DNA of 64,000 nucleotides from Leucobacter sp. PH1c (GTDB lineage: Bacteria; Actinomycetota; Actinomycetes; Actinomycetales; Microbacteriaceae). Below the pieces are notes generated by a model. The model ran no database searches, had not been told where the DNA came from, and was given only the letters and a program-made list of their open reading frames with translations. Both the position numbers and the translations under genes were made by a program. Within the stretch, counting starts at the first letter, position 1; each line of letters starts with the position of its first letter. The stretch spans positions 62,001 to 126,000 of the forward strand of contig NZ_AYMV01000020.1 in assembly GCF_000633415.1 (NCBI RefSeq), given 5' to 3'. Below are positions 1-64,000 of the stretch, piece after piece.

Positions 1-104
1 CCGCTCGCCCCGAGGCAGATCGTGAGGATCACGGCGGCGAATGCGCCGCCGCGCGCGACCCGCTGGACGCGGGCGCGACCCGCCCCGCTCGCTGCGGCGC
101 TCAC
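1..104 (-). CDS. Partial ORF, N-terminus of a probable membrane protein
   Basis: A GTG at 104 overlaps the heme oxygenase stop codon in the four-base arrangement GTGA and opens a frame that stays open to the left edge. The 34 visible residues are a small basic N-terminus followed by an alanine-rich hydrophobic stretch, like a signal anchor or first membrane segment. The overlap suggests translational coupling with heme oxygenase, so the product is probably part of the iron/heme operon. Too little is visible to name a family. The gene call rests on the overlap and the reading frame alone. Confidence 0.45.
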   Translation of the reverse strand, partial: MSAAASGAGRARVQRVARGGAFAAVILTICLGAS

Positions 105-823
105 GCCGCAGCCTCGGAGTACTCGGCGAAGCGATCCTCGAGGTCCTGCCCGGCGACGCCGTTCAGCCAGTACGCGGAGGCTACCTCGCGCAGCACGACG
201 CGCTCCTCGTCGGCCGAGAAGCCGGCGCCGTCGACGAGCGCACGGTACCCCTCCTTGTACGCGGCGGGATCCGGGATCTCCGCGAAGGAGTAGAACGTCG
301 AGCCGAGGTCGCCGTCCGTGGCGTAGCTGTCGCGGAACATGCGCGCGATCATCTGCCCGCCTGACAGATCGGCGAGGTAGCGCGTGTAGTGGTGCGCGAC
401 GAAGTGCGGGAGGGAGTCTCCCGCGACCTCGGCGATGCGAGCGGCGTAGCTCATGATGCCGGTGGTCGCGAAGCGGTCGTACACCTGGTTCTGCCAGTCG
501 GCGCCGAGCCAGTGCTCGAGGTCCGCGGCGAGGGAGGGCAGACGGTGAAGCTCGGGGAGCCAGAACGCGAAGTCGTCACCGAGACGCGCGCGCTGCGCGG
601 CCGCAGCCCGTTCGAGCGCCTCGTACATGAGGTAGTGCTGGGCGGCCTGGGCGGCGATGCCGTCGCGGGTGAGCCCACCGCGGAGGAACGCGATCGCGAA
701 GCGCGGCTCGCTCTCGCCCTCGATGTGGCCGATGCGGGAGAGCGCGCGGAGTCGGACGGAGAGGGGCTGCCCCTCCGTCTCGGAGATCACGGCGTCGACG
801 GGGCTGTCCACGAGCTGGTTCAT
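101..823 (-). CDS. hmuO: Heme oxygenase (biliverdin-producing)
   Basis: This 240-residue cytoplasmic enzyme should open the heme ring with O2 and electrons to give biliverdin, CO and Fe2+, releasing iron from imported heme. The proximal-ligand helix is visible with His33 in the context RIGHIEGESE, and the distal helix has the family signature DLSGGQ. Length fits bacterial HmuO/HemO enzymes. The start is preceded by a purine-rich GAAGAGAAG. It is the last complete gene of the minus-strand heme operon, 83 bp after the giant HtaA-like gene, with a hairpin (869-899) between them that could lower its expression relative to the surface proteins. It is followed directly by an overlapping partial ORF. 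The assignment is firm; the exact regiospecificity cannot be read from sequence. Confidence 0.93.
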   Translation of the reverse strand: MNQLVDSPVDAVISETEGQPLSVRLRALSRIGHIEGESEPRFAIAFLRGGLTRDGIAAQAAQHYLMYEALERAAAAQRARLGDDFAFWLPELHRLPSLAADLEHWLGADWQNQVYDRFATTGIMSYAARIAEVAGDSLPHFVAHHYTRYLADLSGGQMIARMFRDSYATDGDLGSTFYSFAEIPDPAAYKEGYRALVDGAGFSADEERVVLREVASAYWLNGVAGQDLEDRFAEYSEAAA

Positions 824-868
824 GGGTGCTCTTCTCTTCGGGCCCCGAGCGGGGCGTGTGGTCCGTGC

Positions 869-899
869 GGGGTGGGGCGCCGGTGCGGCGCCCCACCCC
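869..899 (-). terminator. Perfect 13-bp hairpin between the HtaA-like gene and hmuO
   Basis: GGGGTGGGGCGCC (869-881) pairs exactly with 887-899 across a 5-nt loop, just downstream of the surface-protein stop codon at 907. No T-run follows on the minus strand, so it may be an mRNA-stabilising or attenuating stem rather than a full terminator. A smaller stem, GCCCC-GAGC-GGGGC, lies at 842-855. Confidence 0.6.
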
Positions 900-906
900 T
901 GGGGTG

Positions 907-3900
907 TTACTCGGCGTGCGCGGATCGACGTCGGCGGACGACGAGCGTCGCCCCCGCAGCGATCAGCAGCACGGCGCCGGCGGTCGCCGCGAAGGGCAGC
1001 GCCGCACCGGTGGTGGCGAGCCCGTTCGCGGGCTTCGCGCCGGGCTGGACGGAGCCGCCGACGGTCTCCGTCCCCGTTCCGGGCGTCGTGCCCGGGCCGT
1101 CCGTACCGGGCTCGGTTCCGGGCTCGGTTCCGGGCTCGGTTCCGGGCTCGGTTCCGGGCTCGGTCGGGGTGCGCTCGGTCACCGTGAGCGCGACCGGCTC
1201 GGTGACGACGGGGTCGCCCACGCCGTTCGAGACGACGACGCGCACCTCGGTGCCGCTCTGCGCGAGCGAGACCTGTGCGAGCACGAAGCTCGCACCAGTC
1301 GCGCCCGGCACGTCGACCCAGCCGTCGGCGGCGTCAGCGGGTGCCGCGAGCAGCGCTGCGCGCTGCGCGGCACCGTCCTGCGCGGTGACCTGCTCCGGCA
1401 CGGCCGCGACGGGCACGCGCGTCTGCCACTGGAAGGTGGGCTCGGGCGTACCGCTCGCGGTGACGGTGAAGGTCGCGTCCGCGCCCTCGACCACGCGCTG
1501 AGCGGTCGGCGCCGCGTCCACCTGGGCGGCGCGCTTCGCGCGCACCTCGACCTCGACCGGCTCGGACTCGGCGGAGCCGAGCTCGTTCGTGGCGACGGCG
1601 CGGTAGCTGCCGGAGGCGGCGGGGTGCGCGGCGGGAATGGTGAGCGTCGCACCGGTCTGGCCGGGGATCGCGGTCCACTCGCCGTCGACGAGTCGCTGCC
1701 ACTGGAGCGCGGGCGCGGGATCGCCGGCGGCGGCGGCGTTCAGCACGACGTCCTCGCCCTCGATCACGCGGGATCCGGCGCCCACCTCGACGGTGGGGGC
1801 GACGCCCGAGACGAAGCTGACGCCGATCGGGGCGCCCGCCTTCGTGCTGTCGGACGAGCTGCCCGACTGCAGGAAGTACGCGCGGACGTTGCTGTTCACG
1901 AAACGCAGGAACTGGTTCGTGAGCGTCGCCCCCGTGTACGTGCCGTTCCAGGTGCCCGCGGCGACCTGGCCCTCGAAGAGCGGCGCGACGGCGAACTCCG
2001 TCGCGGCCCCCGAGGTGCTCGGCTGCGCGCCGCGGAAGGTCTGCACGACCACCCGCTCGGGACCGTAGGGCTCGTCCACGCCGTCGAAGGCGCTGCCGAA
2101 CCACATGCCGTCCACGGTCGCCGTGAGGTATCCGTCGCCCGCAGCGTTCATCACGAGCTGCGGATCGCGGAAGTTCCACTGCGGCAGCGTGCCCGAGGTG
2201 AGACGCACCGAGCCGGTGAAGTCGATGACGCGGTTGCCCGCGGCATCCTCGTGGCCCGTGCCGTTCGAGAACACGAACGCGCGGTTCGCGCGATCGGTCG
2301 CGCTCGGCTGCTCGGGCAGCGGCGCGAGCTCGACGTCGCCCTCGAGCACCTCCTTGCCCGGGCCCGAGCCGAAGCTCACGTAGTTCGCGACCGACCAGCG
2401 CAGCTCGGCGCCGGCGATCGTGCGGGCGGTCTCGCCCACCGCGATCTCGTCGACGGCGGGAGCGAGGTCTACGATGCGGAAGGTCCGCGCCGCCGAGGTC
2501 GAGGGCGTGAACGCCGCATCGTCAGCGGGCGTGAAGCTCGCCGTGATGCTGCGCGCGCCGCCTGCGAGCGCACGGGTGGTGAGCTCGGCCGCGCCATCGG
2601 CGACGGTCGCGGTCCCGAGGGAGGCACCGTCGGCGAAGAACTCGACCGTGCCCGCAGCCGCGGGGGTCACCGCGGCGCGGAGCCCGACGTCCTCACCGGC
2701 GAAGTGCACGGGGAGCGATGCCGTCGGCTGGGCGTCGACCGCGATCGCAGTCTCGGTCGCGGGGATCGCGGCCGAGACGTAGCTCACGCCGATCGGCGCG
2801 CCCGCCTTCGTGCTGTCGGACGAGCTGCCCGACTGCACGAAGTAGGAGCGCACGTTCGTGTTCACGAAGCGCAGGAACTGGTTCGTGAGCGTGGTGCCCG
2901 TGTAGGCGCCGTTCCACGTGCCCGCGGCGACCTGGCCCTCGAAGAGCGGCGCGACCGAGAAGCCGGTCACTCCGTCGGTCTCGACGGGCTCGGCGCCGAC
3001 GAACGTCTGCACGACGATGCGCTCGGGGCCGTAGGGCTCGTCCTCGCCGTCGAAGGCGCTGCCGAACCACATGCCGTCCACGGTCGCGGTGAGGTAGCCG
3101 TTGCCCGCGGCGTTCATCACGAGCTGCGGATCGCGGAAGTTCCACTGTGGCAGCGAGCCCGAGGTGAGGCGCACCGCACCGTCGAAGTCGATGACGCGGT
3201 TGCCCGCGGCATCCTCGCGGCCCGTGCCGTTCGAGAACACGAACGCGCGCTTGGCACGCTCGATAGCCGTGGCCGCGTCGTCGACGGGGGCGAGCTCGAC
3301 GTCGCCCTCGAGCACCTCCTTGCCGGGACCGGAGCCGAAGCTCACGTAGTTCGCGACCGACCAGCGCAGCTCGGCGCCGGAGATCTCACGGGCCGTGTCG
3401 CCCACCGCGATCTCGCTCACCGCGGGGGCGAGGTCGACGATCCGGAAGACGCGAGCGCCCGAGATGGACGGTGCGAACTCGGCGGCGTCCGCGGGCGTGA
3501 AGCCCGCGGTGATGCTGCGCGCGCCGCCCGCGAGGGTCTGCGTCACGAGCTCCGCGGCGCCGTCGGTGACGGTGGCGGAGCCGAGCGAGGCGCCATCGGC
3601 GAAGAACTCGATCGTTCCCGCGGCCGCGGGAACGACGGTCGCGCGCAGCGCGACGTCCTCACCGGCGAAGTGGCGCGGGTAGTCGGCCGCGGGCTGCGCG
3701 TCAACGGCCGTCACGGTCGCGGTCGCCGCGGCGACGGTCACCGTCAGCGTGGCGACCGAGGAGGTCGCAGTGCCCGCGGTGTTCGTCGCGACGAGCCGGA
3801 AGCGGTCGCCGCTCTGTGCGGCCGTGGCGTCGGCGACCGTGAGGGTTGCGGAGGTCGCGCCGGCGATGTCGGCGAAGTCCTCGCTGCCCGCCGCGGCGCG

Positions 3901-5460
3901 CTGCCACTGGAGCTCGGGCTCGGGGGTCCCCGAGACCGTGGCCGTGAAGCGCGCCTCAGCGCCCTCGTCGACCGTCACGCTCTCCGGCTGCCCGGCGAAC
4001 ACGGGCGCGATGCCCGCGGTCTGCTCGGCGAACTGCACCGGGGTGAACACCTCGACGCCGCCCGAGCGCTGGCCGTGCGCGCCAATCGTCATGAAGCCGC
4101 ACTGCGTGCCCTCGGCGAGGCAGTCGATCGTGCGTCCCGCCTGCGAGGTGAACTTCGCCCCGGGGATCGCGTGCTCCGTCAGCGTCCAGTTGCCGTCGGC
4201 GTCCATGAACGGCATGCCGGGCTCGGTGGTGCTGCCCGGGTAGTTCACCATGAGCTGGTACACCCCGGCCTCGCCGGCGTAGTCGTAGTTCACACCGCTC
4301 ACGCCGCGCTTCGTCGGCGCCCAGCTGCCCGGGTCCGTCGCGTCCTTCAGCGTGATCGCACCGAAGAGCGTGTACGCGCCGCCGAAGCTCGCGCCGGCGT
4401 CCGAGGTGGTCGCGTAGTTCTTGCCCGTGAGGGTGACCGTCTGCGAGCCGTCGGCCGCGAGGCCCTGGCCCGGGGTCACCGTGAGGCTCGGCTGCGGCTG
4501 CCCGGCGGCCTGGTTGACGCCGTAGCCGGTCGTCGCACCGGGAGTGCCCGGCGTGCCGGGGTTCTCGCCGCCGGAGTCCGCCGTGACCGTGAGCGCAGCC
4601 GCGGAGGAGGTCGCCTCGCCCGCGGAGTTCGTCACGACCGCGCGGAAGCGCGCGCCCGAGTCCGCGACCGCGGTCTCGGCGATGACGAGGGTCGAGTCGG
4701 TCGCGTCCGCGATGTCGGCGAAGGCGTCGGAGCCGGCGGCTGCGCGCTGCCACTGCACGGTCGGCGCGGGCGTGCCGCTCGCGGTGACCGAGAAGCGGGC
4801 CTCCGCACCGGCCGTCACGGCGACGTCCGTGGGCTGCGCCGTGATGGCGGGGGCGACCGTCGCGACGGGCTCGGCGAAGCCGATCCCGACGTAGGCCTCG
4901 CTGCCGGCGTTCACACGGCCGTGCGCGCCGAAGGAGAAGAAGCCGCAGCCGTTGCCCGCAAGGCAGTCGACGGTGCCGCCGAAGAAGCTCGGGAACTGCG
5001 AGCCGGGCACGGAGACGGACATCGTCCAGTTCCCCGAGGCGTCCATCTCGGAGTCCGCGACGTCGCCGTCGGCCGAGCCGTTCGCCACGACGAGGCGGGG
5101 CACGCCGTAGACGTAGTCGCCGTCGTGGCCGCTGAGGCCGCCCTGGCTGCGACGCCACTGCTCGGGCGTCTCGGGCGAGAGGTTCTCCCCCAGGCCGACG
5201 TAGATCGGCTTCGTGGGGTCGTAGTTGAAGCCGCGCACCGTGACGGTGCTCGCACCGCTCGGGTCGAGCTCGGTGCCGGGCGTCACGGTCATGTAGGCCG
5301 AGGTGTCCGAGTACGGGGTGCCGGTGACGGGCTCGCCGGGCGCTGCGAGCGCCGGCGTCACGCCGAAGCTCGACAGCACCAGTGCGGCGGTCGCGCTGAG
5401 CACGACTCCCGTGGCGCCGGCGCGCCGAGAGCCCGGGGCTCTCATCCGCGTGTCTCTCAT
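907..5460 (-). CDS. Giant HtaA-like, LAxTG-anchored surface protein
   Basis: The 1517-residue product has a signal peptide (about 1-39), a first GAHG module (about 45-195), an Ig-like domain, a second GAHG module (about 310-480), another Ig-like domain, two copies of a 322-residue unit made of an Ig-like repeat plus an HtaA-like domain (about 585-906 and 907-1225), two more Ig-like domains, a PGTEPGT linker, the sorting motif LATTG (1481-1485), one membrane helix and an RRRR tail. HtaA domains bind heme in corynebacterial HtaA/HtaB. Here the opening pattern ELRWSVANYVSFG and the FRDPQLVM strand resemble HtaA, but the usual GH histidine is replaced by a LTSGSLPQW-type segment, so heme binding by the canonical ligand is uncertain. 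The gene is the fourth surface gene of the hmu operon, after a 99-bp gap. The start was chosen at the ATG giving the full signal peptide; a second ATG lies four codons on. Confidence 0.85.
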   Translation of the reverse strand: MRDTRMRAPGSRRAGATGVVLSATAALVLSSFGVTPALAAPGEPVTGTPYSDTSAYMTVTPGTELDPSGASTVTVRGFNYDPTKPIYVGLGENLSPETPEQWRRSQGGLSGHDGDYVYGVPRLVVANGSADGDVADSEMDASGNWTMSVSVPGSQFPSFFGGTVDCLAGNGCGFFSFGAHGRVNAGSEAYVGIGFAEPVATVAPAITAQPTDVAVTAGAEARFSVTASGTPAPTVQWQRAAAGSDAFADIADATDSTLVIAETAVADSGARFRAVVTNSAGEATSSAAALTVTADSGGENPGTPGTPGATTGYGVNQAAGQPQPSLTVTPGQGLAADGSQTVTLTGKNYATTSDAGASFGGAYTLFGAITLKDATDPGSWAPTKRGVSGVNYDYAGEAGVYQLMVNYPGSTTEPGMPFMDADGNWTLTEHAIPGAKFTSQAGRTIDCLAEGTQCGFMTIGAHGQRSGGVEVFTPVQFAEQTAGIAPVFAGQPESVTVDEGAEARFTATVSGTPEPELQWQRAAAGSEDFADIAGATSATLTVADATAAQSGDRFRLVATNTAGTATSSVATLTVTVAAATATVTAVDAQPAADYPRHFAGEDVALRATVVPAAAGTIEFFADGASLGSATVTDGAAELVTQTLAGGARSITAGFTPADAAEFAPSISGARVFRIVDLAPAVSEIAVGDTAREISGAELRWSVANYVSFGSGPGKEVLEGDVELAPVDDAATAIERAKRAFVFSNGTGREDAAGNRVIDFDGAVRLTSGSLPQWNFRDPQLVMNAAGNGYLTATVDGMWFGSAFDGEDEPYGPERIVVQTFVGAEPVETDGVTGFSVAPLFEGQVAAGTWNGAYTGTTLTNQFLRFVNTNVRSYFVQSGSSSDSTKAGAPIGVSYVSAAIPATETAIAVDAQPTASLPVHFAGEDVGLRAAVTPAAAGTVEFFADGASLGTATVADGAAELTTRALAGGARSITASFTPADDAAFTPSTSAARTFRIVDLAPAVDEIAVGETARTIAGAELRWSVANYVSFGSGPGKEVLEGDVELAPLPEQPSATDRANRAFVFSNGTGHEDAAGNRVIDFTGSVRLTSGTLPQWNFRDPQLVMNAAGDGYLTATVDGMWFGSAFDGVDEPYGPERVVVQTFRGAQPSTSGAATEFAVAPLFEGQVAAGTWNGTYTGATLTNQFLRFVNSNVRAYFLQSGSSSDSTKAGAPIGVSFVSGVAPTVEVGAGSRVIEGEDVVLNAAAAGDPAPALQWQRLVDGEWTAIPGQTGATLTIPAAHPAASGSYRAVATNELGSAESEPVEVEVRAKRAAQVDAAPTAQRVVEGADATFTVTASGTPEPTFQWQTRVPVAAVPEQVTAQDGAAQRAALLAAPADAADGWVDVPGATGASFVLAQVSLAQSGTEVRVVVSNGVGDPVVTEPVALTVTERTPTEPGTEPGTEPGTEPGTEPGTDGPGTTPGTGTETVGGSVQPGAKPANGLATTGAALPFAATAGAVLLIAAGATLVVRRRRSAHAE
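1106..1165 (-). repeat. Five 12-bp tandem repeats encoding the PGTE linker
   Basis: CCGGGCTCGGTT and near-identical units repeat five times on the plus strand, encoding PGTE repeats in the wall-spanning linker of the giant surface protein. Because 12 is a multiple of 3, slippage would change linker length without breaking the frame. Confidence 0.85.
1777..3708 (-). repeat. Tandem 966-bp intragenic duplication (Ig plus HtaA-like unit)
   Basis: Positions 2743-3708 and 1777-2742 encode two adjacent copies of the same 322-residue unit, beginning with a VDAQP stretch. Long DNA segments are nearly identical, for example around 2346-2420 and 3300-3380, which points to a recent duplication or ongoing gene conversion. 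The second copy ends near 1790, where a different Ig-like domain begins. Confidence 0.85.
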
Positions 5461-5536
5461 GGTGTGGTGTTCCTCTCCGTGGGTGGTGGCGCGTGGCGCC
5501 GGATCAGGGGTCGGGGTGCGTTCCCGGCCCGGAGGC

Positions 5537-5556
5537 GGTCCCGGGGCTCCGGGACC
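5537..5556 (-). terminator. Hairpin after the second surface gene
   Basis: GGTCCCGG (5537-5544) pairs with CCGGGACC (5549-5556) across GGCT, immediately downstream of the stop codon at 5560. There is no T-run. It probably attenuates or processes the message before the giant surface gene. Confidence 0.5.
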
Positions 5557-5559
5557 GAG

Positions 5560-7161
5560 CTAGATGCGCGACGGTCCGTCGCCGCGGCGGGTGCGCAGGA
5601 GGAGCGCGCCGCCGAACAGGCCGATGCTCAGCAGCAGCACGCCGCCGATCAGCGCCGTCCGCGCCGTGTCGTCCGCGCCGGTCGCCGCGAGGCCGCCGTT
5701 CACGCCGAGTCCGGCGGCGCGCTGGGCGTTCGCCGCGGGGGCCGGGGTGCCGGTCGCGCGGGGCGGGGTCGGCGTGGCCGTTCCGGGGACGACGGGCGGG
5801 GTGGTGCCCGGTCCGCCCGTTCCGGGGGTGCCGGGTCCGGTAGGCGGCGTGCCCGCGGCGTCCTGCCCGCCGAAGAAGATCGGCACGTAGGCCTCGTTCG
5901 CCGCCGCGACCTTGCCGTGGGCTCCGAACGAGAAGATGCCGCAGTACGCCGTGGCGCAGTCGATCGTGCCGCCGAAGAAGCTCGTGATGTCCTTGCCGGG
6001 AATCGTGACGGTCAGCCGCCAGGTGCCGTCGGCGCCGATCTCCGCGTCGGCGACGTCCGCGTCGGCGGAGCCGTTCGCCACGACGAGACGCGGCACGCCG
6101 TAGTCGTAGTCGGCGTCCGGCCCGCTTTGGCCGCCCGTGCTGCGGCGCCACTCCTCGGGGGCGCCGTGGTTGGCGAGCGCCCCGACGCCGACGTAGATCG
6201 GCTTCGCCGGATCGTACCCCGTGCCCGAGATGACGATCTCGCTCGCGTCGGCGCAGGGCAGGTATCGCCCGGGCGAGACACTCAGCACAGCGGAGGTGCC
6301 GGAGAGCGCGGTGCCCGTCACGGTGCGCTCCGCACCGGCGGGCGCCTCGGTGACGAGGCAGGGGTCGCTCGTTCCCGGCCCCGTACCCGGGTCGGTTCCC
6401 GGATCCGTGCCAGGGTCAGTACCGGGGTCGGTCCCGGGCTCCGTGCCCGGATCGGTGCCGGGGTCGGTCCCGGGCTCCGTCCCCGGGCCGGTTCCGGGAT
6501 CGGGGGTCTGGCCGGCGAAGTACACGGGCGTGAACACCTCGACACCGCCGGAGCGCTGGCCGTGCGCGCCGATCGTCATGAAGCCGCACTGCGTGCCCTC
6601 GGCGAGGCAGTCGATCGGGTGCCCCGCCTGCGAGGTGAACCTCGCGCCCGGGATCGCGTGCTCCGGGAGCGTCCAGTTCCCCGCGGCGTCCATGTAGGGC
6701 ATGCCGGGCTCGGTGGTATTGCCCGGGTAGTTCACCATGAGCTGGTAGAGCCCGGCCTCGCCGGCGTAGTCGTAGTGCGTGCCGCTCACGCCGCGCTTCG
6801 TCGGCGCCCAGCTGCCGGGATCGCCCGGATCCTTCAGCGTGATCGCACCGAAGAGCGTGTAGGCGCCGCCCACCGTCCCGCCGGAGCCGGAGGTCGTGGC
6901 GTAGTGCTCGCCCGTGAGGCTCACCGTGCTCGGGGCATCGGGATCGAGGTCGACCGCGGGGGTCACCGTGAGCCGCGGCTGGGGCTGCCCGGCCTTCTGG
7001 TTCACGCCGAGCCCGGAGGAGGATCCGCTCGGCGCGACGGGCGCGGCCGAGGCGATCCCGGCGCCGCCGGCGGTCAGGATCCCCGCGAGCACGATCCCGG
7101 CGGCGGCCCGGAGCGCGGTCCGGGCGCCGGGCCGGGGCGGAGTGAGGAGTGACGTCGTCAT
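5560..7161 (-). CDS. Secreted LAxTG-anchored protein with two GAHG modules
   Basis: The 533-residue product has an N-terminal signal peptide ending near residue 40 (ASAAP), a GAHG module (type YTLFGAITLKD, about 50-215), a PGTDPGT linker, a second GAHG module (type YDPAKPIYVGVG, about 290-430), a proline/threonine linker, the sorting motif LAATG (491-495), a membrane helix and a short basic tail. Each module has a Cys pair followed by GAHG. There is no HtaA domain. The same two module types occur in reverse order in the giant neighbour. The start ATG at 7161 overlaps the TGA of the upstream gene (ATGA), which fixes it. No enzymatic motif is visible; a role in heme or hemoprotein capture is inferred from the operon only. 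Confidence 0.85.
   Translation of the reverse strand: MTTSLLTPPRPGARTALRAAAGIVLAGILTAGGAGIASAAPVAPSGSSSGLGVNQKAGQPQPRLTVTPAVDLDPDAPSTVSLTGEHYATTSGSGGTVGGAYTLFGAITLKDPGDPGSWAPTKRGVSGTHYDYAGEAGLYQLMVNYPGNTTEPGMPYMDAAGNWTLPEHAIPGARFTSQAGHPIDCLAEGTQCGFMTIGAHGQRSGGVEVFTPVYFAGQTPDPGTGPGTEPGTDPGTDPGTEPGTDPGTDPGTDPGTDPGTGPGTSDPCLVTEAPAGAERTVTGTALSGTSAVLSVSPGRYLPCADASEIVISGTGYDPAKPIYVGVGALANHGAPEEWRRSTGGQSGPDADYDYGVPRLVVANGSADADVADAEIGADGTWRLTVTIPGKDITSFFGGTIDCATAYCGIFSFGAHGKVAAANEAYVPIFFGGQDAAGTPPTGPGTPGTGGPGTTPPVVPGTATPTPPRATGTPAPAANAQRAAGLGVNGGLAATGADDTARTALIGGVLLLSIGLFGGALLLRTRRGDGPSRI
6372..6500 (-). repeat. Tandem PGTDPGT-coding repeats
   Basis: About ten imperfect 12-bp units encode alternating PGTD/PGTE/PGTG tetrapeptides that join the two GAHG modules. 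The units are more diverged than those at 1106-1165. Confidence 0.8.
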
Positions 7162-8738
7162 GCGGAGGCTCCGTTCTGAGCGGGTGCGGGCCGCGCGGCG
7201 GCGCGGCGTGAGGTGCGGAAGATGAGGGCGCCGCCGAGCGCGCCCGCGCTGAGCAGGAGCGCGCCGCCGAAGAGGGCGAGCCGTGCGAGTTCGGGATCCC
7301 CCGCTGCGAGCAGCCCGCCGTTCACGCCGAGTCCGCCGCCGGCGCCACCGCCAGCGGGGACGGCGTTCGGGTTCGCGCTCACGGGTGCGGTTGCGGGGAG
7401 CTCGGGCTTCGCGCCGCCCGTCTCCTCGGCGGTGTCCGTGAAGTACACGGGTACGAAGATCTCGCCCTGCGCGTTCGTCTTCCCGTGAGCACCGATCAGG
7501 AGCACACCGCACTGCATCGTGTAGCAGTCGACGTCCATGCCCTGCTGGCTCTCGAAGCGCGATGCGAGGATCGGCAGTTCCATCTCGAAGGAGCCGTCCG
7601 CGGCGAGCGTGGGGAAGCCGGGGACGGTCGTGTTGCCCGGGTAGCTCACCATGCTCTGGTAGGTGCCCTGCGGCTCGATGTCCTGCGAGTAGGTGAAGGT
7701 GCGTCCCGAGACGCCACCGCTTCCCGGGCCCCAGTTGGCCCCCGCGGCGGGATCGACCCAGCCGAAGAGCACGTAGAGGCCGCCGAAGTTCGTGCCATCG
7801 GCACCGAGCGTCGGGAACCCGGTGCCGCGGAGCGTGACCCGCTGGTCCCGGTCGCCCAGCCCGTAGGCGGGGCTCACCGTGAGCTCGGCGCCGAACGCGT
7901 TCCGCGCGGAGTTGCTCCCGTGCGGGGCGCCCGTGCCGCCGGCGCCGGGGCCGACCGGGGTGGGCTTCGGCGTGGGGCCCGGATCGGTTCCGGGCTCGGT
8001 GCCCGGCCCGGGCGTTCCCGGCTCGGGGTCCGGGGTGCCGGGCTGCGCGACGGTCAGGGCGAGCGCGAAGGGATCCGTGTAGGCGTTGTCGCCGCCGTAG
8101 GTCGCCTGCCCGTCCATCCGGGGCAGGTGATTCGCGCCGATCTCCTCGGGGAAGGCGCCCTCACCGCTCGTGATCTCCGCCGCGCCGTCGACGACGCGCA
8201 CGGGGTCGCTGCCCTCGAGCGGGAAGGTGGCGAGCACGAGGTCGTCGGTGCGGCCCGGAGTGCCGAAGCTCTCGCGCATGTCGACCGTGAGCGTCGCCAC
8301 GCCACCTGCGATGTCGAGGCGGAGCGCTTCGAAGTGCAGCCAGGCCTGGGAGAAGCCGTGCATGTGGAGTCGCCCGGAGAAGCTCAGGCTCGCGGTATCC
8401 GTCGCCGCATCGACCCATCCGGAGGCCACGGGGAACGCGGCGGCCGGCTGGCCCTTCCGGTAGCGCGCGCCATCATAGGCGGCGACGTAGCCCTCGGTGT
8501 GACCGAAGTTCTCGAGGTAGTTGCGGATCGAGGTGCGCACGCCCCACTCGAGTTCGCCACCCGTGACCGCAGTCGCTCCGGCCGGGATGCTCTGGGCCGG
8601 GGCGTCCGTCACCGCGGTCGGCTTCGGCGCGGCGGCGTCGAGCGCGGAGGCCGCGCTCGCGGGCGCGAAGAGCGCCAGCGGGGCGAGGAGCGCCGTCGCG
8701 ATGCCGAGCGCGAGCCGCGCGGGTGCGCCGCGGCTCAT
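7158..8738 (-). CDS. htaA: HtaA-domain heme-binding membrane protein with one GAHG module
   Basis: The 526-residue protein starts with a signal peptide (about 1-30), then a well-formed HtaA domain (about 58-230) opening with GGELEWGVRTSIRNYL and containing the FSGRLHMHGF segment, where the conserved histidine region lies. A PGTDPGP linker follows, then one GAHG module (about 285-430), and a C-terminal LLAAG (476-480), membrane helix and basic tail. LLAAG sits where its neighbours have LATTG/LAATG, but the threonine cleaved by sortase is alanine, so the protein probably stays in the membrane. HtaA is known to bind heme and pass it to HmuT in corynebacteria. The ATG at 8738 overlaps the upstream stop (ATGA), and the next gene overlaps in the same way. 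Confidence 0.88.
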   Translation of the reverse strand: MSRGAPARLALGIATALLAPLALFAPASAASALDAAAPKPTAVTDAPAQSIPAGATAVTGGELEWGVRTSIRNYLENFGHTEGYVAAYDGARYRKGQPAAAFPVASGWVDAATDTASLSFSGRLHMHGFSQAWLHFEALRLDIAGGVATLTVDMRESFGTPGRTDDLVLATFPLEGSDPVRVVDGAAEITSGEGAFPEEIGANHLPRMDGQATYGGDNAYTDPFALALTVAQPGTPDPEPGTPGPGTEPGTDPGPTPKPTPVGPGAGGTGAPHGSNSARNAFGAELTVSPAYGLGDRDQRVTLRGTGFPTLGADGTNFGGLYVLFGWVDPAAGANWGPGSGGVSGRTFTYSQDIEPQGTYQSMVSYPGNTTVPGFPTLAADGSFEMELPILASRFESQQGMDVDCYTMQCGVLLIGAHGKTNAQGEIFVPVYFTDTAEETGGAKPELPATAPVSANPNAVPAGGGAGGGLGVNGGLLAAGDPELARLALFGGALLLSAGALGGALIFRTSRRAAARPAPAQNGASA

Positions 8739-9769
8739 CGCTCGGCCCCCGCGCGGAGTGCGGCGCTCGCGCCGCCCGTGATGGTGCCCTCGGCCGGTGC
8801 CGGAGCGGCTCCGCGCCGCGCGCGGCCCCGCTTCACCGCGACGAGCACGATCGCGACGCCGAGCGCGAGCACCGCCGCGCCGAGCACCCCGATCACGGCC
8901 CAGGTGAGCGCCGAGTTCTCGGCTTCGGCCGGGGCGGCCGCCGTGGCGGCGTCCGCTGCGCGGACCTCCCCCTCGGCGGGAGCGGCTGCGGCGGTCTCCC
9001 CCGCCTCGGCCGCACCGGGGACCTCGATCCGCGTCGCGGCGTCGTTCGTTCCCGCTGCCCCGGTTCCGGCGGATCCGCCGCCCCCGAAATCGCTCATGGT
9101 GCCCGAGCCGGCCTGCAGCTGGCCATCGGCTGCGGCGAAGCTCACGGGGGTGAAGGACTCGTTGTTCGCGTTGATGAGGCCGTGCGCGCCGATCGTGATG
9201 ATGCCGCACTGCACCTGGAGGCAGTCGATCTCCTGGCCGGCGCCCTGCGCCCCCTCGTGCGGGTTCCCGAAGCTCGCCGTGAACTTCGAACCCGGGATCG
9301 TCATCTGGGTGCTCCACGCACCGTTCGCGTCGATCTGCCCGTTCGCCTCGCTCGCGGAGCTGCCGCCCTGGAATGCGACAAGGAGGCGGGATCCGTCGGT
9401 GCCCGCGTACGCGAAACTCTCCCCCGAGCGGCCGCCCTGGCTCGGTGCCCAGGCGTTCGTCGTCGGGTCCGCGACCGCGCCGAAGAACACGTAAACGCCG
9501 CCTGGCGCGTTCGGCTGGTACTGGAATCCGCTGCCGCTGAGCGTCACGGTGGTCGGCCCGTCCGCTGCGGGCGCCGGGGCGACGTCCACGCGGGAGGCCG
9601 CCTGCGCCGGGGCCGTGCCGAGCGCCAGCGGAGCGACCGCGAGGAACGGCAGGAGCAGCGCCGCGGCGAGGCGGCGGCCCGGCCGCGACCGTGGCGCTCG
9701 GGGCACCGCGGCGCTCGGGGCTCCGGCGCGGGAGGGCACGGCGCCGTGCGGGGATGGGAGCGCGGTCAT
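8735..9769 (-). CDS. Membrane-anchored protein with a single GAHG module
   Basis: The 344-residue product is the smallest of the four surface proteins. It has a twin-arginine-containing basic N-terminus and signal sequence ending near residue 57 (AQAAS), one GAHG module (about 60-215) with a Cys pair (DCLQVQC) before TIGAHG, an Ala/Glu-rich extracellular stalk (about 245-290), one membrane helix (about 293-315) and an arginine/lysine-rich cytoplasmic tail. There is no sorting signal. It overlaps hmuV by four bases upstream (ATGA) and the HtaA gene downstream, so its output is tied to the transporter. It is a natural candidate for the membrane-side partner that hands cargo to HmuT; that role is inference. 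Confidence 0.85.
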   Translation of the reverse strand: MTALPSPHGAVPSRAGAPSAAVPRAPRSRPGRRLAAALLLPFLAVAPLALGTAPAQAASRVDVAPAPAADGPTTVTLSGSGFQYQPNAPGGVYVFFGAVADPTTNAWAPSQGGRSGESFAYAGTDGSRLLVAFQGGSSASEANGQIDANGAWSTQMTIPGSKFTASFGNPHEGAQGAGQEIDCLQVQCGIITIGAHGLINANNESFTPVSFAAADGQLQAGSGTMSDFGGGGSAGTGAAGTNDAATRIEVPGAAEAGETAAAAPAEGEVRAADAATAAAPAEAENSALTWAVIGVLGAAVLALGVAIVLVAVKRGRARRGAAPAPAEGTITGGASAALRAGAER

Positions 9770-10647
9770 GGAGTGGTCCTCTCACTGGATCGGGGGTCGT
9801 GCGCCGCGGGCGGCGCGGCGTCGTCGTCGGGGAATCGGACGGGGGTGATCGCGAGCGCACCGTCGGCGTCTCGCGCCACCCGCACCGGGTGGCGATACAC
9901 CTCGCTCAGCAGCTCGGGGGTGAGCACCTCAGCGGGTGCGCCCCACGCGCGCATGGCGCCGTCGGCGAGGAGCAGCACCCGGTCGCTGTAGGCCGCGGCG
10001 GCCGCGAGGTCGTGGAGCACGACCACGACCGCGCTCCCCTGCCGCGCCGTGCGCCGCGCGATGGCGAGCACCTGCTCCTGATAGTTGATGTCGAGCGCCG
10101 CGGTCGGCTCGTCGAGGAGGAGGAGCCCCGTGCGCTGCGTCATCGCGCGAGCGAGCGCGACCCGGGCGCGCTCGCCGCCCGACAGGGAGGTGTAGGTGCG
10201 CTCGGCGAAGCGGAACGTGTCCGAGCGGAGGAGCTCCTCCGCGATGATCCGGTCGTCCTCCTCGACGGAGGTGATCGCGCGCCAGGGCGCGCGCCCCATC
10301 TTCACGATGTCGACCACCGGGAACGGGAAGCTCACGGAGTTGTTCTGCCGGAGCACGGCGCGGCGGAGCGCGAGCTCGCGGCTCGGCCAGTCGTGCACCT
10401 CGCGCCCGACGAGCTCGACGGACCCGCCGTAGGCGTGATCCCCCGCGAGCGCGCCGAGGAGCGTCGATTTCCCTGCACCGTTCGGGCCGAGGATCGCGAG
10501 TACCTCGCCGGCGCGCACGTCGAAGTCGACGCCGGAGACGATCCGGGTTCCGCCGAGGGTCACCGACACCCCCGCGGCGCGGAGCACGATCTCACCGCGC
10601 GGAACCGGGGCGGGCAGCCGCGGGGCGCGGCGGGACAGGGGGCTCAC
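9766..10647 (-). CDS. hmuV: Heme ABC transporter ATP-binding protein
   Basis: The 293-residue protein is a canonical importer ATPase: Walker A GPNGAGKST (54-62), a Q-loop (RQNNS), signature LSGGERARVALARAM, Walker B LLLLDEP and the switch histidine in VVLHDLA. It should power heme uptake through HmuU. The frame is open upstream through the permease gene, but the GTG at 10647 forms a GTGA overlap with the hmuU stop and gives a normal length, so that start was chosen. The final 20 or so residues (aspartate/alanine rich) extend past the usual end. Confidence 0.93.
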   Translation of the reverse strand: MSPLSRRAPRLPAPVPRGEIVLRAAGVSVTLGGTRIVSGVDFDVRAGEVLAILGPNGAGKSTLLGALAGDHAYGGSVELVGREVHDWPSRELALRRAVLRQNNSVSFPFPVVDIVKMGRAPWRAITSVEEDDRIIAEELLRSDTFRFAERTYTSLSGGERARVALARAMTQRTGLLLLDEPTAALDINYQEQVLAIARRTARQGSAVVVVLHDLAAAAAYSDRVLLLADGAMRAWGAPAEVLTPELLSEVYRHPVRVARDADGALAITPVRFPDDDAAPPAAHDPRSSERTTP

Positions 10648-11762
10648 AGCCAGCCTCCGTTCTTCCGCGAGGTCGCGCGGATGAGGAAGAAGAAGAACGG
10701 TCCGCCGATGATCGCGGTGAGCATGCCGAGCGGCAGCTCCGCGTAGGGCACGGCCGTTCGGGCGAAGGTGTCCGCGACGACGAGCAGGAGCGCACCGCCG
10801 AGGGCGCTCGCCGGGATGAGCACGCGGTGCCCCGGTCCGACGATCATGCGGATGACGTGGGGCACGACGAGCCCGACGAAGCCGATGATGCCGGCGAACG
10901 CCACGGCCGCAGCGGTGAGCACTGAGACGATCATGATCGCGCCGATGCGCAACCGCTCGATGTTGAGGCCAAGGTGCCTGGCCGCGTCGTCGCCGAGGCT
11001 CAGCAGGTCGAGCTTGCCCGCGATCCCGAGCGCAAGGGCGAGGCCCAGGAGGACGAGCGGGAGCACCGTCGCGACCTGCGGCCAGAGCGAGCCGGCGAGG
11101 CTGCCCATCTGCCAGAACACGATCTGCTCGCGCTGGTTCATGTCGGCCGCGAAGGTCATGAGGGCGAGGGCCGCGCCGCCGAAGGCGTTGACGGCGACGC
11201 CGACGAGGATCAGGGTGATCACCCGCGTCTTCCCGCCGGAGCGGGAGATCGAGTAGATGAGGAGCGAGGTGGCCACGCCCGTGACGAAGGCGCCGACGGG
11301 GATCGCGAGGCTCGAGCCCGCGGCGAGTCCCGTGACGATCATGAGGCTCGCGCCGACGGCTGCGCCCGAGGAGACGCCGATGATGCCGGGATCGGCGAGC
11401 GGGTTGCCGAACACGCCCTGCATGATCGCGCCGGAGGACGAGAGCGCCATGCCGACGAGGACGGCGAGCGCGACGCGCGGGAAGCGCACCTCCCACAGTG
11501 CGGCGTCCGCGTTCGGGTGCGCGGCCTCAGCGCCGCAGGCGAGCCCCGCCTTGCGGCAGAGCGAGCCGATCACCTCGACCACGGGGATCTGCATCTGCCC
11601 GAGCGCGGCCGCGAGGAGCGTGGCGACGACGAGGCCGATCCCGAGCACGAGGAAGAGCAGGGTGACCCGGCCGCGCTTCGGTCGCGGGAGCGCGGTCTCC
11701 CCGTAGTCGAGCACCCGCGGCAGCTCGGGCAGCGCGACGGGGCCGGTCTCGACGCGGCTCAT
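10644..11762 (-). CDS. hmuU: Heme ABC transporter permease (FecCD family)
   Basis: This 372-residue inner-membrane permease has about ten hydrophobic segments and the FecCD/BtuC family stretch NPLADPGIIGVSSGAA near residues 118-133. A cytoplasmic N-terminus of about 40 residues precedes the first helix. It would dimerise and form the heme channel energised by HmuV, receiving heme from HmuT. ATGA overlap with hmuT and GTGA overlap with hmuV show tight coupling. Substrate is inferred from the HtaA and heme oxygenase genes in the same operon; a siderophore permease would look similar, but that reading fits the context less well. Confidence 0.92.
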   Translation of the reverse strand: MSRVETGPVALPELPRVLDYGETALPRPKRGRVTLLFLVLGIGLVVATLLAAALGQMQIPVVEVIGSLCRKAGLACGAEAAHPNADAALWEVRFPRVALAVLVGMALSSSGAIMQGVFGNPLADPGIIGVSSGAAVGASLMIVTGLAAGSSLAIPVGAFVTGVATSLLIYSISRSGGKTRVITLILVGVAVNAFGGAALALMTFAADMNQREQIVFWQMGSLAGSLWPQVATVLPLVLLGLALALGIAGKLDLLSLGDDAARHLGLNIERLRIGAIMIVSVLTAAAVAFAGIIGFVGLVVPHVIRMIVGPGHRVLIPASALGGALLLVVADTFARTAVPYAELPLGMLTAIIGGPFFFFLIRATSRKNGGWL

Positions 11763-12895
11763 GCGCCCGCCTCCTCGGGGAGCTCGACCGTGTCGAGGTC
11801 GACGTGGTAGATCGCCTCGGCGAGCGCCGTGAGCACGTCGGGCGTGCGGGGACCCCAGGTGAACATCTCGTAGTCGCTCATGTCGACCACGCGGCGCCGC
11901 TCGCCCGCGGGTGTCTGCGCGACGCCCGGGACGGCGAGCAGGCCGTCGATCCCGCCGACCGATTCGAGCCCCAGCGTGAGCATGAGGATCAGATCCGGCT
12001 CGAGATTCATGAGCCCCTCGGCGGTGAGGTTGCCGCTCGTCCAGTTCTCCTGGCCGGCGACGTCGATCGCCCCGAGCTGCTCGATGAGCACGCCCGCGAT
12101 CCCCGTGGACCCGTCGGGGTTGTTGCCGTACATGTAGTACACCCCGGCGCGGCCGCGCATGTAGAGGAAGACGGTGCGCACACGATCCGCCTCGGCGCTC
12201 GGCGCGACCGCCGCGATCCGCGCGATCGTGTCGTCGAGCCGCTGCGTGAAGTCGGCAACGTAGCGCTCGCCGAGCTCGGGCACGCCCAGCGCCCCCGCGA
12301 CGTCGCCGATCAGCCGGGGAATATCATCGATGTCTTTCGCGCCGTCGAAGAACACGACCGGGATCCCGGCGTTGCGCATCTGCAGCTGCACATCGTAGGG
12401 GCCGACGGAGTAGTCCGTGAGGATCAGTGTCGGGTTGAGGTCGAGGATCGACTCGGCGTTGAGCGTGTGGTTGTCCATCACGAGCGGCAGGTGCTTCGCG
12501 GACTCCCACCCGGTGGTGAGGTCGCGGCCCACCACGTTGGGGCCGAAGCCGAGTGCCCAGACCACGGACGCGAGGCTCCCCGTGCCGTCGAGCGCGAGGA
12601 TCCGGCTCGTGTCGGTGATCTCCACGGCGACGTCGTCGAGCCCCGTGAAGGTGACGGGCAGCTCGGGCCGCGGGTCGTCGGTGATGGCCTCGATGTCCGG
12701 GCTGTCGAGCAGCGCGGTCTCGGGGCCCTCCAGGAAGCGGGGGCTCTCGGCCGCTGCGAGCGCGCGGTCCGCGATCTTCGGCGAGTCACCGAAGACGAGG
12801 GCGCAGCCCGCGAGGTTCGCGGCGAGAAGCGCGGCGAGTGCGGCCACGCCAAATCGAAGGGTGCGGGCTGAGCGCCCGCCGTTGACGAAAAACAC
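11759..12895 (-). CDS. hmuT: Heme-binding lipoprotein of the ABC importer
   Basis: The 378-residue product has a signal sequence with lipobox LAGC, placing the lipidated residue at Cys31, and a class III periplasmic-binding (TroA/BtuF-like) body with recognisable segments such as GRDLTTGWES and ILTDYSVGPYDVQL. It is the extracellular heme receptor that docks on HmuU. The GTG start at 12895 lies 7 nt from the -10 hexamer and has no Shine-Dalgarno sequence, so the transcript is probably leaderless and the start is supported by the promoter. It is the first gene of the operon and its promoter is covered by an iron box. Confidence 0.92.
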   Translation of the reverse strand: MFFVNGGRSARTLRFGVAALAALLAANLAGCALVFGDSPKIADRALAAAESPRFLEGPETALLDSPDIEAITDDPRPELPVTFTGLDDVAVEITDTSRILALDGTGSLASVVWALGFGPNVVGRDLTTGWESAKHLPLVMDNHTLNAESILDLNPTLILTDYSVGPYDVQLQMRNAGIPVVFFDGAKDIDDIPRLIGDVAGALGVPELGERYVADFTQRLDDTIARIAAVAPSAEADRVRTVFLYMRGRAGVYYMYGNNPDGSTGIAGVLIEQLGAIDVAGQENWTSGNLTAEGLMNLEPDLILMLTLGLESVGGIDGLLAVPGVAQTPAGERRRVVDMSDYEMFTWGPRTPDVLTALAEAIYHVDLDTVELPEEAGA

Positions 12896-12914
12896 GAAGG
12901 TTAGGCTAACATTA
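12896..12914 (-). promoter_or_regulatory. DtxR/IdeR-type iron box over the hmuT promoter
   Basis: GAAGGTTAGGCTAACATTA, read on the minus strand, matches the DtxR consensus TTAGGTTAGCCTAACCTAA at 15 of 19 positions, including the full central core. It covers the -10 element and the expected transcription start, so Fe-loaded regulator bound here should block the operon. Confidence 0.85.
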
Positions 12915-12932
12915 CTTAGGTCAGATGTTCAA
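12901..12932 (-). promoter_or_regulatory. hmuT promoter, leaderless
   Basis: On the minus strand a TTGAAC -35 element (12932-12927) is followed by an 18-nt spacer and a TAGCCT -10 element (12908-12903). Seven bases separate the -10 element from the GTG start, so transcription should begin at or next to the start codon. Confidence 0.7.
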
Positions 12933-12940
12933 TCTTTCGC

Positions 12941-12954
12941 ATTACCTAACCTCC
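12941..12954 (+). promoter_or_regulatory. Possible second, weaker iron-box half-site
   Basis: ATTACCTAACCTCC contains one good DtxR half-site (AGGTTAGG on the complement), with a poor second half. It lies nearer the divergent protease gene and could extend iron control to it. Confidence 0.4.
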
Positions 12955-12996
12955 ATCAGATGTTAGCGCGGATGCGGACGCTCCGGCGACCCTCCC

Positions 12997-15900
12997 GTGC
13001 ACGCGCGTAGATTCCGAGAGCCGATCTTGCCCTTCCTCCCCCGCCTCCGCTTCACCCGCCACCGCCGCCCCCTCGCCGCAGCAGCGGCAGGCGCACTCGC
13101 CGTCGCCGTCGCCCTGAGCGGCGCCGTCGGCTTCGCGCAGTTCGCCCCCGCGGGAAGCCCGAGCGCCGCGGGCACCGCTCCGCTCGGCGCTGACTCCGGA
13201 CCTGCGGAGATCGCGCCCGAGCTCGCGGCGGCGTTCACGGGCGCCGAACGGGACGGCAAGGATCCCGAGGGCACGGATCGGAAGCAGACGGATCCGGAGC
13301 GAACGACTCCCGGCGCCGGAGACGAGGCGGACCGGGACGCTGCCAGTGGGGGCGCTACCGATGGAGACGCTGCCGATCGGGACACTGCGGGCCCGAGCGC
13401 GGACGGCCCCGCGGCGCCCGATGCGAGCGGCGGCCCGGATGCGAGCGGCGACGCCGCCCCGTGGCTCGACCCCGAGACGGGCGCGGCCGAGATCCTGATC
13501 CGCTTCGCCGACGCCGGCATCGAGCCCGGCGCCGAGGGCGATCCCGCCACCGCGGCCGCTTCCCTGCAGCGCGGCGCCGACGCGGCGCTCAGCCTCGCGG
13601 AGCCGGGCCTCGCCGCGCTGGAGGAGCGCGGCGCGATCCGTGTGCTCAATCGGTTCTGGATCGCGGCTGCCGTGCTCGTCTCCGCCGAGCCCACGCCCGA
13701 GACGCTCGCCGCGCTCGCGGCGCTCCCGGGCGCGGAGACCGTCGCCCCGAACGGCGAGGTCACCCCGCTCGACACCCCCGAGGCTCCCGAGCCGGTGGCC
13801 GATCCGAGTGCGCTCTCACGCACCGTCGACGGTGACGGCGTGCCCGTCACCTACGGCCTGGCCGGGATCCACGCGCCCGAGGCCTGGGCGCAGTACGGCG
13901 CAACGGGCCGCGGGGTCCGCGTCGCCGTGCTCGATACGGGCATCGACCCCACGCATCCCGACCTCCGCGACCGCATCGCGACCGTCGACCCGCACGATCC
14001 GCTCTTCCCCGGCGGATGGATCCACCTCGACCGCACGGGAACGGCGCGCGCGAAGCGTCCCGCGGACCCGGCCACCCACGGCACGCACGTCGCGGGCACC
14101 GTGCTCGGCGGCGACGCTTCGGGCACCCGTATCGGCGTTGCCCCCGACGCGGAGCTCATGGCGGTCAACGCGATCAGCGACGGCAGCAGCGACGCGAAGA
14201 TCCTCGCGGCGATCGAGTGGACACTCGCGCCGTACGACGCGAGCGGGGCCCCCGCGGGCCGAGCCGCCGACGTGATCAACATGTCGCTCGGCGTCAGCAA
14301 CTCGTACAACGACTTCCTCCTCGAGGTGCTGCACCGGGTGCGGCAGGCCGGCGTGTTCGCCGCGGTCGCCGTGGGCAACGACGGCGACAAGATGCCGGGC
14401 TGCATCTCGAACCCGAGCTCCTCGGCCGATGTCTTCGCGGTCGGCATGACGAACGCCGAGCGCACGGTCGATCCGCGCTCCTGCGGCGGGACCACGCGGT
14501 GGAGCTCCGGCGTCGCCGAGCGCTTCGGCTGGCCGAGCGGGGAGTTCACGAAGCCCGACGCGTCCGCCCCCGGCGTCGACATCGTCTCCTCCGTGCCGGG
14601 CGGCGGTTGGGGCCGCTCCTCCGGCACCTCGATGGCGACCCCGCACGTCGCCGGCGCGGTCGCGGCGCTGCGCTCGGCGCAGCCCGGCCTCACGGTCGCG
14701 CAGATGGAGGACGCGCTCGAGTCGACCGCCTGGCACCCGAACGGTTCGCCCGCGAGCGGCGACACCCGGTACGGCGCGGGCATCATCGACCTCGCGGCGG
14801 CCGTAGCCGCGGTGCGGGGCGACACCGGGATCACGGTGACAATCACCGACGCGACGAGTGGCGAGCCGCTCCCCGACGTGACCGTCGACTACGGCGAGCG
14901 CGGCGAGACCTGGCTGAGCGACGGGAACGGCCAGGTTCGCGCCTCGCTGCCGGCGGGCGCTTACACGCTCGGCTTCTCGGCGTTCGGCTACGCCGGCGCG
15001 ACGCGCGAGATCGAGGTCTCCGACGCAGGATTCGGTTCCCTCGAGCTCGCGCTCGATCCCCTCACGACGGGCTCGGTCTCGGGCACCGTCGTCTCGGCGG
15101 GATCCGGCGCGCCCCTCCCCGGCGTGCTCGTCTCCCTCGCGGGGGCGGGGCTCAGCGCGACGACCGACGCCTCCGGCGCCTACCGGATCACGGGCGTCCC
15201 CGTGGGCGCGCACCGCTTCCGCGCCGCGCTCGACGCCCACGCGACCGCCACCTCGCCCTCGGCCGAGGTGCTGCCCGTCGCCGACGCCGACACCGTCGTC
15301 GATTTCCGCCTCTCGCCGTTGCCGACCGTGCTCGTGCTCGGCGACCAGACCGGGCGAACGGTCGAGCTGCTGAACGGACAGGATCTCGTGGCCACGGGCA
15401 TGGACGAGCTCCCGGCCGACCCCCGCGCCCTCGGCGCCTACGACGCCGTCGTCTGGGACGACCCCGGCGCCGTCGACGCGCCTCGCCTCACGGCCGCGAT
15501 CCAGGCGGCCGACGCCGCGGGAACCGGCATCGTCTGGCTCGATCTCGGCGCCACCGAGACCTCCGGCATCGCGTCGCTGCAGGCGCGCACGGGCTCCCCG
15601 AAGCAGCGCACGGGCGGCGTCGACGCGACGGCACTCGCCACGGGATACCGGATCTGGGCCGAAGCGGATCACCCGCTGTTCGCCCCCGGCAACATCGCGA
15701 CGGGCGAACTGATTCAGGGCAGCATGGTGCTCCAGGACACCCGCCGCGACGCGGAGAAGTTCGTCTCCTCCTTCGACGGGCTGACGAGCGGAACGGCGCG
15801 CGTCCTCGCGCACACGATCACCCGCGAGCAGGACGGCGCCGAGGTGCGGGTCGACGATCACGGCCCGGGCATCGCGGTCGACGAGCGCGAGGGCGCTCGC

Positions 15901-16785
15901 CACGCCTACCTCGCCCTGCACGGCAGCCACGCGGCCTCCGACGCGCGCACCTGGTCCGCCGCGGGTCAGCAGATCCTCGTCAACGCAGCGAACTGGGTCG
16001 CCGGATCAGCCGCGCAGCTCCCCGAGGAGCCCGAGCAGCCGGAGCCCAAGCCGCCCGTCACCCCGACGAAGCCCGTGAACCCCGGCACGAAGCCCCCCGT
16101 CACGCCCGGCGGCGAGCTACCGAAGCCGTCCCCGGGCACCACCGATCCCGAGCAGCCGACCGTACTGGGCTCGCTCCCCGCGGCCGCGCCGGCAGGCTCG
16201 GGATCCGGATCGGGATCCGGCAGCCTCCGCGCCCCGTCCGCTCAGGCCACGCCGAAGCCCGAGTTCACGCCGAAGGCGCCCGTCGCGACGCAGAACCTCC
16301 TCACCTCCGCGAACGCGGGCGGCGTCACCGTGCGCGTCGCCGACGGGATCGCGCACCTCACCGTGCCGGAGAGCGCGCCCGGCGACTGGTTCTACCTGCA
16401 CGTCTACCCCAGCAAGACCGCGGTCGACTGGATCCGCGTGAACGACTCGGGCGAACTCCGCATCGACGTGACGAGCCTCCGGGACGGGAGCTACCGCTTC
16501 GCGCTCACCGACGTCGAACGCCGGCTCGCCGGGTGGACCGAGGTGCGGATCGGCACGGGGAACTCGGCGCCCACGGCCGAGCGCGCGCTCACGGACGTGG
16601 CCACCCCGATCCCGGCGGCGGTCGTCGACCCGGGCTTCCGCCTCACCCCCACCGAGCAGCTCATGCTCCTCGGCGCCGCGCTGCTCCTCCTCGCCGCGGC
16701 CGGAGTCGTCCTGCTCGGGCTCCGCACGCCCGCGGGGGCCGGCCAGGAACCGTCGAGCGGCGCGGGCTCGGGCGGCGACGCGTGA
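12997..16785 (+). CDS. Membrane-anchored subtilisin-family (S8) serine protease
   Basis: The 1262-residue protein has an N-terminal hydrophobic export segment (about 26-50), an acidic low-complexity region, an S8 catalytic domain with Asp313 (VLDTG), His361 (HGTHVAG), the oxyanion Asn461 and Ser545 (GTSMATPHVAG), two carboxypeptidase-regulatory-like beta domains (about 605-690 and 692-770), a glutamine-amidotransferase-like fold segment (about 770-1010), a proline-rich wall linker and a C-terminal membrane helix (about 1220-1243) with no sorting motif. GTG at 12997 gives the longest frame; TTG at 13027 preceded by GAGAG is an alternative. It is divergent from hmuT across an iron box and overlaps a sortase gene by GTGA, which suggests co-expression with the heme locus. 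Cleavage of hemoproteins is an inference; the substrate is unknown. Confidence 0.88.
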   Translation: MHARRFREPILPFLPRLRFTRHRRPLAAAAAGALAVAVALSGAVGFAQFAPAGSPSAAGTAPLGADSGPAEIAPELAAAFTGAERDGKDPEGTDRKQTDPERTTPGAGDEADRDAASGGATDGDAADRDTAGPSADGPAAPDASGGPDASGDAAPWLDPETGAAEILIRFADAGIEPGAEGDPATAAASLQRGADAALSLAEPGLAALEERGAIRVLNRFWIAAAVLVSAEPTPETLAALAALPGAETVAPNGEVTPLDTPEAPEPVADPSALSRTVDGDGVPVTYGLAGIHAPEAWAQYGATGRGVRVAVLDTGIDPTHPDLRDRIATVDPHDPLFPGGWIHLDRTGTARAKRPADPATHGTHVAGTVLGGDASGTRIGVAPDAELMAVNAISDGSSDAKILAAIEWTLAPYDASGAPAGRAADVINMSLGVSNSYNDFLLEVLHRVRQAGVFAAVAVGNDGDKMPGCISNPSSSADVFAVGMTNAERTVDPRSCGGTTRWSSGVAERFGWPSGEFTKPDASAPGVDIVSSVPGGGWGRSSGTSMATPHVAGAVAALRSAQPGLTVAQMEDALESTAWHPNGSPASGDTRYGAGIIDLAAAVAAVRGDTGITVTITDATSGEPLPDVTVDYGERGETWLSDGNGQVRASLPAGAYTLGFSAFGYAGATREIEVSDAGFGSLELALDPLTTGSVSGTVVSAGSGAPLPGVLVSLAGAGLSATTDASGAYRITGVPVGAHRFRAALDAHATATSPSAEVLPVADADTVVDFRLSPLPTVLVLGDQTGRTVELLNGQDLVATGMDELPADPRALGAYDAVVWDDPGAVDAPRLTAAIQAADAAGTGIVWLDLGATETSGIASLQARTGSPKQRTGGVDATALATGYRIWAEADHPLFAPGNIATGELIQGSMVLQDTRRDAEKFVSSFDGLTSGTARVLAHTITREQDGAEVRVDDHGPGIAVDEREGARHAYLALHGSHAASDARTWSAAGQQILVNAANWVAGSAAQLPEEPEQPEPKPPVTPTKPVNPGTKPPVTPGGELPKPSPGTTDPEQPTVLGSLPAAAPAGSGSGSGSGSLRAPSAQATPKPEFTPKAPVATQNLLTSANAGGVTVRVADGIAHLTVPESAPGDWFYLHVYPSKTAVDWIRVNDSGELRIDVTSLRDGSYRFALTDVERRLAGWTEVRIGTGNSAPTAERALTDVATPIPAAVVDPGFRLTPTEQLMLLGAALLLLAAAGVVLLGLRTPAGAGQEPSSGAGSGGDA

Positions 16786-17417
16786 GCGCCCCGGGCCGCC
16801 GGGCCCTCGTGGGCGTCCTCGCCGGAGTGACGGCGCTCGCCGTCGCCGGCGGGGTCGCGCTCGTCGGGCTCGGGGCGTGGCGGCTCGCCGCGCCCCCGGC
16901 GCACGCGACGGCCGAGCGCGTCGCGGTCGAGCACGTGGGCGCCGAGCTCCCCGAGGTGCCGGCCGCTCCCCCGTCCGAGCTCTCGATCCCCGCCATCGGC
17001 TTCGCGGCGCCCGTCGCCCCGCTCGCGATCGGCGCGGCGAGCGTGCTCGACCCGCCGACCGCGGAGGACGTCTTCTGGCTCACCGACTTCGGCGCGCCGG
17101 GCGCCGGGAGCGACAACACGGTGTTCCTCATCGGCCACACCTCCGCCGACGGCCGGGCCGTGTTCGACCCGCTCGTCGACCGGGCGGCGGGAACGACGAC
17201 CGCGCTGCCGGGCGACGAGGTGCTCGTGGAGACGGCGGGCGGCACCGTCGCTTACGAGATCGTCGCGACCGAGCGGCACGACAAGACCGCGCTCGCCGAG
17301 CTCGCGAGCGTGTGGGAGAACGTGCCCGGCCGGCTCGTCATCATCACCTGCCTGTTCCAAGCGGATCGGGATCTCGCCCCCGACAACATCGTGGTGTTCG
17401 CCCGCGCCGTCGCGTAG
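16782..17417 (+). CDS. Sortase (class E/F-like transpeptidase)
   Basis: The 211-residue product has one N-terminal membrane helix (about 9-31) and a sortase barrel with catalytic His119 (GHTS), Cys190 (ITCLF) and Arg196. The opening LSIPAIGFAAPV and length fit the class F group of high-GC Gram-positives, though class E cannot be excluded. It should cleave LPxTG/LAxTG-like signals after threonine and attach cargo to peptidoglycan. The GTG start overlaps the protease stop. The only LAxTG cargo in the window are two heme-locus surface proteins, and the thioester adhesin has LSDTG, so these are the nearest candidate substrates. The actual pairing is inferred. Confidence 0.88.
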   Translation: MSAPGRRALVGVLAGVTALAVAGGVALVGLGAWRLAAPPAHATAERVAVEHVGAELPEVPAAPPSELSIPAIGFAAPVAPLAIGAASVLDPPTAEDVFWLTDFGAPGAGSDNTVFLIGHTSADGRAVFDPLVDRAAGTTTALPGDEVLVETAGGTVAYEIVATERHDKTALAELASVWENVPGRLVIITCLFQADRDLAPDNIVVFARAVA

Positions 17418-17503
17418 CCCCTACGGCGCCTGCCCTGTCGCGCAGCTCTGCGGCGCCTCCGCCGTGCCGGGTGTGCCTCCCCGATCCGGCCCCCGCGGAG
17501 CGA

Positions 17504-17509
17504 TAGGCT
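17504..17509 (+). promoter_or_regulatory. Candidate -10 element for the DtxR-family gene
   Basis: TAGGCT lies 42 bp before the TTG start, with a Shine-Dalgarno sequence in between. No convincing -35 element is seen. Confidence 0.4.
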
Positions 17510-17551
17510 GACGAGCGTCGCATCGGCAGAGTGTTCCGGAAGGGGGCCCGA

Positions 17552-18265
17552 TTGGACGCCCTCCTCAACCCCACCGAGGCGTATCTCACCGCGGTGCTCG
17601 AGTGCGAGGAGGCCGGCACCGATCCGCTCCGCGCCCGCATCGCCGAGCGCGTGGGCCACGCGCCCTCGACCGTCACGCAGACGGCGAACCGCCTGATCCG
17701 CAACGGCCTGTTCTACACGGTGCCGGGCGATCGCCGGCTCCATCTCACGGTGGAGGGGCGCCGGATCGCGCTCCGCGTGATGCGCAAGCACCGCCTCGCC
17801 GAGTGCCTGCTCGTCGACACGATCGGGCTCGAGTGGGAGTGGGCGCACGACGAGGCGTCCCGCTGGGAGCACGCGATCGGCGACACCACCGCCGAGCGGA
17901 TCGCCGCGCTGCTCCAGCACCCCGAGCGCTCCCCCTACGGCAACCCGATCCCGTCGCTCGCCGAGGCGGAGCGCGGGGCCGCGCTGCCGCCGCACGACCC
18001 GCACGCGATGAACGCGCTGCGCCGCACCTTCGACGCCGACCCCGCGGACCCGGCCGAGCTCGTCGCTCTGAGCGAGACCGCGCAGTCGGACCGGGAGCTG
18101 CTCGTCGCCTTCGGGCGGGCCGGGATCCGCCCCGGAACGTGCGTGCGCGTGGAGCGGCACGGCACCGGGGTGCGGATCGAGCGCGCCCAGGGCGCCGCCG
18201 AGCGCGCGGATGCCGCGGGCGTCGAGCTCGATCACGCACAGGCCGCGCAGGTCTTCGTGGCCTAG
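17552..18265 (+). CDS. DtxR/IdeR-family metal-dependent repressor with altered metal site
   Basis: The 237-residue protein has the DtxR winged helix (RIAERVGHAPSTVTQTANRL), a dimerisation domain and a C-terminal SH3-like domain. A GTG at 17531 is possible, but TTG at 17552 has AAGGGGG at good spacing and gives numbering offset by one from DtxR: His80, Glu84, His99, Glu106 and His107 align with DtxR His79, Glu83, His98, Glu105 and His106. The primary-site ligands Met10 and Cys102 are replaced by Ala10 and Ser103, and the SH3 ligands Glu170/Gln173 also appear changed. DNA recognition looks intact, metal sensing may not be classical. Its place beside the iron-box operon makes it the obvious local regulator, but another IdeR elsewhere is possible. 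The stop overlaps the convergent GNAT stop (CTAG). Confidence 0.88.
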   Translation: MDALLNPTEAYLTAVLECEEAGTDPLRARIAERVGHAPSTVTQTANRLIRNGLFYTVPGDRRLHLTVEGRRIALRVMRKHRLAECLLVDTIGLEWEWAHDEASRWEHAIGDTTAERIAALLQHPERSPYGNPIPSLAEAERGAALPPHDPHAMNALRRTFDADPADPAELVALSETAQSDRELLVAFGRAGIRPGTCVRVERHGTGVRIERAQGAAERADAAGVELDHAQAAQVFVA

Positions 18266-18816
18266 TCTCGCGGAGCCCCGCTCCCCTCGGCCTGCGGAGC
18301 CCCCAGGGTCCGGCTGAGGAACCTGCCGGGCCAGCCGTTCTCGTCGAACGCCTCGCCGCGCACATACCCGCAGGATTCGTAGAAGCGCACGAGCGCCTGG
18401 TCCCCGCCGCCGTAGCAGTCCACCCTGAGGCGCTCGGCCCCCGCGGCACGCGCCTCGGCAGCGGCGAAGTCGAGGAGGTGCCGCCCCACGCCGCGCGCCC
18501 GCGGATCCCGGGAGGCGATGAGCAGGCGCACGTAGCGCTCGGGGCCCGCGGCGGGCGGCGCGTAGGCCACCGGATCGCCGAGTACGAGTGCGCCGACGAC
18601 GCCGGCCTCCGGGTGCTCCGCGAGCCAGGCTCCGGGAAGCGCGCACTCCTCGGCGACGCGGCGGACCTGCCGTTCGGAGGCGGACCAGGGCTCGGTGCCC
18701 CACTGCTCGGTGTTGCCGATCTCGACGAACCACTCGATGACGCTGTCGAAGATCGCGAGCACGGCGGGCGCATCGGCCGCGCTCGCGCGGCGGATGCGCC
18801 ACGCGTGGGCGCTCAC
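18262..18816 (-). CDS. GNAT-family N-acetyltransferase
   Basis: The 184-residue protein shows the GNAT core: a strand with YVRLLIAS, the acetyl-CoA loop RDPRARGVGRHLLDFA (motif RGxGxxLL, about residues 107-120) and the C-terminal FYESCGY motif. It should transfer an acyl group from acyl-CoA to an amine; the substrate is unknown. The GTG start at 18816 overlaps the stop of the upstream GNAT gene (GTGA), so the two are probably co-translated. Confidence 0.85.
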   Translation of the reverse strand: MSAHAWRIRRASAADAPAVLAIFDSVIEWFVEIGNTEQWGTEPWSASERQVRRVAEECALPGAWLAEHPEAGVVGALVLGDPVAYAPPAAGPERYVRLLIASRDPRARGVGRHLLDFAAAEARAAGAERLRVDCYGGGDQALVRFYESCGYVRGEAFDENGWPGRFLSRTLGAPQAEGSGAPRD

Positions 18817-19571
18817 GCGGCGTCCGCGTCGTCGGGGGTGGGGATCTCCCAGCGCCCGAAGAGCGCGAGCCCCGCCGAGGCGGCAACCGCGGCCGAGGCG
18901 GGGTTGTCGGTCTGGCAGCGGTACTGGAGTTCGAGCCCCTCGGCGGCAGCGCAGCGCGCGAGCGCGCGGGTGAGGGCGCGGGCGTGCCCCGCACCCCGCG
19001 CGTCCTCGAGCGTGATCACACCGAAGTCGGCGAGCACGGATTCGCCCCACGGGTAGGCGCTCGCGACGCTCACGAGCTTCCCGTTCTCGTCGAACGCCCC
19101 GTACACGGCCCAGTCGTCGAGGTCCACCTGCCCGGCGTCGAGGTCCTCCGGACTCGCCGCGGCCTCGAACTCGGCGAACGACTCCGCATCGGCCGCGGCC
19201 TCGGGATCGAGCCGGCGCACGTGCCCCGGATCGCGCTCGGCCCGCAGCGCCCGGGAGGATTCCCGCGGCACGTAGAAGAGGGAGTCCGCGCCGTGCAGCG
19301 CGATGCCCGCGGAAGCGATCGCCGCGCGGAGGGCGCCCTCACCGGACGCGGCCGAGAGGGCGCCCGCGGCCGCGAGTCGACGGGCCACCGCCGGGCTCAG
19401 GGCGACCGTCGTGTGCGCGTCCTCCTCGGTGCGGAGCACGGTCACGCGCTCGTCCGCGTCCAGCGCGTCCGCGACGACGATACTCAACTCGGAGTTCTGT
19501 TCGTGCTCCTCGCCGGCGAGTGCGGCCCGCCAGTACTCGGTCACGGCTTCCGCGAAGCGGGTCATCGGCAT
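18813..19571 (-). CDS. GNAT-family N-acetyltransferase (FR47-like)
   Basis: The 252-residue product has a divergent N-terminal half and a C-terminal GNAT domain (about 140-245) with DFGVITLEDARGAGHARALTR-type acetyl-CoA binding (RGxGxA) followed by LQYRCQTDNPASAAVAASAG. The N-terminal half probably forms a degenerate second GNAT fold, as in FR47-type proteins. It is first in a two-gene operon with the following acetyltransferase. The ATG at 19571 gives the conserved length. The acceptor is unknown. Confidence 0.8.
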   Translation of the reverse strand: MPMTRFAEAVTEYWRAALAGEEHEQNSELSIVVADALDADERVTVLRTEEDAHTTVALSPAVARRLAAAGALSAASGEGALRAAIASAGIALHGADSLFYVPRESSRALRAERDPGHVRRLDPEAAADAESFAEFEAAASPEDLDAGQVDLDDWAVYGAFDENGKLVSVASAYPWGESVLADFGVITLEDARGAGHARALTRALARCAAAEGLELQYRCQTDNPASAAVAASAGLALFGRWEIPTPDDADAA

Positions 19572-19658
19572 CTCCTGCGGCTGTGCGCCGCATCGTGCGC
19601 GGCGGGGATCGGGTGGCCTTCGACCCTATCGGCCGCACTCGGCAGCCCTCGACGGAAG

Positions 19659-19673
19659 TTGCCATTCCGGCAA
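19659..19673. promoter_or_regulatory. Short palindrome upstream of the GNAT pair
   Basis: TTGCC-ATTCC-GGCAA is a perfect 5-bp inverted repeat in the 148-bp gap between the SDR gene and the GNAT pair. A minus-strand TAGGGT (19628-19623) nearby could be the -10 element of the GNAT pair. It may be an operator or part of the promoter. Confidence 0.35.
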
Positions 19674-19719
19674 TACCGAGGCTCTGCCGAGGCCCTCCCG
19701 CGGCCAGCGGCTCCGGCGG

Positions 19720-20517
19720 CTAGGAGGCCGGGGGCGTGAAGCGGCCGTCGATCGCCGTCCAGCCGCCGTCGACGCTCAGCGTCGAACCGGTGACGAACGT
19801 CGAGGCGTCGGACGCCAGGTAGACGACCGCGCCGGCGAGCTCGTCGGGGCGCGACCAGCGGCCCAGCGCGCTCTTCTGCGCGTACGCGTTGTACCACTCC
19901 TCGTTCGCCTTGATCTGCGCGGTGAGCGGCGTCTCGACGACGCCCGGCGCGACGACGTTGATGCGCACGCCCTGGGCGCCGTACTCGGCGGCGGCGGTCT
20001 TCGCGAGCTGCACGAGCCCGGCCTTGGTCGCAGCGTACACGCCCTGCCCGGGCTCGACGACCTGGGCGCGGATCGATGCGAAGCCGATGATCGAGCCGCC
20101 GCCGTTCGCGGCGAAGCGCGCGGCGAAGTGGCGGATCAGCTGGAACGACGCACGAAGGTTCAGGTTCACGACGCGGTCGAACTCGTCCATCGTGTAATCG
20201 TCCATGCGCTTGCGCACGTTCGTGGCGGCCGTGAACACGAGCGCCGACGCCGTGCCGAAGCGCTCGGCTGCGGCCTCGACCTCGGCGTCGTCGAGCACGT
20301 TGAGGCGGAACGCCTCGGCGGATCCGCCCTGCTCCTGGATGAGCGCCGTGGTGGCCTCCGCGGCGTCGAGCGCCCAGTCGGCGACGACCACGTGCGCGCC
20401 CTGTGCGGCGAGGGCCTGCGCCGACTCGCGGCCGATCCCCGATCCCGCTCCGATCACCACGACCGTGCGGTCGTCGAGGCGGAAGAGGCGGCTGTAGTCA
20501 GGGGCGACGTGCGTCAT
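19720..20517 (-). CDS. Short-chain dehydrogenase/reductase
   Basis: The 265-residue classical SDR has the cofactor loop GAGSGIG (23-29), the structural asparagine around 118-120, and the catalytic Ser148, Tyr161 and Lys165 (YAATK), ending in a DGG motif typical of the family. Asp47 after the second strand (VVVADW) suggests NAD(H) preference. It should interconvert an alcohol and a ketone. The gene lies 53 bp downstream of the aldehyde dehydrogenase and shares its AAAGGACTCC ribosome-binding region, so the two probably act on successive steps of one catabolic route. The substrate cannot be assigned. Confidence 0.88.
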   Translation of the reverse strand: MTHVAPDYSRLFRLDDRTVVVIGAGSGIGRESAQALAAQGAHVVVADWALDAAEATTALIQEQGGSAEAFRLNVLDDAEVEAAAERFGTASALVFTAATNVRKRMDDYTMDEFDRVVNLNLRASFQLIRHFAARFAANGGGSIIGFASIRAQVVEPGQGVYAATKAGLVQLAKTAAAEYGAQGVRINVVAPGVVETPLTAQIKANEEWYNAYAQKSALGRWSRPDELAGAVVYLASDASTFVTGSTLSVDGGWTAIDGRFTPPAS

Positions 20518-20570
20518 GCGGGAGTCCTTTGCGGGGTGTGCGGGTGGGGAGGAATGAGGAGGGGCGCGGC

Positions 20571-22052
20571 TTAGCCGCGGGCGCGGGGTCGGATCATCGC
20601 CATGCGGGTGACGGTGAACTCCTCGATCGCGTAGCGCGGGCCCTCGCGGCCGATGCCCGAGTCCTTCACGCCGCCGTACGGCATGATGTCGGAGCGGAAG
20701 CCCGGGATCTCGTTGACGACGACGCCGCCGACCTCGAGGCGCTCGATCGCCGCGAACGCGCTCTCGAGCGACGCCGTGTAGATCGCGGCCTGGAGCCCGT
20801 ACCGCGAGGCGTTGACGAGATCGATGGCGGCGTCGATCGAGTCGACGGTGGTGAGGCAGACGACGGGGCCGAAAACCTCTTCGGCCCAGACGTCGACGTC
20901 GGCGGGGACGCTGCCGAGCACGGTGGGGCGCACGAGAGCGGCCTGCTCACCCGCGGCGGGGGCCTCTCCGCCGGAGAGTAGCTCGGCACCCGCGGCGACG
21001 GCGCGATCCACCATGGCCCGGATCCGCTCGCCCGATGCCGCGTTGATCACCGGGGCGACGTTGGTCGCGGGATCGCGCGGATCCCCCACCACGAGCTCGC
21101 CCATGCGGGCGACGAGCCGCTCCGTGAACGCCTCGGCGATGGGGCGCTCGAGCACGATCCGCTGCACCGAGATGCAGGCCTGGCCGTTGGCGTAGAAGCC
21201 GCCGCGCAGCACGGCGTCGACCGCCGCGTCGACGTCGGCATCGGCCGCGACGATGAAGCCCGTGTTCGAGCCGAGCTCGAGGAGCGCCTTGCGGGGGGCC
21301 GCCTGCTGCGCGATGAGGTGACCGATCTTCGCGGAGCCGGTGAAGGAGACGACCTGGGCGCGCGGATCCCGCACGAGGGTCTCGCCCACCTCGGGGGCGC
21401 CGTTCACGAGCTGCACGGCGGCGGGGGTGATCCCGTGCGCCACGAGCACCTCGCGCACGATCGCCACGAGTTCGAGGGTGGCGAGCGGCGTGTTGGGCGC
21501 GGGCTTGATGATGACGGGGCAGCCCGCGGCGATCGCCGGGGCGAGCTTGTGGCTCGCGAGGAGCAGCGGGTAGTTGAAGCCGGCGATGCCGATCACGACG
21601 CCCGCGGGCTTCCGGGTGTAGTAGCCGATCATGCCCCGGCCGAGTTCCTGGAGGTCGAGGGGCACGGTCTCGCCGTGCACGCGGGAGGCTTCCTCGGCGG
21701 TCGCCTGGAGCGTGACGATCGTGCGCGAGACCTCGGTCTGGCAGTCAACCCGGGGCTTGCCGGTCTCGAGGACGAGGAGCTCGACGAGACGCTCGGCCTC
21801 TTCGGCGAGGCGATCGTGCACGGCGGTGAGGACGGACTTCCGCTGCGCGGTGGTGAGCGCCGCGATCGCGGGGCGGGCCGCCTCGGCGGCGTCGAGGGCG
21901 TCGCGCGAGTCGGCGACCTCGCTGACCGGCGCCTGTGCGATCACGCTGCCGTCGAACGGGAAGACGATGTCCTGGGCGCCCGGAACGGTGCGCCAGCCGG
22001 CGCCGATGGGGAGCTGCCCGGCGGGGGCGAGCAGGGAGAGCGTGTCGCGCAT
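20571..22052 (-). CDS. NAD(P)-dependent aldehyde dehydrogenase
   Basis: The 493-residue ALDH-superfamily enzyme has the general base Glu259 (LELGSN) and the nucleophile Cys293 (GQACIS), a standard distance of 34 residues apart, and a C-terminal GGVKDSGIGREG segment resembling lactaldehyde, phosphonoacetaldehyde and related dehydrogenases. It would oxidise an aldehyde to a carboxylate. The frame is open further upstream, but the ATG at 22052 is preceded by AAGGA at good spacing. It is divergent from a LeuB-like gene across a palindrome and is followed by an SDR, suggesting a small alcohol or hydroxy-acid degradation module. The substrate is not assigned. Confidence 0.9.
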   Translation of the reverse strand: MRDTLSLLAPAGQLPIGAGWRTVPGAQDIVFPFDGSVIAQAPVSEVADSRDALDAAEAARPAIAALTTAQRKSVLTAVHDRLAEEAERLVELLVLETGKPRVDCQTEVSRTIVTLQATAEEASRVHGETVPLDLQELGRGMIGYYTRKPAGVVIGIAGFNYPLLLASHKLAPAIAAGCPVIIKPAPNTPLATLELVAIVREVLVAHGITPAAVQLVNGAPEVGETLVRDPRAQVVSFTGSAKIGHLIAQQAAPRKALLELGSNTGFIVAADADVDAAVDAVLRGGFYANGQACISVQRIVLERPIAEAFTERLVARMGELVVGDPRDPATNVAPVINAASGERIRAMVDRAVAAGAELLSGGEAPAAGEQAALVRPTVLGSVPADVDVWAEEVFGPVVCLTTVDSIDAAIDLVNASRYGLQAAIYTASLESAFAAIERLEVGGVVVNEIPGFRSDIMPYGGVKDSGIGREGPRYAIEEFTVTRMAMIRPRARG

Positions 22053-22117
22053 CGTGGAGTCCTTGCGTGCGGGCTGACGCCGCGGCGAGGATCGCGTGCC
22101 GCGGTGCAACGGATGAC

Positions 22118-22153
22118 CTGGTACAACGGCCACCCAACGAGTGGCCTTACCAG
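22118..22153. promoter_or_regulatory. Palindromic operator between the divergent ALDH and LeuB-like genes
   Basis: CTGGTACAACGGCCAC and GTGGCCTTACCAG form an imperfect inverted repeat around a 7-nt centre. The CTGGTA...TACCAG ends are the type bound by GntR-family repressors. It lies just upstream of an AT-rich stretch (22154-22170) that could hold the -10 element of the rightward gene, so it could control both directions. No regulator is encoded beside it. Confidence 0.5.
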
Positions 22154-22245
22154 TTAATATAGTTCAACATCGTCCGATCGCCAACGCAACGCCGCGCGAT
22201 CCGCCCGGCGCCGCCGCCGGGCGCGATCCCACCGGAAGGAACCCC

Positions 22246-23376
22246 ATGACGCACCGCTACTCCCTCGCAGTCCTCCCCGGCGACGGCATCGGCCCCGAGG
22301 TCGTCGGGTGCGCGCTCGACGTGCTCGACGCCGCCGAGGCGCGCTACGGCTTCACGACCGCGCGCACCGAGATCACCGCGGGCGCCCAGCACTACCTCGC
22401 GACCGGCGAGCTCTTCGCCGAGGTCGAGGACACGCTCCGCGGCCACGACGCGATCCTCTTCGGCTCGATGGGCGATCCGGCCGTCACCCCGGGGATCCTC
22501 GAGCGCGGCTTCATCCTCGAGATGCGTCAGCGCTTCCAGCAGGCCGCGAATGTGCGCCCCGTGCGCCTCTACCCCGGCGTCCCCACCCCCATCGCGGAGC
22601 TCACGCCCGAGCGCTGCGAGATGGTGATCGTGCGCGAGAACACGGAGGGCGCCTACGTGGGCCAGGGCTCCACCGTGCACGCGGGCACCCCCAACGCGGT
22701 CGCGATGCAGGAGTCGCTGAACACGCGCGCCGGCATCGAGCGCGTCGTCGACTTCGCGTTCCGCCTCGCACTCGGCCGCCGGAAGAAGCTGACGCTCTGC
22801 CACAAGACGAACATCCTCGTCGCCGCGGGGCAGCTCTGGCAGGAGGTCGTCTCCGATCTCGCCGCGAAGTACCCCGAGGTGGAAACCGACTACGTGCACG
22901 TCGACGCGATGTGCTTCCACCTGCCGCTCTCCCCGGAGCGCTTCGACGTGATCGTGACCGACAACCTCTTCGGCGACATCATCACGGATCTCGGCGCCGT
23001 GATCCAGGGCGGGCTCGGCGTCGCGACCAGCGCGAACCTCAACCTGGACGGCTCGGCGCCCAGCATGTTCGAGGCCATCCACGGCTCGGCCCCCGACATC
23101 GCGGGCAAGGGCTGGGCGAACCCCTCGGGCGCGATCCTGTCGCTGGCCCTGCTGCTCGGCCACCTCGGCGAGGGCGCTGCGGCGCGCGCGATCGAGGCCG
23201 CGACCGTGCAGGTGCTCGGCGAGCTGCCCGCCCTCGCGGGGGCCGAGATGGGCATGAGCACGAGCGAGGTGGGCGCACGCATCGCCGCGATCGTGCGCGA
23301 GGGCCGCGCCGACGAGACGCTGGTGCCCGAGTCGCTGCTCGGCCAGCTGGCGGAGCTCGCGCCGTCGCGGGTCTGA
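22246..23376 (+). CDS. leuB: Isocitrate/isopropylmalate dehydrogenase family enzyme, LeuB-like
   Basis: The 376-residue enzyme has the family opening LPGDGIGPEV, the substrate-site ERGFILEMR segment, the metal/cofactor stretch TDNLFGDIITDLGA and the NAD site HGSAPDIAGKGWANP. Such enzymes oxidatively decarboxylate (2R,3S)-3-isopropylmalate, or in close relatives tartrate or malate. The helix that reads the isopropyl group is ERGLLLKLR in the Streptomyces-type LeuB I know and ERGFILEMR here, so substrate preference may differ. ATG at 22246 is preceded by GGAAGGA. It is divergent from an aldehyde dehydrogenase and SDR pair, not in a leucine operon, which makes a catabolic paralog possible. Confidence 0.75.
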   Translation: MTHRYSLAVLPGDGIGPEVVGCALDVLDAAEARYGFTTARTEITAGAQHYLATGELFAEVEDTLRGHDAILFGSMGDPAVTPGILERGFILEMRQRFQQAANVRPVRLYPGVPTPIAELTPERCEMVIVRENTEGAYVGQGSTVHAGTPNAVAMQESLNTRAGIERVVDFAFRLALGRRKKLTLCHKTNILVAAGQLWQEVVSDLAAKYPEVETDYVHVDAMCFHLPLSPERFDVIVTDNLFGDIITDLGAVIQGGLGVATSANLNLDGSAPSMFEAIHGSAPDIAGKGWANPSGAILSLALLLGHLGEGAAARAIEAATVQVLGELPALAGAEMGMSTSEVGARIAAIVREGRADETLVPESLLGQLAELAPSRV

Positions 23377-23390
23377 TGCTGGGGCGCCGC

Positions 23391-23422
23391 GGGTGCTCGG
23401 GTGCTCGGGTGCTCGGGTGCTC
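23391..23422. repeat. Four perfect 8-bp tandem repeats
   Basis: GGGTGCTC is repeated exactly four times, starting 15 bp after the LeuB-like stop codon. It lies outside any gene and is prone to slippage. Confidence 0.85.
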
Positions 23423-23445
23423 GGCTCGCAATGCTCCCGCAAATT

Positions 23446-23496
23446 AGTTCGACTCTGATCCGGTTCAGCGGGGCAATTCCGGATCAGACTCGAACT
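23446..23496. repeat. Palindromic intergenic repeat, copy 1
   Basis: An 18-bp arm (23446-23463) pairs with 23479-23496 with one mismatch across a 15-nt loop. The core TGATCCGG is shared with copy 2. It sits between convergent genes and could act as a bidirectional terminator, though it lacks a T-run. Confidence 0.8.
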
Positions 23497-23552
23497 TTGT
23501 GCGGGGGTGCCCCGGCGAACCCACGGGGCACCGGCCCCCGCCCGAACTTCGC

Positions 23553-23597
23553 GCGAGTTTGATCCGCTAAGACCCCGCTATTCCGGATCAAACTCGC
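23553..23597. repeat. Palindromic intergenic repeat, copy 2
   Basis: GCGAGTTTGATCCG (23553-23566) pairs perfectly with 23584-23597 across a 17-nt loop. Its arms and part of the loop (CCCCGC...ATTCCGGATCA) resemble copy 1, so the two belong to one repeat family. Confidence 0.8.
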
Positions 23598-23620
23598 ACA
23601 AAAGCCGAGAAAAGACCGCC

Positions 23621-26017
23621 TCAGCCCACCGAATCGCCCGCTGCGGGGAGCGCACCGCGCTCGCGCAGCGCCGCGACCACTCGCTCGGAGGCGAAGCCGT
23701 CGTCGTGCGGCGCGAAGCGCGCGCGCCAGGCCTCCGCCCGGTCCGGCAGAAGCCAGGACACCCCGGGCCCAGCCGGTCCGGCCGCCACGGCGCTCGCCCA
23801 CTCCTGCGCGCAGGCCACGACCTCGGCGCGCGCCGTGAGCAGCGGGCCCGGCGCCTCCCGCTCGAAGTCGAAGGTGAAGCCGCGCTCGCGGTCCCGGTAC
23901 GCCGCGAGATCCGGGACGAAGAACAGCGTGGGCACGCGCGCCACCGCGGCGTCGAACATGATCGACGAGTAGTCGGTGACGAGCAGGTCGGCCGCGAGGA
24001 TCACGTCGTTCACGTCGGGGTGCGCCGACGCGTCGATGATCCGCGCGCCGCCGCCGTAGCCGCCGAGGCCGTGCGTGCGAGTGTGCCCGCGGGCAAGCAC
24101 CACCCAGTCCTCGCCGAGTTCGTCCGCGAGTCGCCGCACGTCGAGGTCGTCGACGACCGACACTCCCCCGTCGCGCCAGGTCGGGGCGTAGGCGAGCACG
24201 TGCGCCCCGGCCGGGATCCCGAGCTCGGCGCGCGCCGTGCGCACCGCGATCGGGTTGCGCTCGTCGCCGATCACCGCACGCGCAAGGCGGTCGGCGCGCG
24301 GATAGCCGAGCTCGAGGATTTCGCCGCGGAAGGCGTAGCTGCTGCGGAACTGCTCCGTCGAGTGCGGATTCTGCGAGAGCATGAGGCTCCAGCGCCGGCT
24401 CTCGCGCCGGATCGCGATGCGCGTGCGGAGCCCGACGTTCGGGCGCCCGAGCGCCAGGTGCTTCAGCATCGTGCCGTGCCAGGTCTGCAGCACCGTCTGC
24501 CCGCGTCGCCTGCGGAAGCGGAACCGCAGCCAGTCGTTCACGACGAGGAGTCGCGCGGTCCGCCGCGCGGCGTGCCAGGCGCGGCCGCCGACGAGGAGCG
24601 GCGTCGCCCCCTCCGGCACGCGCTGGCGCTCGCTCGTCACGCTCCAGTACCGGGGCAGCTCCGGGGCGATGCGCGCGATCTCAGCGTCGAGCGCGAGGGG
24701 GTTGCAGCTCACCTGCCGGCCGTAGAAGCTCTCGAAGAAGACCCCGCCCGGGGCGACGAGCTGCGCCGCAGGCAGCGCCAGACGCCGGATCTCGGCGAGC
24801 ACGCGCGCGGCGGCCCCGCCCTCGGGGAAGCGATGGAAGCGGGCCGCGAGGGCGCGGGTCTCGGCTTCGGCTGCCCGGCTCGCCGCCCCGCCGGGGGCGA
24901 GCTCCGTGATCCGGGCGAGCGTCGCGTCCCAATCGCGCGCGATCCGCCCGCCGCTCGTGACCTCGAGCGGCTCGTACAGGCCGCGCGTCGCGCCGTACTC
25001 GGCGAGGTCGGGAGCGAACCACACGATCGGGCGCCCGAGGAGCGAGAAGTCGAGCGCGATCGACGAGTAGTCGGTGATCACGACATCGACGCCGCCGAGC
25101 AGGGGCGTGATGTCGCGCACCGTGTCGCCCCCGAGCAGGTGCACGCGCGGTCCGGCGAGGGCGCTGTACGCGCCGTGGCCGAGCGGGTGGGGGCGCACCA
25201 CGAGGTGCGCGTCGAGGCGGTCGAGGGTCTCCGCGATCTGCGCGGCCTCCTCGGCGCTCGGCACGCCGGGGTCCGGTGCTCCGTCGCGCCAGGTCGGGGC
25301 GTAGAGCAGCACCGAGGACGCGGGGCCGAGCCCTGCCGGTGCGCCGAGCAGCGCGATCAGCTCGGCGCGGGCGGCCGCGGCACGCCGGGGATCGCGCGCC
25401 TGCGCGGCGAGCGCGTCGTCGCGAGGATCGCCCAGCACCTGCACCGCGCCCGGGGCGACCCGGAAGGCGGAGCGCAGCCGGTCGGCCGCGAGCGGCGAGC
25501 CCGCGACGAAGAGGTCGATCTCGCGGGATCCCGCGAGGTACATGCGGCGGAGGAGCGCTCGCAGGGGCGCCGGGCCGCGCACGGTCGTCGTGACGGGCGA
25601 GTCGAGGTGGAGCCGCTTGAGCGGGGCGCCGTGCCAGAGCTGCGTGATGCGGCCGCCCATGATCCCGAAGCGATTGACGTCGCCGAGCCCGTGGGTCACG
25701 ACGATCTGACCGGCGCGGAGTGTGGCCCAGTACCCGGCCCAGCCCTGGCGGGGCACGGGTTCGAAGCCCTCGGCGCGGGCCGCGTCGGCCTCGGCATCGG
25801 ACCCCGTGAGCCAGACGATTCGAGCGGCCGGATCCTCGGCGCGCAGCGCGCGCGCAATGGCGAGCGCCCCCTCGCCGACGCCCGCGCCGCTGCCGAATGC
25901 CCACTGGCGGGCGGCACGCGGTACGAACCACGAGACGATCACCGAGAGGAGGTACTTGGGCAGCGCGAGCAGCTTGGAGAGGTTGCCCTGCGCGAAGGTG
26001 AATCCTGCGGTACTCAT
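23621..26017 (-). CDS. Double-domain CDP-glycerol glycerophosphotransferase-type enzyme
   Basis: The 798-residue protein contains two TagB/TagF-like transferase halves. Half one (about 100-400) has LWHGAPLKRL with His129, YAPTWRDG, RPHP and TDYSSIALDF. Half two (about 480-770) has TWHGTMLKHL with His514, YAPTWRDG, an RGH segment and TDYSSIMFD. Both halves therefore retain the HG, TWRDG and DYSS motifs. The family moves glycerol- or ribitol-phosphate from a CDP donor onto a teichoic-acid-like polymer at the inner membrane face. A hydrophobic, basic N-terminus could bind the membrane. The gene stands alone, convergent to the LeuB-like gene. A polyol-phosphate polymerase with two active sites is plausible; the polymer is unknown. 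Confidence 0.85.
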   Translation of the reverse strand: MSTAGFTFAQGNLSKLLALPKYLLSVIVSWFVPRAARQWAFGSGAGVGEGALAIARALRAEDPAARIVWLTGSDAEADAARAEGFEPVPRQGWAGYWATLRAGQIVVTHGLGDVNRFGIMGGRITQLWHGAPLKRLHLDSPVTTTVRGPAPLRALLRRMYLAGSREIDLFVAGSPLAADRLRSAFRVAPGAVQVLGDPRDDALAAQARDPRRAAAARAELIALLGAPAGLGPASSVLLYAPTWRDGAPDPGVPSAEEAAQIAETLDRLDAHLVVRPHPLGHGAYSALAGPRVHLLGGDTVRDITPLLGGVDVVITDYSSIALDFSLLGRPIVWFAPDLAEYGATRGLYEPLEVTSGGRIARDWDATLARITELAPGGAASRAAEAETRALAARFHRFPEGGAAARVLAEIRRLALPAAQLVAPGGVFFESFYGRQVSCNPLALDAEIARIAPELPRYWSVTSERQRVPEGATPLLVGGRAWHAARRTARLLVVNDWLRFRFRRRRGQTVLQTWHGTMLKHLALGRPNVGLRTRIAIRRESRRWSLMLSQNPHSTEQFRSSYAFRGEILELGYPRADRLARAVIGDERNPIAVRTARAELGIPAGAHVLAYAPTWRDGGVSVVDDLDVRRLADELGEDWVVLARGHTRTHGLGGYGGGARIIDASAHPDVNDVILAADLLVTDYSSIMFDAAVARVPTLFFVPDLAAYRDRERGFTFDFEREAPGPLLTARAEVVACAQEWASAVAAGPAGPGVSWLLPDRAEAWRARFAPHDDGFASERVVAALRERGALPAAGDSVG

Positions 26018-26074
26018 CGTTCCCCACTGTAGAGGATCCGGCTGAGGAGCCCGGCGCTCCGTGCCGCACGCAGC

Positions 26075-26117
26075 AGAGCGCCGCGGGGCACCCGGATGGG
26101 GTGGCCCGCGGCGCTCT
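26075..26117 (-). terminator. Long hairpin after the HtrA-like gene
   Basis: AGAGCGCCGCGGGGCACCC (from 26075) pairs with GGGTGGCCCGCGGCGCTCT (to 26117) with one small irregularity. It lies 50 bp past the protease stop codon and before the next minus-strand gene, so it is probably its terminator. There is no long T-run. Confidence 0.7.
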
Positions 26118-26166
26118 CGCGAGGGGAAGCGGTGCGGTTCCGCCGCAGCTCAGCTCGGGATCGCGG

Positions 26167-27873
26167 CTACCATTCCAGCTTGCCGAGCGTGGCCTCGACC
26201 TGGCCGGGCTTGCCGCCGCGGGTGTAGTCGATCGTGACCGTGCTGCCGCCCTCGTGCATGCGGATGAGCGCCGACACCGAGGTGCCGTTCACCGCGGAGA
26301 CGCCGTCCACAGCGGTGATCACGTCGCCCGCCTTGAGCCCGGCCTTCGCGGCCGCGCCGTCGCGCGTCACGTCGACGAGCAGGCCACCTGCGTGGCTCGC
26401 GTCCTCATCCGTGTCCTGCGTGGAGTCGGCGACCGAGGCGCCGAGCAGACCGTGGGAGGGCTGCTCCCCCGCGATGATCGCGTCGGCGACGCGCGTCGCG
26501 AGGTTTGCGGGGATCGCGAAGCCGAGGCCGTCGCTGCCCGCGGCACCGTTGGAGGCCGCCGCGGAGGCGATCGCCACGTTGATGCCGATCAGCTCGCCCT
26601 GTCCGTTCAGCAGCGCGCCGCCCGAGTTGCCCGGGTTGATCGACGCGTCGGTCTGGATCACGGGAAGGGTGACCGCCCCGCCGCCCGACTGCTGCTGTTG
26701 CTGCTGCTCCTGCTGCTGCCCGCTGTCCGGGAGCCCGAATCGGAAGTCCCAGGGGAACCCGGGGCTCTGCTGCTCGTCGTCCTGCTGCGGCGTGGGATCC
26801 TGCGGGATCAGCGGGCTGCCCACCGAGATGCCTCGGTTCAGCGCGCTGACGACGCCGCTCGTCACCGTGTTCGCCAGGTTCAGCGGGGCGCCGATCGCGA
26901 CAGTGAGGTCGCCCACGTCGAGCTTGTCGGAGTCTGCGACCTTGATGGCGGGGAGCCCGGTCGCGTCGACCTTCACCACAGCGAGATCGGCGTAGGGGTC
27001 AACGCCGACGACCGAGCCGCTCATGATCCGGCCGTCGCTGAACTTCACACGGACGTTGGCGTCCTCCATCGCGGCGCCGTCGAGCGTGACGACGTGCGCA
27101 TTCGTGATGATGTAGCCGTCCTCGCTGTAGATGACGCCCGAGCCGGAGCCGCTCGCGTTGCCGCCCGAGACCTCGAGCGTGACGACGCTCGGCGTCGCGA
27201 CAGCGGCGACACCGGAGATCGCGGTGGCGTTGTCGGCGTTCTTCAGCGTGATCGTGCCGCTCTGCGCCTGGTTCTGCGGCGCGTTGTTCGAGGAGACGAG
27301 CGCCGCGACGCCGCCGCCGACGAGGCCGCCGAGGAGCGCCCCGACCGCGAGCCCCGCAAGGAGCGCGCCGGTGCGGGACTTGGGCTGCGCAGAGCCGCTC
27401 GCCGGGGCTGCCGCAGCGCCGAACGCCCCGCCGTCACCGGAGCCGCCCCCGGCTGCCGCGGGCGCGACGCCCGCGTGGCTCGGCTGCGGCGCCGCGACTC
27501 CGAGCCCAGCGGGAACGCCCGCCTCGGTGAGCGGGACGGTGGGCTGCGTGAGCTGGGGGTGAGCGGTCTCCTGCGCACCGTGGTGCACGGGCAGCTGCGG
27601 TGCGGCGGACTGCGCGTGTGCGACGGGCTGCTGCGGATGCGCCGCCTGCGGATGCGCTGCCTGCGGGTGCGCGACGGGGGCCTGTGCGGGCTGCTGCCAC
27701 TGCTGCGCGGGCGCGGGTCCCGGAGCCCCGGGCGTCGCGGCCGGCGCGGGGGCAGCCGGCGCGTGGTGCTCGGGCGCCTGGGGCGGCACAGCGCCCTCGG
27801 TCGGCGCTGCGGGCGTGGTGGGGGTCACCGCGTCCTCGCGGTTGGCGCCCTGGCTCTCGGGGGTGGTAGTCAT
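26167..27873 (-). CDS. HtrA/DegP-like membrane-anchored serine protease with PDZ domain
   Basis: The 568-residue protein has a 165-residue cytoplasmic N-terminus rich in Pro, Ala, Gln and His with AHPQ repeats, one membrane helix (about 170-195), a trypsin-like domain with His260 (TNAHVV), Asp296 (YADLAVV) and Ser417 (PGNSGG), and a C-terminal PDZ domain (about 470-560). Between Asp and Ser lies an insertion with acidic residues and polyglutamine (about 360-395). HtrA proteins degrade or refold damaged exported proteins. It follows the thioester adhesin by 79 bp on the same strand, so it may serve quality control of exported proteins including that adhesin. GAAGGGAGC precedes the ATG. Confidence 0.9.
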   Translation of the reverse strand: MTTTPESQGANREDAVTPTTPAAPTEGAVPPQAPEHHAPAAPAPAATPGAPGPAPAQQWQQPAQAPVAHPQAAHPQAAHPQQPVAHAQSAAPQLPVHHGAQETAHPQLTQPTVPLTEAGVPAGLGVAAPQPSHAGVAPAAAGGGSGDGGAFGAAAAPASGSAQPKSRTGALLAGLAVGALLGGLVGGGVAALVSSNNAPQNQAQSGTITLKNADNATAISGVAAVATPSVVTLEVSGGNASGSGSGVIYSEDGYIITNAHVVTLDGAAMEDANVRVKFSDGRIMSGSVVGVDPYADLAVVKVDATGLPAIKVADSDKLDVGDLTVAIGAPLNLANTVTSGVVSALNRGISVGSPLIPQDPTPQQDDEQQSPGFPWDFRFGLPDSGQQQEQQQQQQSGGGAVTLPVIQTDASINPGNSGGALLNGQGELIGINVAIASAAASNGAAGSDGLGFAIPANLATRVADAIIAGEQPSHGLLGASVADSTQDTDEDASHAGGLLVDVTRDGAAAKAGLKAGDVITAVDGVSAVNGTSVSALIRMHEGGSTVTIDYTRGGKPGQVEATLGKLEW

Positions 27874-27952
27874 GTGAGCTCCCTTCGTTACTCTCCACCT
27901 TGGCCTCCTTATCTATGAATTCGATTAGGGCGAACTGCACAAGACCTGCAGA

Positions 27953-30900
27953 TCAGTGTTTCGATGATCGATTCGTGCCCCGCGCGGGGCGGGTGCGGCG
28001 CCGCCCGGCGCGGCCTGCGGCGAGCGCAGCGCCGAGCGAGGCGAGGAGCAGCGCGCCCGCGAGACTGAGCAGCGGGCCGTGTTCGCCGCCGGTGTCGCTC
28101 AGCTCGTCGCGCGTGCCGGGGACCGCGGAAGGTGCGTCCGGTCGCCCCGCCGTGGGCACGGGCGGCACGTCCTGAGGTTTCGGCGTGCCTGGGGGCTGCA
28201 CCGCGAAGCGCTCGCCCGGCGCTCCGCACTCGCCTCGGTGCACGACGGATTCGACGCCGTCGGCGATGAGCACGAGTGTTTCGACGAAGCCACCCGCACC
28301 GAGATGCTCGGCGCGCGCAGGGACCCGGAACGACTCGTAGCTCCCCGGACCGTCGACGCGCACCCCCTCTGGGTCCGAGTACTCCGCGATCCGTCGCTCC
28401 GGCTCGCAGCGGAGCACCCCGTCGTCTCCTGCTGCGTAGGCGTCGAATCGCAGTCGGAACTCTGCGTCCGGGCGCTGCGCCAGGCGCCCCGTGACGATTG
28501 CGGTGTCGTACACGTCCTCCCCGACCTGCACCTCACCCATGGCTTCCGTGCGCACGCGCGGCGTGAGCAGCGTGGTGGTCTCCTCGCGTTGGCCGCACAC
28601 TCCCTGCGCGAGCACGGCGCCGCTCCCGGGCGGCGCGTCGGCCGCGCGTTGCCGGAGCACGGCGACCCACCACACGGTGTCTCCGTACTCGGGGCGCGCG
28701 GTGAGCTGCGGCGAGCGCACCTCTCCGAGTTCGGCGACGGGAATCGCTTCGGTGGCGAACAGGAGATTCGTGGGGTCGCAGCGCGCGTCCCCGCTCCCCG
28801 TCGCCTGCGCGTCGCCGCGGTATCCCTCGAAGACGAGCTCGTGCACGAGCCCCGCATCTCCCGTGAGCGCACCGGCCAGCTCCGCGCGGTCCTCGATGAG
28901 ATCCCCCACCGCGGCGATATCGCTCGCCTGGGTGGAGAGCACGGGCGGCACGATTCGAGTGCTCTCGCTGAGGTCGCCGCAGGCGCCGTGCAGCACCGCG
29001 GTGCGCTCCGCCCCCTCCCGCAGCCAGAGCGTCGCGATCCACCAGATCCTGCCGGACCACTCCGGCGATACCCGCACGGCGGGCGAAGCGTATTCGCCCG
29101 CGCCGTCCACGGGCACCGGCTCGGTGGCGAAGAGCTGTCGTTCCGGGATGCAGCTCGGCGGAGCGACCGCTTCCCCGGTTCCCGCTTCGCCGCCGCCGTC
29201 GGGATCGCCGTCGGCATCGTCGCCGTGCGCCGGATCCTCCCCCGCGTACCCGGCGAAGGTCAGTTCCCAACTCGTCTCCCCGGCGGCGACCGCCCCAGTC
29301 ACGTGCGCGACGTCGCGGATCGGCTCGCCCAGTGCAGCCTGCTCGGGAGCGGTGGTCCGCAGCGTCGGCCGCTCCACGATGCTCGTCTCGTTCGCCACGC
29401 CGCAGCGTCCCGTGTGCACGAGCTGCAGGCCGTCCGGCCGCTCCAGGAAGAGCGACTCGACCCACCAGATCTGCGTGCCGTGCGCCCACCGCACCGCGAA
29501 TCCGGGGGCCGACACTTCCCCCGGCCCCGTGACCGGGAGTGCTTCGGAGCGGTAGATCCGCTGGTCTGCGCGGCAGAGCGGCGTGCCTGCCGCGTCGGTG
29601 AGCGCGCGGAACGCGTCGAAGCGCACCCGGTAGCGAGCGCCCGGCGCGAACTCGCCGCTCACGATCGCGGTGTCCGTGACTGTTCCCCCGACGGGCACCG
29701 ACGGGAGCGCTCGCGTCGCGACGCCCGGCCGGCCGATCCGGGTGCGCTCGTTCGCGATGCCGCACTTCCCCGTGTGCACGGCGCGACCGCCGACGACGAC
29801 ACGCTCCACCCAGTGGATGGTGCCCTCGGAGCGAGCCTCGATCGGGGCGCTCCGGGTACTGCCGAGCCCCCGGATCGGAATCCCTGCTTGGCGAGACACG
29901 GGCTGCGCGGTGCACCGCTCCGCAGGCGTCATGGCCGCGATCTCCTCGGCGCTCCAGACAAGCGGGCTCGGACCGTCCTCCTCGACACCGGGTCCGCGGG
30001 GAGGGGAATCGGCTTCGGCGTCGGTGTCGGGGGAACCGGCGGTGCTCGGCACGCCGGAACCCTGCGCAGTGGCGCGGGGCTCAGGAGCGCTGGGCTCAGG
30101 GGCGCTGGGCTCAGGAGCACCGGGCTCAGGGGCACCGGGTGGCACCGCGCCGGGATCGCGCACGCTGTCTGCTTCAGCCTGTTCCGCCTCGTTGACTCCC
30201 GGCGCCGCACCCGGTTCCGCCGCCGCGCCACCCTCCGGCCCCGAAGCCGCAGCTGCGGCGGCCGCGCGAGTCCCCTCCGCCGGCGGCTCCGCCCCATCTC
30301 CCGGAGGCGCCCCATCCGAGACGGAAGCCCCCGCCGCTGGCGAGGACGCCTCGGTGGGTGATCCGGCGCCATCACCCGAGCCGGATTCGGCTCCGGGCCG
30401 GGCGCCGAGCGGCGCGACGCGCGGCTCCCACCGCTCGTCGTACTTGGGCGCGCCGGGCTCCGGCAGCAGGTACGCGACGAACTCCGCTGTGGCGCCGGGC
30501 CAGAGCTGCGCGCGCGTGCCCGGTGCCTCGGTGAGGAGCAGTTCGTCCGCCAGCGTGCCGCCGAGTTCCGCCGCCGGCTGGGCGAGCGAGGCCGCCTGCG
30601 GCGGCGCGAGCGGGACCGGTGCGTCGATCGAGACCGCCGCGAGGCGACCGGCGCGCTTCGGCACATCGGACGCCCCGGTCGCGACCGCAATGCGCTGTGC
30701 GCTCTCCCCCAGTGCCGTCCGGGTGTCGTGCACCACGAGCAACGGTTCCCACCCGCGGGCACCGCGCGTTTCCCAGCGCCCCGAGACGCTGAGCTGCTTC
30801 GTCCCTCGGGCGACGTCGATGAGCTGGGACGTTTCGCCGCCGGTGACGCTGAGCCGCGATCCCCCGCCCCGCACGAAGGTGCCCCCGGTGACGGAGAGCT

Positions 30901-31612
30901 CAGTCGTCCCCGCCGGATAGCTGACGCGCACTCGGCGTCCCGCGCCCGGGGAGGCCGCGCCGGAGGCTGCCCCCGGCGCGGCCGCGGTCCCCTCGGGCAC
31001 GGCGCTGAGCCGCAGGGCTCCGCTCACCGACGGCGCGGGAACCGGCGGGCGCGCGTTCGCGCGTGCCTCGCTGACGAGCGCGTCCGAGGTCGCGATGAGG
31101 GCGCGGCCCCGCGCGGAGCCCTCGAGGATCGCGATGCGCGAGTTCAGGTAGGGGTTCGCCGCGAGGAAGTTCTCCCGCATGCGCCACACCGTGAGCTGCA
31201 CGGCAGCGGCCTGCCACGCGTCGCGGGTCTGCCCCCGGGTCTCGATAAGGTAGTTCAGCTGCCGCATGCCCCGCGGATCGTCCCACGAGTGCAGCTGCCC
31301 CGCACGGCCGGGGAGCATCCCGGAGCGGTTCCCGGGGAACAGGTGCCCCGTCGGCTCGCCGTACTGGATCTCGATGCAGTACGCCCGTGTGCCGTTCGGC
31401 ATGACGAAGTTCGAGAGGATCAGCCCGCCGGGGAACACGAGACTCTCCCCGCGCGGCAGCGCCTGCGCAGACAGTGGCGCCCAGACCAGCAGCCCGCACG
31501 CGAGCGCCAGGGCGAGCAGCGCGCTTCTCAGCCTGCGGCCGCGAGAGCCGCTGGAGTCGAAGCGCGGCCGATGGGGACGAGCACGGCGGCGGCACCGGGA
31601 GAACAGCGGCAT
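27953..31612 (-). CDS. Thioester-domain surface adhesin with LSDTG sorting signal
   Basis: The 1219-residue product has a signal peptide (about 25-51) and a thioester domain with Cys79 (AYCIE) and Gln139 (AAVQLTVWR), the pair that forms an internal Cys-Gln thioester in Gram-positive adhesins. A middle part rich in Ala, Gly, Pro and Glu (about 490-680) follows, then four full and one partial copy of a roughly 110-residue beta repeat, each with conserved Cys, IWWV and a C-terminal GxCG (about 690-1130). The end has LSDTG (1171-1175), a membrane helix and an arginine-rich tail. Thioester domains bond covalently to host or environmental amines. The frame continues upstream through the tRNA gene, but the ATG at 31612 has AGGAAGGGG and a proper signal peptide. 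Confidence 0.88.
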   Translation of the reverse strand: MPLFSRCRRRARPHRPRFDSSGSRGRRLRSALLALALACGLLVWAPLSAQALPRGESLVFPGGLILSNFVMPNGTRAYCIEIQYGEPTGHLFPGNRSGMLPGRAGQLHSWDDPRGMRQLNYLIETRGQTRDAWQAAAVQLTVWRMRENFLAANPYLNSRIAILEGSARGRALIATSDALVSEARANARPPVPAPSVSGALRLSAVPEGTAAAPGAASGAASPGAGRRVRVSYPAGTTELSVTGGTFVRGGGSRLSVTGGETSQLIDVARGTKQLSVSGRWETRGARGWEPLLVVHDTRTALGESAQRIAVATGASDVPKRAGRLAAVSIDAPVPLAPPQAASLAQPAAELGGTLADELLLTEAPGTRAQLWPGATAEFVAYLLPEPGAPKYDERWEPRVAPLGARPGAESGSGDGAGSPTEASSPAAGASVSDGAPPGDGAEPPAEGTRAAAAAAASGPEGGAAAEPGAAPGVNEAEQAEADSVRDPGAVPPGAPEPGAPEPSAPEPSAPEPRATAQGSGVPSTAGSPDTDAEADSPPRGPGVEEDGPSPLVWSAEEIAAMTPAERCTAQPVSRQAGIPIRGLGSTRSAPIEARSEGTIHWVERVVVGGRAVHTGKCGIANERTRIGRPGVATRALPSVPVGGTVTDTAIVSGEFAPGARYRVRFDAFRALTDAAGTPLCRADQRIYRSEALPVTGPGEVSAPGFAVRWAHGTQIWWVESLFLERPDGLQLVHTGRCGVANETSIVERPTLRTTAPEQAALGEPIRDVAHVTGAVAAGETSWELTFAGYAGEDPAHGDDADGDPDGGGEAGTGEAVAPPSCIPERQLFATEPVPVDGAGEYASPAVRVSPEWSGRIWWIATLWLREGAERTAVLHGACGDLSESTRIVPPVLSTQASDIAAVGDLIEDRAELAGALTGDAGLVHELVFEGYRGDAQATGSGDARCDPTNLLFATEAIPVAELGEVRSPQLTARPEYGDTVWWVAVLRQRAADAPPGSGAVLAQGVCGQREETTTLLTPRVRTEAMGEVQVGEDVYDTAIVTGRLAQRPDAEFRLRFDAYAAGDDGVLRCEPERRIAEYSDPEGVRVDGPGSYESFRVPARAEHLGAGGFVETLVLIADGVESVVHRGECGAPGERFAVQPPGTPKPQDVPPVPTAGRPDAPSAVPGTRDELSDTGGEHGPLLSLAGALLLASLGAALAAGRAGRRRTRPARGTNRSSKH

Positions 31613-31630
31613 GGAAGCCCCTTCCTGTCG

Positions 31631-31669
31631 GCCGGGAAGCCCGGCACCGCCCGCGAAGGGCGGGTGGTG
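31631..31669 (-). promoter_or_regulatory. Two stem-loops in the adhesin 5' untranslated region
   Basis: GCCGGGAAGCCCGGC (31631-31645) and CACCGCCCGC pairing with GCGGGTGGTG (to 31669) sit directly before the Shine-Dalgarno sequence of the thioester adhesin. They could modulate ribosome access; no known riboswitch is recognised. Confidence 0.35.
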
Positions 31670-31758
31670 CGACGATGGTGCCGGAGGAACGGGCGACCCG
31701 CGACACGCCGTCCACACCCGGAAACGGGGCTCGATTCGGTGCGCGCGCAGGGCCGTGC

Positions 31759-31764
31759 TACAGT
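31759..31764 (+). promoter_or_regulatory. tRNA promoter -10 element
   Basis: TACAGT lies 11 bp before the first base of the initiator tRNA. A weak -35 element (TTCGGT, 31735-31740) sits 18 bp upstream. Confidence 0.55.
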
Positions 31765-31775
31765 AATACATGTGC

Positions 31776-31852
31776 CGCGGGGTGGAGCAGTTCGGTAGCT
31801 CGCCGGGCTCATAACCCGGAGGTCGTAGGTTCAAATCCTGCCCCCGCAACCA
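31776..31852 (+). tRNA. Initiator tRNA-fMet (CAU)
   Basis: The 77-nt gene folds as a full cloverleaf with an encoded CCA end. The anticodon is CAU in the loop CTCATAA. Two initiator hallmarks are visible: an unpaired C1/A72 at the top of the acceptor stem and three consecutive G-C pairs at the base of the anticodon stem (CCGGG/CCCGG). It has its own promoter and terminator. Confidence 0.95.
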
Positions 31853-31855
31853 TGA

Positions 31856-31903
31856 GGAAGGCCCTGATCAGGAGAAATCCAGATCAGGGCCTTCCGCCTT
31901 TTT
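31856..31903 (+). terminator. Intrinsic terminator of the initiator tRNA
   Basis: GGAAGGCCCTGATC (31856-31869) pairs perfectly with 31882-31895 across a 12-nt loop and is followed by GCCTTTTT. It starts four bases after the tRNA CCA end. Confidence 0.92.
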
Positions 31904-32196
31904 CGGGCTCGGTTCCTGAAGCGCGGCTCCCTCGGACACCGAGCCTTGCGAACGCTCCGATCGGCCTGATCTGGCCGGGCTCCACGCCCGTGCTCGCGCC
32001 GAGAGTCCCGGCCGCGGATCCCGCACAGACCGCTCGGATTCCCGCGGATCCGCGGTGACGCGGGCCGCCCTGTGAGCGGAGGGTGAGCGCCTCAGCGAGC
32101 CGACGCGAACGGCCCGACACCCACACGGCCCGGCGTTCGCCCGCACGAACGCGATCCCGAACCCCCGACGAGCCCAGCCCGCTCCCCCGGAAACGC
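31904..32196. other. Intergenic stretch with no gene seen
   Basis: Nearly 300 bp between the tRNA terminator and the terminator of the UPF0182 gene. Open frames here lack start signals and family features. No tRNA, riboswitch or repeat was recognised. Confidence 0.6.
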
Positions 32197-32240
32197 CGCG
32201 GGCCCGGCGCCCAGCGCATGCGCTGAGTGCCGGGCCCGCG
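32197..32240 (-). terminator. Terminator of the UPF0182 gene
   Basis: CGCGGGCCCGGC (32197-32208) pairs perfectly with 32229-32240. The loop holds a second perfect palindrome, AGCGCATGCGCT. It lies 17 bp past the stop codon; a short GCGTTTCC follows on the minus strand. Confidence 0.75.
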
Positions 32241-32256
32241 GACCGTCCGCCGGAGG

Positions 32257-35200
32257 CTACCCCTGCAGGGCGGTCTCGATCGCCTTGCGGAGCCGCTCAT
32301 CGGCCTCGCCGTAGGCGGCCCAGTCGCCGTCCTTCATCGCCTTGTCGCGATCCTTCAGCGCCTGCTGCATCTCCTGCAGCGCGGGATCCGTCGAGTTCGA
32401 GCCGGAGCCCGAGGACCCGTTCGAGGAACCGGTGTCTCCGTCGGTCTCCCCCGCATCGGGCGTCGTTCCGGGATCGACCTGCGTGCCGCCGTCACCGGCG
32501 TTCGCACCCGAGTTCCCGCCGAAGAGCTCGTCGAGCGCGGCGTCGAGCGTGTCCTCGAAGGCGATGTCGTCGCCGAAGGAGACGAGCACCTTCTGCAGGA
32601 TCGGGAAGCTCGTACCGGACGAGGCTTTCACGTAGACCGGCTGCACGTAGAGCAGGCCGCCACCCACCGGCAGGGTCAGCAGGTTCCCGCTGATCACCTT
32701 GCTCTCGCCCTGGCGCAGGATGTTGAGCAGGTTCGAGACCTTCGAATCGGTCGTGAAGCTGTTCTGCACCTGGCCCGGGCCGGGGATCGAGTTGCTCTTC
32801 GGGAGGGTCAGCAGCTTCAGCGTGCCGTAGTCCTCCGAGATCTTCCCGTCCTCGGAGCCCGCGTTCGAGTTCGCCGCGAGGTACCCCGTGAGGATGTCGC
32901 GCTGACCCTCGCCCCGAGCATCGGGGATGTAGGTCGAGTAGATCGAGTAGTTCGGATCCGCGTTCGCACCCGCCGCCATCGTGAGGTAGTAGGGCGGCTG
33001 CGCGAGCTTCTCGGCGTTCGCCGTGCTGCTCGTCACAGGGTCGTTCGGGGTGCGCCAGCGATCCTCGGCTGAGTAGAACGCGTCGGGATCGGTGACGTGG
33101 TACTCGCCGAGCACCGCGCGCTGCACCTTGAAGAGGTCGGTCGGGTAGCGCACGTGGCTCATGAGCCCGCCGCTCATCTCCGAGACGTCCTTCAGCGTGC
33201 CCGGGAAGATCTTGCCCCAGGACTTCAGCAGCGGATCCTCGGTGTCCCACGCGTAGAGCGAGACCGTGCCGTCGTAGGCATCGACCGTGGCCTTCACGGA
33301 GTTGCGGATGTAGTTCACCGGCTTTGGCATCGGGTCGCGGCGCGAGTCGACCGAGTCGACCATGAGCGCGTTCATGTCCGAGACCTCCGAGTACGGGTAG
33401 TCCGAGGAGGTCGTGTAGCCGTCGATGATCCAGACGATCCGGCCGTCGACCACGGAGGCGTACGGCGAACCGTCGATCGTGAGGTACGGGGCGACCTTCT
33501 GGACACGGTCGACCGGGTTCCGGTCGTAGAGGATCTGCGAGCCGTCGACGACGGCGCCGGAGAGCAGCACCTCCATGTCCTGGAACTTGAGCGCGTAGAT
33601 GAGCTTCGTGAAGATGTTGCTCAGCTCGGGGCCGCCGTCGCCCGAGAAGGTCGTCATGTTCTGACGGCCGCCCTCGGCGGAGCTCTCCACCTCGTCGCCG
33701 GCGGACTGCTCGTCGGCGATCTGCTCATCACTCGGGGCCTGCGTGGCCTCGGTGTCGGCGGTCTCAGTGTCGGCGGCGTCAGCGGGAGCGGCGTCGTCGG
33801 CCGTCGCCTCGGCGACGCTCTCGGCGTCGGCCGGGAAGTCGAGCTCGATGGGCTTCGAGCGCTCGCCGCCCACGATCGAGTACTCGGGCGATTCGAGGCC
33901 GAAGTAGACGCGGGGCTCGAACTTGCCGAGCTTGCCGCTCGTGGGGATGCCGTTCTCGAGGAACACGGGCTCACCGCCCGGCGAGCGCTGGTTGCCGTAC
34001 GCGGCGACCATGCCGTAGCCGTGGGTGTAGACGAGGGTGCGGTTGTACCAGCCGTTCTGATCCTCGATGTTGATGTCGCGGACCGCCGTGACGGTGTCCT
34101 CGATCTCGCCGTCGATCTCGTAGCGATCGACGCTCAGCGAGGTGGGGAACTGGTAGTACTGACGGATCTGCTCGAGCTGCGAGAACGTCGGCGAGACGAC
34201 CTCGGGGTCGATGATGCGGATGTTCGCCGTCGCCGCCGCGTCGTCGCGCAGGGCGCCCGGCTCGGCGTCGGTCACGGCGTCATAGCGCTCCACCTCAACC
34301 TTGTCGAGCCCGTACGCCGCACGCGTGGCGTCGATGTTCCGCTGGATGTACTCGGACTCGAGGCTCTTCTCGTCCGGGCGCACCTGGAACTGCTGCACAC
34401 CCCACGGGTAGCCGATGCCGAGCACGATGCTCGACACGAGGAAGAGCACGGTGCCCACGACGGGGAGCCGCCACTTGCCCGTGAACGCCGTCACGAGGAA
34501 CAGGATCGCCACGATGATCGCGATGCCCGCGAGGATCTGCTTGCCGGGGATCACGGCGTGCACGTCCTGGAAGAGCGCGCCCGTGCGGATGCCGCCGCTC
34601 GAGGTGAGCGAGCGGTACTGATCGAGCCAGAGGCTCACCGCCTGCAGCAGGAGGTACACCGTGGCGAGCACGGCCGCCTGGATCCGGGTCGCCTTCGAGA
34701 CGCGCACGTCGCGGCCCGAGAACGCGATCCCGCCGTAGAGGTAGCTGGTCGCCACGCCCGCGATCAGCGCGATGAGCGTGACGGCGGAGGCGAAGCCCAC
34801 GATGCCCTGGAACATCGGCAGGTCGAAGAGGTAGAACGAGATGTCGAAGCCGAACTGGGGATCCTTCTCCCCCGTCGGCTCACTGTTCAGCCAGAGCAGC
34901 GCCGTCTGCCACTGCGCGGCCGTGCTCACACCGGCGAACAGGCCGAGGAGTGCGGGGAGCCCCCACTTCACGAGGCGGCGGAGCGGTTCGAACAGCTCCT
35001 GGTAGCGGTCGAGCTGGGCCGTGAGGCGGGCGTAGACGGGGCGCTTGCGGTACGCGATGTCGATCGCGAAGAAGATGGGGACCGCCATGCCGAGGAAGCC
35101 GACGACGAACATCACCGCCGCCGCGATCCACTGGGTCGTGAGCACCGGCAGGTACCCCGTTTGCTTGTACCACAGCACCTCGGCCATCACCGCGGCGACT

Positions 35201-35304
35201 GCGAGGAAGCCGAGGATCAGGATCACCACCAGGATGATGGTGGCGGCGAGCGGCGAGAGTCGGCGCTGGGGAGCGGCGGGCGCTCCCATGGTCTGGTCGG
35301 TCAC
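32257..35304 (-). CDS. UPF0182 family membrane protein
   Basis: The 1015-residue protein has about seven hydrophobic segments in its first third (roughly residues 18-320) and a large soluble remainder with the UPF0182 (COG1615) pattern, for example RDINIEDQNGWYNRTLVYTHGYG and YDRNPVDRVQKVAPYL. An acidic Ala/Asp/Glu/Thr-rich insertion (about 495-545) interrupts the conserved body, and the tail is Gly/Ser/Asp rich. The biochemical role of the family is not established; it is widespread in actinobacteria next to the PDZ protease gene, as here. The gene corresponds by order to M. tuberculosis Rv3193c. Confidence 0.9.
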   Translation of the reverse strand: MTDQTMGAPAAPQRRLSPLAATIILVVILILGFLAVAAVMAEVLWYKQTGYLPVLTTQWIAAAVMFVVGFLGMAVPIFFAIDIAYRKRPVYARLTAQLDRYQELFEPLRRLVKWGLPALLGLFAGVSTAAQWQTALLWLNSEPTGEKDPQFGFDISFYLFDLPMFQGIVGFASAVTLIALIAGVATSYLYGGIAFSGRDVRVSKATRIQAAVLATVYLLLQAVSLWLDQYRSLTSSGGIRTGALFQDVHAVIPGKQILAGIAIIVAILFLVTAFTGKWRLPVVGTVLFLVSSIVLGIGYPWGVQQFQVRPDEKSLESEYIQRNIDATRAAYGLDKVEVERYDAVTDAEPGALRDDAAATANIRIIDPEVVSPTFSQLEQIRQYYQFPTSLSVDRYEIDGEIEDTVTAVRDINIEDQNGWYNRTLVYTHGYGMVAAYGNQRSPGGEPVFLENGIPTSGKLGKFEPRVYFGLESPEYSIVGGERSKPIELDFPADAESVAEATADDAAPADAADTETADTEATQAPSDEQIADEQSAGDEVESSAEGGRQNMTTFSGDGGPELSNIFTKLIYALKFQDMEVLLSGAVVDGSQILYDRNPVDRVQKVAPYLTIDGSPYASVVDGRIVWIIDGYTTSSDYPYSEVSDMNALMVDSVDSRRDPMPKPVNYIRNSVKATVDAYDGTVSLYAWDTEDPLLKSWGKIFPGTLKDVSEMSGGLMSHVRYPTDLFKVQRAVLGEYHVTDPDAFYSAEDRWRTPNDPVTSSTANAEKLAQPPYYLTMAAGANADPNYSIYSTYIPDARGEGQRDILTGYLAANSNAGSEDGKISEDYGTLKLLTLPKSNSIPGPGQVQNSFTTDSKVSNLLNILRQGESKVISGNLLTLPVGGGLLYVQPVYVKASSGTSFPILQKVLVSFGDDIAFEDTLDAALDELFGGNSGANAGDGGTQVDPGTTPDAGETDGDTGSSNGSSGSGSNSTDPALQEMQQALKDRDKAMKDGDWAAYGEADERLRKAIETALQG

Positions 35305-35483
35305 GTCTCTGAGTACTTTCCTGTCCGGATGGCACCTGGCGGCGCTGAGCGGGTTCCGCGTCCCACCCTATCGCCCGGCGCTGACAATCCCCCGGTGAGC
35401 CTCCGATCCGGGCGGACGCCCCGGCGCGCGGAGCGTCCGCGATCCCGAGCAGCGCGCCGACTCGGCCGCGCCGCAGCGCGCGG

Positions 35484-36596
35484 CTATCCGGCCGCGTCGC
35501 AGCGTTCGATGCCGGCGACGGGCTTCCCGGCGGCGCTGTCCTCGATTGCGGCGCGGGCCTCGTCGAGCGTGGCGACGGGCGCGACCTCGAGCCCCTCGGG
35601 CACGCGCTGCGGCAGGTCGGCGCAGTTGCCGATCGGCATGAGGAACAGATCGCTGTCGGCACGCGCCGCGGCCCACATCTTCTGCTCAAGCCCGCCGATC
35701 GGCCCCACCTGGCCCTGGTCGTTCACGGTGCCGGTGCCGCTGACCGCGCGCCCCTGCAGCAGGTCGCCGGGGGTGAGCTGGTCCATGATCCCGAGCGCGA
35801 AAATCATGCCGGCGCTCGGCCCGCCGATCTCGGACAGGCTGATGTCCACCTCATACGGCAGCTCGTACACCGAGGAGATCACGGCCCCGATGAGCGGATC
35901 CTCCCCGCCCTCCGGAACCGCGGGCGTGAGCACGAGGTCCTGCTCGGCGCCATCGCGGCGCACCGTGAGCCGCAGCTCGGATCCCGCCCCGGTGCCGATG
36001 ATCGCGGCCCGGAGCGCGGCGAAGTCGGCAACGGGGGCGCCAGCGGCCCCGACGATCACGTCGCCCTCCTGGAGCACGCCGACGGCGGGGCCGCCGTCGG
36101 ACACCGCGGCGACCGTGAGCTCGACCGGCACTTCTTCCCCCAGCGCGCGGAATGCGGCGGCCGCGGCCTGCGCCTGCGACGACTGCATCTGCACCGTGCC
36201 CTGCGCCTCGCGGTCTTCGAGGGTGGTGCCCTCGGGGAAGAAGTCGCTGCGCGGGGCGATCCGCTGCGAGGGATCGACGAGACCGGGCACGAGGGCGAGC
36301 CAGCTGGCCGGATGCTCCGGGCTGCCGACGAGCGAGACCGTGAGCAGGTTCAGCTCCCCCGTCGTGGGGTAGGTCTCGGCTCCCGGGATCGAGATCACGG
36401 GCCGCGCTTCGCCGTCGATCCTGGCCTCGCCGAGCGTGTTCACGACGGGGCCGGGCCGCTCGATCGTGAAGGGGGACGGGATGACCGCGGCGAGCAGCAC
36501 CGCGCAGGCCGCGACCGCGATCGCGAGCATGATCCGAGAGCGCCGCCGTTCCCGAGCCGGATCCCGCAGTGCTCCGACTGTTCCGTACTCGCCCAA
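35484..36596 (-). CDS. Membrane-anchored PDZ / Lon-type (S16) protease
   Basis: The 370-residue product has one N-terminal membrane helix, a PDZ domain (about 165-240) and a C-terminal Lon-like proteolytic domain with the Ser261-Lys306 dyad (GGPSAGM and LEQKM, 45 residues apart). This YlbL-like architecture is common in actinobacteria and should cleave extracytoplasmic or membrane substrates without an ATPase domain. The frame continues upstream to 36668, but TTG at 36596 has GAGGAG at ideal spacing and was chosen. It is 179 bp upstream of, and on the same strand as, the UPF0182 gene, as in M. tuberculosis Rv3194c-Rv3193c. Confidence 0.88.
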   Translation of the reverse strand: MGEYGTVGALRDPARERRRSRIMLAIAVAACAVLLAAVIPSPFTIERPGPVVNTLGEARIDGEARPVISIPGAETYPTTGELNLLTVSLVGSPEHPASWLALVPGLVDPSQRIAPRSDFFPEGTTLEDREAQGTVQMQSSQAQAAAAAFRALGEEVPVELTVAAVSDGGPAVGVLQEGDVIVGAAGAPVADFAALRAAIIGTGAGSELRLTVRRDGAEQDLVLTPAVPEGGEDPLIGAVISSVYELPYEVDISLSEIGGPSAGMIFALGIMDQLTPGDLLQGRAVSGTGTVNDQGQVGPIGGLEQKMWAAARADSDLFLMPIGNCADLPQRVPEGLEVAPVATLDEARAAIEDSAAGKPVAGIERCDAAG

Positions 36597-36733
36597 CTCG
36601 CTCCTCGGTGCCAGGATCCCCGCGCCTGTTCGCACTCGGCGCAAAGGAAAACGCCGAGCGCGGGTCAATCTAGCAGGAAGATCTGACCGCCGTGCCGTAG
36701 CGTGGAATCACCACCACGAGCGAGGGAGCGGCG

Positions 36734-38200
36734 ATGAGCGCGAACGACCACGACGGCCCCGATCCGGAGGACCGGAACAACTTCGAGGACCTGCAGCGGA
36801 TCCTCGGCGAGATGCTGTCCGGGGCCGGCGGCGAGGGCGCCGCGCTCGATCCCGAGCAGTTCGCAAAGGCGGCCGGGATCCCCGTCGATCCGCAGACGCT
36901 GCAGGGCCTGTTCGCGACGCTCCAGGGCGCGATGCACAATCCCTCGGACGAGATCGACTGGTCCGCGACGCGACGCACGGCGATCGAGGTCGCCGGCGAC
37001 GGGAGCGCCCCGGCGGATCCGGCGCCCGCGCTCCGCGCCTTCCCCGTAGCGACGCTGTGGCTCGACGAGGTGACCGATATCGGGGCGACGCCGGACGCGC
37101 CGCGCACGCTCGGCCGCATCGAGTGGGTGCAGCAGAGCGTCGACACCTGGGTCGGCCTCGCGCAGCCGGTCGCCGAGTCGATCACGGGCGCGCTCATGGG
37201 CGCGCTCCAGAACCAGATGCCCGAGGAGCTGAGCGGCGCGCTGCAGGGCGCGGCCCCCATGCTCCGCAGCGTCGGCGGCGCACTCTTCGCGGTGCAGCTC
37301 GGCACGATCATCGGCAAGCTGTCGGGCGAGGTCGTCTCGGCCGGCGACATCGGGATCCCCCTCTTCTCCGGCCCGGGCCGCGAGGGCGGCGCGCTGCTCC
37401 CCGGCGGCGTCGCGGCGTTCGCCGAGGGACTCGACCAGGACCCCGAGGCGGTGACGCTCTACCTCGCGGTGCGCGAGCTGGCGCACGCCCGGCTCTTCCG
37501 CCACGCGAAGTGGCTCCGCCTGCACCTGCTCACGGCGATCACTGATTACTCGCGCGGAATCCGCATCGACACGGACCGGATCCAGGACCTCGCGCACGAG
37601 ATCGACCCGGCCCAGCCCGAGCAGATTCAGCAGCTCATCACGAACGGCGCACTGATCCCGCCGAAGACTGAGGAGCAGGAGGCCGCGCACGCCCGACTCG
37701 AGACGATGCTCGCGCTCATCGAGGGCTGGGTGGACGTGGTCACGGCCGACGCCGCGAAGCGGATCCCCGGAGCCGACGCGATCGCCGAGATGGTGCGCCG
37801 CCGCCGCGCGACGGGCGGCCCGGCGGAGCACGCGTTCGCCGCCCTCGCCGGTCTGGAGCTGCGCCCGCGCCGGCTCCGCGAGGCCGCGGCGCTCTGGCGT
37901 CTCGTCGCCGATCGCAGCGATGTCGCGACCCGCGACGGCCTGTGGGCGCACCCCGATCTGCTCCCCACCTCGGAGGAGCTCGATCATCCGGCCCGGCTGC
38001 TCGAGCGGCTGGGGCTGAGCGGCGCGACGGCCGAGACCCCGGAGGACGACTTCGACGCGGCGCTCGCACAGCTCCTCGACGGCGAGCTTCCGCCCCACGC
38101 CGGCGGCGAGGACGGTCGCGGCGGACCCGCGGACGACGGCGCTGCGGACGATGCCGGATCGCCGGACCGTGATCCGGAGGGTCCGCGCTCGGACGCCTGA
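36734..38200 (+). CDS. DUF2342 / zinc-dependent metalloprotease-like protein
   Basis: The 488-residue cytoplasmic protein belongs to the DUF2342 family, often labelled zinc-dependent metalloprotease or F420-related hydrolase. The zincin-like helix reads RELAHARLFRHAKWL near residues 244-258: the Glu and second His of HExxH are present but the first His is Arg. A later ETMLALIEGWVDVV helix could supply a third ligand. Activity is not proven. The C-terminal 40 residues are Asp/Gly/Pro rich and likely disordered. It is divergent from the PDZ/Lon gene, matching M. tuberculosis Rv3195. The start has GAGGGAGCG before ATG. Confidence 0.82.
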   Translation: MSANDHDGPDPEDRNNFEDLQRILGEMLSGAGGEGAALDPEQFAKAAGIPVDPQTLQGLFATLQGAMHNPSDEIDWSATRRTAIEVAGDGSAPADPAPALRAFPVATLWLDEVTDIGATPDAPRTLGRIEWVQQSVDTWVGLAQPVAESITGALMGALQNQMPEELSGALQGAAPMLRSVGGALFAVQLGTIIGKLSGEVVSAGDIGIPLFSGPGREGGALLPGGVAAFAEGLDQDPEAVTLYLAVRELAHARLFRHAKWLRLHLLTAITDYSRGIRIDTDRIQDLAHEIDPAQPEQIQQLITNGALIPPKTEEQEAAHARLETMLALIEGWVDVVTADAAKRIPGADAIAEMVRRRRATGGPAEHAFAALAGLELRPRRLREAAALWRLVADRSDVATRDGLWAHPDLLPTSEELDHPARLLERLGLSGATAETPEDDFDAALAQLLDGELPPHAGGEDGRGGPADDGAADDAGSPDRDPEGPRSDA

Positions 38201-38239
38201 TCCCGGGATCGCGCGCCCGGCGCGTCCGCCCGGATGGCG

Positions 38240-38938
38240 TCAGTCCATCCTGCGGTGCACGGGGCGCGCGTTCTCCGGCGGCTCCCCTACCTCGGCGACG
38301 CTGTGGCCCGAGCAGGCCAGCTGCGTCACGCTGGCGCGCTCGATGCGGGACACACTGAACCACCGCATCGCGTCGCGCAAGCGGCACCAGCCCACGAGGT
38401 ACCAGCTGCCGCGCGCTGCGGCGAAGAGCACGGGCTCCACGTCGCGGGTGCTCGTCGCGCCGGATGCCGCGGTGTAGCGAATGCGCACGACCCGCTGCTC
38501 GGCCATGGCCTCCTCGATCGCGGAGCGGACCGCCCGCGAGGCCGGATCGGGACCGGCGACCCACACGCGGCCCGCCAGCTCCTCAGCGCGAGCGCGGGTG
38601 CGCGGGTCGAGCACGTCGAGGATCTTCTGCACACCGGCGACGGCCAGATCGGCGTACGGCGCGTCCTGCGCCGCCGAGACGGCGGAGAGGAGGGCGACCG
38701 CTTGCTCCGGCGAGAGGGTGACGGGCGGAAGCGTCGCTCCCGCGGCGAGCCCGTAGCCTCCGCCCGGCCCGGGGCGGGACCAGAGCGGGGCGCCGCTGCG
38801 CTCGAGTGCAGCAAGGTCGCGCTTGATCGTGCGCACCGAGACGTCGAACTCGCGCGCGAGACGATCGGCTGAACAGCCGCGGGTCCCGCTGCGGCGCAGC
38901 AGCTCTGAGAGGGCGTGCAGCCGCTCGGCGCGCTTCAC
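38240..38938 (-). CDS. HTH/WYL-domain transcriptional regulator (YafY type)
   Basis: The 232-residue protein has an N-terminal helix-turn-helix (RLAREFDVSVRTIKRDLAALE, with DVSVRTIKRD as recognition region) and a C-terminal WYL domain with SWYLVGWCRLR, which senses small ligands or nucleic acid. The frame is longer upstream, but GTG at 38938 starts the conserved HTH at the normal distance. It is divergent from an alpha/beta hydrolase gene 86 bp away and likely controls it; the gap contains an AT-rich stretch (38970-38990) suitable for the promoters. Confidence 0.85.
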   Translation of the reverse strand: MKRAERLHALSELLRRSGTRGCSADRLAREFDVSVRTIKRDLAALERSGAPLWSRPGPGGGYGLAAGATLPPVTLSPEQAVALLSAVSAAQDAPYADLAVAGVQKILDVLDPRTRARAEELAGRVWVAGPDPASRAVRSAIEEAMAEQRVVRIRYTAASGATSTRDVEPVLFAAARGSWYLVGWCRLRDAMRWFSVSRIERASVTQLACSGHSVAEVGEPPENARPVHRRMD

Positions 38939-39023
38939 CGCGACGTCCCGTGCGGTGCGCAGCAGAAATTCATGCCATAAATAGTGACACACTCCTGTCC
39001 GGGGGCGCTGCGAGAGTCGAGGC

Positions 39024-39785
39024 ATGACCCAGCACACACATGATCCGAGCCTTCCGACTACCGAGCGCGCGAGCGCCCTCATCCTCATTCCCGGCCACTG
39101 GCTGGGAGCCTGGGCCTGGGACGAGGTGCGCGCGCACCTGACGGCCGCGAACCGCGATTCGATCGCGCTCACCCTCCCCGGCCTCGACGCGCGGGATCCC
39201 CTGCGGGCCGAGCGCACCCTCGCCGAGCAGGCGGCGGCGATCCTCGACGCGGTCCTCGCGCAGCGCACCCAGCCGGGATCCGCGCGACGCGTCGCGATCG
39301 TCGCCCACAGCGGGGCGAACGCTCCCGTGAGCCTCGTGCTCGACCGGCACCCCGAGCTCGTCGACCGCGTGATCTGGGTCGACTCGGGCCCGGTATCCCC
39401 CGGCGCCGTCTTCGCGCCGGGGCTCCCGGACGACGTCACCGCCCTCCCGCTCCCCCCGTTCGATGAACTTACTCAGCAGGCGAGCCTCGAAGGCATGAGT
39501 ATCGCCGCGCAGGACCGCTTCCGCGAGCGGGCGGTGCCCGAGCCCGGACCGGTGCTGCGCGAAGCGGTCTCGCTCGCGAACCCCGCACGTCGCGACGTCC
39601 CCACCACGCTCGTGTGCTGCTCGATCTCCTCCGTCCAGGTGCGCGAGCTCGCGGCGGGCGGGCACCCGATGTTCGCTGAGGTCGCGGCGCTCACCCGCGC
39701 CGAGTTCGTCGATCTGCCTACGGGGCACTGGCCAATGTGGAGCCGGCCGGCGGAGCTCGCCGCGGCCATCGACGCGGCCGCCTGA
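39024..39785 (+). CDS. Alpha/beta hydrolase
   Basis: The 253-residue protein has the oxyanion loop segment LIPGHWLGAWAWDEV, the nucleophile elbow AHSGAN with Ser96, an acidic residue after VDSG or CCSIS strands and a late His in PTGHWPMWS. It resembles esterase/salicylate-esterase-like hydrolases. The substrate is unknown. ATG at 39024 is preceded by GAGAGTCGAGGC. It lies divergent from a WYL regulator. Confidence 0.85.
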   Translation: MTQHTHDPSLPTTERASALILIPGHWLGAWAWDEVRAHLTAANRDSIALTLPGLDARDPLRAERTLAEQAAAILDAVLAQRTQPGSARRVAIVAHSGANAPVSLVLDRHPELVDRVIWVDSGPVSPGAVFAPGLPDDVTALPLPPFDELTQQASLEGMSIAAQDRFRERAVPEPGPVLREAVSLANPARRDVPTTLVCCSISSVQVRELAAGGHPMFAEVAALTRAEFVDLPTGHWPMWSRPAELAAAIDAAA

Positions 39786-39948
39786 GTGCCGCGGCGGCGA
39801 TCCGGCCGCCGCACCCGCCCACTCAGCGCACATACTCAGTGATCAGCGATTCTGGCGTGAGTGTGTGCGGCGGTGTGCGATCCGCCCAGTGAGATGGGGT
39901 GTCGGCAATTCGCCGGCACCCCAATTTCCCTGAACAACGGAGACACAC

Positions 39949-41367
39949 GTGCGTACTCGACAACGACTCATTGCAGCCGCTTCCGCGACCCTGATCGCGA
40001 CCGGAGCGGTCACCGCAATGGGCCTGGCCGCGGCCACCCCGGCGCTCGCTCACGGATACGTCGGATCCGATTCGTCCGACCTCGTCAGCCGCGCCGCACT
40101 GAAGGCGAACACCGGGCTCGGCTCGGTGCGATACGAACCGCAGAGCCTCGAAGCACCGAAGGGCTTCCCCGCGGGCGGCCCCGCGGACGGCAAGCTCGCC
40201 TCGGCGGGCGGCCTGTTCGGCGGCGCGCTCGACGAGCAGAGCGCCACGCGCTGGGTGAAGAACGAGATCCAGCCGGGCGCCAACGCAATCGGGTGGCGGT
40301 TCACCGCACCCCACAAGACGGCGCAGTGGTCGTACTACATCACCAAGAGCGGCTGGGATCCGAACGCTCCGCTCGACCGCGGCGACTTCGAGCTCATCTC
40401 CACGGTGGCGCACGACGGCTCCGCGGCGTCGACGAACCCGACGCACATCGTGGATATCCCCGCCGACCGCACCGGCTACCACGTGATCTACGCGGTGTGG
40501 GATATCGCCGACACGAGCAACGCGTTCTACAACGTGATCGACGTGAACATCTCGGGCGATCCCGTGGAAGACGTCGAGGCGCCCTCGGCGCCCGGAGCCC
40601 CGCAGGCCGGGAGCGTCACGGAGCACTCGGCGACCCTGAGCTGGGCCGCGTCGACGGACGACATCGGCGTGAACGGCTACGAGATCCTGCGCGACGGCGC
40701 GGTGATCGGCCGCACGAGCGCGCTGAGCTACACGGATACCGGGCTCGCCCCGGCGACGAGCTACGTGTACGCCGTGCGCGCGCTCGACGGTTCGGGCAAG
40801 GTCTCGCCGCTCTCCGGGACCACGACCGTGACGACCGCTGCCGCGCAGCCGCAGCCGGAGCCGGAGCCGCAGCCGGAGCCGGAGACCGGGACCGGATCCG
40901 GGACCGAGACCGGATCGGAGCCCGGCGCGGGATCGGAGCCCGCCGACACCGAGGCGCCGAGCGCCCCGGAGCACCTCCACTCGATGGCGACGACCGCGAC
41001 GAGCGTCGACCTGATGTGGACCCCCTCGACGGACAACGTCGGTGTGACGGGCTACACCGTGCTCCGTGACGGCACGGCCGTCGCGACCACGACCGCGGCC
41101 CGCTATGTCGACTCCGGGCTGCGTCCCGCGACGAGCTACCGCTACCAGGTCGTCGCGAACGATGCGGCCGGCAACACCGCGGTGAGCGAGACCTTCACCG
41201 TCACGACGAAGGCCGCGGTCGGCGGGGCCGCCTGGGATCCCCGCGGCAGCTACGCGACGGGCGACCGGGTGATTCACAACGGTCGCGCCTACGTGGCGGT
41301 GCAGACCTACCGCGGGTACGGCGATCCCAACTGGATCAACGCGCCCTCGCTCTGGAAGCTCGCCTAG
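39949..41367 (+). CDS. Secreted AA10 lytic polysaccharide monooxygenase with chitin-binding module
   Basis: The 472-residue protein has a signal peptide cleaved after ALA34 to expose His35 (HGYVG), the copper-binding N-terminus of AA10 enzymes. The second histidine-brace residue is His122 (TAPHKTAQW), and NAFYNVIDV supplies the axial aromatic region. After the AA10 domain (35-200) come two fibronectin type III domains (about 207-292 and 335-420) joined by a PEPQPE and Gly/Ser linker, and a C-terminal CBM5/12-like chitin-binding module with aromatic residues (WDPRGSYATGDRV to SLWKLA). It should oxidatively cut chitin or cellulose outside the cell. GTG at 39949 follows GGAGA. It stands alone, with a terminator after it. 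Confidence 0.92.
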   Translation: MRTRQRLIAAASATLIATGAVTAMGLAAATPALAHGYVGSDSSDLVSRAALKANTGLGSVRYEPQSLEAPKGFPAGGPADGKLASAGGLFGGALDEQSATRWVKNEIQPGANAIGWRFTAPHKTAQWSYYITKSGWDPNAPLDRGDFELISTVAHDGSAASTNPTHIVDIPADRTGYHVIYAVWDIADTSNAFYNVIDVNISGDPVEDVEAPSAPGAPQAGSVTEHSATLSWAASTDDIGVNGYEILRDGAVIGRTSALSYTDTGLAPATSYVYAVRALDGSGKVSPLSGTTTVTTAAAQPQPEPEPQPEPETGTGSGTETGSEPGAGSEPADTEAPSAPEHLHSMATTATSVDLMWTPSTDNVGVTGYTVLRDGTAVATTTAARYVDSGLRPATSYRYQVVANDAAGNTAVSETFTVTTKAAVGGAAWDPRGSYATGDRVIHNGRAYVAVQTYRGYGDPNWINAPSLWKLA

Positions 41368-41382
41368 TCCGACCGGAGACCG

Positions 41383-41423
41383 GCGGCCCGCTCCGGAGCG
41401 CTCGGCGTTCCGGAGCGGGCCGC
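41383..41423 (+). terminator. Terminator of the LPMO gene
   Basis: GCGGCCCGCTCCGGA (41383-41397) pairs perfectly with 41409-41423 across an 11-nt loop, 16 bp after the stop codon. No T-run follows. Confidence 0.75.
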
Positions 41424-41485
41424 TCGGCGTCCCCGGGGCTGCCGCTCGCCGTCCGTGGGGCGGCCGCTCGGCGTCCGTGGGGCGG
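41420..41485. repeat. Three 22-bp tandem repeats
   Basis: Units at 41420-41441, 41442-41463 and 41464-41485 share CCGCTCGGCGTCCGTGGGGC; units 2 and 3 differ at one base, unit 1 is more diverged. They start inside the right arm of the LPMO terminator and end 55 bp before the next gene. Confidence 0.85.
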
Positions 41486-41539
41486 CCCGCTCTGTGGAGA
41501 ACTCACCGCGCGGGGCGCGGATCCCGCACACTGGAGCGC

Positions 41540-42412
41540 ATGACCGCGCGCCTCCGCCTCCGCCCCGACCTGCCCGTCTGCTGGGAGTCGCCGGACACGC
41601 TCCGCATCGGCTTCGAGCGCGCCCACGCCCGCGTCGTCGCACCCACCGCCGGCCAGCAGCGCCTGCTCGGGGTGCTCCGCACGGGCATCGCGGAGTCCGA
41701 GCTCCCGAACGCCGCGCGCCGCGCGGGAGCCACTCCGCGCGAGGCGCGCGAGCTCCTCGCCGCCGTCGCACCCGCGTGCCTCCCGCAGCCCCCGCGCGGG
41801 CCGGGAGGCGCAGGAGGCCCGGGCGGTCGGCCACCACCGGCCACGCGCATCCGCGTGCTCGATGCGGGGCGCCCGGTTCCCGGCTTCGCCGCCGCGCTCG
41901 CGCACGGGCTCGGCGACTCGGCGGTGTGGGCGCCGCAGGCCGAGTCGTCTGATGCCCCGGACGCGCACGGCGAGCTCATCGTCGGCATCGAACGCTTCCT
42001 GGAGCCCCTGGAGCGCGCGCAGCGCTGGCTCATCGCGGGGACGCCGCACCTGCTCGTGCGCTTCACGGACACCTGCGTCCTCGTGGGTCCGATCGTGGCG
42101 CCGCAGGGCGCCCCGTGCCACACCTGCGCCGTCCTCCCCGTGCTGCAGGACGACCCCGCGGCGGCGGTGCTCGCCGCGCAGCTCGTCGAGACCGTCCCCG
42201 CGAGCGAGACCGCCGAGGTCGGCGTGCTCGCGGCGGCGCTCGCGGTGCAGCTGATCGGCGCGTGGCGGCGGGGCGAACCCCACGTGGGGCGCACGTGCTC
42301 CCGTGTCGAGGTCGCGGGCGGCCGCGTCGCCGGGACGGTCGAGCGGGCCGAGGTGCGCCCGCACCCCGAGTGCGCGTGCGGGGCGCTCAGGCCAGGCCGG
42401 CCTCCGCGATGA
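41540..42412 (+). CDS. TOMM/ThiF-like CxxC protein (cyclodehydratase-partner type)
   Basis: The 290-residue protein resembles the leader-peptide-binding ThiF-like partner of azoline (TOMM) cyclodehydratases. It has an N-terminal winged-helix-like region (about 35-85), a reduced Rossmann-like middle with GPIVAPQGAPCHTC (near 185-198) and a C-terminal CAC motif (ECACG), so two Cys pairs could bind zinc. No peptide precursor or YcaO gene is nearby, so it is an orphan. It occupies the position of M. tuberculosis Rv3196 between the DUF2342 gene and UvrD2. ATG at 41540 follows CTGGAG. Function is unknown. The end overlaps uvrD2 convergently by 26 bp. Confidence 0.65.
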   Translation: MTARLRLRPDLPVCWESPDTLRIGFERAHARVVAPTAGQQRLLGVLRTGIAESELPNAARRAGATPREARELLAAVAPACLPQPPRGPGGAGGPGGRPPPATRIRVLDAGRPVPGFAAALAHGLGDSAVWAPQAESSDAPDAHGELIVGIERFLEPLERAQRWLIAGTPHLLVRFTDTCVLVGPIVAPQGAPCHTCAVLPVLQDDPAAAVLAAQLVETVPASETAEVGVLAAALAVQLIGAWRRGEPHVGRTCSRVEVAGGRVAGTVERAEVRPHPECACGALRPGRPPR

Positions 42413-44132
42413 ACCGGGACGGCTGCCGCGGCGCTCGCGCACCCCCGGCGACTCCGGAGAGCCGCAGCGTGTCGCGCGCGCGTGTGAACGCCACATAGGC
42501 GAGCCTGCGCTCCTCGTCGATGCTGGCCTCGTCGACCGCGTGCACGATCGGGAACTGGCCCTCGCTCAGACCCGCGACGTGCACGAGCGACCATTCGAGA
42601 CCCTTCGCGGCGTGCACCGCGCTGAGCGTCACCGCGTCGAGCGTTGGTTCGTGCTGGGTGCGCTGGCGGGCCAGCAGCTCCTCGCTGAACTCGACGATCC
42701 CCGAGCCGGGCGGCATCTCGTCCACGAGCGAGAGCAGCGCGCTGAGCGCCTCCCACTTCTCGCGCTGCGCGGCACCCTCGGGCGGCCGGGCGGACCAGCC
42801 GCCGGCGCGCAGCGCGTCGCTCACGATCTGGAAGAGCGGGCGGTCGTGGGCCACCTTCGCCTCGCCGCGGATCAGCATCACGGCCTGCCGCACGTCGGCG
42901 CGGTCGAAGAACCGCTGCGCGCCGTGCACGCGGACGCTCATGCCGTTCCGTCGGATCGCCTCCTCGAAGCGAGCCGACTGCGCGTTCGTGCGGTAGAGCA
43001 CGGCGATCTCGGACGCCGGCGTTCCCGCCTGAATGGCCGCGGCGATCGACCCGGCCACCGCCTGGGCCTCGTCCGCCTCCGAGGCGAACCACTCGAACGT
43101 GGGAGCGGTCGCGGCCGCGGGCGGCTGCGCCGGGGCGGCCCCTGCGACCGGTGCCGGCGTCTCCTCCTCGCCGCTGCCGCGCATCGCGCTCAGGGTGAGT
43201 GCGCCGGGCTGATCCCGCATCAGCCGGTTGGCCATGCGCACGATCGGTTCCCGGGAGCGGTAGTTCCGTTCGAGTCGCACCTGGCGGGCGTTGGGGTGCT
43301 CAACGCCGAAGCGCAGGAGGTACGAGCTCGATGCCCCCGCGAACGAGTAGATCGTCTGGCTCGCGTCGCCGACGACGCAGACGTCATCCCGATCGCCGAG
43401 CCAGACGCGGAGCAGCGCGTGCTGCAGCGGCGAGACGTCCTGGTACTCGTCCACCGTGAAGAAGCGGTAGCGTTCACGGACCTGGAGCGCGACCCGCGGC
43501 TCGCTCTCGAGCATGCCGGTGAGGAGCACGAGCACGTCCTCGAAGTCGATCTGCCGGCGCTCCTCGAGGAGCGCCGCGTAGCCGCGGTGCAACTCGATGA
43601 GTTGCTCGGCGGTGACCCCCGTGGGGAGCGGGCGCTCCTCGACGTGCTCCGCGTAGCGGTCGATGCTCAGCATCGTCGTCTTGCGCCACTCGATCTCGGC
43701 GGCCAGGTCGCGGAGGGCCTCTCCCCCGAGCCGCATCCCGTTCGACTCGACGAGCTGCGAGAGCGCCGCGACCTTCCCCGAGAGGATCTGCGGGGCGGTT
43801 CCGCCGACGACATCGGGCCAGAAGTGGCCGAGCTGCGAGAGCGCGGCCCCGTGGAAGGTCTGGGCGCGCACGCCGTCCGCACCCAGCGCGCGGAGGCGCC
43901 CCTGCAGCTCGCCCGCGGCCTTGCGCGTGAACGTGACGGCCAGCACCCGCTCGGGCGCGTACACACCGCTGCGCACCCCGTAGGCGATCCGGTGGGTGAT
44001 CGCGCGGGTCTTTCCTGTTCCGGCGCCCGCGAGCACCGAGACCGGACCGCGCAAGTGCTCGGCGATCTCCCGCTGCTCGGGGTCGAGCCCGTCGAGCACC
44101 GACTCAGCGTCACCGGCCACGGGCACTCCCAT
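42387..44132 (-). CDS. uvrD2: UvrD2-like ATP-dependent DNA helicase
   Basis: The 581-residue superfamily 1A helicase has motif I GAGTGKT, motif II VDEYQDV, motif III VGDASQTIYSF, motif IV LERNYRS, motif V TLSAVHAAKGLEW and motif VI RLAYVAFTRA. It unwinds DNA 3'-5' in repair. It ends shortly after motif VI (residue 581), so the HRDC and tetracysteine extensions known from mycobacterial UvrD2 (about 700 residues) are absent. The ATG at 44132 has GGAG at good spacing and overlaps the nudC end by 23 bp, implying co-translation. Longer upstream starts lie deeper in nudC. Confidence 0.9.
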   Translation of the reverse strand: MGVPVAGDAESVLDGLDPEQREIAEHLRGPVSVLAGAGTGKTRAITHRIAYGVRSGVYAPERVLAVTFTRKAAGELQGRLRALGADGVRAQTFHGAALSQLGHFWPDVVGGTAPQILSGKVAALSQLVESNGMRLGGEALRDLAAEIEWRKTTMLSIDRYAEHVEERPLPTGVTAEQLIELHRGYAALLEERRQIDFEDVLVLLTGMLESEPRVALQVRERYRFFTVDEYQDVSPLQHALLRVWLGDRDDVCVVGDASQTIYSFAGASSSYLLRFGVEHPNARQVRLERNYRSREPIVRMANRLMRDQPGALTLSAMRGSGEEETPAPVAGAAPAQPPAAATAPTFEWFASEADEAQAVAGSIAAAIQAGTPASEIAVLYRTNAQSARFEEAIRRNGMSVRVHGAQRFFDRADVRQAVMLIRGEAKVAHDRPLFQIVSDALRAGGWSARPPEGAAQREKWEALSALLSLVDEMPPGSGIVEFSEELLARQRTQHEPTLDAVTLSAVHAAKGLEWSLVHVAGLSEGQFPIVHAVDEASIDEERRLAYVAFTRARDTLRLSGVAGGARAPRQPSRFIAEAGLA

Positions 44133-45093
44133 CGGGCTCCGGAGCCGACTCGTTCGCCGCGGCGTCGCCCTCAACGTTCCCCGCGACGTCGCCCTCGGCG
44201 ACCCAGCGGTCGATCAGCCAGCGCGCGATCGACACGGACTGCGGGAGCGTGATCCCGGGCTCGGGGGTGCGCAGCTGCTCGCGGCTGAACCAGCGGAGCT
44301 CCGAGATCTCCGCGGGGTCCGGTGCGAGCGCTTCCGGATCCGAGCCGGGCGCGAGCCGGGCGCGGAAGCCGAGCATGAGCGAGCGCGGGAACGGCCAGGG
44401 CTGCGACGCGACGTACTCGATCTCCGCGACCCGCACGCCCGCCTCCTCGAAGACCTCGCGCGCCACGGTCTGCTCGAGCGACTCGCCCGCTTCGACGAAG
44501 CCTGCCAGGAGCGAGAAGCGGCCGGCTTCCCAGAGCGCGTTCGACCCGAGGAGCACGCGATCCTCGTGCTCGATCAGGACGATCACTGCCGGATCCGTGC
44601 GCGGGAAGAGCTCGCCGCCGTGCGCGTCGCGCCGCCCCCACCCGCCCAGCACGACCTCGGTGCCGGCGCCGTCGCGCGGGGAGAACTCGGCGGCGTCGTG
44701 CCAGCGGAGGAGCGCCGATGCGACCGCGACGATCTCCCGCTCGGTCTCCTCCAGCGCGGCGGTCGCGGAGAAGGGGTGCGCCCAGCGCGCTCCGCTCGGC
44801 GCGTTCGCGGTGGCGTCCGGCTCCGGGCAGGCGAACACGGGCGCCCCGTTCCGGCGTCCGAGGTAGACGTGGCCGACGGTGCGGCCCGCAAAGCGCGGCT
44901 CCCCCGTCGCCGGTTCGAGCGCGAGCCGGGGCGCCTCATCGGTCCCGTGGAGCGGAATCTCGATGCCGCGCATGCGGAGCACGGTCGCCCCGGTCTCGCC
45001 CCACGCGGCGCGCAGGAGGTCGACCGAGTCGCGCGTCGCGGCGTCGCGGTCGAGCGTGCCGCTGGCGAGCGGCGGACGGTCCTGAGCGGTCAT
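44110..45093 (-). CDS. nudC: NudC-type NADH/NAD-capped RNA pyrophosphatase
   Basis: The 327-residue Nudix enzyme has the Nudix box GFVEAGESLEQTVAREVFEE and the NudC signature SQPWPFPRS shortly after it, and the pre-domain sequence FPRTDPAVIVLI. The product of the reaction is NMN plus AMP, or de-capped RNA. The zinc ribbon that normally precedes the Nudix domain has lost its cysteines: the FCxxCG position reads FSPRDG and the later pair reads GRRDA. ATG at 45093 has AAGGAG. The C-terminal 25 residues are acidic and unconserved. It forms an operon with uvrD2, as in mycobacteria. Confidence 0.88.
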   Translation of the reverse strand: MTAQDRPPLASGTLDRDAATRDSVDLLRAAWGETGATVLRMRGIEIPLHGTDEAPRLALEPATGEPRFAGRTVGHVYLGRRNGAPVFACPEPDATANAPSGARWAHPFSATAALEETEREIVAVASALLRWHDAAEFSPRDGAGTEVVLGGWGRRDAHGGELFPRTDPAVIVLIEHEDRVLLGSNALWEAGRFSLLAGFVEAGESLEQTVAREVFEEAGVRVAEIEYVASQPWPFPRSLMLGFRARLAPGSDPEALAPDPAEISELRWFSREQLRTPEPGITLPQSVSIARWLIDRWVAEGDVAGNVEGDAAANESAPEPDGSARGR

Positions 45094-45217
45094 GGCGTCT
45101 CCTTCATTTCTCGGCTCGCGCACCGCCGGGTCGTCGCGCCGTGCACGAAGCCCCGATCCGGGCTGTCAGTGTGCGGTGCGGTGCGCGTGGCGCGGCCGCA
45201 GCCGCGCTCGGCCTGCA

Positions 45218-45223
45218 TACCCT
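45218..45223 (+). promoter_or_regulatory. -10 element for the kinase-fold gene, leaderless
   Basis: TACCCT is followed by 7 nt and then ATG at 45231, so the transcript should start at or next to the start codon. Confidence 0.6.
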
Positions 45224-45230
45224 AAGGTGC

Positions 45231-46490
45231 ATGGCCAGCATCCCTTTCACTCTAGCCGCGCTCGCGACCTCCGCCGTGCCGGGCTTGACCGTGTTCGGCG
45301 CTCGCGAGCACACCGAGGATCCCCGCTATGCCGCCGCTGTGATCGTCACGGAGGACGCCGAGCTGCTCGTGCGCGTGCCGCGCACGCAGGCCGCCGAGGT
45401 GCTCCAGTCCGCTGAGGTGCTCGGGCGCGCGGCGCTCACGGAGGGGCCCCGCGGCCGGCTGCCCTTCTCCATCCCCGAGACGCTCGGGATGACCCGTGCG
45501 GGCGAGACCCGCGCCGTGGTGTCCACGCTCATCGACGGGGAGCGGTTCGCAGCGGAGGATCTCGCGGACGATGCGCTCCTGCTGCTGCCCATCGCCGAGA
45601 CGATCGCCGCGATCCACGAGCTGCCGCTCAGCGTGGCCCAGAACGGCGGGTTGCCGGTGCACACGGCGCAGGATCTGCGCCTCATCGCGACTCGGCTCAT
45701 CGATCGAGCCGAGGCGACTCGGCTGCTGCCCGAGACGGTGCTGCAGCGCTGGCAGCGCACGGTCGAGGCTGCCGAGCTGTGGGATTTCGCACCGACGACG
45801 GTGCACGGCTCGCTCGACGCGGATCAGCTGCGGCTCTCCGACGGGCGGATCACGGGCGTCGTGGGGTGGGGCGAGCTCGCGGTCGGCGATCCCGCGCAGG
45901 ATCTGTCGTGGCTGCTCGCCCCCGGCAGCGACATCTGCGATGCCGTGCTCGCGCGCTATTCAACACTCCGCAACGCGGGGTCGATCGCACATCTCCGCAC
46001 TCGGGCCGCGCTCTATCACGAGCTCGAGGTCGCGCGCTGGTTGCTGCACGGCACGGACGCGCACGATCAGGAGGTGACCGAGGACGCCGTCGCGATGCTC
46101 GATCGGATGGTCGGGGTGGGCGGGCCGCTCGCGACCGCGTTCGCGGCGACCCGGTCCCGGTCCCCGCTCGGCGAGGCCGAGGTTGCGGCGCTGCTCGACG
46201 AGACGCCCGAGGTGCACGCGCACCTCTCGGACACGGCCGCGGTCGAGGCGCTCGATGAGGACCGGATGTTCGGCGGGGACACCGACTTCGTCGAGCCGCT
46301 GAGCGCCGCAGCCGTGGATGCCGGCGCGGATCCCGTTGCGGAGGCGGCGGCGGCCGCTGCGTCTGGCGCGGACGGCTCGGCGGAGCCGGATGCCGCTGAC
46401 GGCACCGGGGAGCAGCTCACCGAGCCGCTCTCCGATCAGCTCACTGAGCCGCTCGACCCGGACGAGTTGCCCCCGGCTTCGGCGCGTTGA
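45231..46490 (+). CDS. Aminoglycoside-phosphotransferase-fold protein lacking catalytic Asp (pseudokinase)
   Basis: The 419-residue protein has an APH/choline-kinase fold (about 1-300) and a low-complexity acidic Ala/Asp/Glu tail with two LTEPL repeats. The catalytic loop, HGDLxxxN in active members, reads HGSLDADQ with Ser194 where the base should be and Gln199 for Asn. The metal-binding VIDW reads VVGW (Gly212), although GDPAQDLSW is kept. Classical phosphotransfer is therefore unlikely; a scaffold or nucleotide-sensing role is possible. It has no Shine-Dalgarno sequence and a leaderless promoter. Its 3' end overlaps AdnB convergently by 50 bp. Confidence 0.82.
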   Translation: MASIPFTLAALATSAVPGLTVFGAREHTEDPRYAAAVIVTEDAELLVRVPRTQAAEVLQSAEVLGRAALTEGPRGRLPFSIPETLGMTRAGETRAVVSTLIDGERFAAEDLADDALLLLPIAETIAAIHELPLSVAQNGGLPVHTAQDLRLIATRLIDRAEATRLLPETVLQRWQRTVEAAELWDFAPTTVHGSLDADQLRLSDGRITGVVGWGELAVGDPAQDLSWLLAPGSDICDAVLARYSTLRNAGSIAHLRTRAALYHELEVARWLLHGTDAHDQEVTEDAVAMLDRMVGVGGPLATAFAATRSRSPLGEAEVAALLDETPEVHAHLSDTAAVEALDEDRMFGGDTDFVEPLSAAAVDAGADPVAEAAAAAASGADGSAEPDAADGTGEQLTEPLSDQLTEPLDPDELPPASAR

Positions 46491-49400
46491 GCGTCGCGGC
46501 GGCGTCCTGCCAGAGCGCTTCGAGCTCCGGCAGGGTGCGCACGGCGTCGCTGCGCAGTTCGATGCCCTCCGCGACGTAGAACAGCGACACGTCGATGCGT
46601 TCCGGCTCGATGCCGGCCCACTGGGCGTAGGCGTGCCGGTAGAGATCGATCTGGAAGAAGCGGGCCTCCCGCTCCGCGTCCGTGCGCGGCGGGCGCCCGG
46701 ACTTCCAGTCGACGATCTCGATGCGCTCGGCGCCGCCCTCGGGGTCGGGCTGCCGGTACACCGCGTCGAGCTTGCAGACGAGGGTGCGGCCCGCGAACGG
46801 CAACGTCACCTCGATCTCGACGGCGATGGGGGCGAGCTCTGCCCACCGCGAGCGCTCGAACTGCTCGATGAGCGGTGCGAGCTCCGCCGCATCGGAGAAC
46901 TCCGGGGCGGCGCCATCGCTCGCGGCATCGATATCCCCGCCGCGCTCGGGGTCACCGAAGTCGAGGGCGCCGTCGAGCCCCGCGAGCGGGAGCGCGCTGC
47001 CAATCGCCGTGGTGGCGCGCCGCTCCACCCACTCGTGGAAGCGGTTGCCCACGCGCGTGCGACGGTAGGGGCGTTGCGGGATCGGGCGGAGCCTGAGCCG
47101 CTCGGCCTGCTCCGGGTCGTGAATGAACTCGTGGAACGTCGAGGCCGTGATCCGGTCGGGGAGCTCCTCAGTGCGCCGCGGACCCGCGGCCGCTGCTGCG
47201 GCGGCACGCTCGGCGAGGAGCAGCGCGACGGTCGGGTCCAGGGCGGGCGCCGCGGCACCGCCCGAGGCTGGGGTCGAGGCCGGGCTGGGGGTCGCGAGCG
47301 GGGCCTGGGTCGTGGGCGGGGCGCCCCCGGGCTCCGGTGCGTCCGTGTGCGCGGGCACGGGCTCCGCGAGCGCGACCCGAAGTGCCGTCTCGGCGCGGCG
47401 CAGCGCGGGGCCGCGTGAGCCGAGCGGGTCGAGCGGCCACTGCTCGGTGAGTTCGTCGCGCTCGCTGGGGTCGCTCTCGTGCGCGCTCACCTCGGGGAGC
47501 CCGCTGATCAGCCCCGCCTCGGCGAGCTCGGTGAGAAACGCCGAGGGGACGCGCGCACGCGTCTGGCCGCCCCAGAACGATCCGCTCAGGAGGAGCCGAT
47601 CTGCGGACCGCGTGACCGCCACATAGGCGAGGCGGCGCTCCTCCTCCGCGTGCCGTTCCTGAAGCGCCGTGCGGTACTCCGCGATCCGGTCGCGGAGTTC
47701 CTGCTGCGTCGTCGAGATGCGCCAGTTCAGTTCGGGCCGCGCCGCGGCGTCACCGCGGAGCTCGTCGGGCAGCTGCCCCGTGCGGAGCCAGCCCGCGCCG
47801 CTGCGCGCCGAGCCGGGGAACTCCCCCGCGACCATCCGCGGCACCGCGACGAGATCCCACTCGAGGCCCTTCGACCCGTGCGCGGTGATGAGGTGCACCG
47901 TGCCCGGCGCGGGCGCCGCCACGTGCTCCGCCGCTTCGTCGGCGAGCACGGCGCGCTCGATCCACTCCAGCACCGACGCGAGGGTGCCGCGGGTGTCCAC
48001 CGCGAGGTAGTTCGTGACCAGGTCGCCGAAGAGGTCGAGGTTCGCCTGCGCTGCGGAGGTGCCCGCGTGCTCGCGCGCCTCATTCGCGTCGAGTTCGATG
48101 TCGAGGCGGAGCGCCTGCACGGTTGCGCTGATCAGCTCGCTGATATCGCCGCCCACGAGCTGCCGCAGCTGCGCGAGCATCCGTCCGGCGTCGCGGAGGC
48201 GCTCGCGTCCGATGGGGCTGACGCCGCGCAGCGCGGTGTGGTCGAGGTCGCGCATCCCGGCGATCTGGTCCAGCGCATCGAGGAGGGTAAAGCGTCGGTC
48301 GGGGTCCGGGAGCACGCGGTCGGCGGCCCGGTCCTCCTCGCTCAGCCGCTGCTGGCGCAGGTCGCGATCCCCGAACCAGCGTGCGGCGTCGCGGAGCCCC
48401 GCGAGGTCGGCGACCCCGATGCGGAAGCGCGGCCCGCTCAGGATCCTGATGAGCTCGCCTCCCGCATCGGCGTACCAGAGGCAGCGCAGCACGCACACGA
48501 CGTCGGTGATCTCGGGGGTCGTGAGGAGGCCACCGAGCCCGACGATCCGGTTCGGCACGCCGGCCTCGCTGAGCGCCGCGGAGAACGCCGCCATGTGGCT
48601 GCGGGTGCGGAAGATGACGGCGGCGCTCGGCAGTTCGCCGTGCTCCGCGAGGTGCTCAGCGCGCGCGTCCCGGATCCAGGCTGCGAGTGCGGCACGCTCC
48701 TCGTGGACGGTCTCGGGGAAGCACCACTCGACCCGACCGGAGCCCGCGCCCGGCCGGGGCGCGAGGCGGGGCACCTGGATCTCCGAGGCGGCAGCGAGAG
48801 GCGCGGCGATCGTGTTCGCCGCGTCGAGGACCGAGCCGGGGTTGCGCCAGCTCGTCGAGAGCGTCAGCGTGGCGGGCGGCACGAGCGGGGCGCGCCGGTC
48901 GCGTGCCGCGAAGTCGGCGTGGAAGGAGCGCAGGCCCTCGGCGGAGGCGCCGCGCCAGCCGTAGATCGACTGGTGCGGGTCGCCCACGGCCATGACGGAT
49001 CCACCCGCGAAGATGAGGGAGAGGAACCGGGTCTGGCCGACGGAGGTGTCTTGCACCTCGTCGAGGAGCACCACGCGGTGGCGTCTGCGGAGGGTCGCGA
49101 TCGCATCCGTCGAGCGCTCGAGCGCGCCGGTCGCGAGGGCGAGCTGGTCGGGGAACTCGATGACGCCGCGGCGTTCCTTCTCCGCGGCGTACTCGCGCGC
49201 GAGCCGGGTGATCATCGGCGTCTCCGCGAGCGCTGCGACGGCATCGCGCACGGGCGCGTACACCTTCCCGCTCGGTGCGGTGCCGATCTCCTTTTCGGAG
49301 TAGGGCAGCTGCACGACGCGGGAGAACTCCGCGACGACTTGGTCGACCCGGTCGAGCGAGGTGAGATTGTCGGCGACGGCGTGATCGAGCGCGAGAATGT

Positions 49401-50004
49401 GCCGGATCAGTTCGGGGGTGCGCAGCTCGCTCGTCGCCAGCTCCGGGTCGGCGCTCGCGACGACGACCTCGCGGGCCACCCGCCAGGCGGTTGCCTCATC
49501 GATCACGGCGGCGCCGGGCGCGACGCCGACCGCGATCCCGAACTCCTGGAGCACGCCCGCGGCGAAGGCGTTGTAGGTGCTGACCTCGGGGGTATCGAGG
49601 CCGTCGGAGAGGAGCGCGTCGAGTCGTTCCGCGGCGGCGGATTCGTCAGCGCTGAGTGCGCCGCGCTCCCCCGCGTCCCGGAGCCGTTCGACGAACACCG
49701 CGAGCCGGCCGCTGATCCGTTCGCGCAGCTCGCCCGCGGCCTTCCGGGTGAAGGTGAGGCCGAGCACGGCGTCCGGCGCAACGAGCTCGTTGGCGACGAG
49801 CCAGACGACGCGGTTGGCCATCGTCTCGGTCTTTCCGCTGCCCGCGCCCGCGACGACGAGGGTACTGCCGCCGAGGGGGTGCTCGATCACGGCGCGCTGC
49901 TCGGGGGTCGGCGTGAGGGGGGTGGCGGGCGGCACCGCAAGCAATTCGGCGATGCGCTCCGCGGAGAAAATGACCGCGCCGTGCGCGGTGCTGGGCTCGG
50001 TCAT
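46441..50004 (-). CDS. adnB: AdnB-like helicase-nuclease, motor subunit
   Basis: The 1187-residue protein has an N-terminal UvrD-like motor with Walker A GAGSGKTETMANR (about 53-65), motif II LLDEVQDTS, VGDPHQSIYGWRG, LSTSWRNPG and GSKGLEWDLV, and a C-terminal PD-(D/E)XK nuclease (about 1020-1140) with RVGNRFHEW, LVCKLDAVY and IVDWKSGRP. It should process double-strand breaks with its AdnA partner as the actinobacterial RecBCD/AddAB equivalent. It overlaps adnA by ATGA. Order and strand match M. tuberculosis Rv3201c downstream of Rv3202c. All motor motifs look intact, so this is the probable lead motor. Confidence 0.9.
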   Translation of the reverse strand: MTEPSTAHGAVIFSAERIAELLAVPPATPLTPTPEQRAVIEHPLGGSTLVVAGAGSGKTETMANRVVWLVANELVAPDAVLGLTFTRKAAGELRERISGRLAVFVERLRDAGERGALSADESAAAERLDALLSDGLDTPEVSTYNAFAAGVLQEFGIAVGVAPGAAVIDEATAWRVAREVVVASADPELATSELRTPELIRHILALDHAVADNLTSLDRVDQVVAEFSRVVQLPYSEKEIGTAPSGKVYAPVRDAVAALAETPMITRLAREYAAEKERRGVIEFPDQLALATGALERSTDAIATLRRRHRVVLLDEVQDTSVGQTRFLSLIFAGGSVMAVGDPHQSIYGWRGASAEGLRSFHADFAARDRRAPLVPPATLTLSTSWRNPGSVLDAANTIAAPLAAASEIQVPRLAPRPGAGSGRVEWCFPETVHEERAALAAWIRDARAEHLAEHGELPSAAVIFRTRSHMAAFSAALSEAGVPNRIVGLGGLLTTPEITDVVCVLRCLWYADAGGELIRILSGPRFRIGVADLAGLRDAARWFGDRDLRQQRLSEEDRAADRVLPDPDRRFTLLDALDQIAGMRDLDHTALRGVSPIGRERLRDAGRMLAQLRQLVGGDISELISATVQALRLDIELDANEAREHAGTSAAQANLDLFGDLVTNYLAVDTRGTLASVLEWIERAVLADEAAEHVAAPAPGTVHLITAHGSKGLEWDLVAVPRMVAGEFPGSARSGAGWLRTGQLPDELRGDAAARPELNWRISTTQQELRDRIAEYRTALQERHAEEERRLAYVAVTRSADRLLLSGSFWGGQTRARVPSAFLTELAEAGLISGLPEVSAHESDPSERDELTEQWPLDPLGSRGPALRRAETALRVALAEPVPAHTDAPEPGGAPPTTQAPLATPSPASTPASGGAAAPALDPTVALLLAERAAAAAAAGPRRTEELPDRITASTFHEFIHDPEQAERLRLRPIPQRPYRRTRVGNRFHEWVERRATTAIGSALPLAGLDGALDFGDPERGGDIDAASDGAAPEFSDAAELAPLIEQFERSRWAELAPIAVEIEVTLPFAGRTLVCKLDAVYRQPDPEGGAERIEIVDWKSGRPPRTDAEREARFFQIDLYRHAYAQWAGIEPERIDVSLFYVAEGIELRSDAVRTLPELEALWQDAAATLNAPKPGATRPGRAAQ

Positions 50005-53000
50005 GCGCGGCTCACCGCCGGGATGATGTGGAGCCGGCAGGAGCCGGGCTGGTGGGGGTCGGAGCAGTGGTGCTCGATGCGCGCGGTGAACTCGCCCGCG
50101 GCCATCACCTCGGCGATGCTCTCCACGCGCGTCATCATCTCCGCCGCTGCCTCCTCCGTGATGGGTTCCTGCACCCGCTCGATGAACTCCTGCTTGCCCG
50201 TGGCGTCCGGATGGACGTAGAGCAGGCGGGCTCCGCCGCTCGTCGGCGGATCGGGCTCGGCGCCGCCGGGCTCAGGGCTGCCGGGCTCGGGGCTGCCGGT
50301 CTCGCTCGCGGGTGCGAGCGCTTCGAACGCGCCGAGGGTCACGCCGAGTTGGTAGGCCCGCAGCTGGGCGTGCGTTTCGGCCTGCACTTTGCTCGGCGGC
50401 GTGCGCCCGGTTTTCAGGTCGAGGACGGTCACCTCGGAGGCGCCGCTCGCGAGCACGCGGCGCTCCAGCCGGTCGGCGATACCGCGGAGCAGCGCACGCC
50501 CGATCGGCGCGGAGAAGAGCGCCTCCCGGCCCACGAGCTCGCGCTCGGAGGCAGCGAAGTCTCGGAGGTACGCGGCGAGCCCCGCCGTCATCGCGGTGGC
50601 CAGCCGCTCCGCGCGCACCGATTCCCACTCGGCGTCGAAGTCGAGCTTGCGCCACTCGCTCAGCACCGCGGCGAGCAGCGCGTCCGCGTTCGGCTCCTCG
50701 GCAGTTTCCAGCGCGTGGTGCACGAGCGTGCCGATGTCCGCTTGCACGCTGCCGCTGCTCCCGCCCAAGTGCGCGATCGCCCAGTCGAGCGGGCAGTTCT
50801 CCGCCCGTTCGAGCTGCGAGGGGCTGACCGGCACGGCCGCTTCCGGGTCTCCCGCGAGGTCGACGAGCGGGGCCGCCGTGCTCGGGGCGAGGATGCCGTA
50901 CCACTCGTCCGGGTGCGCGCCGGGCACCCCGGCCCGCGCGAGTGCCGTGAGCGCGTCGAGCGCGGTGCGGTCCGCGGGATCGGAGGTGAGACGGCGGCGC
51001 ATGGCCGCGGTGACGCCGCGCAGCGTGAGCCGCGAGGTCGGCAGGGCATCGTCTCGGAACTCCCGGCAGAGCCCGAAGAAGGCGCTCGGGTGCTGATCCT
51101 CGTCCGCGACGACCGCGACGAGCAGCTCGTCGCGCGCTCGGGCGCACGCGTGCACGAAAAGGCGCAGCTCATCGTGAATGGTGTCCTTGCGCGAGGGTGC
51201 GATCGCGGCGCCGCCGCGCAGCCACCGCTCGAGCGCCGCAGTGCCCAGCAGAGAGCCGCGCGCGCGGAGGTTGGGCCAGGCTCCGTCCTGCACGCCGACG
51301 ATCGCGACGAGCGAGAACTCGCGACCGATGGCGCCCTGCGGCGTGGTCACGGTCACCGCTGCGCGTTCGCTGCGCTGCGCGAGCGAGTCCTCGGGAACCG
51401 CGCTCAGCAGCAGCTCGTCGAGCAGATCGGCGATGGGCTGCTCGCTGTCCTGCTCCTCGTGCCGCTGCAGTGCGAAGAACAACCCCATCACGGCATCGAG
51501 CGAGCGGTGCGCCTCGTCGGCTCGAGCGCCGCGGCCGTCGAGTGCCTCGGCCTGCCAGTCCCCGGCGAGCCGAGTCCCGTCCCAGAGCGCCCAGAGCGTC
51601 TCGCGCGCGGTGCCGCCGGCCTCCCGCACGCGCACCCCCGCGGCCGCGACGAGGCCGAGCCGGCGCAGCGCGCGGCCTCCGGCGGAGTCGACGACGGGTT
51701 CGGCGCCGGGAAATGCGAACGCCTCCGCAACGAGTTCCTCGATCGGGGCCGGCTCGCGCCCCTCCTCGCGCGCCTCGCGGCGCTCCAGCAGAAGCAGCGC
51801 ACCGCGCAATCTGCGAAGCGCCACCGGGTCGAGGCCGCCGATCGTGCCGCCGACGAGCGGGAGCAGTTCGCCCGGCTCGAGCGGGCGGAGACCCAGCGCG
51901 TGCTGGAGCAGCCGGATCAGCTCACGTACGATCTCGTACTCGCGCAGCACGAGGCCCCCCGCGGCAACGCCCGTTGGCACCTGGTGCGCGGCGAGCGCGC
52001 GGGCCACGCGCACGGCCTCACCGCGGCTGCGGCAGAGCACCGCCATCTCATTCCAGGGCACCGCGGGAGCGCCGCCCAGTCCGAGGCGGCGGGCCCGGAA
52101 GCGGTGCGCGATCGCGCCGAGCTGCTCCGCCGGAGACGCGAGCGCCGCGAACTGCACGGGCGCGGCCACGAGCCCGGCGGGTGGTACGCTCTCGAGCACG
52201 GTCGGCTGTGTGAGAGCTTCCGCCGGATCCATCGCCCGCACGTCCTCGCCGCGGCCGGGCCCAGCGGCGCGCTGCGCCCCGGCACCCGCCGCCCCGATTC
52301 GCTCCGCGAGCCCCGAGACCGCTCCGCGGAGCGTCGGTCCGTGCCGATGCGCGGTCTCGAGCACGACGAGCTGCGCCGGTGCCTCAGGGCGGAGCGGCGC
52401 GGAACCTGCGGAGCGGCGCGCGAGTTCGTCGTCGAGCGCGCCGAGCACGCGCGCTCGCTCACCGTGGAATGCGCCGGTCGCGGTGTCCGGATCCCCGAAC
52501 ACCCAGACCCGGCTCCCCCGGTCGGCGCAGGCCGCGAGGAGCGCGAGCTCGCCCTCGCCGAGCTCCTGCGCGTCGTCGACGAGGATGAGCCGCGGTAGGG
52601 GCGCGGCAGGCGCCCCGCCGGCCGGACCAGCGGAACCGCTCGGGGTGCCAGGAGGCCGGATCTGCCCGTCCGCCCGCACGACCTCGGCCGCGGCCCTGAG
52701 CAGCCCGCTCGAGCTGACCTCGCCCGGGCGCTCGCTCCGAAGTCGCGCGGCCACCGCGGAGATGAGGTCGAGGCCGTCACCCCAGCGCGCGGCCAGCTCG
52801 GGATCCGGCAGCTCCGAGTGCGCTTCTTGCGCCCGCCCCGCCGCCGCCTCGCGCAGCGCGCCGGCGAGCGACTCGGGCGCCCAGCCAAAGTCGTCCGCGA
52901 CGCGCCAGAGCTCGCGCAACTCGGCCCGGAAGGCGGGGCTCTGGAGCACTTCGGGCGGCACTCCCGAGATCTCCGCGCCCGGCGCGCCGAGCCGCTCGCC

Positions 53001-53363
53001 GATCACGCGCGCGATCGCTTCATCCTGCACCGTTCCCGTGAGGAGCCGAGGCGGTTCCTCACCGCGCAGGGCCGCAGCCCGGCCCAGCAGCGCGAAGGCG
53101 AGCGACGCCCCCGTGCGCACGGGCGTCCCTCCGAAGGCGCGTCCGAGCTCCTCCGCGAGCATGGCGCGGAGCGACGCCGCGACCAGGCGGTTCGCCGCGA
53201 GTACGAGCACGTCGCCCTCGGCCCACCCCTCCCGCTCGCCGAGAGCCGCGAACGCCGCGACGAGCGCGCGCGTCTTCCCCGTTCCCGGGGCGCCGAGCAC
53301 GCGGGCGTGCCTGGCCGGGTCGAGTGCGAGCACTCGGGCCTGGGACGTGTCGAGGGGGATCAT
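50001..53363 (-). CDS. adnA: AdnA-like helicase-nuclease with degenerate motor
   Basis: The 1120-residue partner keeps Walker A GAPGTGKTRAL (about 23-33) but has VDDAQELG in place of the DEYQD-type motif II, FGDPDTATGAF for the Q-containing motif III and ETAHRHG where NYRS is usual, so its ATPase is probably weak or lost. The C-terminal nuclease (about 860-1060) has GIADRLERR and VLDLKTGRTPP with catalytic Asp and Lys. Cys in ENCPLDWA and in HHCSDPHQPGSCRLH near the end could be part of an Fe-S site as in AddB-type nucleases; only three such cysteines are clear. It is the first gene of the adnAB operon, with a leaderless promoter. Confidence 0.88.
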   Translation of the reverse strand: MIPLDTSQARVLALDPARHARVLGAPGTGKTRALVAAFAALGEREGWAEGDVLVLAANRLVAASLRAMLAEELGRAFGGTPVRTGASLAFALLGRAAALRGEEPPRLLTGTVQDEAIARVIGERLGAPGAEISGVPPEVLQSPAFRAELRELWRVADDFGWAPESLAGALREAAAGRAQEAHSELPDPELAARWGDGLDLISAVAARLRSERPGEVSSSGLLRAAAEVVRADGQIRPPGTPSGSAGPAGGAPAAPLPRLILVDDAQELGEGELALLAACADRGSRVWVFGDPDTATGAFHGERARVLGALDDELARRSAGSAPLRPEAPAQLVVLETAHRHGPTLRGAVSGLAERIGAAGAGAQRAAGPGRGEDVRAMDPAEALTQPTVLESVPPAGLVAAPVQFAALASPAEQLGAIAHRFRARRLGLGGAPAVPWNEMAVLCRSRGEAVRVARALAAHQVPTGVAAGGLVLREYEIVRELIRLLQHALGLRPLEPGELLPLVGGTIGGLDPVALRRLRGALLLLERREAREEGREPAPIEELVAEAFAFPGAEPVVDSAGGRALRRLGLVAAAGVRVREAGGTARETLWALWDGTRLAGDWQAEALDGRGARADEAHRSLDAVMGLFFALQRHEEQDSEQPIADLLDELLLSAVPEDSLAQRSERAAVTVTTPQGAIGREFSLVAIVGVQDGAWPNLRARGSLLGTAALERWLRGGAAIAPSRKDTIHDELRLFVHACARARDELLVAVVADEDQHPSAFFGLCREFRDDALPTSRLTLRGVTAAMRRRLTSDPADRTALDALTALARAGVPGAHPDEWYGILAPSTAAPLVDLAGDPEAAVPVSPSQLERAENCPLDWAIAHLGGSSGSVQADIGTLVHHALETAEEPNADALLAAVLSEWRKLDFDAEWESVRAERLATAMTAGLAAYLRDFAASERELVGREALFSAPIGRALLRGIADRLERRVLASGASEVTVLDLKTGRTPPSKVQAETHAQLRAYQLGVTLGAFEALAPASETGSPEPGSPEPGGAEPDPPTSGGARLLYVHPDATGKQEFIERVQEPITEEAAAEMMTRVESIAEVMAAGEFTARIEHHCSDPHQPGSCRLHIIPAVSRA

Positions 53364-53369
53364 GCGGCA

Positions 53370-53375
53370 AGCCTA
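53370..53375 (-). promoter_or_regulatory. -10 element for adnA, leaderless
   Basis: TAGGCT on the minus strand is followed by six bases and then the ATG at 53363. There is no room for a Shine-Dalgarno sequence. Confidence 0.6.
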
Positions 53376-53540
53376 CTGAGGACCTCGGACATTCCATTCC
53401 GACCGCCCCCGCGCGGACCGGGATGGCGACAATGTCGGCGGTCCGTGCCAGACTCGGAGGAATTCCCGGCACCGCCCCGCGGCGCACGGAGCGGCAGAGC
53501 CAAGCTCGGCCGCACCAGCCCCTCAGAGTGGAGGATCCCC

Positions 53541-56378
53541 ATGACGTTGACCGCACCCGCGCCGCCCGCACCTCCGGCAGGCGGCGCTCCGCCCGCCGCA
53601 CCGGGCGCGCCCGTTCCCGGCGCGAAGCGCCGCAGGCCAGGCCGGATCATCCTCTGGATCCTCGCGATCATCGTGGTGCTCGCGCTCGCCGCGACCGGCT
53701 TCGGTGCGTGGACCGTGGCGCGCTCGTTCCCGCAGGCGAACGGCGAACTCGCGGTGAGCGGCCTCGCGCAGCCCGTGAGCGTGCAGCGGGACGCGCTCGG
53801 TATCCCCACCATCACGGCGGAGACCTCGGACGATCTGTTCTTCGCCCAGGGCTTCGTCCATGCTCAGGATCGCTTCTGGGAGATGGACTTCCGGCGCCAC
53901 CTCACGAGTGCGCGGCTCTCGGAGCTGTTCGGCGAGTCCCAGGTGGGCACCGACTCGTTCCTGCGTACACTCGGCTGGCGCGACCTCGCAGAGCAGGAGG
54001 TCGCCCAGCTGCCGCCCGAGACCCTCGCCTACTACGAGGCCTACGCCGCCGGGGTGAACGCGTATCTCGCGGAGCGCTCCGGCGCGGACCTCTCACTCGA
54101 GTACGCCGTGCTCGGGCTCCAGAACGCCGACTACGCACCCGAGCCCTGGACCCCAGCGGACTCCGTCGCGTGGTTCAAGGCGATGGCTTGGGATCTTCGC
54201 ACCAACATCGAGGACGAGACGGCGCGCGCGTTGCTCGCGCAGGGCCTCGACGAGGAGACGCTCGCGACGCTGTATCCCGACTATCCGTTCGCGGAGCACC
54301 CCGTGATCCTGGCGGACGACCCTGCGGGGGCGCACGTCGACGATCCCGCGATCCCGGCACCGCGCGGCGGGGCCTCCGGCGGCACGGGCACGGGCACCGG
54401 CGCGAGCACCGCGGAAGCCGGCACGGCCGCATCCGGCAGCACGGAAGCAAGTAACGCCGAGGCAAGCAATGCCGGAGCGAGTGGCGCAGGGGCGATCAGC
54501 AGCGTTGTGTCGGCTGGCCAGGCGGCTGCAGCGAGCGCGGCGGTCCCCGCGCTCGCGGAGCTCGGCACCCGGGTCTCGCAGGTGAACGCCATGATCAGCG
54601 AGCAGGGCGAGGGAATCGGCTCAAACTCCTGGGTCGTCTCCGGGGAACACACCGAGAGCGGCAAGCCGCTGCTCGCGAACGATCCGCACCTGGGAGCGGC
54701 CCTCCCCTCCGTGTGGACTCAGATGCAGCTGCGCTGCGCGACCGTCGGCCCGGAGTGCCCATTCGAGGTGGCTGGCTTCAGCTTCGCAGGCCTGCCCGGC
54801 ATCGTGATCGGCCACAATCAGGACATCGCGTGGGGGCTCACGAACCTCACGACGGACGTCGCCGACCTCTACGTCGAGCGCATCGAGGCCGATGGGTACT
54901 GGCAGGACGGGGAGAAGCACCCCTTCGAGACCCGAACGGAGACGATCAAGGTCGCCGGGGGCGACCCCGTCGACCTCGAGATCCGCGCAACGGGGCACGG
55001 ACCGATCGTGTCCGGGCTCGAATCCGACTTCACCGCGATCAGCGAGGATCCACGGGTGAGCGCACTCCGCCCGGCGGCGGGGCACGCGGAGCTGCCGCAC
55101 GTGACCTCGTTCTCCGACCCGGCGACGGAGGAACTGCCGCCCGGCGAGTTCGCGCTGAGCCTGCAGTGGACGGCCCTCGAGGTCAGCACGACCGCGCAGG
55201 CGATCTTCACGCTCAACCTGGCGCAGGACTTCTCGGACTTCCGCCTCGCTGCGAAGCAGTTCGATGTGCCCGCCCAGAACCTCGTGTACGCGGACCGGGA
55301 GGGCAACATCGGCTACCAGGCGCCGGGCAAGCTCCCCATCCGCGGCGCAGGCGACGGCTGGCTCCCGCAGCCCGGCTGGGACAGCGCGTTCGACTGGCAG
55401 GGGGCGATCCCCTTCGAGGAGCTCCCCACGGCGTACAACCCGGAGTCCGGCGTGATCGTCACGGCGAACAACGCGATCGTCACGGACGACTACCGCTACT
55501 TCCTCAGCCGGGACTGGGACACCGGCTACCGCGCCGCGCGGATTCAGGAGCTCCTCGACGAGCGCATCGAGGACGGCCCGCTCACGGCGGCGGACATGAC
55601 CGCGATTCACATGGACAACCGTTTCCCCGCGGCCGATTCGCTGCAGCGGGCGTTCACTGGGCTGTCGACCGGGCAGCCCGAAGTGGACGCCGCGCTCGAA
55701 CTGCTCGCCGACTGGGATGGGCAGAATGATCCGGATTCAGCCGCGGCCGCATTCGCGAACGTGCTCTGGCGCGAGGTGACCGCGCAGCTCACCGACGAGC
55801 AGGCCGTGCCGATCGCGCGCGACGACCAGTCGCGGCTCGCGCTCGTGTTCGCGCAGCTGCTCGATGCGCCGGACTCCGAGTGGTGGCGCAGCTCGGAGAG
55901 CGGGCTCGCGACCACGCAGCAGGAGTTCCTGGCGCTCTGCGCCGAGCGCGCGGTGGCCGAGCTGAACGAGCTCCAGGGGAACCGCCCCGAGCGATGGAAC
56001 TGGGGCGAGCTGCACGCGCTCCCACTGACTCACGGCACCTTCGGCACGAGCGGGATCGCGCCCATCGAGTGGCTCTTCAACCGCGGGCCGGTGCCCACGG
56101 GAGGCGGCTCTGGCGTCGTGAACGCGACGGGCTGGAACCTGGACGAGGGCTACGCGACGAGCACCGTCCCATCGATGCGCATGGTGCTCGACCTCGCAGA
56201 CTGGGACGCCTCCACTTGGCAGAACCTCACGGGCGCGAGCGGCCACGCGTTCCACCCGAACTACACGGACCAGTCCGCTGCGTGGGCGAGCGGAGAGCCC
56301 GGGCCCTGGGGCTTCTCCGCGAGCGCCGTGGACGCGAGCAGCACCGACGAGCTGCGGCTCGTCCCGTCCGAGTCCTGA
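53541..56378 (+). CDS. Membrane-anchored penicillin-acylase family (Ntn) amidohydrolase
   Basis: The 945-residue precursor has a proline-rich N-terminus, one membrane helix (about 35-58), an alpha part (to about 275), an unusually long Gly/Thr/Ala/Ser-rich spacer (about 275-350), and a beta part starting at Ser361 (IGSNSW), which after self-cleavage would be the N-terminal nucleophile. Later motifs GLTNLTTDVADLY and NNAIV fit the penicillin G acylase/acyl-homoserine-lactone acylase family. It should hydrolyse amides of acyl side chains outside the cell; the natural substrate is unknown. ATG at 53541 follows GGAGG. It is divergent from adnA. Confidence 0.9.
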   Translation: MTLTAPAPPAPPAGGAPPAAPGAPVPGAKRRRPGRIILWILAIIVVLALAATGFGAWTVARSFPQANGELAVSGLAQPVSVQRDALGIPTITAETSDDLFFAQGFVHAQDRFWEMDFRRHLTSARLSELFGESQVGTDSFLRTLGWRDLAEQEVAQLPPETLAYYEAYAAGVNAYLAERSGADLSLEYAVLGLQNADYAPEPWTPADSVAWFKAMAWDLRTNIEDETARALLAQGLDEETLATLYPDYPFAEHPVILADDPAGAHVDDPAIPAPRGGASGGTGTGTGASTAEAGTAASGSTEASNAEASNAGASGAGAISSVVSAGQAAAASAAVPALAELGTRVSQVNAMISEQGEGIGSNSWVVSGEHTESGKPLLANDPHLGAALPSVWTQMQLRCATVGPECPFEVAGFSFAGLPGIVIGHNQDIAWGLTNLTTDVADLYVERIEADGYWQDGEKHPFETRTETIKVAGGDPVDLEIRATGHGPIVSGLESDFTAISEDPRVSALRPAAGHAELPHVTSFSDPATEELPPGEFALSLQWTALEVSTTAQAIFTLNLAQDFSDFRLAAKQFDVPAQNLVYADREGNIGYQAPGKLPIRGAGDGWLPQPGWDSAFDWQGAIPFEELPTAYNPESGVIVTANNAIVTDDYRYFLSRDWDTGYRAARIQELLDERIEDGPLTAADMTAIHMDNRFPAADSLQRAFTGLSTGQPEVDAALELLADWDGQNDPDSAAAAFANVLWREVTAQLTDEQAVPIARDDQSRLALVFAQLLDAPDSEWWRSSESGLATTQQEFLALCAERAVAELNELQGNRPERWNWGELHALPLTHGTFGTSGIAPIEWLFNRGPVPTGGGSGVVNATGWNLDEGYATSTVPSMRMVLDLADWDASTWQNLTGASGHAFHPNYTDQSAAWASGEPGPWGFSASAVDASSTDELRLVPSES

Positions 56379-56512
56379 GGACTGCGCCGGGGATCGGGGC
56401 TGCGCTCACGGCGAACGCGCGCCCCGTTCCCCGGCGCGGCCGAGCCGCCGGCCATAGACTCGGAGCACATGCACATCGAGTGGCCGAGCGGCCACCCGTC
56501 AGAGGAGGCCCC

Positions 56513-56737
56513 GTGGAAGTTCGCATCGGCATCAAGCAGTCGCCCCGTGAGCTCGCGTTCGAGACCGACGCGACCGCGGATGAGGTTCGCGCCCTGTTCG
56601 AGGCGGCCGCAGCGCAGGATTCTGACTTCGTCACCCTGCAGGACACGAAGGGACGCCAGTTCCTCGTCAACGCGGACGCGGTCACCTACATCGAGCTGGG
56701 CGGCGAGGCCGGGCGCAAGATCGGCTTCGTGAGCTAA
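56513..56737 (+). CDS. DUF3107 family small protein
   Basis: This 74-residue protein starts with VEVRIGIKQSPRELAFE and ends GRKIGFVS, the full-length DUF3107 pattern. The family (M. tuberculosis Rv3208A/TB9.4) is confined to actinobacteria and has no established function. The GTG start follows a strong GAGGAGG (56502-56508). It is a stand-alone gene with a large hairpin terminator. It has no membrane or signal sequence. Confidence 0.9.
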   Translation: MEVRIGIKQSPRELAFETDATADEVRALFEAAAAQDSDFVTLQDTKGRQFLVNADAVTYIELGGEAGRKIGFVS

Positions 56738-56754
56738 CACTCACCGCACGCACC

Positions 56755-56811
56755 GGTGCCCCGGCTGCGTCGCAGCTCCTGCGCAGGAGGCTGCGATGCA
56801 CCCGGGGCACC
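56755..56811. terminator. Bidirectional hairpin terminator
   Basis: GGTGCCCCGG (56755-56764) pairs with CCGGGGCACC (56802-56811), enclosing a second stem of CGCAGCTCCTGCGCAGGAGGCTGCG type. It sits between the convergent DUF3107 and coaBC genes and can serve both. Confidence 0.75.
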
Positions 56812-56860
56812 AGTGTTTCGGGGCCGACGCCCGGGGCCGACGCCCGGAGTTGCTCCGGGG

Positions 56861-58258
56861 CTACTCCCGGGCCGCCGCGTCGAGCTCGTCGCGCACCGCG
56901 TCGAGCAGGCGCTCCGCCGCCTCGCGCTTCGTCCCCGCGACCGACGCGACGACCGTGCCGTCGGCGTCGAGCACACGCAGCGCGTTCTCCGCCGATTCGA
57001 ATCCCTCGTCCCAGCCGACGGCGTTCACCGCAAGCAGATCGACGCCCTTCCGAACGAGCTTCCGCCGCCCGCGCTCGAGCAGCTCTTCCTCGCTCTCGAC
57101 CGTCTCCGCCGCGAAGCCGACGATTACCTGACCGGGACGGCGCTCGCGCACGAGTCCCACGAGCACGTCCGGGTTCTCGACGAGCTCGAGTGTGGGAGCA
57201 GCCCCCGGCGAGTCCTCCTTGCGGAGCTTGCCCTCGGAGACCTCGGCCACCCGGTAGTCGGCCACCGCCGCCGCCATGATCACGGCCTCGGCGCCCGCCG
57301 CGGCGGCGTGCGCCGCCTGCTCGAGCTCGGCGGTCGAGCCGACGGGCACGATGCGCACCGCCGGGCGTTCCGCGACCTCGGCGAGCACCGCGTCATCGAT
57401 GTTCGCCGCGAGCAGCACGACCTTCGCCCCGCGGTCCGCAGCCGCAGCCGCGAGCGCGACCCCCTGGCGGCCGCTCGAGCGGTTTCCGAGAAAACGCACG
57501 GGGTCGATCGGCTCGCGCGTCCCGCCCGCGGTCACGAGCACCCGCACGCCCGTGAAGTCGCCGCGAGCCGGGACGGCGGGAGCGAGGACGGTGGCGTCCT
57601 CGTCGCTCGCGCGGCCCTCGCCGCTCTCGGACTCAGCTCCGAGCCCCGCAGCAGCATCTCCGGCTGCGTTCCCCCGCGCGCCGGCCTCGGCCCCGGGCAG
57701 TCCCGCGGCATCGGCCGCGTCGGCCGCCACACCCTCGGCGAGGATCTGCTCGATGCGCGCGGCGATATCCGCTGGCTCGCTCATGCGGCCCGGGCCGGTG
57801 TCGTCACCCGTGAGCCGACCGCTCTCGGGCCCGACGAACACGACCCCGCGAGAACGGAGGATCGCGACGTTGTCCTGAGTGGCGGGGTGCTGCCACATCT
57901 CCGTGTGCATCGCCGGGGCCACGACGACAGGCGCCCGCGTGGCGAGCAGCGTCGTGCCGAGCAGGTCATCGGCGAGACCCGCCGTCATCCGGGCGAGCGT
58001 GTTCGCGGTCGCGGGGGCGACGACGACGAGATCGGCGCGCTGCCCGAGCGCGACGTGCCGCACCTCGGGGACGTCGTCGTGCACCGAAGTGGTCACGGGG
58101 TTCCGGCTGATGGCCTCCCAGGTGGGCTGCCCGACGAAGCGCAGCGCGTCCGCGGTCGGCACGACATGCACCTCGTGGCCGGCCTCCACGAGGAGGCGCG
58201 CGAGCGCGACGGCCTTGTAGGCGGCGATCCCGCCACTGACTCCCAGCACGATATTCAC
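56861..58258 (-). CDS. coaBC: Bifunctional phosphopantothenoylcysteine decarboxylase / synthase
   Basis: The 465-residue enzyme makes 4'-phosphopantetheine for coenzyme A. The N-terminal CoaC flavoprotein has GVSGGIAAYKA and the PAMHTEMW substrate clamp; the C-terminal CoaB domain has VTAGGTREPIDPVRFLGNRSSG and AAAVADYR. The two are joined by an Ala/Gly/Glu-rich linker of about 60 residues (about 190-250), longer than usual. The flap cysteine of the ACGD-type motif is absent (LTGDDTGPGRM). The GTG at 58258 starts the conserved NIVLGVSGGI directly after GATGGGGGC, so the longer ORF to 58315 was not used. Confidence 0.93.
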   Translation of the reverse strand: MNIVLGVSGGIAAYKAVALARLLVEAGHEVHVVPTADALRFVGQPTWEAISRNPVTTSVHDDVPEVRHVALGQRADLVVVAPATANTLARMTAGLADDLLGTTLLATRAPVVVAPAMHTEMWQHPATQDNVAILRSRGVVFVGPESGRLTGDDTGPGRMSEPADIAARIEQILAEGVAADAADAAGLPGAEAGARGNAAGDAAAGLGAESESGEGRASDEDATVLAPAVPARGDFTGVRVLVTAGGTREPIDPVRFLGNRSSGRQGVALAAAAADRGAKVVLLAANIDDAVLAEVAERPAVRIVPVGSTAELEQAAHAAAAGAEAVIMAAAVADYRVAEVSEGKLRKEDSPGAAPTLELVENPDVLVGLVRERRPGQVIVGFAAETVESEEELLERGRRKLVRKGVDLLAVNAVGWDEGFESAENALRVLDADGTVVASVAGTKREAAERLLDAVRDELDAAARE

Positions 58259-58310
58259 GCCCCCATCTTCCCACTCGCGGCGCGGATTCCGGGCATGCAC
58301 GCGCGCTGAG

Positions 58311-58316
58311 TACACT
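58311..58316 (+). promoter_or_regulatory. -10 element for the NRDE gene, leaderless
   Basis: TACACT is followed by 7 nt and then the ATG at 58324. Confidence 0.6.
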
Positions 58317-58323
58317 CAGCAGC

Positions 58324-59085
58324 ATGTGCACCGTGGTCATCGAGGTCCCGACGGAGGCGCGCGACGCGATCCGGATCCTGGCGGTGCGGGACGAGGATCC
58401 CGCGCGAGCGTGGGATCCGCCCGGCCCCTGGTGGCCCGAGCGCTTCCCCGGGGTCATCGGGGTCCGCGACCGTCGTGCCGGAGGCGCGTGGCTCGCCGCG
58501 CAGCCCGCGAGCGGCCGACTCGCGGTTCTCCTGAACCGTGCCGCCGAGGTCCCCGAGCCGGCCGCGGGCTTCCGCTCACGGGGCGAGCTGCCCCTCGCTG
58601 CGGTCGAGGGCGGCGCTCCGAGCGATCCTCCCGGCACCCCGGCGTTCACCCTGGTCTCGCTCGGGCCCGACGGTGCGGAGACCGTCTCGTGGGACGGAAG
58701 CGCGCTGCGCAGGCAGCGGCTCGCCCCGGGCGTCCACATGGTCGATCACCGCGAGGTCGACGATCCCGCATCGCCCAGGATCGCGCGCTGGCTCCCGGTG
58801 TTCCGCGCCGCGGCAGGCGCCCCCGCGGAGGGCTGGCGTGCGCGCTGGCTGCGCATCCTCGCGGAGAGCGCCGCGCTCGGCCCCGAGGACGAACGCGCGA
58901 TCGTGCGCGACAACACCCCGCATGGCTACCCGACCCAGTCGCTCCTCGTGTGCACGGCCGAGGCGGGTGGCGTCACCGCTCCGGGACCGCCGCGCGTCTC
59001 GCTGCACTGGGCCGCGCTCGCCCGGCCGGGTCGCTGGGACGACCCGGCGTTCACACGCGCGCTGCCCGCTCCAGGAGGACCATGA
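58324..59085 (+). CDS. NRDE / TANGO2-family protein
   Basis: The 253-residue protein begins MCTVVIEVP, giving the Cys2 expected to become an N-terminal nucleophile in this family. The family name motif NRDE reads VRDED (about 21-25), so the Asn is replaced by Val. The following Pro/Trp-rich segment (WDPPGPWWP) and GVIGVRDRRAGGAWLA fit TANGO2-type proteins, which have been linked to heme and acyl-CoA handling in other organisms. The gene is divergent from coaBC and convergent with the RNA methyltransferase, which it overlaps by 35 bp. Confidence 0.8.
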   Translation: MCTVVIEVPTEARDAIRILAVRDEDPARAWDPPGPWWPERFPGVIGVRDRRAGGAWLAAQPASGRLAVLLNRAAEVPEPAAGFRSRGELPLAAVEGGAPSDPPGTPAFTLVSLGPDGAETVSWDGSALRRQRLAPGVHMVDHREVDDPASPRIARWLPVFRAAAGAPAEGWRARWLRILAESAALGPEDERAIVRDNTPHGYPTQSLLVCTAEAGGVTAPGPPRVSLHWAALARPGRWDDPAFTRALPAPGGP

Positions 59086-60238
59086 CCTCAAGGTGCCCCG
59101 TGTGCGGGAACATGTCGAACACGCGCGCCTCGCACACCCGGTAGCCGGGCAGCGCCGCGAGATCCCGCGCGAGGCTCTCCGGGTTGCAGCTCGAGTAGAT
59201 CACGCTCGGGACATCCGAACCGTCGAGCCAGGCGGCGAGCTCGGCACCGATCCCGCGCCTCGGGGGGTTGACGATCACGAGCTCGGGCAGGGCCTCGTTC
59301 GCAGCGCCGAGCGCGAACGCGGTCGCGTCGGCGGCCACGAAGCGCGCGTCGATTCCCGCGTCCCGGGCGCTGCGCTCAGCCGAGGCCACGGCGGCCGCGG
59401 AGAGCTCGACGCCGAGCACCCGACGCGCGGCACCCGAATCGGATCCGGATCCGGAATCAGGGCTTGAGCGCGGTGCGCAGGCGAGCGCGAATCCTCCGAC
59501 CCCGCAGTACAGATCCCAGATCGATGCGGGATCGAAGCGCTCCACCCAGCGCGTCGCCTGCCCGTAGAGCTCCCGCGCCACCGCCGTGTTGGTCTGGAAG
59601 AAGCTCTGCGGGCGGAGGTGCAGCGAGACATCGCCGAGCTCCATCGTGAGCGAGGATCCGAGCAGCAGCTCCTCGCGTTCGCCCTCGAGCAGCGCGACGT
59701 GCTCGGGCAGCAGGTTCACCGAGATCACGGCGGCCTCGGGGACCGTCGCGCGGAGCTCGGCGAGCCGGGCGCGGATCCGCGAGAGCCCCTCCTCGCTGCG
59801 CACCACGAAGCGGAGCATCAGCTCGCCCGACGGCGCGGCCGTCACGTGGACGTACTTGAGCTCGCCGCGACGGCGCGGCACCGAGTAGGGCGCGAGTCCT
59901 GTCGCGTCGAGCAGGCGCGCGAGGCGCGGAATCACGGCGCGGATCGCGGGTTCCTGGATGAGGCAGTCGCGGAGGTCGACGCCCGCGCCGTCGGGCCCGA
60001 GGATCCCGAGCGTCACCGCCCCGGCCGCGCCGCCCACCACGAGCTTCGCCTTGTTGCGGAAGTCGCGGTCGCCGCCGCCCACGATGGGGAGCCAGCCCGC
60101 CGCGGGCACCGACGGCAGCAGCTCGCGGCAGCGCGCCTCCTTGCGGCCCAGCTGCTCGACGATCGGGGTCTCGATGAAGGTGCACGAGCGGCAGCGACCG
60201 GCTTCGAAGTAGTCGCAGCGCGGGGTGGAGACGAGCAC
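59051..60238 (-). CDS. rlmC: 23S rRNA (uracil-C5)-methyltransferase, RlmC-like
   Basis: The 395-residue enzyme has an N-terminal 4Fe-4S cysteine cluster (CDYFEAGRCRSC plus a later Cys in DCLIQ), no TRAM domain, the SAM loop DLYCGVGGFAL, the NPPRRG motif and the catalytic Cys in SSCNPESLARD. This layout fits RlmC (m5U747) rather than TRAM-containing RumA/TrmA proteins. A Ser/Gly/Asp-rich insertion follows the SAM loop. GTG at 60238 lies 2 nt past the ferritin-like stop codon and was chosen because it brings the cysteine cluster to the N-terminus. The 3' end overlaps the NRDE gene convergently. Confidence 0.88.
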   Translation of the reverse strand: MLVSTPRCDYFEAGRCRSCTFIETPIVEQLGRKEARCRELLPSVPAAGWLPIVGGGDRDFRNKAKLVVGGAAGAVTLGILGPDGAGVDLRDCLIQEPAIRAVIPRLARLLDATGLAPYSVPRRRGELKYVHVTAAPSGELMLRFVVRSEEGLSRIRARLAELRATVPEAAVISVNLLPEHVALLEGEREELLLGSSLTMELGDVSLHLRPQSFFQTNTAVARELYGQATRWVERFDPASIWDLYCGVGGFALACAPRSSPDSGSGSDSGAARRVLGVELSAAAVASAERSARDAGIDARFVAADATAFALGAANEALPELVIVNPPRRGIGAELAAWLDGSDVPSVIYSSCNPESLARDLAALPGYRVCEARVFDMFPHTGHLEVMVLLERAARV

Positions 60239-60240
60239 GA

Positions 60241-60960
60241 TCAGGCGGTGAGGCCGAGGCCGTCCATGCGGCGGATGTGGTCGGCGATGAGTTCCGTGAA
60301 CACGGGCTCCATCTCGCTCGCGTCGAACTCGCGCCGCTCGCTGAGCGTCAGCGCCGCGCGGGCGACGAGCAGGGTGTCGCCGACGAGGCGGCGGCCCCAG
60401 AGCGCGAGCCAGCTCGAGAGCGAGGCGTCGGCGGCGAGCGCGTCCTCGAGGAGCGCCTTCAGCTCGGCGCGGCCGGTGTCGTTGCTGAGGATCCGGATCG
60501 CCTCGGTGCGGTAGCCGTCGCGGAGCCCCTGCGCGAGGCTCGCGAAGAAGTCGTCGAAGAGCCCGCCCACGAGGTACAGCGAGAGCACGTGCTGATGCCA
60601 GTCCGGCGTGTCGATCCGCTCGACGTAGGCGTCGATCACGGGCGAGAACGGCGCCATGACGATGTGGGGCTCCTGGCCGCGATCGCGGATCTCGGCGGTG
60701 AGGAGCTGATGCTTCGAGAGCGTCTGCCCGGCCACCTCGGCGAGCACGTTCTTCGCCTCGAGCGTCGGGGCGCCGGAGACGGCGCGCGTCGCCGCTTCGT
60801 ACAGCTCGAGCTGCAGGTAGGCCGTCAGCCCGAGGAAGGGCAGGATCCCGGGCGCGAGCTCCGACAGTTCGACGCGCTCCGTATCGGGGCCTTCGCCGCG
60901 CGAACGCAGCTTCCGGGCAGGGGCATTCTTCCTGCGCAGCCCACGGATCCACTCGAACAC
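60241..60960 (-). CDS. Ferritin-like fold protein
   Basis: The 239-residue, mostly helical protein has ferritin-like four-helix segments with Glu/His-containing motifs such as LELYEAATRA, LSKHQLLTAEI and LVGGLFDDFFASLAQGL. Related actinobacterial proteins (Rv3210c by position) are annotated as ferritin-like or tRNA-hydroxylase-like. The basic N-terminus is unconserved. Metal binding is likely from the fold but the ligands cannot be assigned with certainty. It is two bases upstream of the rlmC-like gene and divergent from the DEAD-box helicase. Confidence 0.78.
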   Translation of the reverse strand: MFEWIRGLRRKNAPARKLRSRGEGPDTERVELSELAPGILPFLGLTAYLQLELYEAATRAVSGAPTLEAKNVLAEVAGQTLSKHQLLTAEIRDRGQEPHIVMAPFSPVIDAYVERIDTPDWHQHVLSLYLVGGLFDDFFASLAQGLRDGYRTEAIRILSNDTGRAELKALLEDALAADASLSSWLALWGRRLVGDTLLVARAALTLSERREFDASEMEPVFTELIADHIRRMDGLGLTA

Positions 60961-61052
60961 TCTGACAGCTTAGCGCCGCCGGGCGGCGCGTGGGCGCATG
61001 AGCCGCTGCGACGACCCGCGGATCACCTCACGATTCCGTGCTCGCGCGGGAA

Positions 61053-61058
61053 TAGACT
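61053..61058 (+). promoter_or_regulatory. Candidate -10 element for the DEAD-box helicase
   Basis: TAGACT lies 98 bp before the GTG start, which would give a long 5' untranslated region as is common for cold-responsive helicase genes. The -35 region is weak. Confidence 0.4.
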
Positions 61059-61155
61059 GGTGATCGTACGTATTCACCGCCGGCGACGCAGGAGCGCCGG
61101 CCGCTGCGCTCTTCGGTATCACCGCGCAGCACCGCACCCCGTAGAGGACGCACCC

Positions 61156-62670
61156 GTGACGACATTTCTCGAACTCGGCGTCGACCAGGACATGGTCGAC
61201 GCGCTCGCTAGCAAGGGCATCATCGAGGCCTTCCCGATCCAGGAGCAGACGATCCCGCTCGCGCTGACGGGCCAGGACATCATCGGCCAGGCCAAGACCG
61301 GCACGGGCAAGACCTTCGGCTTCGGCCTTCCGCTGCTGCAGCGCGTGGGCGCCTCCCCCGAGCCCGGTGTGCAGGCGCTCGTCGTCGTGCCGACCCGCGA
61401 GCTCGCCGTGCAGGTGACGGAGGACCTCGAGCTCGCAGCGCAGAACCGCGCCGCGACCGTCGTCTCCATCTACGGCGGCAAGGCCTACGAGGGCCAGATC
61501 GAGCAGCTGAAGGCCGGCGCGCAGATCGTCGTCGGTACGCCGGGCCGCCTCCTCGACCTCGCGAACCAGCGCATCCTGAATCTCTCGCAGGTGCGCGAGA
61601 TGGTGCTCGACGAGGCCGACAAGATGCTCGACCTCGGCTTCCTCGCCGACATCGAGAAGCTGTTCTCGCTCACGCCGCAGATCCGGCACACGATGCTGTT
61701 CTCGGCGACCATGCCCGGCACGATCGTCACGCTCGCGCGCCGCTTCATGTCGAACCCGATCCACATCCGCGCGACGGACCCCGACGAGGGCGCGGCACAG
61801 GCCAACATCGAGCACATCGTCTACCGCGCGCACTCGCTCGACAAGGACGAGGTGATCGGCCGGATCCTGCAGGCCGAGGGCCGCGGCAAGACCGTCATCT
61901 TCATGCGCACGAAGCGCGCCGCGGCGAAGCTCCAGGAGGAGCTCGTGGATCGCGGGTTCAACGCGGCCTCGGTGCACGGCGATCTGAACCAGGACCAGCG
62001 CGAGCGCGCCATGGCGGCGTTCAAGTCGGGCAAGAAGGACATCCTCATTGCCACCGACGTCGCCGCGCGCGGCATCGACGTCGACGACGTGACGCACGTG
62101 ATCAACCACACCGTGCCGGACGAGGAGAAGACCTACCTCCACCGCGTCGGCCGCACGGGGCGCGCGGGCCGCTCGGGCATCGCCGTCACCTTCGTCGACT
62201 GGGACGACCTGCACAAGTGGGCGCTCATCAACAAGGCGCTCGATTTCGGAGTGCCCGAGCCCGTCGAGACGTACTCCTCCTCGCCGCACCTCTACGAGGA
62301 CCTGCGCATCCCCGAGGGCTCGAAGGGCCGCCTGAAGGCGACGCCCGTGAAGGAGCGCACCGCGGGCTCCGGTGGCGGACGCGGGCGCAGCGAGCGCTCG
62401 GGCGGCGAGCGCTCGGGTGACGCCTCGCGCACCCGCCGCCGCACGCGCGAGGCGAACCCGCAGGGACAGGGCCGCCACGAGAGCCACGGGCACGAGCAGC
62501 ACGGCCACGACGCCGCAGGCGGCGGCGAGCCCGGCGCGCCGCTCCAGACGGACGGCGAGGCCGCTCCGCGCCGCCGTCGCCGTCGTCGTCGGGGCGGCTC
62601 GGGCGGCAGCGCCGCGGGTGAGGCCCGCCCGGCGACCGACACGAGCTCGCCCGAGACGCCCGCGGCCTAG
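61156..62670 (+). CDS. DEAD-box ATP-dependent RNA helicase
   Basis: The 504-residue helicase has a Q motif (FPIQEQTIPLAL), AKTGTGKT, PTREL, GTPGRL, DEAD (DEADKMLD), SAT, VHGDLNQ, ARGIDV and HRVGRTGRAG, all intact. The C-terminal 120 residues are rich in Arg, Gly, His and Glu, with short RRRRRRR-type clusters, typical of RNA-binding tails. It should remodel RNA during ribosome assembly or decay. GTG at 61156 follows GAGGA; the frame is open much further upstream but without family sequence. It matches M. tuberculosis Rv3211 (rhlE) by order. Confidence 0.92.
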   Translation: MTTFLELGVDQDMVDALASKGIIEAFPIQEQTIPLALTGQDIIGQAKTGTGKTFGFGLPLLQRVGASPEPGVQALVVVPTRELAVQVTEDLELAAQNRAATVVSIYGGKAYEGQIEQLKAGAQIVVGTPGRLLDLANQRILNLSQVREMVLDEADKMLDLGFLADIEKLFSLTPQIRHTMLFSATMPGTIVTLARRFMSNPIHIRATDPDEGAAQANIEHIVYRAHSLDKDEVIGRILQAEGRGKTVIFMRTKRAAAKLQEELVDRGFNAASVHGDLNQDQRERAMAAFKSGKKDILIATDVAARGIDVDDVTHVINHTVPDEEKTYLHRVGRTGRAGRSGIAVTFVDWDDLHKWALINKALDFGVPEPVETYSSSPHLYEDLRIPEGSKGRLKATPVKERTAGSGGGRGRSERSGGERSGDASRTRRRTREANPQGQGRHESHGHEQHGHDAAGGGEPGAPLQTDGEAAPRRRRRRRRGGSGGSAAGEARPATDTSSPETPAA

Positions 62671-62715
62671 CCGCGGCCCCCGGTCCCACTCCAGGAACCG
62701 GTTCCGGAAGCCAGC

Positions 62716-62751
62716 GAACGGGCCCGGGGCGCACGCGCCCCGGGCCCGTTC
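62716..62751 (+). terminator. Perfect 16-bp terminator stem
   Basis: GAACGGGCCCGGGGCG (62716-62731) pairs exactly with 62736-62751 across a CACG loop, between the convergent helicase and PHP genes. TTCTCG follows. It can serve both directions. Confidence 0.8.
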
Positions 62752-62795
62752 TCGTGCGCGGATGCGGGCGTGCGCTGATGCCTGGCGCGGGCGCG

Positions 62796-63647
62796 TCAGC
62801 GCGGGGTTGCGAGCCCGTCGCGCAGCCGTGCGACGACCGACTCCGGCGTGGTGCACTCCCCCAGCTCGTTGGGCTTCCCCGCACCGTGGAAGTCGCTCGC
62901 GCCGGTCGCTGCGAGGCCGAGACGCTCCGCGGCCTCGCGGAGGGGCGGCACCCAGTCTTCGCGGTGCTCCGGGTGCTCGAGCTCGACCCCCCAGAGCCCC
63001 TCGGCGGCGAGCGCGGCCAGCTCCTCCGGACGGACGGGGCGCCGCTGGCGCAGGGCGGCGGGGTGGGCGAGCACGGCGCGGCCCCCGGCTGCGCGCACCA
63101 TACGGATAGCGTCGCGCGTGGCGATGGCGTAGGTGCCGAGGTAGTACGGTGACCCGGGGAACAGCACCCGCTCGAACGCCATGCCGCGATCGGCGAAGTA
63201 GCCCGCGGCGACGAGCGCGTCCGCGATGTGCGGCCGCCCGACGGTGCGGGCGTCCTCCGCTCCGACGACGTCGTCCCAGCTGATCCGGTAGTCGCGCGAC
63301 ACGCGCCGCACCATCTCTCGGGCGCGCTCCAGGCGTGCGCTGCGCACGAGCGCGAGCGCCGCGAACAGCTCGCCCGCCGCCGGGTCGATCCCGTACGCGA
63401 GCAGGTGGCGCGATCGGCCGTCGTGCTCGGTCGTGATCTCCATCCCGGGGAGGAAGTCGATGCCGCGCGCGGTGGCGGCGTCCCGGGCCTCGTCCCAGCC
63501 CGAGATGGTGTCGTGATCGGTCAGCGCGAAGCCCGGCAGGCCGATCGCGGCGGCCGCTGCGACGATCTCCGACGGGCTCGTCGTGCCGTCGGAGTGCACC
63601 GAGTGCGTGTGGAGATCGAAGCCCCGCGGCGCACTCGTGTCTACCAT
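62796..63647 (-). CDS. PHP-domain phosphoesterase
   Basis: The 283-residue protein has the PHP metal-binding motifs DLHTHSVHSDG (about 10-20), LTDHDT, a GMEIT glutamate, AHP near residue 195 and a final ASDFHG, which together hold a trinuclear metal site. Homologs hydrolyse nucleoside 3',5'-bisphosphates or oligonucleotide ends. The start at 63647 rather than 63656 is preferred because a minus-strand TAGAAT lies exactly 7 nt upstream, giving a leaderless transcript. Confidence 0.9.
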   Translation of the reverse strand: MVDTSAPRGFDLHTHSVHSDGTTSPSEIVAAAAAIGLPGFALTDHDTISGWDEARDAATARGIDFLPGMEITTEHDGRSRHLLAYGIDPAAGELFAALALVRSARLERAREMVRRVSRDYRISWDDVVGAEDARTVGRPHIADALVAAGYFADRGMAFERVLFPGSPYYLGTYAIATRDAIRMVRAAGGRAVLAHPAALRQRRPVRPEELAALAAEGLWGVELEHPEHREDWVPPLREAAERLGLAATGASDFHGAGKPNELGECTTPESVVARLRDGLATPR

Positions 63648-63656
63648 GCGGTTCAT

Positions 63657-63662
63657 TCTACG
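63657..63662 (-). promoter_or_regulatory. -10 element for the PHP gene, leaderless
   Basis: TAGAAT on the minus strand is followed by GAACCGC and the ATG at 63647. It would exclude the alternative ATG at 63656. Confidence 0.6.
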
Positions 63663-63684
63663 GTCACGGTGAGAGGATGGGGGT

Positions 63685-64000
63685 ATGACTGAGAGCGCGC
63701 AGACCACTCACGAGGTGGAGATCGACAACAGCAACCGGAGCACGACGCCGCAGACGAGCAGCTTCGCCGACTACATCTCGGCGCACTGGGCCGACCGACC
63801 CGAGACGCTCCCCAGCGAGCTGCCCGTCGCGCCGCACGCGGCCGCGCGTCGCGCGGCGCTCGGGGCGCAGTTCCGCGGCGAGCGGCTCGTGATCCCCGCG
63901 GGGGCCATGAAGCAGCGCTCGAACGACACGTTCTACCCGTTCCGGGCGCACAGCGCCTTCGCCCACCTCACCGGCTGGGGCGCCGAGAGCGAGCCGGGTG
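63685..64000 (+). CDS. Aminopeptidase P family metallopeptidase, N-terminal part
   Basis: The 105 visible residues end at the window edge. The segment FYPFRAHSAFAHLTGW matches the N-terminal creatinase/prolidase-like domain of Xaa-Pro aminopeptidases, which cut the first residue before a proline. The dinuclear metal ligands lie beyond the edge. ATG at 63685 is preceded by GAGAGGATGGGGG. It is divergent from the PHP gene with 37 bp between start codons. Confidence 0.85.
   Translation, partial: MTESAQTTHEVEIDNSNRSTTPQTSSFADYISAHWADRPETLPSELPVAPHAAARRAALGAQFRGERLVIPAGAMKQRSNDTFYPFRAHSAFAHLTGWGAESEPG

Follow-up and report, generated by a model that had tools for sequence, protein, structure and literature searches.

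Neocarzinostatin-fold surface domains as a likely heme-handling part of actinobacterial hmuTUV operons, as seen in a Leucobacter gene cluster

The closest described counterpart of the locus reported here is the hmu system of Corynebacterium diphtheriae and C. glutamicum, in which the genes are ordered htaA-hmuT-hmuU-hmuV-htaB, together with hmuO, and in which the htaB gene that follows hmuV in C. diphtheriae encodes a CR domain. A second relevant system is the staphylococcal Isd system, which uses NEAT domains and in which layered wall and membrane proteins supply a heme ABC importer. A third point of comparison is the neocarzinostatin family (PF00960), which comprises neocarzinostatin, macromomycin, C-1027, actinoxanthin and kedarcidin. 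Actinoplanes CwpG is a neocarzinostatin-like wall protein, and the passage of PMC13251363 that describes it makes no mention of heme. Among the matches listed from open-access PMC, no paper ties the neocarzinostatin fold to heme uptake, which is weak evidence of absence.

The window, a stretch of 64,000 nucleotides from Leucobacter sp. PH1c, carries a minus-strand heme cluster that extends beyond its left edge. The cluster consists of hmuT (11759..12895, 378 aa, GTG start; heme-binding lipoprotein), hmuU (10644..11762, 372 aa; permease), hmuV (9766..10647, 293 aa; ATPase), four surface-protein genes at 8735..9769, 7158..8738, 5560..7161 and 907..5460, and the heme oxygenase gene hmuO (101..823, 240 aa), and the sizes given for the surface proteins in the original prediction (344, 526, 533 and 1517 residues) proved exact. 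Five successive 4 nt overlaps run from hmuT to the 533-aa gene; the overlaps had been recognized from hmuT onwards, and their end point is the third surface gene rather than the second, as had been stated. Gaps of 99 nt (533-aa to 1517-aa gene) and 83 nt (1517-aa gene to hmuO) follow. Whereas hmuO belongs to the same cluster in Leucobacter, it occupies a separate locus in the corynebacterial system, according to PMC12494546. A tRNA-Pro call at 7967-8043, inside the 526-aa gene on the opposite strand, was judged to be a chance match.

The corynebacterial system likewise has HmuTUV, heme oxygenase, an HtaA CR domain with an axial Tyr and a DtxR box, and in both systems the gene directly after hmuV specifies a protein tethered to the membrane. 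HmuT matches Pfam PF01497, and its best PDB match is CgHmuT (5AZ3; E 5.5e-49). The His/Tyr/Arg heme-site residues of the corynebacterial type are present, as His143, Tyr245 and Arg247 align with CgHmuT His141, Tyr240 and Arg242, which are heme ligands taken from the abstract of PMC4926363 and numbered here in our own scheme, by shifting the printed chain by 23 residues. HmuU matches the FecCD permease family (PF01032, 304 bits) and HmuV is a heme-type ATPase (NF010068, heme ABC transporter ATP-binding protein, 293.8 bits against a cut-off of 261). HmuO is a heme oxygenase by both its Pfam match (PF01126, 124.7 bits) and its similarity to heme oxygenase structures (best E 4.1e-24). Heme auxotrophy as the cause of so large a system was unsupported; HemB, the heme-synthesis gene looked at, is present.

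An iron box had also been placed ahead of the operon, and a DtxR/IdeR-type site was indeed found at 12896..12914, abutting the hmuT GTG start on its upstream side. Its sequence, GAAGGTTAGGCTAACATTA, agrees at 15 of 19 positions with the DtxR/IdeR-type consensus TTAGGTTAGSCTAACCTAA. The site, with four mismatches, was the top-scoring one of the whole window in a script search, whereas the best score in 20 mono-nucleotide shuffles of the window was 13/19 (six mismatches); a pattern search of the window allowing at most three mismatches gave no match. Among the 107 hmuT loci with enough flank, 77 have a site with at most five mismatches near the hmuT start, compared with 13 of 2002 control windows, which came from the same loci and were unmatched in base composition. 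The operon is predicted from the box to be iron-repressed; the genome of this strain has three DtxR-family matches.

The four surface proteins differ in their anchoring. The 1517-aa and 533-aa proteins combine an LAxTG sorting-like motif (LATTG and LAATG, respectively) with a hydrophobic segment, whereas the 344-aa and 526-aa proteins have a C-terminal hydrophobic segment without such a motif; wall- and membrane-anchored forms had originally been proposed. Membrane helices were assigned with a simple hydropathy window. The LAVTG model scored 26.1, below its cut-off of 27, and the genome contains at least five sortase matches. The 526-aa protein contains an HtaA CR domain (8040..8582, minus strand; Pfam HtaA, 57.0 bits against a cut-off of 24; PDB 6JS9, E 2.6e-5) with a Ser and an axial Tyr (SIRNYL). 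Among 11 distinct domains, including that of the window, the Tyr is kept in 11 and the Ser in 10 (Thr in L072), whereas the helper His is unconserved, with H, Y, F, I or L thereabouts.

The 1517-aa protein contains four I-set Ig stretches, two Big_3_5 domains and two 225-aa domains, H1517a (2764..3438) and H1517b (1798..2472, 84% identical to H1517a; both minus strand). Neocarzinostatin-like and Ig-like domains can serve as mere spacers, a point that speaks against a heme-binding role. Both 225-aa domains have a predicted HtaA/HbpA fold, so the earlier label 'HtaA-like' is apt for this gene, although Pfam HtaA gave no match in the protein at E ≤ 1. Their tie to the C. diphtheriae HbpA hemoglobin receptor (9BCH, 9BCJ) is one of fold only, at 18-20% identity, and they differ from it in forming two copies within an Ig-rich wall protein. 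The axial position is Tyr here and Phe, Trp, Met or Ile in some relatives, and the model has no helix at the place of helix alpha1; because this position varies, a plain heme relay by these two domains is doubtful.

Common to all four surface proteins, as had been predicted, is a repeated module, present in six minus-strand copies: one in the 344-aa protein (M344, 9137..9598), one in the 526-aa protein (M526, 7440..7889), two in the 533-aa protein (M533a, 6517..6978; M533b, 5872..6291) and two in the 1517-aa protein (M1517a, 4876..5298; M1517b, 4030..4491). The copies are 28-81% identical in pairs (BLAST E about 5e-10 to 1e-95) and share 24 invariant columns. The AF2 model of M344 (pLDDT 86.5, pTM 0.84) has the fold of the neocarzinostatin family. 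This likeness came from fold comparison. In sequence searches of PDB, neither the 533-aa protein nor the module profiles brought up a neocarzinostatin with an E-value below 0.59, and the strongest matches, to circumsporozoite protein, were rejected as low complexity (a PGTDPGT repeat). With the full-length surface proteins as queries, PF00960 gave no match at E ≤ 1; single copies reached at best E 0.0041, short of the Pfam gathering score. A plasmid search for annotated module relatives gave no match.

The module differs from PF00960 in being about 40 residues longer, in its invariant Tyr/Trp/His set and in sitting in heme operons in membrane- or wall-anchored proteins. Tyr36, Trp50, Tyr64, His139 and Glu147 are invariant in the copies encoded by the fourth gene, which follows hmuV, and each of the six copies of the window retains them. 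A single pattern, CG[IVF]x[TS][IF]GAHG, retained 80 of 214 relatives. GAHG is absent from 14 of 59 full-length profile matches (from loci outside the named set and one stretch of the same genome), several of which are proteins near HtaA or hmu genes, so that His139 appears dispensable in some relatives. The alignment (A2) comprised the six window modules and 46 matches from loci, and omitted partial and weak matches and one near-identical copy.

In C. diphtheriae the gene after hmuV encodes a CR domain, whereas in Leucobacter this place is taken by the 344-aa protein, which has one module, a membrane helix and no Pfam HtaA match. The same arrangement, with a 4 nt overlap, was seen in most relatives examined, and a module gene lies directly 3' of hmuV in 108 of the 118 loci fetched for holding the module, a sample that spans many families and counts some genomes twice; the ten others are L040, L057, L061, L063-L067 and two loci at contig edges, L094 and L132. 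Heme-uptake genes were found next to the module, which occurs in bifidobacteria, brevibacteria, cellulomonads, nocardioids and other actinobacteria. Chance co-location was estimated at 0.7% per match, a figure that ignores relatedness. Two further stretches of this strain's own genome have no module gene after hmuV. In a family sample, the module was undetected at E ≤ 1e-3 in 48 of 118 HmuT genomes; either HmuTUV dispenses with the module there or the search missed it. Scoring covered at most 13 candidates per genome, so that misses are possible. The kinship to corynebacterial hmuTUV/hta/hmuO that had been proposed stands, as does the absence of the module from descriptions of that system, but the module is not confined to this Leucobacter cluster. 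This breadth makes it very improbable that the locus is a plain corynebacterial-type HtaA relay with strain-specific decoration, even though it has an HtaA domain, HmuTUV, HmuO and an iron box, each of a familiar kind. The additional two-module and Ig-rich sortase-type proteins are a further difference from the corynebacterial system. Within the stretches covered, sets of four to six modules were seen in only nine of the 80 named loci, all Leucobacter-like clusters, with two or three modules in 22 more and a single one in 49.

Since numerous other actinobacteria also have this domain right behind their genes for the heme importer, it is a likely new heme-handling part. We consider it somewhat more probable than its negation that the cluster is an iron-repressed Hmu/Hta-type heme-uptake operon in which the module carries heme and the 344-aa protein hands it to HmuT. 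The module would bind heme or another tetrapyrrole in a cleft equivalent to the neocarzinostatin chromophore site, using its invariant Tyr and His. The longer surface proteins would extend outward through the wall, where the 1517-aa protein, with its Ig spacers and HbpA/HtaA-fold domains, would capture heme or hemoprotein; the 533-aa and 526-aa proteins would relay heme inward, and the 344-aa protein, which stands at the htaB gene position, would be the last surface stop, a role of the sort ascribed to HtaB and other CR proteins tethered to the membrane. It is possible, though we would not expect it, that the module holds no ligand and either docks HmuT/HmuUV at the membrane or acts as a spacer, heme passing through the HtaA domain and HmuT only. 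The Ig-like fold, the copies beside spacer-type I-set and Big_3_5 domains in the 1517-aa protein and the constant gene place after hmuV would fit such a role, whereas the module stands alone more often than it is repeated and its invariant residues go beyond the needs of a spacer. That the binding partner of the module is instead a hemoprotein, or a small ligand other than heme (coproporphyrin, siderophore or corrinoid), is improbable: solved members of the fold do carry, judging by PDB titles, a small chromophore or an engineered steroid ligand, and a passage of PMC6868719 reports one Leucobacter strain that requires exogenous heme and another on which heme and coproporphyrins were tried, but heme is indicated by the HtaA domain, by HmuO and by the residues of the HmuT site.

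If the module handles heme, it would be a further Gram-positive surface-heme domain, with a fold unlike NEAT and CR/HtaA, and the neocarzinostatin fold would have a widespread second job besides that in antibiotic carriers. Actinobacterial hmuTUV operons with a module gene at the htaB place would likewise gain a candidate hand-over protein. The likeness to Isd lies in the layering of wall and membrane proteins ahead of a heme ABC importer; the folds differ, and a Pfam scan of nine proteins found no NEAT domain. More tentatively, the fold may at root be a tetrapyrrole-binding fold of actinobacterial surfaces, with HmuTUV-coupled heme carriers, enediyne carriers as an offshoot and a wall-spanning heme chain in Leucobacter; the tree (94 rows from 43 chosen loci) is unrooted. 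The HmuT His is replaced in 14 of 103 operons, by Met in 12 (all Bifidobacterium) and by Asn and Thr in one each, and heme or another substrate may therefore be bound differently there.

The hmu cluster lies entirely on the minus strand of the window (12895 to 101), and the gene calls match to the residue the hmuT, hmuU, hmuV and hmuO genes and the four surface proteins (344, 526, 533 and 1517 aa) of the original prediction. Five consecutive 4-nt overlaps connect the genes from hmuT to that of the 533-aa protein, with gaps of 99 nt before the 1517-aa gene and 83 nt before hmuO. The transporter and oxygenase proteins were assigned by Pfam to FecCD, ABC_tran, Peripla_BP_2 and heme oxygenase, and HmuV scores above the NCBIfam cut-off as a heme ABC ATPase. 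Among the surface proteins, which had been proposed to form a multi-layer heme relay, Pfam recognized an HtaA domain in the one of 526 aa and I-set and Big_3_5 domains in the one of 1517 aa; the 344-aa and 533-aa proteins had no match at E ≤ 1. The genome (3.12 Mb, 73 contigs; window at C20:62001–126000) is, judged by its matches, that of a Leucobacter near L. chromiireducens strain LYC-2, with ~93% DNA identity across locus L068. To the left of the window, downstream of hmuO, lies the gene for a fifth surface protein (545 aa; L006:9992–11629), which contains a divergent HtaA-like domain.

Structural modelling shows a predicted neocarzinostatin fold for the repeated module of the surface proteins, and the module is both conserved and linked to the hmu genes. 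Scanning the species-genome collection yielded 214 relatives, the best 80 of which were retained and combined with 38 further genome stretches; the module directly follows hmuV on the same strand in 108 of these 118 loci, a figure that describes the module and not hmuTUV operons in general, since the loci were selected by the module. In 89 of 107 cases, an in-frame start of the module gene lies across the hmuV stop, with a 4-nt overlap. Among the best 80, full hmuTUV is present in 73, six others start at a contig edge and one (L078) has a split hmuV match; the genera include Leucobacter, Aeromicrobium, Agrococcus, Promicromonospora, Bifidobacterium, Cellulomonas, Schaalia, Lentzea, Brevibacterium, Microbacterium, Actinosynnema, Arthrobacter, Isoptericola, Nocardioides, Mumia, Umezawaea and Herbiconiux. 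Within these 80 fetched stretches, 49 carry one module, 22 carry two or three, and only nine, all Leucobacter-like (L069–L077), carry four to six. In a family sample of 299 genomes, the module (E ≤ 1e-3) was found in 71 and HmuT (E ≤ 1e-20) in 118; HmuT is present in 70 of the 71, and 112 of 141 module matches (47 of 50 strong ones) lie within 12 kb of it. No module was found at E ≤ 1e-3 in 48 HmuT genomes of this sample, which counts against the role proposed for the module below. In a phylum sample, 8 of 396 genomes, including our own, match the six-copy profile. Elsewhere in the genome (contig C35, L005:29–5057), HtaA genes with three Pfam HtaA matches, one partial, adjoin a gene whose 530-aa product combines S-layer homology repeats with a weak neocarzinostatin-like module.

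Tyr36, Trp50, Tyr64, His139, Asn146, Glu147 and both Cys residues are invariant in 105 distinct modules encoded directly after hmuV, an invariance that is partly circular because the scan pattern itself demanded Cys131 and GAHG; these residues are likewise all invariant in 30 distinct sequences found by profile without this pattern, and all except Asn146 are kept in the six copies of the window. Among distant relatives, GAHG is absent from 14 of 59 full-length profile matches. An unrooted tree built from 94 modules places the fourth-gene copies together in a group of 41 rows with support of 97/88; one of these rows is the L040 module, which lies 3 kb from hmuV. The extra Leucobacter copies fall outside this group, which speaks against their origin by recent duplication of the 344-aa gene. 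Fourth-gene proteins of Bifidobacterium, Brevibacterium, Schaalia and some family genomes share a GYLAAKSLLLGVSP-like stretch at the membrane helix end and have a long basic tail (L079, L081, L088, L091, L124, L050 and others); that of L088, the only one of this type tested, had no Pfam match above the cut-off.

The gene order in C. diphtheriae is htaA, hmuT, hmuU, hmuV, htaB (PMC13001254), and HtaB is described as buried in the envelope (PMC12494546). The module protein has in common with HtaB its place after hmuV and a C-terminal helix, on the basis of which we propose that it may be an HtaB-like hand-over protein of a different fold, with the module as a putative heme binder that would hold heme in the chromophore cleft. 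The chief alternative to heme binding and hand-over is that the module has a docking or spacer role.

The iron box at the hmuT start scores 15/19 against the DtxR/IdeR-type consensus. Near the hmuT start, 77 of 107 loci have a site with five or fewer mismatches; for control windows drawn from these loci, unmatched in base composition, the figure is 13 of 2002. The hmuT transcript may be leaderless, as the GTG start (12895) abuts the box and a clear ribosome-binding site was not seen. In C. diphtheriae, the hmu genes are reported to change in dependence on DtxR and iron (PMC13001254). Divergent from hmuT, and sharing the iron-box region, is a plus-strand gene for an S8 serine protease of 1262 aa with carboxypeptidase-regulatory domains (12997–16785), a neighbour also found beside hmuT in the Leucobacter-like loci L068–L077, L030 and L031. 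Behind it lie, on the plus strand, a sortase-domain gene (16782–17417; PF04203, 47.5 bits), absent from the five sortase matches listed by the genome search, and a DtxR-family iron-dependent repressor gene (17531–18265; PF02742, 97.7 bits; PF01325, 33.3 bits), which is ~5 kb from the hmu promoter and one of three PF02742 matches genome-wide.

The best match of HmuT is CgHmuT (5AZ3, E = 5.5e-49). In the alignment, His143, Tyr245 and Arg247 of HmuT occupy the positions of the heme ligands and partner residue given in PMC4926363. HmuO resembles heme oxygenases of solved structure in the structure database. The 526-aa protein has a CR domain that matches C. glutamicum HtaA (6JS9, E = 2.6e-5). Of the Ser and axial Tyr described for the heme-binding helix (PMC12494546), the Tyr is kept in all 11 distinct domains compared, that of the window included, and the Ser in 10 of them; the helper histidine is not conserved. 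On contig C16 (L148:8445–11654), a second hmuT with divergent hmuUV is located at the contig end, with no module match within the fetched stretch. In 12 Bifidobacterium HmuT proteins (L079, L081–L083, L085, L086, L090, L092, L095, L108, L115 and L123), Met replaces the heme-ligand His and the Tyr and Arg are retained; no iron-box match in these stretches has fewer than five mismatches.
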